Below are positions 1 through 33,017 of a stretch of 33,017 nucleotides of DNA, piece by piece. The stretch comes from Flavobacteriales bacterium (GTDB lineage: Bacteria; Bacteroidota; Bacteroidia; UBA10329), in the NCBI GenBank assembly GCA_018402015.1, contig JAGYJL010000029.1, positions 1 to 33,017 on the forward strand, written 5' to 3'. The first letter of the stretch is position 1, and the number at the start of each line of letters is the position of its first letter. Both the position numbers and the translations under genes were made by a program. Under the pieces are notes generated by a model. That model did not search any database and was not told the DNA's origin. It saw nothing but the letters and a program-made list of their open reading frames with translations.

Positions 1-622
1 CAATAATTCCAGAGCCGCTATGACTGTAAACTCTTGCGCCTTGCTCAATTGTAAGTGTGCAACCATCTGGAACAACAGCCCAGCCATAGATAACGTGAGG
101 TTCAATCGATGTCCACGTTATATCGCAGTCTAGGAAAGTATACGGTCCGATAGGATTATTGAATACGGTTGGATAGGTGAAATTAGCATCCCAACCAAAA
201 GCCGCCAGATCCACATCTTGAATATTTCCGTTCGTATTAAAAACAATGCTGTCTGTCACAATGGCTGGCTGACTCAGATTATTCGGGTCTAGCGTAACAT
301 CCACAAAGACAAACAACGAATCTTTACCTGGTATTCTCACATTACTGAACGCAATACCAGGCACGCCATCAATGTTAACCCGATACTTCGATTGCTGTCC
401 GCCCGCCAACATAATAGAGGCTATGTTCACTTCTTGCGAACTCGTATTGTAAATCTTGAATTGTCGTGTAGCTGAGCCAACAGTTGTGAAAACCGTGTCG
501 AAAATGACGGTGTCAACGGAAAATGAAAGCACACCATCGGCATTGATTGCATCTTTTTTACATCCGTTGGTTAGGAAAAAGATGATGGAAATAATGGGTA
601 ATACCCAACGTATTGTCTTCAT
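1..622 (-). CDS. Putative lipoprotein, C-terminus beyond the left edge
   Basis: About 207 codons are visible from an ATG at 622, and the frame stays open to base 1. The N-terminus has a short positive stretch (MKTIRW), a hydrophobic segment and then TNGCKKD, which fits a lipoprotein signal peptide with lipidation at Cys21. The mature part looks beta-rich (repeated short strands, SFSVDTVIFDTVFTTVGSAT-type). It ends near the edge in a stretch (LTIEQGARVYSH) that resembles the first coil of a right-handed beta-helix. Similar lipoproteins of unknown function are common in Bacteroidota, probably at the cell surface or outer membrane. It is transcribed divergently from rpmE2. The function is not recognised; the beta-helix reading is an inference from a short segment. 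Confidence 0.75.
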   Translation of the reverse strand, partial: MKTIRWVLPIISIIFFLTNGCKKDAINADGVLSFSVDTVIFDTVFTTVGSATRQFKIYNTSSQEVNIASIMLAGGQQSKYRVNIDGVPGIAFSNVRIPGKDSLFVFVDVTLDPNNLSQPAIVTDSIVFNTNGNIQDVDLAAFGWDANFTYPTVFNNPIGPYTFLDCDITWTSIEPHVIYGWAVVPDGCTLTIEQGARVYSHSGSGII

Positions 623-629
623 TTGACCG

Positions 630-637
630 CAAATATA
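630..637 (-). promoter_or_regulatory. -7 promoter box of the lipoprotein gene
   Basis: The minus strand reads TATATTTG, matching the Bacteroidota -7 consensus TAnnTTTG. Only seven bases separate it from the ATG at 622, so the transcript would have almost no leader. No clear -33 TTG is visible at the usual distance. Confidence 0.5.
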
Positions 638-700
638 CAGATGGTGTAAGTACGATCTAAGGAAAGATAAATTGTATGTTTCATAAAAGAAGCATTTGAT

Positions 701-708
701 TATCTTTG
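701..708 (+). promoter_or_regulatory. -7 promoter box of rpmE2
   Basis: TATCTTTG matches TAnnTTTG. A weak -33 candidate (TTT at 679-681) lies 19 bases upstream. The predicted start of transcription falls downstream of the upstream in-frame ATT-type start at 696, which supports ATG 735 as the start of rpmE2. Confidence 0.55.
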
Positions 709-734
709 CGCTCCATTCTGAAAAACCAGTTACA

Positions 735-1016
735 ATGAAAGACGGAATACACCCAGAGGATTACAGATACGTTGTATTCAAAGACATGTCTAACGACCAT
801 ACGTTTCTTACACGTTCATGCGCAGCGTCAAAAGAGACGATGAAGTGGGAAGATGGTAATGAGTATCCACTTATTAAGTTGGAGATCTCAAATACATCTC
901 ACCCGTTCTACACAGGAAAAATGAAACTGGTAGATACTGCAGGGCGTGTTGACAAGTTCCGCAACAGATTCAAGAATCACAGAGCTTCTGCTATCAAGCC
1001 AGAAGAGAACGAATAA
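735..1016 (+). CDS. rpmE2: 50S ribosomal protein L31, type B
   Basis: A 93-residue protein starting [20 protein letters not shown], the signature of type B L31. The usual zinc-binding CxxC pairs of type A L31 are missing (only one Cys, in TRSCAAS), so this is the zinc-independent form. It is a large-subunit component at the bridge to the small subunit. In many bacteria type B replaces type A under zinc limitation, but in Bacteroidota it is often the housekeeping copy. The C-terminus ([10 protein letters not shown]) is basic, as expected for rRNA contact. The open frame extends upstream to 696, but ATG 735 matches the family's N-terminus and lies downstream of the promoter box. A strong terminator follows directly. 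Confidence 0.95.
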
Positions 1017-1042
1017 TTAGAATCTTCGATTCTATGATTTGG

Positions 1043-1075
1043 GCCCCGTACATGTTGATGTATGGGGCTTTTTAT
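1043..1075 (+). terminator. Rho-independent terminator after rpmE2
   Basis: An 11-bp stem (GCCCCGTACAT paired with ATGTATGGGGC, one G-U) with a four-base loop is followed by a run of six T. The T-run ends only about 20 bases before the next gene's ATG. Confidence 0.9.
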
Positions 1076-1094
1076 TTCACATTTTAGCGCTAAC

Positions 1095-2264
1095 ATGAAT
1101 TATATCTTATTTGATAACGAACGAGAACGGCTTTTGCCGTTAACCTTTACTAGACCCATTGCAGATCTTCGTATCGGTATTCTTACCATTCGGCAAAAGT
1201 GGGAGCGGATGCTTAATTCGAATGTTTCCACAATGACGGCAGATCATTTAATTGGAAAGTACCCGATACAGATCACTGATGATAATGTATTGATCAACGG
1301 TGGAATCTGTCCAAGTGTGGAACTCATTTCCGCAATAGGTTCCTTGGCCTTTGGAGAGCGGTTGGTCAAGGATGGTTTCCTTATTGCTGCTAGGTTGTCT
1401 GGTTTGGAAGACGAAACTGCGATTGCCCACACAACAGGAACGGAGTTTGATGGTGAAATTCTGTCAGTTCGTGATCCTTGGGATATCTTTTCTAAGAATG
1501 GAGATGCATTGAAGGCGGATTTCGAACTTCTAACGGTCGGAAGAAAGTCCGCACCATTGTCTAACTCCAACACTGTAATTGGTAATGGAGATATCTTTTT
1601 AGAAGAAGGTGCAAAAGCAGAAGCATGTATTTTCAACACAACTTCTGGGCCTATTTACTTAGGCAAAGATTCTGAAGTTATGGAGGGTTCTGTTATCCGA
1701 GGACCTTTTGCGCTCTGCGAAGAGAGTCAGGTAAAGATGGCAACCAAGATCTACGGACCAACGACCATAGGTCCGCATAGTAAAGTTGGTGGAGAGGTGA
1801 ACAACTCCGTTATTATTGGCTATAGCAATAAAGGTCATGATGGATTCTTAGGTAATTCTGTAATAGGAGAGTGGTGTAATCTGGGAGCCGACACCAACAA
1901 TTCGAACCTTAAGAACAACTATGATGAAGTGCGGGTTTGGAGCTATGCTGCACAACGGTTTGCCAAAACAGGATTGCAGTTCTGCGGTTTGATAATGGGT
2001 GATCACTCCAAATCGGGAATCAATACCATGTTCAATACTGGAACCGTGGTTGGAGTAAGTTCCAATGTTTTCGGGTCGGGTTTTCCTCGAACATTCATAC
2101 CATCATTTCAATGGGGCGGTGCCGCTGGATTTGTTGAATACAATAAAGAAAAGGCCTTTGCAACTGCCAAACGCGTTATGCAGAGGCGGGGAATTGTATT
2201 TGATGAAACCGAACGGGAATTGCTCTCAGCTGTTTTCGACATGACAAAGAGTTACCGAAACTGA
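1095..2264 (+). CDS. GlmU-like bifunctional sugar nucleotidyltransferase/acetyltransferase
   Basis: A 389-residue protein of the alternative GlmU family found in Bacteroidota. It starts MNYILFDNERERLLPLTFTR and has the family's N-terminal RPIADLRIGILTIRQKWE block. The central and C-terminal parts (about residues 170-370) are a left-handed beta-helix of hexapeptide repeats (GNGDIFLEEGAKAEACIF, GPFALCEESQVK, GPTTIGPHSKVGGEV), as in acetyltransferases. The expected role is making UDP-N-acetylglucosamine in the cytoplasm for peptidoglycan and lipid A. The frame is open from 1062, but that start lies inside the rpmE2 terminator hairpin; ATG 1095 fits the family. No promoter box is visible between the terminator and the ATG, so some read-through is possible. 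The exact substrate is inferred from the family. Confidence 0.88.
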   Translation: MNYILFDNERERLLPLTFTRPIADLRIGILTIRQKWERMLNSNVSTMTADHLIGKYPIQITDDNVLINGGICPSVELISAIGSLAFGERLVKDGFLIAARLSGLEDETAIAHTTGTEFDGEILSVRDPWDIFSKNGDALKADFELLTVGRKSAPLSNSNTVIGNGDIFLEEGAKAEACIFNTTSGPIYLGKDSEVMEGSVIRGPFALCEESQVKMATKIYGPTTIGPHSKVGGEVNNSVIIGYSNKGHDGFLGNSVIGEWCNLGADTNNSNLKNNYDEVRVWSYAAQRFAKTGLQFCGLIMGDHSKSGINTMFNTGTVVGVSSNVFGSGFPRTFIPSFQWGGAAGFVEYNKEKAFATAKRVMQRRGIVFDETERELLSAVFDMTKSYRN

Positions 2265-2335
2265 CCATTTGACCGATATGTATCTAATTTGAAACTTCGG
2301 CACATTCGTTGACAATTCGGGGACTACTAACAATT

Positions 2336-2343
2336 TAGCTTTG
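2336..2343 (+). promoter_or_regulatory. -7 promoter box of lon
   Basis: TAGCTTTG matches TAnnTTTG. A TTG at 2309-2311 is the nearest -33 candidate, with a 24-base spacer that is slightly long. The box covers the upstream TTG at 2341, which rules that out as a start and leaves ATG 2362. No heat-shock element is evident. Confidence 0.55.
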
Positions 2344-2361
2344 CCCCAAACCCCTAAGTCT

Positions 2362-4809
2362 ATGAATGATCCGTTCGAGGAAATCTTGAGTTTTTCAAAT
2401 TTGTTGGAGGAGGATTCGGAGTTCATTCCGTTGTTATCTCCAGAAGACGAAGAAACCATGAACACGGAAGAGATTCCGCAAATTGTTGGTATTCTTCCGT
2501 TACGCAATACAGTTCTATTTCCAGGTGTAGTTATTCCAATCACGATCGGAAGAGATAAATCTATCAAGCTGGTTAAAAAAGCGTACCAAAGCACCAAAGT
2601 TATTGGTGTGCTTGCGCAAAAAGATGTAGCTGTGGAGGATCCAGAACCCAAGGATCTTAACAAGATCGGAACAGTTGCACGTATCATAAAGATGCTGCAA
2701 ATGCCAGATGGCAGTACAACCGTAATTATTCAAGGAAAGAGACGATTTGAGGTTCAAGAGATCATCGAAATAGAACCTTATTTCCAGGCTAGTATCAAAG
2801 CATTTGACGAGATAAAACCCACACGAAGAAGCAAGGAATTCAATGCCTTGGTCGATTCATTGAAAGACCTTGCACTGAATATTATCCGTCAATCTCCGAA
2901 CATCCCTTCAGAGAGCGAATTTGCTTTGAAGAATATCGAGAGTCCATCCTTTCTGATCAATTTCATATCATCCAATATGGATGCTTCTGTAGCTGAAAAG
3001 CAGAAGATGCTAGAGGTTGCCGACTTGAAGGAAAGAGCTGTAATGGTGCTGGAACACCTCACCAAAAACCTTCAAATGTTGGAGCTGAAAAATCAGATTC
3101 AATCCAAGGTTAAGGTTGATATTGATAAACAGCAGCGCGAGTATTTCCTGAATCAGCAGATGAAGCAGATTCAAGAAGAGTTAGGAGGAAATTCGGTTGA
3201 CCAGGAAATTGAAGAAATGCGCAAGCGTGCTTCCGAGAAAAAGTGGAATACCAAGGTTAGCGACCATTTCCATAAGGAATTGGATAAGTTAGGAAGAATG
3301 AATCCAAGCGCGGGAGAATATTCCGTTCAGATGAATTATTTAGACGTGCTTCTGGAACTTCCTTGGGGAGATTTTTCTAAGGATAATTTCGATATCAAGC
3401 ATGCTCAGAAGATCCTTGATCGTGATCACTTCGGCTTGAAAAAAGTTAAGGAGCGTATTCTTGAGCATCTGGCAGTTCTGAAGCTGAAAGGTGACTTGAA
3501 AGCACCTATTCTGTGCTTGGTAGGACCTCCCGGAGTTGGTAAAACCAGTTTAGGTAAGTCTGTAGCTGAAGCAGTTGGCCGTAGTTACGTGCGTGTTTCA
3601 TTGGGTGGGTTGAAAGATGAATCTGAAATACGCGGACACAGAAAAACGTACATCGGTGCCATGCCTGGTAGAATTATTCAAAATTTGAAAAAGGCAAAGT
3701 CATCAAACCCGGTTTTCGTTCTTGATGAATTGGATAAAGTAGGTTCAGATTTTCATGGCGATCCATCATCTGCCTTGCTTGAGGTACTAGATCCCGAACA
3801 AAACGATTCTTTCTACGATAATTATCTGGAAGTGGAATACGACCTTTCGAAAGTCATGTTCATCGCAACTGCCAATAATTTGGGCTCTATCCAGCCAGCG
3901 CTTAGAGATAGATTGGAGATCATTCACGTTAGTGGCTACACGGTGGAGGAGAAGATGGAAATAGCCAAGCGACATTTGGTACCAAAGCAAATATCAGAGC
4001 ATGGTTTAAAGAAGTCCGATGTAAAGTTGAATAGTCAAGCGCTAGAAAAGATCATTGAGGAATACACCAGGGAAAGTGGTGTGCGTGGTTTGGAAAAAAC
4101 CATTGCAAAAGTTGTTCGAAATCGGGCAAAGTTTGTTGCAATGGAGGAGCCGAAGCCTGCCGCTATTACTATTCAGGATGTGGAAGATATTCTAGGTCCG
4201 CCAATGATTCAGAGAGACAGATACACCGATAACGAATTTGCTGGTGTTGTTACCGGATTGGCATGGACTGCGGTTGGCGGAGACATTCTTTTTATTGAAT
4301 CGAGCCTGAGTAGAGGAAAGGGAAAACTTACCCTAACCGGTAATCTCGGAGATGTGATGAAGGAATCGGCTGTTATCGCCTTGGAATACCTGAAAGCGCA
4401 CGCTGATAAATTGGATCTGACGCCTGAGGTTTTTGATAATTGGAATCTTCATATTCATGTGCCGGAAGGAGCTACTCCGAAAGATGGTCCCTCTGCAGGT
4501 ATAACTATTTTCACTGCCTTGGCTTCTCTCTATACACAACGGAAAGTGCGAGACAAACTGGCCATGACGGGCGAAATAACACTTCGAGGTAAGGTTCTAC
4601 CCGTAGGAGGAATTAAAGAGAAGATACTGGCAGCAAAACGTGCACGGATCAAAGAGATCATTCTTAGCGTGGAGAACCGCAAAGACGTAGAGGAAATTGA
4701 AGAAGAATACCTTAAAGGTCTTACGTTCCACTACGTGAAGAACATGGATGAAGTGATATCCACAGCACTTCTTAAGCAAAAGGTAAAAGGCGCAATTAAG
4801 GTCGACTGA
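2362..4809 (+). CDS. lon: ATP-dependent protease Lon
   Basis: An 815-residue cytoplasmic AAA+ protease that degrades damaged and regulatory proteins; the length is normal for LonA. Order of parts: an acidic N-terminal extension (residues 1-35); the LON substrate-binding domain (about 40-245, starting QIVGILPLRNTVLFPGVVIP); a coiled helical region (QQREYFLNQQMKQIQEELG); the AAA+ module with Walker A GPPGVGKT at 388-395 and Walker B VFVLDELDKV; and the serine-lysine protease domain. The catalytic Ser is in DGPSAG (Ser711). The catalytic Lys lies 43 residues later in GGIKEK (Lys754), the same spacing as Ser679/Lys722 in E. coli. All catalytic parts are present. The gene converges on, and overlaps by 14 bp, the 3' end of the lysoplasmalogenase gene. 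Confidence 0.97.
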   Translation: MNDPFEEILSFSNLLEEDSEFIPLLSPEDEETMNTEEIPQIVGILPLRNTVLFPGVVIPITIGRDKSIKLVKKAYQSTKVIGVLAQKDVAVEDPEPKDLNKIGTVARIIKMLQMPDGSTTVIIQGKRRFEVQEIIEIEPYFQASIKAFDEIKPTRRSKEFNALVDSLKDLALNIIRQSPNIPSESEFALKNIESPSFLINFISSNMDASVAEKQKMLEVADLKERAVMVLEHLTKNLQMLELKNQIQSKVKVDIDKQQREYFLNQQMKQIQEELGGNSVDQEIEEMRKRASEKKWNTKVSDHFHKELDKLGRMNPSAGEYSVQMNYLDVLLELPWGDFSKDNFDIKHAQKILDRDHFGLKKVKERILEHLAVLKLKGDLKAPILCLVGPPGVGKTSLGKSVAEAVGRSYVRVSLGGLKDESEIRGHRKTYIGAMPGRIIQNLKKAKSSNPVFVLDELDKVGSDFHGDPSSALLEVLDPEQNDSFYDNYLEVEYDLSKVMFIATANNLGSIQPALRDRLEIIHVSGYTVEEKMEIAKRHLVPKQISEHGLKKSDVKLNSQALEKIIEEYTRESGVRGLEKTIAKVVRNRAKFVAMEEPKPAAITIQDVEDILGPPMIQRDRYTDNEFAGVVTGLAWTAVGGDILFIESSLSRGKGKLTLTGNLGDVMKESAVIALEYLKAHADKLDLTPEVFDNWNLHIHVPEGATPKDGPSAGITIFTALASLYTQRKVRDKLAMTGEITLRGKVLPVGGIKEKILAAKRARIKEIILSVENRKDVEEIEEEYLKGLTFHYVKNMDEVISTALLKQKVKGAIKVD

Positions 4810-5497
4810 CCTTTTTTTCGTGTAGAACGGCTCCAACCGTGATCATGAACTGACCTGTCAGATACAGCGTCATGTTCAGTACGGCATCATAGTCAAAGTC
4901 GATAACGAATTTATTGACTGCTATCACGCAATCTGATAGGATGAAAAGAATCGCTCCGATCAATACCCAAGTATAGCTTGGTTTCTGAACATGCCCTTTT
5001 CTCCAAGCAGAGCTTATTCCCATTGCACTTATGACAACGGTGTAAGCCAGTACCGGAATGAAAAGATCGGCAGGAAGACCATCCTTTATATAGTAGAAGA
5101 ATAAACCAGTGAAAGCCGCAAATGGCACCACCATTAGTAACGATGAACCGACATTGAACGGAAGAGATGAGTCTCTAACGTTCCTGATAAAAGCATACGC
5201 GTATCCAAGGTGAGCTATCAAGAATGCTCCAAGACCAACTACGAATAGAATCGCAATTTTTTCGTCAAACATTAAAGCAATGTCGCCTATCCAAGAAAAG
5301 AACAGACCAAATTGGACCATCTTGGTAAAAGTTGAGGTTCTGCCAGGTAACTGCACATACTGAAATGCGATCAACATCAGCATGAACATCGGCTTTATGA
5401 TATAATGTGCCAATTGAAGTTCAAACAGAATCGTGCAGAGAAATAGCAACGATACAGTGTAAAACAGAATCCCGAAACTCTTAATGGAGGATAGCAT
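4796..5497 (-). CDS. Lysoplasmalogenase family protein (YhhN/TMEM86)
   Basis: A 233-residue, very hydrophobic protein with about seven or eight membrane helices and the family's typical pattern: KPMFMLMLIAF near the N-terminus, FSWIGDIALMF, LGAFLIAHLGYAYAF, and ILFILSDCVIAVNKF with the conserved SD. Characterised members (TMEM86B, bacterial YhhN proteins) hydrolyse the vinyl-ether bond of lysoplasmalogens to an aldehyde and a glycerophospho-base. The ATG at 5497 lies inside the end of the upstream gene (17-bp overlap), which implies translational coupling with the alkylglycerol monooxygenase-like gene. Both products would act on ether lipids in the membrane. The family assignment is firm; the substrate is inferred. 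Confidence 0.85.
   Translation of the reverse strand: MLSSIKSFGILFYTVSLLFLCTILFELQLAHYIIKPMFMLMLIAFQYVQLPGRTSTFTKMVQFGLFFSWIGDIALMFDEKIAILFVVGLGAFLIAHLGYAYAFIRNVRDSSLPFNVGSSLLMVVPFAAFTGLFFYYIKDGLPADLFIPVLAYTVVISAMGISSAWRKGHVQKPSYTWVLIGAILFILSDCVIAVNKFVIDFDYDAVLNMTLYLTGQFMITVGAVLHEKKVSRP
4798..4818 (+). terminator. Rho-independent terminator overlapping the lon stop codon
   Basis: The stem AAGGTC/GACCTT with loop GACT is followed by five T. The TGA stop of lon (4807-4809) lies inside the hairpin. The same bases encode the last residues of the convergent gene. Confidence 0.75.
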
Positions 5498-6710
5498 TGC
5501 TTTGTGTTCTTATTTGTTTCACAACTCTACTGAACCAGATCAGATTTACAAGAACCAGAATAGAGGTTCCGCGCATAATAAGATTGAAATCCGGGTGCTG
5601 CCAAAAAAGAAGAGCAACCAGAAGAGTTGAAATGATGCGTGCGTATTCTGCTGGAATCAGCCACGCTCTGTTTTCCATTAGCCCACCTGTGATTCCAAGC
5701 ATAACCAGCAAATAAAACATGGTGGCATAAAGCGGAATTATTTCTATCGATGACTTCAGAAATAATACGGCCGTTGCTAAACCCAATGCCAATAGAAACA
5801 TGAAGAATACATAAACGTGATCTTGACGCAAGCCATCGTAATCGTACTTCTTATAAGTGGTTAGATCAATCTCTTCTGGAGCTTGAAAACCACCTAAATA
5901 AGCTGGTTGCCAGCCAGGAGGCTTAAGGAATACCCTGACCTTATCGAAACCTTGGGATGACTTTGCCATTTCCCATAATTCTTGCCAGTAATGGAAGTTT
6001 GCCCAGATAGGATTCCAACTATTAAGCGGTTTTGTAATTCCGTAGATCACTTCTTCTTCCTCTTTTTGGAACGTTCCGAAAAATCTGTCCCAGATAATTA
6101 GGCTACCAGCGTGGTTCTTATCAATGTACTTTGGGTTACTACCATGATGAACTCGATGATGCGATGGTGTGTTGAAAACCCACTCCAGTGGGCCAAGAGA
6201 CCTGATAGTGGTCGTATGTATCCAAAACTGGTATAATGTGTTGAACGAGTTCATTGCAACAAACATGATCGGGTCGAAACCAACCACAGCTAATGGAAGG
6301 TAAAATACCCAAGAGAACCAACCTTGAAACCAAGATTGCCTTAATGCTACCGAGAGATTGTAGTCTTCGCTTTGATGATGTACGATATGTGCAGCCCACA
6401 GTGCATTCACTTCATGGCTCATTCTATGAAACCAATAGTAGAAGAAATCAACGCCAAGAAAGAGCAGCAGCCAGGTTAACCAGCTATTCTCAAAAGTGTA
6501 AACGCGATGTTCATACAAGTAGAGATAAGCTAGGAAGAAGAAGCCTTTAACCATCAAGCCCACAATCTGAGAACCTGTTCCTAGGTTGATATTGGTAAGC
6601 GCATCGTTAAATCGATACAGCTTCTTGTTCTGTAAAAATCCGAACAATAACTCGACACCAATGAGTAAAAAGAATATTGGAATGGAGAGTGCTATGTAAT
6701 CGATTTTCAT
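5481..6710 (-). CDS. Alkylglycerol monooxygenase-like membrane di-iron hydroxylase
   Basis: A 409-residue integral membrane protein of the fatty acid hydroxylase/sterol desaturase superfamily. The di-iron histidine motifs are present: HRMSHE at 95-100, HIVHH at 108-112, and HHRVHH near 182-187. The blocks around them (LGVDFFYYWFHRMSHEVN, SEDYNLSVALRQS, LYQFWIHT, LGPLEWVFNTPSHHRVHHG, AGSLIIWDRFFGTF) match, as I remember it, human AGMO (TMEM195) much more closely than ordinary sterol desaturases. AGMO cleaves the O-alkyl bond of ether glycerolipids using tetrahydropterin. Several C-terminal helices follow (residues about 300-400). Its coupling with a lysoplasmalogenase supports an ether-lipid role. 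It starts about 20 bp after the terminator of the preceding array. The pterin requirement and the true substrate are not visible in the sequence. Confidence 0.85.
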   Translation of the reverse strand: MKIDYIALSIPIFFLLIGVELLFGFLQNKKLYRFNDALTNINLGTGSQIVGLMVKGFFFLAYLYLYEHRVYTFENSWLTWLLLFLGVDFFYYWFHRMSHEVNALWAAHIVHHQSEDYNLSVALRQSWFQGWFSWVFYLPLAVVGFDPIMFVAMNSFNTLYQFWIHTTTIRSLGPLEWVFNTPSHHRVHHGSNPKYIDKNHAGSLIIWDRFFGTFQKEEEEVIYGITKPLNSWNPIWANFHYWQELWEMAKSSQGFDKVRVFLKPPGWQPAYLGGFQAPEEIDLTTYKKYDYDGLRQDHVYVFFMFLLALGLATAVLFLKSSIEIIPLYATMFYLLVMLGITGGLMENRAWLIPAEYARIISTLLVALLFWQHPDFNLIMRGTSILVLVNLIWFSRVVKQIRTQSNAILH

Positions 6711-6730
6711 CTGGTAACTAAGTTAAACGC

Positions 6731-6757
6731 AAAAAATAAGGGGTGAATAACACCCCT
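6731..6757 (-). terminator. Rho-independent terminator closing the outer-membrane array
   Basis: On the minus strand a 7-bp stem (AGGGGTG/CACCCCT) with a five-base loop is followed by TATTTTTT. It sits between the last array gene (stop at 6790) and the AGMO-like gene (start 6710). Confidence 0.85.
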
Positions 6758-6789
6758 ATATTTTCAGATAATAAAATCATCACACAACC

Positions 6790-8616
6790 TTACTCAGCTT
6801 TGGTTCCTTGCATTTCAGCTTCCTTCTTTTTAGCCTCTTCCAAATCAATTGGTTGTGAGTTGAAGCGAGCGGAAACTTCTGGGTTCTTAACACCAAGAGC
6901 TTCAACCTGACGCTGAAGGGATTCGGCTTCTGCAAGTGTGGAGAATGAACCGATGGTATAGATCTTCAATCCACCTTCGGTGGTTTTCATCTCTACACCA
7001 TATTGTGCAATAAGTTTCGACAGTTTATCGAGCTCAATTCGTAGTCGATACTCCTTTAACTCAACTCCATACTGAAGAACATCAACATCTTCAAAATCAA
7101 GTGATACACCCTTTGGTTGATTCTTGGCAGCATCAAATCCAACCACACCTAGGTCTATACCTACTTCAGGAATGTAATCACTGTTAACCCCGAATGCTTC
7201 GTCAATTCCACTTTCAATAAGTTCCTTCTGGCGTTTTTCAGCCTCCTCAAACGTATCGAAATTACCAAGAGTGAACACTGAAATGGAATCATTGACCTTA
7301 TGCTCGACTAGGTCTTCCATTTTAGCAAGTCGTAACTTGATCTGGGTTGGTATATCGTAGTTGGTGTAGGTTCCGACATGCACAGTATAGTCTGAATCAA
7401 CAGATTTCTTCGAGAATAACCAATCCTGATTTACATCCTTCCTAAGTAAGGAAGCGGTATCTTGGCCATAGGTCTTGTAGATATCCTGATAGCTGATTCC
7501 TACTCCGTTCGGATCTACTATTCTTCCTGCAGTAGTTTTCAATTCTTTATCGCGGTAATCAGGAATACCATCTCCATCTTCATCTGCAGGACAACCATTG
7601 GCATCAACAGTGAGGCCTTTTGGCGTTCCGCCACATTTATCTTTAAAGTCTGTTACACCATCACCATCAGAATCTTCCTCAACAAGTTCTCCCAAATTCG
7701 CATATTCCTCGCCAGCTTGGTCGATCTTCGGTGCTTTCTTCTTAAAAGGATCGAATCGGAAAATGAGAGAAAGGCTGGTGTAAATGAATCCGTCATTTGA
7801 AATAAGCGGGGTGCTACCTCCTTCAACATTGTCCATTTTATCTGTTCCCGTGAAGTAGTAATACGCACCAAGCCTTACTGCTACGTTTCTATTGGCGTTG
7901 AAATCGAAACCAGCGCCTACGGGTATAGAGAATGTTGCAATTGGAGATTCTGCAGTCTCTTTGGTCTCGTATTCATAGTCGCGTTCTATAACATTGATGT
8001 TATCAGAAAGTGGGGCAGATTCTGGTTGGTCGCGTATCAGGTTATCCGACCAATAGTAATAATCTCTTCCTTGCGCATCCTGAAGATCCGTGTAAACGTC
8101 AAAATCGGAATAGCCTATTCCCACAGAGATAAATGGTGTTATACCTACAGGACTGTGAATGAGATTTTGGAAGTTGTAAACCAGGTTGGCTCCAATGGAG
8201 AAACTTTCAGCTTGAAAATTTCGAGGAGTGTCATGCAACGAAACATTTTGATTCCAGCTTACCTTGGAAATCATTGCATTCAGATTCAACTCCAGATAAT
8301 TGGTCACATTAGCTCCGATTCCGAAATTATAACCTGGATGACTCCCAATTCGATGTACAGTGGTTCCAGAGTTATCTCGTAGGTCTCCGAAGTAATTCAT
8401 CAGTCCAATACCGCCATGCACGTTTGCCATAAATCGGTAAGGAACTTTTTCCTTGGGTCCTTTGCTCTTGGATTCAATCTTCTTTTCCTCTTTTTTGTTT
8501 GCTTTCGCAACCTCTTCCTTTTTGGCTTCGGAAGGCTTTTGCTCTTCGGAACTTTCCTGAGCATATGCTGGAATCAGGAGAATGAAGGATAGCAAAGTCA
8601 GTATGATCAATCTCAT
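6790..8616 (-). CDS. Outer-membrane barrel protein with TSP3 repeats and two SPOR-like domains
   Basis: A 608-residue protein. Signal peptide about 1-20 (MRLIILTLLSFILLIPAYAQ), then a Lys/Glu-rich stretch (20-58). Residues about 60-300 form a beta-barrel carrying the array's shared motif DAQGRDYYYWSDN. TSP3 calcium-binding repeats (DSDGDGVTDFKDKC, DEDGDGIPDYRDKE) lie at about 315-370. Two SPOR-like domains follow at about 400-480 and 520-590 (YTVHVGTY...ISVFTLGNFDTFEEAEK; GLKIYTIGSFSTLAEAESLQ). SPOR domains bind denuded peptidoglycan glycan, so they probably anchor the barrel to the cell wall in place of an OmpA domain. The frame runs upstream to 8679, but ATG 8616 gives the signal peptide and lies 20 bases after a promoter box. 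The specific function is unknown. Confidence 0.85.
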   Translation of the reverse strand: MRLIILTLLSFILLIPAYAQESSEEQKPSEAKKEEVAKANKKEEKKIESKSKGPKEKVPYRFMANVHGGIGLMNYFGDLRDNSGTTVHRIGSHPGYNFGIGANVTNYLELNLNAMISKVSWNQNVSLHDTPRNFQAESFSIGANLVYNFQNLIHSPVGITPFISVGIGYSDFDVYTDLQDAQGRDYYYWSDNLIRDQPESAPLSDNINVIERDYEYETKETAESPIATFSIPVGAGFDFNANRNVAVRLGAYYYFTGTDKMDNVEGGSTPLISNDGFIYTSLSLIFRFDPFKKKAPKIDQAGEEYANLGELVEEDSDGDGVTDFKDKCGGTPKGLTVDANGCPADEDGDGIPDYRDKELKTTAGRIVDPNGVGISYQDIYKTYGQDTASLLRKDVNQDWLFSKKSVDSDYTVHVGTYTNYDIPTQIKLRLAKMEDLVEHKVNDSISVFTLGNFDTFEEAEKRQKELIESGIDEAFGVNSDYIPEVGIDLGVVGFDAAKNQPKGVSLDFEDVDVLQYGVELKEYRLRIELDKLSKLIAQYGVEMKTTEGGLKIYTIGSFSTLAEAESLQRQVEALGVKNPEVSARFNSQPIDLEEAKKKEAEMQGTKAE

Positions 8617-8636
8617 TGTTAGGGTCTTTGGTGGTG

Positions 8637-8644
8637 CAAAGGTA
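8637..8644 (-). promoter_or_regulatory. -7 promoter box in the 40-bp gap before the SPOR barrel gene
   Basis: The minus strand reads TACCTTTG (TAnnTTTG). No convincing -33 TTG is seen. It would let the last gene of the array be transcribed on its own. Confidence 0.4.
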
Positions 8645-8656
8645 ATCTGTTGTATG

Positions 8657-10498
8657 TTATTCTTCGAAGAATAGATCAATCAATTCATAGATCATTTCTT
8701 CCGTGTACGGAGATTCTCCTCTTTGGAATCTTGCGATCATCTCGTTCACTTCATCCGCTGTAAGTTTTCCATCTCCATTGAAATCAACTTCCTTGAATTT
8801 GTTTGCTAGGAATCTTTCCGTATCCGAGAGGCCATCTTTCTGGTAATTGTCTAGGATGTTCAGTGTGCCATCAATATAGACAGCCATAGTTCCTCCAAAG
8901 TCAATGACTTTAGCGCCTTCCATATATTCTTGGTAGAAGTCGATTAGGTTGAATAACTGAGATACGTTTAATGGAGATACGCCTTCCAACACATCTTCAA
9001 TTACTCGCATTACTTCATCGGCAGTTATGATACCGTCTGTGTTATAGTCAGCATCGACAAATTCTGGCGGAATAGTTGTGCTGATGTTTTCTTCTTTCGT
9101 AATTGATAGCGGTCGGGTAGGAGAGAGGAGTTTCTCATCAACCATCTTCTTATAGACCTTATCAACACTCTTGAATACTTGGTCAACAGAACCTGCTTCC
9201 TTCGGAGTTTGACTATAAACCTCTTTGCTGATCTCTTCAAAAAGCTGGTCAAATTCTCCTTGTTTTTCAACCTGATTCTGAATGTTCAGCATCATGATCG
9301 CCAATTTGGTGGAATCTTCCGCAGTTAAAGGCGCTCTCTTTGCAAGAATTCCGCTAGGATAGATCTTGTGCATATTCGCTCGGATAGTGGCAAGCGAATC
9401 TGCATAATCGGCCAGCATACGCTCATCAGTGAGAGTAACACCATCAAGGTCTACAACGCTTTCTAACTTGGTGGAATCTTCTTTATCTCGGTAATCTGCA
9501 ATTACATCAAGGTCAGAATCAACCGGACAACCATTCTGATCCACCTTCACGCCTGTAGGAGTTTGAGCACATTTATCTTCAAAATCGTTGACACCATCTT
9601 CATCAGAATCAGCCATTTGCATGGCATAGAAGTCAATCTCTTCGTAATAGTTGTCTTTCTGCGTTTTAGTATAACTGCTACCAACTCCTATGCTGTAGCT
9701 AACCGACATAGAAGTGAACAGGAACATATCGTTTCTAGAATTGCCAGCCCTCTCGTCAACTCCAACATCAGAAATATCATCAATAAGATCAGTGAAGGTG
9801 TAATAGAAACCAGCGCTCAGTTTTGCACTGAGTCGTTTCCCCATTTTAAAGTCCAATCCAGCTGTTACGGGTAATGAAAAAGTGAATTGGTCATACTTGC
9901 CAAGTCCGTCAATGTTCTCATCACGAAGATCTGTCTCATAGTTGTAGTCTCTTTGTAAAGCCACGGCTTGTTCAGAATTCGGATCGTTCTGATCTAAACT
10001 CATAATAGAGCCGTCATCCCAATAGAAGTAACGATTCCCATTGGCATCAAACATGTCAGACTTGCTATCGAAATTGATAAAGGAAACTCCAAATCCGATA
10101 AAGGGTTGGATGATTCCGGGCTTTTTATAAAGATGATTGAAGTTATAGCTTACACTTGCCGAACCTATGAAGGTCTCTGATTTGAAATTGAGATTACGGG
10201 TTGTCGAACGCTCATTGATGGTAATATTTCCGTAAATGGCAGTAAGATTGATATCAAAGTAACGCGAAAGATTGGCGCTACCTTCTACCTGAACACCATA
10301 AGTACTTGTGAAAATATGCTGATAGTTATTATCGTTCACGTCTCCGAAAAAAGTAAAAACCCCAGCTCCAATTCCAATTCTAGGTGCTAGAAGGGCGTCT
10401 TTACCGCGATTATCAACGTAATAAGGATTATTGGTTTGTCCTAAGCTAGGCAGAACAGCGAACAAATTAAGGACAGAAAAAAGTAAAATTCTTTTCAT
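8657..10498 (-). CDS. Outer-membrane barrel protein with TSP3 repeats and two EF-hand modules
   Basis: A 613-residue protein. Signal peptide MKRILLFSVLNLFAVLPSLG, then a barrel (about 35-285) with the shared motif DANGNRYFYWDDGSI and the following DYNYETDLRDENIDG block. TSP3 repeats (DSDEDGVNDFEDKC, VDSDLDVIADYRDKE) lie near 298-345. A linker follows that is conserved in its paralogues (DLDGVTLTDERM...DSLATIRA...YPSG). The C-terminus holds two copies of a roughly 45-residue module. Each has an EF-hand loop (DADYNTDGIITADE near 480; DFNGDGKLTADE near 570) and then a helix ending LFNLIDFYQE or IYELIDLFFEE. The usual OmpA peptidoglycan-binding domain is missing. The modules should lie in the periplasm if the barrel has OmpA topology. 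The binding partner is unknown. Confidence 0.85.
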   Translation of the reverse strand: MKRILLFSVLNLFAVLPSLGQTNNPYYVDNRGKDALLAPRIGIGAGVFTFFGDVNDNNYQHIFTSTYGVQVEGSANLSRYFDINLTAIYGNITINERSTTRNLNFKSETFIGSASVSYNFNHLYKKPGIIQPFIGFGVSFINFDSKSDMFDANGNRYFYWDDGSIMSLDQNDPNSEQAVALQRDYNYETDLRDENIDGLGKYDQFTFSLPVTAGLDFKMGKRLSAKLSAGFYYTFTDLIDDISDVGVDERAGNSRNDMFLFTSMSVSYSIGVGSSYTKTQKDNYYEEIDFYAMQMADSDEDGVNDFEDKCAQTPTGVKVDQNGCPVDSDLDVIADYRDKEDSTKLESVVDLDGVTLTDERMLADYADSLATIRANMHKIYPSGILAKRAPLTAEDSTKLAIMMLNIQNQVEKQGEFDQLFEEISKEVYSQTPKEAGSVDQVFKSVDKVYKKMVDEKLLSPTRPLSITKEENISTTIPPEFVDADYNTDGIITADEVMRVIEDVLEGVSPLNVSQLFNLIDFYQEYMEGAKVIDFGGTMAVYIDGTLNILDNYQKDGLSDTERFLANKFKEVDFNGDGKLTADEVNEMIARFQRGESPYTEEMIYELIDLFFEE

Positions 10499-10538
10499 AG
10501 GCGATTAAGCACAAATTCAGCTAAAAGTAACCAAACCA

Positions 10539-12053
10539 TTATTCTTGGTCAAAATAATAGTCTATCAGATCTTGAATGTCCGAAACGGACCTAACGGCCT
10601 CTCCCTCAAATAGTAAGTCAATGAAGTGAAGTACCTCACTCGGAGATATCCAATTGTTCTTGTCTAGATCTGCCCATAAGAAAGTTCCGGTTTGCTTTGG
10701 CTCAGATTCAGCGATAGATTCAAGACTGAAAATATCCTTCTTGTCATCTATCTGTTGATTTTCAGAAACTAGTGCTTCATTGCTTTCTGAAATCGCTGGT
10801 GCGATCACTTCGTTAGGCTCCTCAGTTTCTATTAATTCATTTGGTGTTGAACTGTTTTGGTTGGAACCTAGAGACGCCTTCATGCCAGCGTATTCCTCAT
10901 TATTGACTAACCCGTCTTCTTTCAATTTTTCGAGTTGATCTTGAAGGACAACATTTTTAAATGATTCGTTATCATCAACTTGAGTAGGCTGTGTTGACGC
11001 ATATTTTATTTCATCAATGATCAGATTCTTCCTCTTGACATCTAAAGAAGTCGAGATAGAAGAAGATTCAGACGAAATGACATCTTTCGTTTTGTTCAGG
11101 TTGGTTGCAGCCAAGCGAAGAACTGATTTCAATTCCTCAGAATTGTTGGATGATCTGATTGTTTCTTTCGATGATTCAAGAAGTGTTGTGGTATTGGAAA
11201 CCGAGGATTCAACGATTTTAAAATCAACCATTTCATCCTCTGAATTCACGGCATCCAATTGTTTATTGGCCCGCTTCAGATCAGATGTAGTTTCAATTAG
11301 CGATGCTTTCGTCAGATTCAGATTCTCTAGTGCAGTTTCAAGAATCTTTATTGCTTCTTCTTTTGCTGCCTTTAGGTCTTTCTTAGTGTCGATGGTGGTC
11401 TCTGCGAGAGAGGTAAGTTCATTCCTTCTTTTACTGAGGCTTTCGTTAGATAGTTCGTTCGTCTGGGCCAGCATTATCATCGCGTTTTTCAACAATTGAG
11501 AGGCGGCTGCTAGGTTGGTATTCTCCAACGATTGTTCATTGATTATTTCTTCGCCATTAGACTTGGCTAATTCGGTATTCGATTGATCTATTGTTATCAA
11601 AAGCCGCTGATATTCCGCTTGTTCCAGGACGCCTTGATCACGTAATGCATCCAATTCTTCTTTCACAGCTTTAATTTGTTCAATTGAGTTCAAATTTTTG
11701 CTCAGAACCTGCTCTGTTCTTGCTCGTGCAACAGTTTTTCGTGCAATGAGAATAGACTCATCAACCTGTGTCGATTCTTGGGCAAGAATTTCCTTAGTGT
11801 GCAAAAGATTTCTGGTCGTAATATTTAGTGCTGATTTCAATTCCTCAGAACTACTTGAGGCCGCAATTTGAGCTTTAAGTGATTCCATTGTTGGTACGGT
11901 CTCTTCAACCACAGCTTTCAGTTTTTCCGCGCTAGAAAACTTGTTCTCTAGGTTATTGCTTGATAGATCGGTGGATGCTGAATTGATATTATTGGCTGTT
12001 TGATTCAATTCAGAAGATGTTTCAGCCAGTTCTAAAATTGACTTTTCAATCAA
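10539..12053 (-). CDS. Coiled-coil region with C-terminal EF-hand module (3' part of a frameshifted barrel gene)
   Basis: A 504-residue frame rich in Ser, Glu, Lys, Leu and Asn, strongly predicted as coiled coil. It has two related segments about 240 residues apart (SSSSEELKSALN...NLLHTKEI and SSNNSEELKSVLR...NLNKTKDV), each followed by a related ELDALRDQGVLEQAEY or QLEKLKEDGLVNNEEY block. The last 47 residues are the array's EF-hand module (ADLDKNNWISPSE, then IDLLFEGE and DLIDYYFDQE). It has no signal peptide, and its only upstream start is a TTG overlapping the stop of the barrel frame. With the preceding frame it has the same overall plan as its neighbours, except that TSP3 repeats are replaced by coiled coil. 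It is therefore most likely the second half of one gene of about 877 residues. Confidence 0.75.
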   Translation of the reverse strand: MIEKSILELAETSSELNQTANNINSASTDLSSNNLENKFSSAEKLKAVVEETVPTMESLKAQIAASSSSEELKSALNITTRNLLHTKEILAQESTQVDESILIARKTVARARTEQVLSKNLNSIEQIKAVKEELDALRDQGVLEQAEYQRLLITIDQSNTELAKSNGEEIINEQSLENTNLAAASQLLKNAMIMLAQTNELSNESLSKRRNELTSLAETTIDTKKDLKAAKEEAIKILETALENLNLTKASLIETTSDLKRANKQLDAVNSEDEMVDFKIVESSVSNTTTLLESSKETIRSSNNSEELKSVLRLAATNLNKTKDVISSESSSISTSLDVKRKNLIIDEIKYASTQPTQVDDNESFKNVVLQDQLEKLKEDGLVNNEEYAGMKASLGSNQNSSTPNELIETEEPNEVIAPAISESNEALVSENQQIDDKKDIFSLESIAESEPKQTGTFLWADLDKNNWISPSEVLHFIDLLFEGEAVRSVSDIQDLIDYYFDQE

Positions 12054-13173
12054 TTTTATTGATTCTGCTTGGCATCATCTTTAAGTTCCTTTTAGACGAA
12101 AGTTCAAGTTTGATAATTGCAGTTATTTGTTGGCTGTTGTCTACTAAGGATTGTTCAGATGCTTCTGAGATTTTTCTAATGGACTCCGATGCAGCGGATA
12201 ATTGTTCTGTTAGGGCCACCAACGCATCTTTTTTCTCGGATTTGATTTTTGGTTTTACCGAGTTTTCTGAATCTGAAGGCTTACCGTTTGATTTGACTTC
12301 TAGATTATCAAATCGAGGTGCTGGCTTAGCAGATGGTTTCGTAGTTCCAAGAAAGATACTTACGCCAACAGAACCAAAGAGGTGGTTGTCATATCCAGAG
12401 TTTCCTGACCTTACACCGAGGCTTTGGTCATTCACATTATCTATAAGGTCTGTGAAGTTCAGCACGTAAGCAAATGATGCATTGATACCTACATTCTTAG
12501 ATATCTGAAAACGAATGCCTGCATTGAAAGGCATTGTAAAAGCTGTTTGAGAATATTTTCTAAATCCATCCAAATTGGCATCTCTAAGATCGGTTTCATA
12601 TTCAAAATCCCGTTCCAATACAGTTGCTTCTGAAGGGTCAACAGAACCTTCAACTTCGGCATATATCAGCCCATCGCTCCAGTATTGGTATGCAACTCCA
12701 TTTTCGTTTATCAAATCTCCTTTAGAGCGAAAAAATACCGCTCCAATACCGAATCCAACGTAAGGACGAATGAGCTGCCTTCCGTTTGCTTTAGGTTTTA
12801 AAAGAGGGAAGAAGTTGTACTCTACATTAAGATGCTGACTGAACAGCGATGTTCTGTAATTCAGATTGGTAGTGCCGCGTTGTTCCTCGCCCAATACAGA
12901 TCCAGTATATAATTCTAATGATAGATCAAGGAATTTGGCAACCCTTTGCGTAATTGTGAGCTGATAACCCAGTTGTCGAAAAGGCGATGGACCTTTACTT
13001 GAAAGTGATACATCAGTAAATCCGTGGTTGAACCCAACATTCACGCTAATTGTAGGGAGAGGAATAAGGACATTGTCCTTGGCAAGTGTATCTGACGCAT
13101 TTTGTCCGAACGACACAACGCTGCTCGTTAAGAGCAGAAGAATAGAAATCAGTCTATACGTTTTGTAGTGCAT
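12046..13173 (-). CDS. Outer-membrane barrel protein (5' part of a frameshifted gene)
   Basis: A 375-residue frame with a signal peptide (MHYKTYRLISILLLLTSSVVSFGQ) and a barrel (about 35-290) carrying the array motifs NENGVAYQYWSDGLI and DFEYETDLRDANLDGFRKYS. From about residue 320 it becomes coiled coil (LTEQLSAASESIRKISEASE), then ends abruptly in an unrelated tail (KMMPSRINKID). The overlapping frame continues the coiled coil (ESIKLIEKSILELAETSSEL) and ends in an EF-hand module. The two frames together span 2635 bases, one more than a multiple of three, so a single inserted base (or two deleted) would explain the split. This part alone would lack the C-terminal module present in all its paralogues. 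Confidence 0.8.
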   Translation of the reverse strand: MHYKTYRLISILLLLTSSVVSFGQNASDTLAKDNVLIPLPTISVNVGFNHGFTDVSLSSKGPSPFRQLGYQLTITQRVAKFLDLSLELYTGSVLGEEQRGTTNLNYRTSLFSQHLNVEYNFFPLLKPKANGRQLIRPYVGFGIGAVFFRSKGDLINENGVAYQYWSDGLIYAEVEGSVDPSEATVLERDFEYETDLRDANLDGFRKYSQTAFTMPFNAGIRFQISKNVGINASFAYVLNFTDLIDNVNDQSLGVRSGNSGYDNHLFGSVGVSIFLGTTKPSAKPAPRFDNLEVKSNGKPSDSENSVKPKIKSEKKDALVALTEQLSAASESIRKISEASEQSLVDNSQQITAIIKLELSSKRNLKMMPSRINKID

Positions 13174-13190
13174 TACGAAGTGTCAAGATA

Positions 13191-13221
13191 AAAAATAACC
13201 CAGGCTTTTTCGGCCTGGGTT
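13191..13221 (-). terminator. Rho-independent terminator inside the array
   Basis: On the minus strand a perfect 9-bp stem (AACCCAGGC/GCCTGGGTT) with a seven-base loop is followed by ATTTTTT. It lies after the SPOR protein gene (stop 13246) and before the coiled-coil barrel gene (start 13173), so it splits the array into two transcription units. Confidence 0.85.
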
Positions 13222-13245
13222 AGAATCTTTCGCAGCTATGTTGTC

Positions 13246-14301
13246 TTATTGACCTGCAATTTCCAAAGCTTCTTTTACATGAATTCGGACTCCATCATTG
13301 TATGCAGTAACGAATGGACCTTCTACACCGCTGTTATCTCTTAGTTCATTGCTGAACGTTTTTGCTGGTCGGTAAGAACCGAATTCTCCAACAACATATT
13401 TCTTCAATCCTTCATGTTCTTCTATAACTACAGCCTCATTAAGTCCATATTTCTGCTGGAAGAACGAAGGGTCAACCTGATTTGGTCCTGCTGCTATTTG
13501 AACTCTGAAAACTAGACCCGGCTTAGATTTAAGCATGGCATCGTTATAGTCAGAAGCAGGAGTTGGCTCTGCAACCGGTTTAGGTGCAGGAGTAGGTTTT
13601 GGCGCTGGAGTTGGCTTAGGTGCTGGAGTTGGAGCTGGTTCTGCATCGGCAACCTCTTCAACAACCTCTTTTACTTCTTCTGCAACTTCTTCAACTACCT
13701 CAGCAACTTCTTCAACTACCTCCGCAACTTCTTCGGCAATCTCTTCGACAACTGGCTCTGCTTCAACAACTTCTTCGGCAGGAGCGGCTTCTTCTCTTGC
13801 AGCTTCTGCTGCAGCTTCCTTGGCCTGCTGATCAGCTAAAATTTTATCCATTGCAGCTTGCTGAGCAGCCTCTGCTTGATTTGCTTGAATAGCTATTATG
13901 TCTTTTGGAATGATGAATTTCTCAGTTTCGTTATCCTTTATATACGCAAAAGAGCCTTCAATAATCTGATTACCACTTAAGGAAGCATCAACGTTGATTT
14001 TATAAGATACTTTGAAGTCTCCATTAGGTAATGCCATCCAAAGGAATTTGACTTTTTGATCTTTAAAAGAAAAAGTTGCGTTCGCAGATTCTCCTGCTTC
14101 TGCGGTAAAACCTGGAGGCAGAATCTGTTGCAATTTTGCGAATCCTGAGACATCTCCTTTGGCGATGTCAAGTTCCATGGTAAAGCTGCTGCCCGGAGCT
14201 GCTGTTGCTGGTAATTTTGTAGTAACAGCTACTTGTGCTAACAGAGAGCCTGAGAACAGTATAGTAGCAAACGCAGTAAGTAGAGTAGATCTTGTGATCA
14301 T
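13246..14301 (-). CDS. Secreted cohesin-like/SPOR protein with Glu-Val and Pro-rich linkers
   Basis: A 351-residue protein. Signal peptide MITRSTLLTAFATILFSGSLLAQ. Residues about 24-135 look like a cohesin-type beta-sandwich (PGSSFTMELDIAKGDVSGFA, LPPGFTAEAGESANATFSF, QKVKFLWMALP, FKVSYKINVDASLSGNQIIE). The fold is my inference from strand pattern; no catalytic residues are visible. Then come an Ala/Gln/Glu helix, an EEVAEVV repeat (about 180-220), a PAPKPT repeat (about 222-245), and a C-terminal SPOR-like domain (about 262-345, VFRVQIAAG...KKYVVGEFGSYRPAKTFSNEL). It probably binds peptidoglycan through the SPOR domain and holds the beta-sandwich out on an extended linker in the periplasm. 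It is third in the transcription unit, 47 bp after a barrel gene and just before a terminator. Confidence 0.82.
   Translation of the reverse strand: MITRSTLLTAFATILFSGSLLAQVAVTTKLPATAAPGSSFTMELDIAKGDVSGFAKLQQILPPGFTAEAGESANATFSFKDQKVKFLWMALPNGDFKVSYKINVDASLSGNQIIEGSFAYIKDNETEKFIIPKDIIAIQANQAEAAQQAAMDKILADQQAKEAAAEAAREEAAPAEEVVEAEPVVEEIAEEVAEVVEEVAEVVEEVAEEVKEVVEEVADAEPAPTPAPKPTPAPKPTPAPKPVAEPTPASDYNDAMLKSKPGLVFRVQIAAGPNQVDPSFFQQKYGLNEAVVIEEHEGLKKYVVGEFGSYRPAKTFSNELRDNSGVEGPFVTAYNDGVRIHVKEALEIAGQ
13575..13745 (-). repeat. Tandem coding repeats (18-bp and 21-bp units)
   Basis: About three 18-bp units encoding PAPKPT (13575-13632) and about three 21-bp units encoding EVVEEVA (13682-13744, the first two differing only in the last base). 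They form the linker of the SPOR protein and could vary in copy number by slippage without breaking the frame. Confidence 0.8.
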
Positions 14302-14348
14302 GCTGTTTGTTTTACTTTTTTATTGGGTGTCTAAGGTATTATTTTTTG

Positions 14349-15749
14349 CTATTGGTCGAAGAAATAGTCAATGAGGTCCATGATATACTGTGCACTGACT
14401 GGTAATTCTCCGTCAAAGAACATGTCGATGGCGTTATACACTTCTCCGACAGAAATGGTTCCATTTTTGTCAACATCCACTAATTTATAATCCGCCCCAG
14501 CAGATCCCGGTGAATTCACATTATCCCTAATAGGTTTTGGCTTATACACGTCCGCCATATCAGGATAGACTTCAAACATTTGAGCCCGGATAGTTGCCAC
14601 TGTATCATCTTCAGACAAACTTATCATGTCATCAGTAAGTCCAACACCATTTTCATCAACATTCAGATTCGGATCGGTATTAGGTTCATTGTCTGCGTAA
14701 TCATAAACACCATCACCGTCAGTATCAAGAGGACATCCCTTTTCATCAATCGTGGCATTTTTAGGGGTTTCTGGGCATAGGTCCAAAATATCCGCCACGC
14801 CATCTCCATCGCTATCTCCGTCCAAGGAGGCAAATTCCATATCGTCATACACACTTTTCTTTTCCTTTTTAGGAGTAAAGAAATCAAAGTGGTACGAGAT
14901 AGAAGTGAATAGGAACATGTCGTTCAATTCGTCACCTTTTCGTCCTTGAACACCATCTTTGGTATAGTTATCAATTAAGTCAGTCAATGTGTAGGAGAAG
15001 GTAGAGGTCAATCTGATCATTGATCGTTGTGAAACGCGAAAGTTCAATCCGAATGTCACAGGAATGGCAAAGGCGAACTGGGCATAATTCCCTAAACTGT
15101 CTAGGTTCGCTTTCCTAAGATCAGTTTCATATACATAATCCGCTCTAAGTATATCTGCTTGATCAATATTGGAATTGTCAGCAAGCTGCGGAAGACTGCG
15201 AATAGTACCATCTGACCAATAGTTGTATGCTACACCATTTTCGTCTTTTAGGTCGCCTTTCGTATCAAAATTCACTGCGCCAACACCGACAGAAATAAAA
15301 GGATTGAGGAAACGCTTAGCACGGAGAATTCCTGCAAAACTGTATTCAGCGTGCAGGTTGAAAGTGACTATATCGCTACTAAAATTGAGTTGTTGCTCTC
15401 TGTCACGAGCAGACATTTTTCCATAAGCTACATCGAACCTTAACCCCCAAGATGGAGTGAAATTTTTAATTACGCTTGCCTGAAAACCATAATTGTTGAT
15501 GAGAGGGTTTGTACGTTCGTTATTGTTAACCTCTCCGAAATAGTTGAAAAATCCAGCACCAAGACCGATTATTGGTTTATAAATGGTGTTCTCTTCGTTC
15601 CAAGTTTTTCTTTCTTCTCGTTTAGCGTCTTTAGCCGCTTTGGCCTCCTCAACAGATTGTCCATTGTTTACTGATGAATCGGAATCTTGCGAACGACCTG
15701 TAAAGGCCAATCCTACAATAAGAAGAAAGGTGAGAAGTCTCGTCAACAT
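14349..15749 (-). CDS. Outer-membrane barrel protein with TSP3 repeats and C-terminal EF-hand module
   Basis: A 466-residue protein. Signal peptide MLTRLLTFLLIVGLAFTGRSQ, a charged N-terminal stretch (EEAKAAKDAKREERK), then a barrel (about 50-300) with the shared KDENGVAYNYWSDGTI and DYVYETDLRKANLDSLGNYA blocks. TSP3 repeats (DSDGDGVADILDLC, DTDGDGVYDYADNE) lie at about 310-360. The conserved linker (DENGVGLTDDMI...DTVATIRAQMFEVYPDM) follows. The last 45 residues are an EF-hand loop (DVDKNGTISVGE), a helix ending DMFFDGE, and a final helix DLIDYFFDQ. It starts 9 bp after the upstream paralogue, so the two are cotranscribed. It probably sits in the outer membrane with the module in the periplasm. 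Function unknown. Confidence 0.87.
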   Translation of the reverse strand: MLTRLLTFLLIVGLAFTGRSQDSDSSVNNGQSVEEAKAAKDAKREERKTWNEENTIYKPIIGLGAGFFNYFGEVNNNERTNPLINNYGFQASVIKNFTPSWGLRFDVAYGKMSARDREQQLNFSSDIVTFNLHAEYSFAGILRAKRFLNPFISVGVGAVNFDTKGDLKDENGVAYNYWSDGTIRSLPQLADNSNIDQADILRADYVYETDLRKANLDSLGNYAQFAFAIPVTFGLNFRVSQRSMIRLTSTFSYTLTDLIDNYTKDGVQGRKGDELNDMFLFTSISYHFDFFTPKKEKKSVYDDMEFASLDGDSDGDGVADILDLCPETPKNATIDEKGCPLDTDGDGVYDYADNEPNTDPNLNVDENGVGLTDDMISLSEDDTVATIRAQMFEVYPDMADVYKPKPIRDNVNSPGSAGADYKLVDVDKNGTISVGEVYNAIDMFFDGELPVSAQYIMDLIDYFFDQ

Positions 15750-15758
15750 GTATAGTAC

Positions 15759-17147
15759 TTATTGCTCGAAGAAGAAGTCGATGAGGTCGTGCAATTTAGC
15801 CGCAGAGAAATCAAGTTCTCCTTCGAAGAATGCATCAATTGCCCACGTGATTTCATCAGCAGAGATGAATCCATCCCCATTTTGATCAACCACTGTAAAA
15901 TCACCCAATTCCTGAGATTTTTGTTCTTCACTTGGCTTATCAAATGAGTAGTAGTCGCCAACTCTTGGCATCTCCATACTTGGATAAGCTTCATAAACAA
16001 TATTGTGTGCAACTGCATTCGTGTCAGGTAGTACGATAAAATCAGGGTCAATGGTTACACCGTTTACATCAACCAGTGCAGAATCTGCAGAGGTTTCTGC
16101 ATCTCTGTAGTCTGGAACACCATCGTTGTCTGAATCAAGCGGACAACCAGAAGCATCAACTGCAGCTCCAGCTGGTGTGTTTGAACAAAGATCTTCAATA
16201 TTGATCACACCATCTTCATCATCATCAGCATTGTCTAAGGCAAGGAAGTCAAACGAATCGAACATTGAAGAATCTGGCTTCGGACTTTTAGCAGCAATGT
16301 GATATGCAAAACCGATAGAAGTATATAGGAAATGATCCGTCTGTTTTCCGTTCTTATATGCATCCAAGTGGTCGCTTAAACTCCAATTGTACGTAGCGCT
16401 TATATCTGCGTGGAACTTATTTCCAAACTTATAACGCAATCCAAGACCGAAGGGGAAGGTCAACGCTCCTGTTTCGAGCTTGCTACCATCGAAAGACTCT
16501 TTAACCTCAGTTTCATATTTATTATCGATGTCTAGAACGTTGGCGGTTCCTAGATTCTCTTGGGTTTTAGCACGATCTCTAACAGTTCCATCATTCCAGT
16601 AGAAGTAATCGCGACCTTCTGCATCCTTCAAGTCAGTGCGATGGGTCATTTGGAAGATGTATCCAACGCCTCCGAATAAATAAGGCGAAAAATTAGAGGA
16701 TCGATTGATGAAAAGGTTGTTATCCAGATACACATTTACCTTGAAATCAAGGTTCATGATCTCGGTTTCAATATTTCGATTCTCGGTAGCGATTGGTGAA
16801 CGCTCAGTTTCTCCTAACCATCCGTACAGGAAGTTGAGTGAGAAACCCACTGCGCTGAAAGTTCTGTGCTCAATCCCTCCGTTAATACCCCATTTCCAAT
16901 TGGTTGTATTGTAAAGGTTGATGTCATCAGAAATGTCATCACCAAGTAAAGAAAGGTTACCTGCGCCTACATAGATGTAAGGCAATTTATTATCGTAAAA
17001 AGGAGGACGAGGCTTCTTCTCCTTTTTTTCTTTTGGTTCTTTTTCGGTTTTCTCTTTTTTGGCTTTTTCGTCAGCAGACGAATCTTGTGCGTAAGAACCA
17101 AAGGAAACCGTGAGTATGAGAAATGATAGTAAAAGTCTAAGCTTCAT
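15759..17147 (-). CDS. Outer-membrane barrel protein with TSP3 repeats and C-terminal EF-hand module (first gene of the array)
   Basis: A 462-residue protein. Signal peptide MKLRLLLSFLILTVSFGSYAQ, then a very Lys/Glu-rich stretch (22-47) like that of the last array gene. The barrel (about 50-310) has KDAEGRDYFYWNDGTV. TSP3 repeats (DDDEDGVINIEDLC, DSDNDGVPDYRDAE) and the linker (DVNGVTIDPDFIVL...YEAYPSM) follow. The C-terminus has EF-hand loop DQNGDGFISADE, helix DAFFEGE and final helix DLIDFFFEQ. No standard promoter box was found in the 118 bp upstream, which hold no gene; TATTTTTA there is one base off the consensus. It heads the unit that includes the next barrel gene and the SPOR protein. 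Confidence 0.87.
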   Translation of the reverse strand: MKLRLLLSFLILTVSFGSYAQDSSADEKAKKEKTEKEPKEKKEKKPRPPFYDNKLPYIYVGAGNLSLLGDDISDDINLYNTTNWKWGINGGIEHRTFSAVGFSLNFLYGWLGETERSPIATENRNIETEIMNLDFKVNVYLDNNLFINRSSNFSPYLFGGVGYIFQMTHRTDLKDAEGRDYFYWNDGTVRDRAKTQENLGTANVLDIDNKYETEVKESFDGSKLETGALTFPFGLGLRYKFGNKFHADISATYNWSLSDHLDAYKNGKQTDHFLYTSIGFAYHIAAKSPKPDSSMFDSFDFLALDNADDDEDGVINIEDLCSNTPAGAAVDASGCPLDSDNDGVPDYRDAETSADSALVDVNGVTIDPDFIVLPDTNAVAHNIVYEAYPSMEMPRVGDYYSFDKPSEEQKSQELGDFTVVDQNGDGFISADEITWAIDAFFEGELDFSAAKLHDLIDFFFEQ

Positions 17148-17265
17148 CCGGGTAGGTATTTCGCTTGTTGGGGCTGTTTAGATGCGCGTAAAAATAGAAT
17201 AAATCTCAGAATTCCTGCTAGTCCAACATTCTGGTAACCCGTTCTAGTGAATATTGACGCTCAAC

Positions 17266-17979
17266 TTAGAAGTTTGGCTTGATGCTGTACTTGGAATAGA
17301 AGTCTGTAATATGCTTCACGGCTTCTTGCGATGTGTTGACCAACGACATGAGGTCAAGGTCCGTCTCATTGATATTGCCATTGGATGCAAGCATGGTTGC
17401 TTTGATCCAATCCATTAGACCAGACCAATACTCGGTGCCGACTAATATGATGGGGAATTTGGCAACCTTACCTGTTTGAATCAATGTTAACGCCTCGAAT
17501 AACTCATCCATCGTTCCGAAACCACCTGGCAGTACCACAAAGCCTTGCGCGTACTTGGTAAACATGAGTTTACGTACGAAGAAGTAATCGAAGTTGATGA
17601 ATTTGTCCATATCAATGTATGGATTAGCGTGCTGTTCGAACGGAAGATCGATGTTCAATCCAACCGATTTACCATTTGCTAAGCGTGCACCTTTATTTGC
17701 CGCCTCCATAATTCCAGGACCTCCGCCAGTAATTATACCGAAACCATTAAGCGACAACTGATAGGCAATATCCTCTGCCAATTGGTAATATGGATGGTGG
17801 GGTTCTGTTCTGGCCGAACCGAATATCGACACGCACGGACCGATACGAGCTAAGGTTTCAAAGCCTTCTACAAATTCGGCCATGATCTTGAAGATCTGCC
17901 ACGAATCTTTACTTTTTATCTCGCTCCAATCTTTTGGGGCCAGAGCCTGCTCTATGCGCTTTTCGTTGTCTTCGCTCAT
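17266..17979 (-). CDS. LOG family protein (TIGR00730-type Rossmann fold)
   Basis: A 237-residue cytoplasmic protein with the two LOG-family motifs, GGGPGIMEAANKGA and PGGFGTMDELFE, which form the nucleotide-binding and catalytic site. Family members hydrolyse nucleoside 5'-monophosphates to the free base and ribose 5-phosphate (cytokinin-activating in plants); some bacterial proteins act on AMP or other nucleotides. The start was chosen at ATG 17979 (MSEDNEKRIEQAL); the frame also offers a TTG at 17994. It follows uvrA on the same strand with a 45-bp gap and may be in the same unit. A biological substrate cannot be inferred here. Confidence 0.9.
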   Translation of the reverse strand: MSEDNEKRIEQALAPKDWSEIKSKDSWQIFKIMAEFVEGFETLARIGPCVSIFGSARTEPHHPYYQLAEDIAYQLSLNGFGIITGGGPGIMEAANKGARLANGKSVGLNIDLPFEQHANPYIDMDKFINFDYFFVRKLMFTKYAQGFVVLPGGFGTMDELFEALTLIQTGKVAKFPIILVGTEYWSGLMDWIKATMLASNGNINETDLDLMSLVNTSQEAVKHITDFYSKYSIKPNF

Positions 17980-18024
17980 GACTAAACTTTCCAATAAAAC
18001 TAACGCAAAGTGCTAATCAATGTT

Positions 18025-20874
18025 TTACATCAACCCTAAACCCTCCAATTCCAGCTTCAGGTATTGAGAAGTAAACCCTTTCCCAGATGCCGCTACTTCC
18101 GTTGGAGACCCTTTAGCTATGATCTTACCGCCACGCTTTCCACCTTCAGGACCAAGGTCTATGATGTGATCCGCACTACGTATAATATCAAGGTTGTGCT
18201 CTATGACAAGTACAGTATTACCCTTGTCTGTAAGACGGTTCAGCACTTCTAGCAGGATACGTACATCTTCAAAATGTAAACCTGTACTTGGTTCGTCTAA
18301 AATATAGAAGGTGTTTCCTGTGTCGCGTTTCGAGAGTTCTGATGCGAGCTTAATACGCTGCGCTTCACCTCCAGATAATGTAGTTGAACTCTGCCCTAGT
18401 TTTATGTAGCCCAGACCGACATCCCTGATGGTCTGTATCTTTTTTAAAATGGATGGAATGTTCTCGAAAAAATCCACTGCTTCATCAATGTTCATGTCCA
18501 GCACGTCTGAAATGGATTTTCCTTTATATCGTATTTCCAGTGTCTCACGGTTATACCGATTGCCATTACAGCTAGGACACTGGATGTGTACATCAGGCAG
18601 GAAATTCATCTCAATGGTCTTGAGACCAGCACCTTGGCACTCTTCGCACCTGCCGCCTTTAACATTGAATGAGAAACGACCTGGCTTGTAGCCGCGAATT
18701 TGCGCTTCGGGCACCATGGTAAACAGGTTGCGTATGTCTGAAAACACGCCCGTGTATGTAGCTGGATTACTTCGTGGTGTTCGACCAATAGGGCTTTGGT
18801 CAATGGCAATTACCTTATCAATGCGTTCCAGTCCAGCAATACTGCCATATGGCATGGGTTCTTTTTCGGCCCTGAAAATGGCCTTGTTAAGAATAGGGTA
18901 GAGGGTTTCGTTAATTAAGGTCGATTTGCCACTACCCGAAACTCCAGTAACACAAATAAATGTTCCTAATGGAAATTCTGCAGAAACGTTATTCAGATTA
19001 TTACCCTTAGCACCGCTTATCCTTAGCGTGTAGCCACTGCCTTTTCGATATTCCTTTTTTGGAGGAATTAGGAAACTTCCGTTGAGGAATGATGCAGTAA
19101 GCGAATCGTTGGCAAGCATTTCCCGTGCGGTTCCCTGCGCAACTATTTGTCCACCATGCACACCTGCCTTAGGTCCAATGTCTATGACGTGGTCGGCAGC
19201 CATCATCATGTCCTTATCATGTTCAACTACTATAACAGAGTTACCAACGTCTCTCAGTTTCTTAAGCGCATCAATCAATCGCTGATTGTCGCGCTGGTGC
19301 AATCCTATGCTTGGTTCATCAAGAATGTATAGAACACCAACCAATTGAGAACCGATCTGTGTGGCAAGGCGAATACGTTGTGCTTCACCACCTGAAAGCG
19401 ACCGTGCAGGACGATCAAGCGAGAGATAATCCAATCCTACATCTAAGAGAAACTGAACTCGGGTCTGTATCTCTTTGACTATTTCGTTGGCAATAAAAAG
19501 TTGTTTTTCATCCAGCGTATCGGCAAGATTACCGAACCAGTTTTGCAATTCTTGTAGATCCAATGCGCTTACCTCTGCAATGTTCTTACCTGCCAAGCGG
19601 AAATAGAGTGCTTCTTTTTTGAGTCGAGCGCCATTGCATGATGGACAGCTTTTTCGTTGCGTAAAACTTGCAGCCCATTTTTGTAAAGATTTGCTTGCGT
19701 CATCTTCTGCTTGGCGCGATATGAAGTTGACAATCCCTTCAAACGAAAGCGAATACGAACTTGCGTTTGAATTCACATCCTTAACCTTGAAAACCTCGCT
19801 ACTTCCGTACAAGATTACATTCAGTGCTTCTTCGGAGATGTCTTCGATAGGCGTTTTTAGGTCAAACTCATATTTTTCTCCTATTGCTTCCAACTGACGG
19901 AAAATCCAATTGTTCTTAAAATCTCCGATCGGGGCAATTGCCCCTTGTGCAATGGAGAGTTTCCTGTTTGGAATGATCTTGTCTTCTGTTATTTCAGCAA
20001 CAGTGCCAAGGCCGTTGCAATGATTGCATGCACCGTATGGCGAATTAAATGAGAAGAAGTTAGGTGCTGGTTCATCGTACGCAATTCCCGTTGTTGGACA
20101 CATTAGCGACCTGCTGAAAAACCGTACATCTCCTGAGTCATGATCCATCGTCATCATGGAACCTTTGCCGTGTTTCATGGCCATTTGAACCGAATCGGAA
20201 AGGCGCTGCGTACTCTTGGAATCAACCTTAACCCGATCAACAACAACCTCAATGTCATGAATCTTGTAACGATCGAGCTTAATGTTAGCGTCAATATCTA
20301 AAACTTGCCCATCTACGCGTACTTTCTGAAAACCTTGACGTTGTATCTGAACGAATAGCTCGCGGTAATGTCCTTTTCGTCCTTTTACTACCGGGGCAAG
20401 TAAAAGCACCTTTTTCTCGTTCAGATCTGTTTTAATGATTCGAATGATCTCTTCATCCGAATATTTAACCATCATTTCTCCGGTGTTGTAGCTATAAGCG
20501 GTAGCAGCCCGAGCATACAACAAGCGCACTAGATCGTAAATCTCTGTTACTGTTCCAACGGTTGACCTAGGGCTTCGGTTGGTCGATTTCTGCTCGATGG
20601 AGATAACTGGACTGAGCCCCGTGATATTGTCAACATCAGGCCGTTCCAATGTGCCAAGAAACTGCCTCGCATAGGAAGCGAACGTTTCTATGTACCGTCT
20701 CTGACCTTCAGCATAAATGGTATCAAAAGCGAGTGACGATTTTCCACTGCCACTTAGGCCTGTGATTACCACTAGCTGGTCGCGCGGAATTTTGACGTCA
20801 ATATTTTTCAGGTTGTGAACCCTTGCGCCATTGACCTCTAGGAAAGTTTCTTCGCTTGCGATACGATCACTCAT
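18025..20874 (-). CDS. uvrA: Excinuclease ABC subunit A
   Basis: A 949-residue damage-recognition ATPase of nucleotide excision repair; it loads UvrB onto distorted DNA. Two ABC ATPase modules are complete: Walker [10 protein letters not shown] at 39-47 and GVSGSGKST in the second half, each with an LSGGEAQRI signature (LATQIG and LASELS follow). The second zinc finger has its CxxC pairs ([17 protein letters not shown]), as does CPSCNGARL in the first half. The insertion-domain finger is incomplete: it reads [10 protein letters not shown] where E. coli has CPxC, a feature I recall from other Bacteroidota. ATG 20874 matches the family start; it overlaps the end of the upstream transglycosylase gene by 8 bp, suggesting translational coupling. 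The frame extends to 20934 but without family similarity. Confidence 0.96.
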
Positions 20875-21889
20875 CGCCCTCCGGAGTTGAGAGAGTGTCA
20901 AGAACTGCCCTGGCGGTATCCACTTGGAGTTCAATTTCTGTGGAACTGAAATCGTGGTAGCCAGTTTTAGGCAGTTTTACTTTGTATCGCTTACCCGATT
21001 TATTGGTGAGATAAGATTGACGCATCCAAGGATTGAAAATCTTTAGGATCTTGTAATTGATGTCTTTGTCTGAAGCAAATTTGGCAAGATCGGTAACGGA
21101 TGTGTCAACGATTAATTCGTGCACATCCTGAGGCATGTAAAGGTCTTTCAATCGGTAGTGAAAACCGTATTTGGTAGGATGTTCCAGAATTTCCTTTGCG
21201 GCTAAAATGCGGAAGACATAACGACTGGTTTCGTCATTCAGCAATAGGTCGTAATAGTTTTTCACATTCTGACGGTCCAATTGCTTCTCCACTCCGTTCA
21301 TTCCCATATTGTAACTCGCTGCAGCCAAGGTCCAATTGCCATAACGATCATGGGCGTCTTTCAAATACTTACAGGCAGCCTCAGTAGATTTCTCCACATC
21401 ATATCGTTCATCCACAACAGTATTTGTTTCAAGCCCAAATTCCTGTCCAGTGGTTTTCAGTAGTTGCCAAAATCCTGCAGCCCCTGCTGGTGAGACGACA
21501 TTCATCAGTCCACTCTCAACCAATGCCAAATACTTGAAATCTTCTGGAATACCATTCTTTTTAAGAATCGGCTCAATTACAGGGAACCACTTGCTTGCGC
21601 GTTTGTGGTAAAGCAAACTGTTAGATTGCCAATACGTGTTAACCAATAATTCACGGTCCAAACGTTCATATACGTCCTGATCATGAACAGGTACATCTTC
21701 TCCGCAGAAACTCAGGTCTTCTGGAATTGTGATGCTGTAGATCCGATAATCTTCGTTGAATTTACTTTGGTAGCTCTGATCTTCGGACCGATGATCGTCA
21801 CTTGAATACGTGAAAATCTCAAATCCGAAAACTGCTAACAACACAAGAATCGCAGTGGCAAGAACTCTATGCGATCGGTCGGTGGTCAT
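20867..21889 (-). CDS. MltD-like membrane-bound lytic murein transglycosylase
   Basis: A 340-residue protein with one N-terminal hydrophobic segment (about residues 9-27) and an SLT lysozyme-like domain at about 105-240. The catalytic Glu is Glu125 in ALVESGL. The other SLT blocks are SPAGAAGFWQLLKTTGQEFGL, ERYDVEKSTEAACKYLKD, and AAASYNMGMNGVEKQ. It should cleave the MurNAc-GlcNAc bond of peptidoglycan from the periplasmic face, giving anhydro ends. No LysM repeats follow, unlike E. coli MltD. The ATG overlaps the previous stop by 4 bp (ATGA), and its own 3' end overlaps uvrA. The grouping with a polysaccharide-initiating enzyme suggests wall opening for surface polymer export, which is an inference. 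Confidence 0.9.
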   Translation of the reverse strand: MTTDRSHRVLATAILVLLAVFGFEIFTYSSDDHRSEDQSYQSKFNEDYRIYSITIPEDLSFCGEDVPVHDQDVYERLDRELLVNTYWQSNSLLYHKRASKWFPVIEPILKKNGIPEDFKYLALVESGLMNVVSPAGAAGFWQLLKTTGQEFGLETNTVVDERYDVEKSTEAACKYLKDAHDRYGNWTLAAASYNMGMNGVEKQLDRQNVKNYYDLLLNDETSRYVFRILAAKEILEHPTKYGFHYRLKDLYMPQDVHELIVDTSVTDLAKFASDKDINYKILKIFNPWMRQSYLTNKSGKRYKVKLPKTGYHDFSSTEIELQVDTARAVLDTLSTPEGDE

Positions 21890-22977
21890 CGTTCCTTGTG
21901 TTTGTTATAACGGGTAATACCGTACAGAAACGTGAACAAAGCTGAAAAGTATGCTAGGAACAGCCCAAAATGAATGTAATCCCAGTTATCTGCAATTACT
22001 CGGTCAATGATTACTAAGAATATTACCGATAAGAAGGACAGACCAAAGAATGACAAAGCAACTTGTTGGTCTGAAAGGCCGAGGTAAGACAGATGGTGCG
22101 TTGTGTGATCCTTACCGCCTACGAATGGAGAATGCCCTTTCAATAATCTATTAATGGTCACGGTTGTTGTATCGATTATAGGTACGATAAAGACTAACAA
22201 CGCTACAATGAACTGCTTTGTTTGAATTCTGAAATTTATTTCTGCGTGACCATTCCACAGATACAGTATTCCAATTGCGGCAAGAAATACGCCCAGGAAT
22301 TGACTTCCAGTATCTCCCATATACATTTTAGATGGATTCCAATTGTAATACAGGAAACCGAGTAATCCGGAAAGAACACCTAACAAGGTGATGAAATAAA
22401 TGCTCATTACCTCATCCTTAGAATATAGCATATACAGCACCGCAAGAATGACAGATATAGACACGGTAGTGGTAATTCCATCCATGTTGTCGAGCATGTT
22501 AATCGAATTCATTAAGCCAACAACCCACAGAACGGTAAGGGAGTAATCGATAGCTGTAATACCAGAGATATTGATGCTCGTTCCAGTAGCAATGAGTATT
22601 ACCGCGCTACTTAACTGTGCAAAGAATTTGAGGAACGGTTTTGTGTTGTAGGCATCATCGGCCAGGCCAACTACAAAGCCTAAGGAACATGCCGCCATAA
22701 CTCCTAGAAAACGAACAATATCGTTAATGTAATTAGCTGCTTCAAACAGAATGGAATAACATGCTATGGAGAACAGAAATAATATATAAAATGAAATCCC
22801 TCCGAATGCAGGTTTAGAGGTAGAACTCCACCTGACCATTGTCTGTTCTTGGTCTTTGACTCCCAGTGTTCTGGAGAACTTTAAAAACAGGCCATTTATA
22901 AGGAAAGAGAATAGCACTGCACACACCGTGAATGCCACATACACCCAAAGAATTTTATCTGAACTTAATTCAAGCAT
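21886..22977 (-). CDS. WecA/MraY-family undecaprenyl-phosphate sugar-1-phosphate transferase
   Basis: A 363-residue protein with about ten membrane helices. The family motifs are intact: GLADDAYNTKPFLKF (Asp-Asp for Mg), NSINMLDNMDGI, MYMGDTGSQFLG, and the cytoplasmic histidine loop KDHTTHHLSYLG. The loop and the short length fit the WecA/TagO branch, which transfers GlcNAc-1-phosphate or a similar sugar phosphate to undecaprenyl phosphate, rather than MraY. It probably starts the polymer made by the adjacent polysaccharide genes. ATG 22977 follows the end of rfbC (about 23015) by about 37 bp. It overlaps the lytic transglycosylase gene by 4 bp. The donor sugar is not determined. Confidence 0.9.
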   Translation of the reverse strand: MLELSSDKILWVYVAFTVCAVLFSFLINGLFLKFSRTLGVKDQEQTMVRWSSTSKPAFGGISFYILFLFSIACYSILFEAANYINDIVRFLGVMAACSLGFVVGLADDAYNTKPFLKFFAQLSSAVILIATGTSINISGITAIDYSLTVLWVVGLMNSINMLDNMDGITTTVSISVILAVLYMLYSKDEVMSIYFITLLGVLSGLLGFLYYNWNPSKMYMGDTGSQFLGVFLAAIGILYLWNGHAEINFRIQTKQFIVALLVFIVPIIDTTTVTINRLLKGHSPFVGGKDHTTHHLSYLGLSDQQVALSFFGLSFLSVIFLVIIDRVIADNWDYIHFGLFLAYFSALFTFLYGITRYNKHKER

Positions 22978-23014
22978 GAATTAACTGGAATGATTGAACA
23001 ACTAATGTATCTCG

Positions 23015-23557
23015 TTAAAACTGACTTTCAAAGTCACTTAAACAATGGAGCATTCCTGGTCTTTTTCCGAAACTATCCAGTTCTCGATTTCCCAGTTTAT
23101 TCTAACTCGAGACCATTCCATCGAATACTTCCTTCTGCTTGTTTGTTATACCTTCGGTACAATCATAGAAAAATAGCGTTTTGTCTTTTAAGGTTTTGAA
23201 ACTATATAGGCAAAACCTGGGGGTATCAAGTGCTAATTTGTTTTCATCATTGAGTTCCACGAATAATGCTTCCCAAATGTGTCAGATGACTTTTCTGATA
23301 TCTACTGCCACATCAAGCACAACCCCTTGCAGCACTCGAATTAATTTACCCTGTGCATACGGTGGATTTTGAGAATTAAATCCACGAACCACTCCTTTCT
23401 GAGACTGTGAAATATTTGTTTGTGCAACTTCAATTTTCAGCCTAATTCAGCCCAAGAATCTTTTATTGAGATCCTTCAAAAAAAGTAACCTCTTTCATCA
23501 TAAATACGATTAATTATAAGTACCAGATCTTTTTAGACCTGTTTCAACCAGCTTCAT
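23015..23557 (-). pseudogene. rfbC: dTDP-4-dehydrorhamnose 3,5-epimerase, frameshifted
   Basis: No frame is open along the whole gene, but the minus strand gives the RfbC family in pieces: MKLVETGLK (start ATG 23557), IYDERGYFFEG, SQKGVVRG, NPPYAQGKLIRVLQG, VLDVAVDIRK, ELNDENKLAL, LFFYDCTE, WEIEN and SDFESQF before TAA 23015. The span of 543 bases is a normal length for the family (about 180 residues). The enzyme makes dTDP-L-rhamnose precursors for surface polysaccharides. Several one-base indels, often in short homopolymers, break the frame. The partner genes rfbA, rfbB and rfbD are not in the window. It follows the BY-kinase stop by 9 bp. Type is given as pseudogene only because the sequence as written cannot encode it; sequencing error is likely. 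Confidence 0.8.
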
Positions 23558-23566
23558 TCCTTGTAA

Positions 23567-25991
23567 TTAATCGTATTTCCCTTTGAACAGTCGGGTAAGA
23601 AAATTGCCACTTCCTTCGTTCTCGTCTTCTTCGTAATAGCATAGCCGTATCCATAGCCATGCCCATAGCCGTACCGTAACCATATCCGTAACCATATCCG
23701 TAGCCATGTCCATATCCATAGCCAGATTTCTGCGTTTCTTGCCCGTTGAGGATGATAGATAGGTTCGATATGTTTCATGGCTAGACGTGCTATATTGTCT
23801 ATGAATGGCCGCTTAGAGTAATTGGCTCTTGCTATGTAAATTGGGTAATCAGCTTTTTGCATATTGAGGATACCATCCGTTCAATGCCACAAGGGGGGTT
23901 GTCAATGATAGTGATGTCGTAAGTTTCCTTCAATTCCGCGATTACATCATCCATTCAGGGTTGATGATAAGCTCTGAAGGGTTGGAGGAATAGGCCCTGC
24001 ATTTAATAAAATCCAGATTCTCTAGCGTACTTGATTTTATACATTCTTCAACTAGTCCTGCCCAATTAGCAAGGTACTCATACCTCTATCGTTCTCACAT
24101 TGAAGCCAAAGGTGAATTTTCGGTTTCCTCATGTCAAGGTCAAAATTATAACCTTCTTACCAGCGTAAGCAATAATTACCACCAAAGATTAATCGCAACA
24201 AATGTCTTTCCTTCTCCAGAAATTGTACTCGTAATGGATATCAGCTGACCCTTCGGCCTCAAATGTATTTGAGATTGGTCCGAATAGACCGGAAAGCGGA
24301 AATCATCGATTTAGGATTCTTATCCACTAAAGCTGGGAATTCCGGAATGTCCTTTTTGTATCCAGGCTTCACACAAGACTGAAATATCGATGCATTTTTA
24401 CAACGTCCCGAATAGATGTTATCTGATTGAATAGCAATTACTTGAACAGAATGATACCCAAACTTATCATCAAAGCGCCAACGAAACTGATGGTAATAAC
24501 TGACTTTTTATCTGGAAAGATAGGGTTGCTAGGTACAGATTATTGCTTCAATATTCTATTGGCTGAAACGTATCCTGCTTTTGAGAATTGAATATTCTGC
24601 TTTTCTATCTACCAGGGTATTATAAAAACTCTCATTAACACGATTAATCCTCAACAAGCGCGAATATTCGATTTCATCGTAGGTTGAACCTTTCTTTGCT
24701 GTAATAGCCTTATAAACCTCCAATTGTTTACGAACTTCACTTAGTTTATTATCCTAAGTTGTTCTTTACCGCTATTGGAAGCTCTCTATGATCGGTTTTT
24801 CTGTATGTCAATTTGATAAAGGAGAGCTTTAACCACAGGTTGCTGTTTTTCCTTCACTACATAAAGCATTTGTTCTTTTGTAGCAGGTCTGAAGAGTTTC
24901 TAACGATTTGGAGATCGTTCCTTCGTATTCCGAACCCCGAACAAAGACACCAGTCGATAAACATCTAAGTTTTCATTCTGGTTAACTTCTTGCTCAACTT
25001 CCGAAAGAAGTTTCTGTTCCACCACCGAAAGTTGAACGATCGTCTTCCAGTTCGTCCAGTCTTTATTAGACGGAAGACCTAAGTTTCTCGTATCTTTTGT
25101 CTCATCAATGCTCATACTGTTTTTTCTAAATCGTTGAGATACTATTCTCCGATTCATTTTCTAATCTGTCATAGATGCTTAGCTAATTGACTATCGATGA
25201 ATTGTAAAAATTATTGGCTGATTCTGCTTTTCGCTCCTTGTCGTTATTTACCAAATCTATCTATCTGATTCACAATGTCCTTGGTCTTCATGGCATTATG
25301 ATGCTCATCTTTATGTTGATGGTCTTGGCGAATTCATTAAGAATTTCCACTTCCAATTGGACATATACTTGTTCAGATTATTCTGTTTGCTGTTCAGGAT
25401 AATGTAGAACTGGTTTTGGTCATCATTCTGATTCTGAAGTATACGTTCGTAATTGTTGATTGAAAATTTAAACGACATCTTCGGTTTTCAAGGTGTCAAG
25501 TAACGAACTTCTCGAGCTAGATCATCTCAAGCGAGTATTCTAAAACCGCTTTGGTAATCATCAAGAAAACGGATATTTATAGGCTGATTGTAAATGGCAT
25601 CGTTGAAAATTTCGTAGGATATAGAAAGGAGATGTTTTGTAAAGTTCCGGAGCTTAAAACCTCACCCTTTATCACTAACTCATCAAAGGAGTTTGGATAA
25701 GCGACTCTTCAATGGAAACCGTAGAACAATGAAACTCGATTTCCTCATGAATGGTTTGTGAAGATGTTGATTCGGTTTGCTTAGCGCATTATTTCGTGTG
25801 TCATGCCCTAACTGAACGGTGGCAACAGATTGGTACACCGGGGGCGTAAAACGCAAGTACAAGAATGCGACAAACGCGAAAAACGTGAACAGAATTACCA
25901 CAACAAGCACATTCTGACGCGTGATACTGAGTATTAGTCCGATATCAACCTCATCATTAATGAGCGCTATCTGTTTGTTCTTAGTTTCCAA
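23567..25991 (-). pseudogene. Wzz/BY-kinase polysaccharide chain-length tyrosine kinase, frameshifted
   Basis: Pieces in alternating minus-strand frames give a complete Bacteroidota Wzc-like protein of about 808 residues. The N-terminal Wzz part has a membrane helix (DEVDIGLILSITRQ, VLVVVILFTFFAFVAF, PPVYQSVATVQL). The periplasmic part is recognisable (NDAIYNQPINIRFLDDYQSG; LLSEVEQEVNQNENLDVYRL). The kinase domain has Walker A STISGEGKTFVAINL (24204-24225 area), Walker A' LDMRKPKIH, and IIDNPP. The C-terminus is a YG-repeat Tyr cluster followed by YYEEDENEGSGNFLTRLFKG and TAA at 23567. It would control polymer length and export through autophosphorylation. Many indels split it (for example ACAAAAGAAC near 24870, where one more A restores the frame). 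The first codon in the open frame is TTG 25991, so the true start is uncertain. Confidence 0.82.
23638..23734 (-). repeat. Hexanucleotide Tyr-Gly repeat at the BY-kinase C-terminus
   Basis: About 16 units of the form TATGGN/CATGGN on the minus strand encode alternating Tyr-Gly (with His or Ala variants). It is the autophosphorylated tyrosine tail of the kinase. One or more indels within it shift the frame, giving the Trp/Leu/Ile-rich translation in another frame. Confidence 0.75.
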
Positions 25992-26742
25992 GATTCTGAA
26001 GTCTGGTTATTAAGAACACGGTTGTAACTGCTAGTAGTGAAAATTGACAAATAAAGGTGCCACTTATGAAGCGTTTCTCTAACATAGCTTTTCCTAACGT
26101 CTATGTAGATAATGTCATTGGCCTGCAGTACCAATTATTCTTCATTCCGCTTAAAATTTGATAGGTCGATTTGGTATACTTCTGGGTTTTTCAGGTCCTC
26201 GAATTAACCTGATTCTATCAGCCTTTCCTTCATCAGGGATTCCACCATTAGCAGCAAGCACTTCGAACAGGGTCGTGTTATCATTTTGTAATTGGACAAC
26301 AGATGTGTTAGGCCCAGCGAAGATAAATCACCCGTTTGTTGCTTTACCTCCAAGGGAAATTACCAAAGGGTTGTTGTTAGAATTCCGGAAAACATCACTC
26401 AATCAGCATTTCAGCTTGTCTGATCGTAAGTCAGCCAAATAAATTCTACCAAATAATGGAAGCTTCGCGAATCCATCAGATTCTACATTTATACCAAACG
26501 TGGCATCTCCTCCTATAAAACTTGCTTACCGGCCTGCACATTGATTCAATCCCGACCCATCGTTAGTGAAAAGGCGTACAACTACTTTATCATCTGGTGC
26601 AATTCGATACTCTGTTTCTATGATGTCCTCGAACTTTGAGTACTCGAACCCAGGTCAATACGCAGCATCCTATTTCTGAAAAGGTAGCGGTCGCAGAACT
26701 GAATGATACCAGAAGGAGAAGACCGAGAATCCTGAATCACAT
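25981..26742 (-). pseudogene. Wza-like polysaccharide export outer-membrane lipoprotein, frameshifted
   Basis: Minus-strand pieces show an export protein of the Wza/SLBB family: a hydrophobic leader (RILGLLLLVSFSSA), MLRIDPGFEYSKFED-like and ETEYRIAPDDKVVVRLF (start of the polysaccharide export domain), GGDATFGINVESDG, KLPLFGRIYL, then an SLBB-like part NTTLFEVLAANGGIPDEGKA, DRIRLIRG and QANDIIYID, ending TTVFLITRLQNLGN with TAA at 25981. Length (762 bases) is normal. The protein forms the outer-membrane exit channel and works with the BY-kinase, whose first codons overlap its stop. The ATG at 26742 is followed at once by TGA in the same frame as the leader, so at least one base here is wrong or mutated. 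Other indels follow, including an in-frame stop after GGKATNG. Confidence 0.78.
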
Positions 26743-26760
26743 TCGATACTTTGGTTTGGC

Positions 26761-26768
26761 AAAGTTAA
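26761..26768 (-). promoter_or_regulatory. -7 promoter box before the Wza-like gene
   Basis: The minus strand reads TAACTTTG (TAnnTTTG), 18 bases before the ATG at 26742, in the gap after the glycosyltransferase stop (26801). The surrounding sequence has indels, so the spacing is approximate. Confidence 0.4.
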
Positions 26769-26800
26769 GATTTAATCGTGCGGCAGCGGTGTCGATTGTT

Positions 26801-27968
26801 CAACCAAGAAGTTGTTGATAAAGGGCGTCCATTTTTGTGGTGAGTTGACTATAGTGGAACCGCTCCCAACATTGCTCCAACCTTTGCTGGACATTTCATT
26901 TCTAAGTTCTTCAGATTCAATCAAACTCATGAGGTTTTCGGCCATTTGCTTTCATCTGTCAGTTCTGCCAAAAGTCCAGTCACCCCGTGGTCAACTACGT
27001 TTTCAACGCCACCAACATTTGTAGAAACAACCGGAGTTCCGCTTGCTTGAGCTTCAATTAAACTAACGGGTGTTCCTTCGTTCTTTGACGTTAGAATTAC
27101 AATATCCAATCCTGCATTTATCGCGTCAATATCGTTTCTCAAGAACAAAAGTGAGTGGCGTACCTTCAGGTTTATAGTCTGGAAATGCGTTAAATGGAAT
27201 GCCCAATTCTGAACAGAATGCTTCCAGTTCTTGGCGCATTTCACCATCGCCTAATGAAGAAGCGGACCTTTTTGGTCGTATTGTCGAGCAGTACCGAACC
27301 AATCGAAGGAAGTATTTGTGGTCTTACATCACCGACGACCAATGATTCCAACTGCAATCTCATCATTCTGCACATTGAATTCTTTTCGCAATGCAGCTCG
27401 TTTTGATTCGGTGTCCGTTCTGGAAACGATCGAGGTCAAACCCAGCGGAATCGCTGGAATTTTCTGGTGGCGCAATCTTGTGCTCAATGGAAAGTTCGTG
27501 CTTTTGAATATCGCTGATGGCAATGATGCTTGGAAGTTCGTTTAGCTAAAGAACGCTCGATGCGGCGAACATATTCGTTTTCATTTATTGAAATACGAAT
27601 GGAAGTAATGACCGTGGAACATTATGCACGATTACTGGAACCTTCAAGTTTATGCGGCCAATCTTCCAATGGCGCCAGGCTTTGAAGCATGCGTATGAAC
27701 GATATCAGGTTTGAAATCGTCAATGATGCTCTCAATGGCTCGGTAGCGGCCATATCAACACCCAGACTAATTTCCCGTTGCATTTCTGGAACGATGACAA
27801 GCGTAATTCAAGGTCAGCAAGGATGTGACTCGAACTTACTTCACTCTTCCTTATCGCCACCAATCAGCGGCTTTCATATTCCGATGGAAGGTACTTGGTC
27901 AAATAGGCCACATTGAATGTTGGCCCTTACAGGTTAAAGCGGTTTTGCTATTCGAGTATTCTTGGCAT
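26801..27968 (-). pseudogene. GT4-family glycosyltransferase, frameshifted
   Basis: Minus-strand pieces form a GT-B glycosyltransferase of about 388 residues: start MPRILRIANRFNL then GPTFNVAYLTKYLPSEYESR (27968 on), DDFKPDIVHTHASKPGAIGR, FHGHYFHSYFNK, IIAISDIQKHEL, RAALRKEFNVQNDEIAVGIIGR, SELGIPFNAFPDYKPEGTP-like, then the acceptor/donor loop ILTSKNEGTPVSLIEAQASG followed by TPVVSTNVGGVENVV, and an end FHYSQLTTKMDALYQQLLG with TGA at 26801. This pattern is GT4 (GlcNAc, galactose, mannose or rhamnose transferases). It works in the cytoplasm, adding a sugar to the lipid-linked repeat unit. The ATG lies 3 bp beyond the repaired asnB stop (27972). Many single-base indels break the frame. Confidence 0.8.
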
Positions 27969-28049
27969 TGGTCAGTGGCGAATATACCTTTTCCACCACG
28001 TTTGGAAAACAATCAGATTCAGATATGAGTTGCAGAATCGCCAGGGTCG

Positions 28050-29909
28050 TTAGAGTGTAATTTGTTGGTCAGTGTTTGAATAGCAGACCAATTGAAAAGT
28101 TATGTTCGTAATCAGTTTTCTACGGCTCAGAAGGTCGTCTGTTATCAGCGAGAATTCAGTTCTCCTTTGAACAGTGGTAACGAACCTCAAATCGTGTTTT
28201 GGTGCTTCTGAAGCATTTCTGGTAAATCTGCTCGAAACGTCTCTTGCAAAATCCGCTTTCGGATGGTGGAAGTAATCTTTGTATTCTTCAGGAAGGAGCA
28301 AAGAGCGGAATTCCACGATTTCTGTGGTCCAGAATGGAACACGGACTTCTAAACTATTGGCCATGCTCATAAGATCGACTTTCGTTAGCATATCGTTTCT
28401 CAAAACCTGATGCAAATCTGTGTAAAGCACTTCATCCAGATCACTAGTAGTTCCTAATTCTGAAGTCAATGCCAACTTTCTATTCTCCAATTGAACGCTA
28501 TCAACTTTGTCCAACTTCATCAACTTATCAACTTCACCATTGAAACTTGCCCAGTTCCAATACCTGTCCTTCGCACCAAGTGAAACACCTTCACTAAACT
28601 TCTGTAACTGCCGAACCGTATTTCCAAAACTCGAATTCCGCGAAGCAGGGAGGAGAAACCAAAGCGGTTTCAGTGCAGCCACCATTTGTTCTTTCATTCC
28701 CAGATTCCGTGCTCTGAACTCGGCAGCATGCTTGTTGTACCCGGAGAAAAGTTCATCGGCACCATCTCCCGAAAGGGCAACGGTTACGTGCTTTCTGGTA
28801 TTCCGACAAAGGATATGAACGGGTAGGGCAGAGGAGTCTGCAAATGGCCTATCGATGTAATTCAACACATTATGCAGGTCAGCATACAGATCATCGTTAG
28901 TAAGCTTGAAAACCGTGTGGTTGGAACCGATGTTCTTCGCTACAGCTTCGGCATAATGCGTTTCGTCAAACAGCGGCTCATCAGCATAACCAATAGAAAA
29001 CGTGTTGAGTTTATCTGTTTGTCTAGCAGCAAGGGTGGCAATGATGGAACTGTCAATTCCACCGCTCAGGAACGAACCCAAGGGCACATCCGCAATCATC
29101 CTACGCTGAACGGATTTCTCCATTAACTCGCGCAGTTTTTGCTGCGCCTGCTCGTAAGACATTTTCGTTTTTGGAGCAGTTGGTTTTGGAATACTCCAAA
29201 ATGTTCCAGTTGTCACCCTTCGGCTGCGCTCAGGGAAGTTCGTCTCTTGGTTGAGCGAAGTCGAAACCTCAGTTCCCGTTACTCGCATCCAAGTTCCAGG
29301 TTCCAATTCCACCACATTCTTGAAAATCGTCTCTGGATAAGGCGTGTAGTTGAACTGATGATACAGAAACTGCGAATCTGCATCAATCACTTTCGGTATT
29401 CCGAATGCCATCAACGATTTCATTTCACTTCCGAAAACCAATGCATCCGCATCTTGATAAACCAACAGCGGTTTGATACCCATTCTATCTCTCGCCAGAA
29501 ACAACTCGTCCGTTTCCTTATCGTGAATGGCGAGTGCGAAAAACCCGTTCAATTTCTCCAACACCTTTTCTCCCCATTCGATAAATCCTTGAAGTAGAAT
29601 CTCGGTATCAGAACTGGTTCTTGGTTTGAAATTGGTCAGTTGTGCTTCAACTTCCTTGTAGTTGAATATCTCACCATTGAAAACCATTGTAAAACGTCCG
29701 CTTGCATCGGTGAATGGCTGATTGGCCGAAGCCGATGTGTCGATGATTGCCAAACGTGAATGCCCCAAGGCTGCGCTGCCTTCCATGTACTTTCCACTAC
29801 CGTCTGGACCTCGGAGCGCCATAGTGGCAATGGCGGCATCGAGCGTCTCAACGTAAGGGCTTGCCGCGGCAAGCCCATTCAACGAATAAAATCCTGTAAT
29901 GCCGCACAT
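28050..29909 (-). CDS. asnB: Asparagine synthase (glutamine-hydrolysing), with REP insertions and a frameshifted C-terminus
   Basis: A 619-residue open frame. The N-terminal class II glutaminase domain starts MCGITGFYS with the nucleophile Cys2 and has MALRGPDG, HSRLAIID, and VFNGEIFNYKE. The synthetase domain has the ATP-binding SGGIDSS (about 282-288), PFADSSALP and LSGDGADELFSGY. It transfers amide nitrogen from glutamine to aspartate or, when found in polysaccharide clusters as here, possibly to a sugar or uronic acid. Two insertions look like REP palindromes read in frame (about residues 11-17 and 214-232). From about 28340 downward the frame drifts: the motif VPFWTTEIVEF should read VPFLDHEIVEF. 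Other frames then give KRILQETFRADLPEMLQK, TNKLHSNDPGDSATH and VFQTWWKRYIRH, ending TGA at 27972, which is probably the true end. Confidence 0.9.
   Translation of the reverse strand: MCGITGFYSLNGLAAASPYVETLDAAIATMALRGPDGSGKYMEGSAALGHSRLAIIDTSASANQPFTDASGRFTMVFNGEIFNYKEVEAQLTNFKPRTSSDTEILLQGFIEWGEKVLEKLNGFFALAIHDKETDELFLARDRMGIKPLLVYQDADALVFGSEMKSLMAFGIPKVIDADSQFLYHQFNYTPYPETIFKNVVELEPGTWMRVTGTEVSTSLNQETNFPERSRRVTTGTFWSIPKPTAPKTKMSYEQAQQKLRELMEKSVQRRMIADVPLGSFLSGGIDSSIIATLAARQTDKLNTFSIGYADEPLFDETHYAEAVAKNIGSNHTVFKLTNDDLYADLHNVLNYIDRPFADSSALPVHILCRNTRKHVTVALSGDGADELFSGYNKHAAEFRARNLGMKEQMVAALKPLWFLLPASRNSSFGNTVRQLQKFSEGVSLGAKDRYWNWASFNGEVDKLMKLDKVDSVQLENRKLALTSELGTTSDLDEVLYTDLHQVLRNDMLTKVDLMSMANSLEVRVPFWTTEIVEFRSLLLPEEYKDYFHHPKADFARDVSSRFTRNASEAPKHDLRFVTTVQRRTEFSLITDDLLSRRKLITNITFQLVCYSNTDQQITL
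29216..29268 (-). repeat. REP-like palindrome pair inside asnB
   Basis: Two imperfect palindromes, CCCTTCGGCTGCGCTCAGGG (29216-29235) and GGTTGAGCGAAGTCGAAACC (29249-29268), are separated by 13 bases. I recognise this pair as a repeat common in Bacteroidota genomes, usually intergenic. Here it is translated in frame (about VSTSLNQETNFPERSRRV) between two conserved blocks of asnB. Confidence 0.75.
29857..29876. repeat. Perfect 20-bp palindrome in the asnB N-terminal coding region
   Basis: GGGCTTGCCGCGGCAAGCCC has two 9-bp arms and a 2-bp centre. It is much more GC-rich than its surroundings and encodes the Gly-Leu-Ala-Ala-Ala-Ser stretch near residues 12-17. It resembles a second type of REP element. 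Confidence 0.65.
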
Positions 29910-29914
29910 GATTG

Positions 29915-29922
29915 CAAATGTA
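29915..29922 (-). promoter_or_regulatory. -7 promoter box of asnB, leaderless spacing
   Basis: The minus strand reads TACATTTG (TAnnTTTG), only five bases (CAATC) before the ATG at 29909, whose Cys2 fixes the start. The box uses the end of the adjacent REP element (CTACA) for its first half. No -33 TTG is visible. Confidence 0.5.
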
Positions 29923-29944
29923 GGGGCGTATGGTTATACGCCCG
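29919..29944 (+). repeat. REP-like element, copy 1
   Basis: It begins TGTAGGGGCG and forms a perfect 8-bp hairpin, GGGCGTAT/ATACGCCC, with loop GGTT. It is the inverted partner of the element at 29967-29992. Confidence 0.75.
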
Positions 29945-29966
29945 TTGCACGGTTTGAAATAGAAAT

Positions 29967-29987
29967 CGGACGTATGTCCATACGTCC

Positions 29988-29992
<5 letters not shown>
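29967..29992 (-). repeat. REP-like element, copy 2 (inverted)
   Basis: On the minus strand it reads TGTAGGGACG and continues into the palindrome GGACGTATG/CATACGTCC. It matches copy 1 at most positions in opposite orientation, so the two form an inverted pair. The TAG stop of the dihydrolipoyl dehydrogenase gene lies inside it. Confidence 0.75.
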
Positions 29993-31384
<1,392 letters not shown>

Positions 31385-31433
31385 TCACAGAAAGTAGTTA
31401 GCATAGGCACAAACCAAATCAAATGAAATCGTA

Positions 31434-31461
31434 TTGCACAACGCGCGTTCTAATACATTTG
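31434..31461 (+). promoter_or_regulatory. Promoter of the M61 peptidase gene
   Basis: TTG (31434-31436), a 17-base spacer and TACATTTG (31454-31461) match the Bacteroidota consensus TTG-N17-23-TAnnTTTG. The ATG at 31467 follows after only five bases, so the mRNA would be leaderless if that start is right. Confidence 0.6.
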
Positions 31462-31466
31462 CAATC

Positions 31467-33017
31467 ATGGAAGGAAGATTGCTTACAAGTTTATCTTACG
31501 CAGAACCACATCGCCATTTTGTGGGATGTGGAACTACGTGTCTTTAAACTGAATCAGGAAAAAGTACAGTTGCAATTGCCAGCATGGCGGCCAGGAAGGT
31601 ATCAGTTGGCGAATTTTGCCAAGAACATTCAGCGCTTTGCCGCTTACGATGCTACTGGTAATGAGTTGAGGGTCCGAAAACTCACGAAAGACCTTTGGGA
31701 AGTGGAGACTTCAGGGGTTTCGGAGATAAAGGTTGCCTACAACTATTTCGCAAACGAAATGAACGCGGGTAGCACTTTTGTGGATGACAAACAACTCTAC
31801 GTCAATCCTGTCAATTGCTGCATGTACAGTCCCGAATGGATAGATGCTCCTGCTACGGTTGAGTTGGAAATTCCTGCCGATTGGAATGTGGCCACAGGTA
31901 TGCGTTCGGTTGGTAAAAACCTGTTCGAAGTGAAGGATTTTCATGAATTAGCAGACAGTCCGTTCATTGCAAGCGGAGGGCTGCAGCACCAAACGTACGA
32001 AGCCGAAGGAGTGAAATTTCACATCTGGTTTCAAGGAGAGTTTAAAACGGATTGGGAACGTATTCTCAACGATTTCAAGAAGTTTTCGAAAGAACAGATA
32101 AGTGTGATGGGCGGGTTTCCGGTATCAGAGTATCACTTCCTATTTCAAATTCGAACTTACCAAACCTATCATGGTGTAGAGCACAGTAATTCTACGGTGG
32201 TAACGCTTGGGCCGAGTTATGATATTCTAAAACCTGTGCTTTATGATGAGTTCCTCGGAATAAGTTCGCACGAGTTATTCCATACTTGGAACGTAAAAGC
32301 GCTGCGTCCTATTGAGATGTTTCCGTACGATTACTCCAAGGAGAACTACACGCGCCTTGGTTATGTTGCCGAAGGAGTTACGACCTACGCTGGCGACCTG
32401 TTCCTGTATCAAGCAGGTTGTTTCAGCGAGTTTGAATTCTTTAAGAATGTGCATCAACTCTTTCAACGGCATTTCCACAATTACGGAAGATTGAATCTTT
32501 CCGTAGCAGATAGCTCTTTTGATACTTGGTTGGATGGCTACGAGAAAGGAATTCCAGACAGAAAGACCTCTATTTACAACGAAGGAGCTTTGCTTGCAAT
32601 GATGCTCGATCTATCCATTCTGAAGGACACGCAGAATAAGAGTGGAATTCTGAGCGTGATGCGATTGCTCTACGAGCGTTTCGGAAAAGCAGATAAAGGC
32701 TACACCGAAGAAGATTATCAAGCAGCTGTGGAGGAAATAGGCGGGCGTTCGTATGCCGATTTCTTTGCTAGTTATTATTATGGAACCAAAGACATTGAAC
32801 CCGAGCTTAAAGAATTGCTTTCATACGTTGGCCTAGAGGTTAAAGATATCCGGTCTAGGCTCTATTTCGAAAACCGCTTTGGCTTTAAGGTGGAGTACAT
32901 CAAAGGACGTTCGGCCAAGATCACCGATATAGCACCAGGTTCCATTGCCGACAGAGCACATATGAAACTTGGAGATGAGATTCTTTCGATCAACGGTATT
33001 CGCATTCTCGGAAATCT
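31467..33017 (+). CDS. M61-family (glycyl aminopeptidase-like) metallopeptidase with PDZ domain, partial at the right edge
   Basis: The frame is open to base 33017 with no stop. It begins with an M61 N-terminal domain (SYAEPHRHF, then LPAWRPGRYQLANF). The catalytic domain has the zinc motif HELFH (32269-32283, in SSHELFHTWNVKALRP) and the third ligand Glu in VAEGVTTYAGD (Glu codon 32371-32373). The start of a PDZ domain (ITDIAPGSIADRAHMKLGDE) is cut off at the edge. Family members cut N-terminal Gly or Ala residues. The ATG at 31467 reads MEGRLLTSLSYAEPHRHF. It then needs one base removed at about 31521-31524 (GTGGGATG to GTGGATG) to join the long frame, so the gene as written is frameshifted near its start. 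No signal peptide is seen. It is divergent from the dihydrolipoyl dehydrogenase gene. Confidence 0.88.

Follow-up and report, generated by a model that had tools for sequence, protein, structure and literature searches.

A possible cohesin/dockerin-like docking system in the periplasm of uncultured Bacteroidia, based on EF-hand modules of outer-membrane barrels and a sandwich-SPOR protein

Outer membranes are known to be attached to the cell wall either covalently through lipoproteins or by wall-binding domains such as OmpA/Pal. What, then, is the role of a small EF-hand module that ends a series of outer-membrane barrels just where an OmpA domain would be expected? This question is raised by a gene cluster in the window analysed here, i.e. 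the whole 33,017-nucleotide contig (C131) of a MAG assigned to Bacteroidia (3.08 Mb, 83% complete), the congeners of which are labelled Flavobacteriales.

A cluster of barrels around a sandwich-SPOR protein

The cluster consists of six consecutive minus-strand genes, which encode five PorG-like barrels and one protein with a signal peptide, a beta-sandwich and a SPOR domain. The gene order is barrel-TSP3-module, barrel-TSP3-module, sandwich-linker-SPOR, barrel-linker-module, barrel-TSP3-module-module and barrel-TSP3-SPOR-SPOR. Since this order is kept across families, and the module and sandwich HMMs give E-values of 1e-17 to 1e-46, the features of the cluster exceed what chance would produce. 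They are as follows.

15759-17147, minus strand: PorG-like outer-membrane barrel with TSP3 and a C-terminal EF-hand module
15762-15902, minus strand: EF-hand (duplicated F-hand) module of the first barrel
14349-15749, minus strand: PorG-like barrel with TSP3 and a C-terminal EF-hand module, directly upstream of the sandwich-SPOR gene
14352-14492, minus strand: EF-hand module of the second barrel
13246-14301, minus strand: secreted sandwich-linker-SPOR protein, 351 aa
13888-14244, minus strand: beta-sandwich domain, cohesin-like in its predicted fold
13255-13533, minus strand: domain of the sandwich protein assigned by sequence to the SPOR family
12046-13173, minus strand: third barrel, the 5' portion of a gene that congeners carry as one ORF
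10539-12053, minus strand: 3' part of the third-barrel gene, with a long linker and a C-terminal EF-hand module (10545-10685)
8657-10498, minus strand: barrel with TSP3 and two EF-hand modules (8924-9064, 8660-8797)
6790-8679, minus strand: barrel with TSP3 and two divergent SPOR domains (about 7168-7392, 6832-7077)

The Y-x-Y-W-(S/N/D)-D motif by which the initial annotation had recognized five paralogous barrels is indeed present in all of them (YYYWSD, YFYWDD, YQYWSD, YNYWSD and YFYWND). Their nearest curated family is T9SS PorG, with E-values of 1e-8 to 1e-17 for the NCBIfam profile T9SS_PorG and scores of 33-65 bits that lie below the cut-off of 130; the match to Pfam OMP_b-brl likewise falls just under its cut-off. 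No match to an OmpA peptidoglycan-binding domain was found in any of the six proteins of the window. Four barrels end in EF-hand modules, as had been described, one of them being encoded by a gene that is frameshifted here and another (8657-10498) carrying two modules, but the two SPOR domains of the fifth (6790-8679, its true start probably being an internal ATG) had been overlooked.

The third barrel and the module-bearing ORF that follows it form a single ORF in five congeners (L037-L039, L041 and L043). In the window, the match runs on from frame -1 into frame -2, and the junction requires at least two single-base changes near positions 12050-12110. This split is probably a consensus error rather than a real lesion, because the contig holds further genes broken over several frames. 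These are genes for polysaccharide export/chain length and a glycosyltransferase (23000-27500) and for dihydrolipoamide dehydrogenase (29988-31384), pointing to many indel errors in the contig consensus. A low-complexity stretch of repeated YG/TDM-type codons (23544-23880) lies inside fragmentary coding region. The cluster is flanked by LOG-family (lysine decarboxylase-like) and uvrA genes (17266-20934), a conserved neighbourhood that flanks the cluster or its remnant elsewhere too (L182, L183).

The EF-hand module and the beta-sandwich

The module is 46 residues long. In 145 distinct modules, its loop follows the consensus D-x-[DN]-x-[DN]-G-x-I-[ST]-x-x-E, with calcium ligands that are conserved almost without exception (D1 100%, D/N3 99%, D/N5 99%, E12 100%), and is succeeded by a helix ending in FFEG and a second one ending in LIDYFFEQ (helices 18-30 and 37-52 in the predicted structure). 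The halves 12-27 and 31-46 resemble each other at an offset of 19 and at none of the other offsets that were compared (mean BLOSUM 1.31 versus negative values elsewhere; z 4.9; 0 of 5000 column shuffles); the first calcium loop is intact and the second is absent. The module is thus a duplicated F-hand with its second calcium loop lost, and its anatomy is dockerin-like: it has the two tandem F-hand repeats that characterize dockerins, and one of their two calcium loops. A direct sequence link to dockerins is weak or absent: Pfam Dockerin_1 marginally matches three of 38 modules (best E 0.012) and EF-hand families score higher; the dockerin reference sequence used for direct comparison was approximate.

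In 116 of the 145 cases, the module ends at the stop codon or one residue before it. Modules unlinked to the cluster terminate a MORN-repeat protein (L086) and PorE/CHU_0125-type proteins with TPR, PD40 and OmpA domains, the latter scoring below both NCBIfam cut-offs. The module precedes the OmpA domain in L088, barrel proteins of L076-L078 have both SPOR domains and modules, and a 95-aa ORF (L183:1442-1726, minus strand) comprises a signal peptide and little beyond the module, at a place where its relatives have a barrel gene. Among the loci compared, we found no natural protein that holds both the module and the sandwich. PorE is a periplasmic protein whose OmpA domain binds peptidoglycan (PMC7192894), and deleting chu_0125 impairs the integrity of the outer membrane (PMC5891637). 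Because modules follow OmpA in PorE-like proteins, we infer that the module is located in the periplasm.

The initial annotation took the EF-hand modules to replace the OmpA linkage, which is wrong as a general statement: carriers of the PorE/CHU_0125 type keep their OmpA domain, so that the module is an addition to OmpA rather than its replacement, and one barrel of the operon has a SPOR pair instead. Nor do we believe that the modules themselves bind peptidoglycan or lipid and so stand in for OmpA directly, with no protein partner. Although they occupy the OmpA/SPOR position in paralogous barrels, they are unlike any known wall-binding fold and also follow intact OmpA domains, and such binding, extremely improbable in our view, would leave the dependence of the module on the sandwich gene (see below) unexplained.

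The sandwich protein (13246-14301), situated amid the barrels, has the architecture previously ascribed to it, i.e. a signal peptide, the beta-sandwich, an extended EVVEEVAEV/PTPAPK linker and a SPOR domain. Sequence comparison assigns the C-terminal domain to the SPOR family, with profile PF05036 matching 12 of 21 orthologues (best E 2.8e-7) and the SPOR domain of CwlC (1x60) as the best match in PDB; the window's own copy, when searched alone, falls below the Pfam threshold. A SPOR protein with four tandem sandwich domains adjoins a barrel-module gene in another locus (L109:5917-8220). In several families (L054, L055, L148) the short N-terminus of the sandwich protein is very hydrophobic (MLKYIALLFNTVALLIYQFFFA); instead of being cleaved off as a signal, it might anchor the protein in the inner membrane.

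AlphaFold models of the sandwich from two families have a pLDDT of about 97. A Foldseek search of PDB retrieved the cohesins 2xdh, 2vo8 and 2w1n for the first model, 2vo8 having the highest query TM listed, and 2w1n and 2xdh for the second. The target TM of 2xdh and 2vo8 is 0.55-0.67, and other Ig-like folds rank equally; the non-cohesin matches include domains of CLIPPER, YcnI, complement C3 and alpha-2-macroglobulin. The top matches of two independent models therefore do not refute the cohesin-like fold proposed for this domain, but neither do they set cohesins apart from other Ig-like folds. Pfam matches among 22 members are weak and favour bMG10 (12/22), the GBS104 Ig-like domain (7/22) and DUF11 (2/22) over cohesin (1/22, at E 0.07). 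A sequence search of PDB found no relative of the sandwich, and hhalign found no match to one cohesin sequence (approximate). Apart from the single weak cohesin-profile match, no sequence homology to cohesins was detected. Judged from the models, the sandwich is cohesin-like by fold class, its membership in the cohesin family being unproven.

The Pfam matches would also agree with an alternative in which the sandwich is a common Ig-like domain (bMG10/DUF11-type) and the module serves PorG/PorE-type envelope proteins as a C-terminal cap stabilised by calcium, or as a sorting tail; so would the exactly C-terminal position of most modules and the resemblance of the barrels to PorG. Co-occurrence of the two domains would then come from common T9SS-rich uncultured lineages, an explanation that we consider quite unlikely in view of their distribution.

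Distribution and pairing of the two domains

Profiles of the two domains were searched against 395 genomes of Bacteroidia, of which 180 contain the sandwich and 109 the module, with 106 having both and 212 neither (Fisher p about 2e-42, for genomes that are not phylogenetically independent). At the family level, 28 families have both domains, seven the sandwich only, about 41 neither and one the module only, the latter being represented by a genome with a contig break (G332). In a phylum-level draw excluding the window's own genome, which leaned to high-quality genomes and overlapped the set of 395, the module was found in 0 of 296 genomes and the sandwich in 1 of 296.

Three genomes have the module without the sandwich. 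In two of these (G007 and G332) a contig break falls inside the sandwich gene, whereas G294 is a real exception, with no sandwich even at E 10 and a module that scores lowest among those compared. Counting the contig-break genomes as carriers, the sandwich protein accompanies the module in 108 of 109 genomes; hence EF-hand modules do not commonly occur without the SPOR protein, a point on which the initial annotation had made its interpretation depend. The converse fails, as 74 genomes with the sandwich have no detectable module, and in seven families this holds for every genome sampled; within several families, too, there are sandwich-bearing genomes without the module, the reverse case being seen once. 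The module implies the sandwich and not vice versa, which amounts to a near-obligate dependence, and this asymmetry would be expected if the module were a ligand that depends on a more ancient receptor. Persistence of the sandwich without the module in 74 genomes means that binding the module is not its only role. Shared lineage by itself would not predict such a one-way absence of the module within families, nor the 212 genomes that lack both domains.

Across many loci, the gene immediately upstream of the sandwich gene is usually the one for the module. In some of them the two genes are in one frame, and we folded the natural read-through as a single chain with stops read as Gly (alignments of 135 and 128 rows), a signal-peptide-like linker separating module and sandwich. 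The pTM is 0.67 for L043, from the window's genus, and 0.59 for L045, from another family, compared with a rough estimate of 0.55-0.58 for two domains that are well folded but unplaced; the former model hints at a placement of the module relative to the sandwich and the latter does not. A mirror-tree comparison gave a partial r of 0.55 (p 0.0005) for the module and the first sandwich and 0.07 for the second, the former value being driven by divergent loci (0.27 without them) and reduced to 0.17 (p 0.05), no better than for the second sandwich, with full controls (32 pairs). Co-evolution of the module with the first sandwich was dropped as main evidence, the signal not being specific under stricter controls. 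The divergence ratio of first to second sandwich is 0.79 with the module and 0.93 without it, and some sandwich lysines are specific to module-bearing loci, both observations being confounded by phylogeny.

The two domains may belong to one tethering complex without touching each other. The modules would then bind one another, the TSP3/barrel-SPOR protein or some further partner, and the sandwich would act as a spacer or bind the SPOR-tailed barrel. Genomes without the module keep the sandwich protein (sandwich-sandwich-SPOR) followed by the barrel protein (barrel-TSP3-SPOR-SPOR(-SPOR)), a core pair that would accordingly be older, and docking in the fusion models is not confident in one of the two families. 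Yet the module is never found without the sandwich, G294 excepted, and the dockerin-like duplication and the cohesin-like fold would have to be a coincidence, so we regard such an arrangement as somewhat unlikely.

A putative tether and its relation to known systems

We prefer docking of the module on the sandwich because of the module's dependence on the sandwich, its internal duplication and the fold of its putative partner; as the best single explanation of all three, docking has an even chance of being correct. The operon would build a tether between the outer membrane and peptidoglycan, a role that its parts make probable. The barrels would be located in the outer membrane, and both the SPOR protein and the barrel with the SPOR tail would attach to denuded glycan strands in the wall. 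On the other barrels, and in some lineages on PorE/CHU_0125-type proteins too, the calcium-loaded modules at the C-terminus would dock onto the cohesin-like sandwich of the SPOR protein. One wall-bound adaptor might thereby hold several different outer-membrane proteins in the manner of a snap fastener. Calcium loading, direct contact and the tethering role are all what we infer from these data. The complete reading, a calcium-dependent, cohesin/dockerin-like plug-and-socket in the periplasm by which a wall-bound SPOR adaptor captures barrels and PorE-type proteins in a broad range of uncultured Bacteroidia, has a probability of roughly 0.4. It retains from the initial interpretation the cohesin-like fold and the pairing, strengthened by the module's dependence on the sandwich and by its internal duplication, an argument that the initial annotation lacked, and abandons the replacement of OmpA.

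If true, an adaptor with exchangeable clients would connect outer membrane and wall by a different principle, the cohesin-dockerin idea would move into the periplasm, and T9SS-related proteins (PorG-like barrels and PorE-like scaffolds) would gain a common docking point. We found no description of such a module-sandwich pair in the literature.

The barrels differ from T9SS PorG, apart from their low scores, by long periplasmic extensions made of TSP3 and the module. With OmpA-type barrels and OmpA proteins of the PorE/CHU_0125 type they would share a peptidoglycan link through the periplasmic C-terminal part, and some PorE-type homologues carry the module after their own OmpA domain; the barrels of the window, in contrast, have a putative adaptor-binding module or SPOR domains in place of OmpA. 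SPOR-domain proteins such as FtsN, DamX and CwlC likewise end in a SPOR-family domain that follows a flexible linker, whereas here a cohesin-like sandwich precedes it and further SPOR copies reside on outer-membrane barrels. A close parallel is offered by cohesin-dockerin pairs, both the cellulosomal type I and the non-cellulosomal ones (cohesins 2vo8, 2w1n and 2xdh of C. perfringens and Archaeoglobus): a small C-terminal calcium module built as a duplicated F-hand, an anchored protein that carries a beta-sandwich as its scaffold domain, with cohesins among the best structural matches of the latter, and one scaffold for many module-bearing clients. The present putative pair differs in having no detectable sequence homology, in keeping one calcium loop, in being apparently periplasmic instead of extracellular, and in using a SPOR domain as its anchor. 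If our reading is true, it works like a cohesin-dockerin system while departing from those families in two respects, its sequence and its missing second calcium loop.
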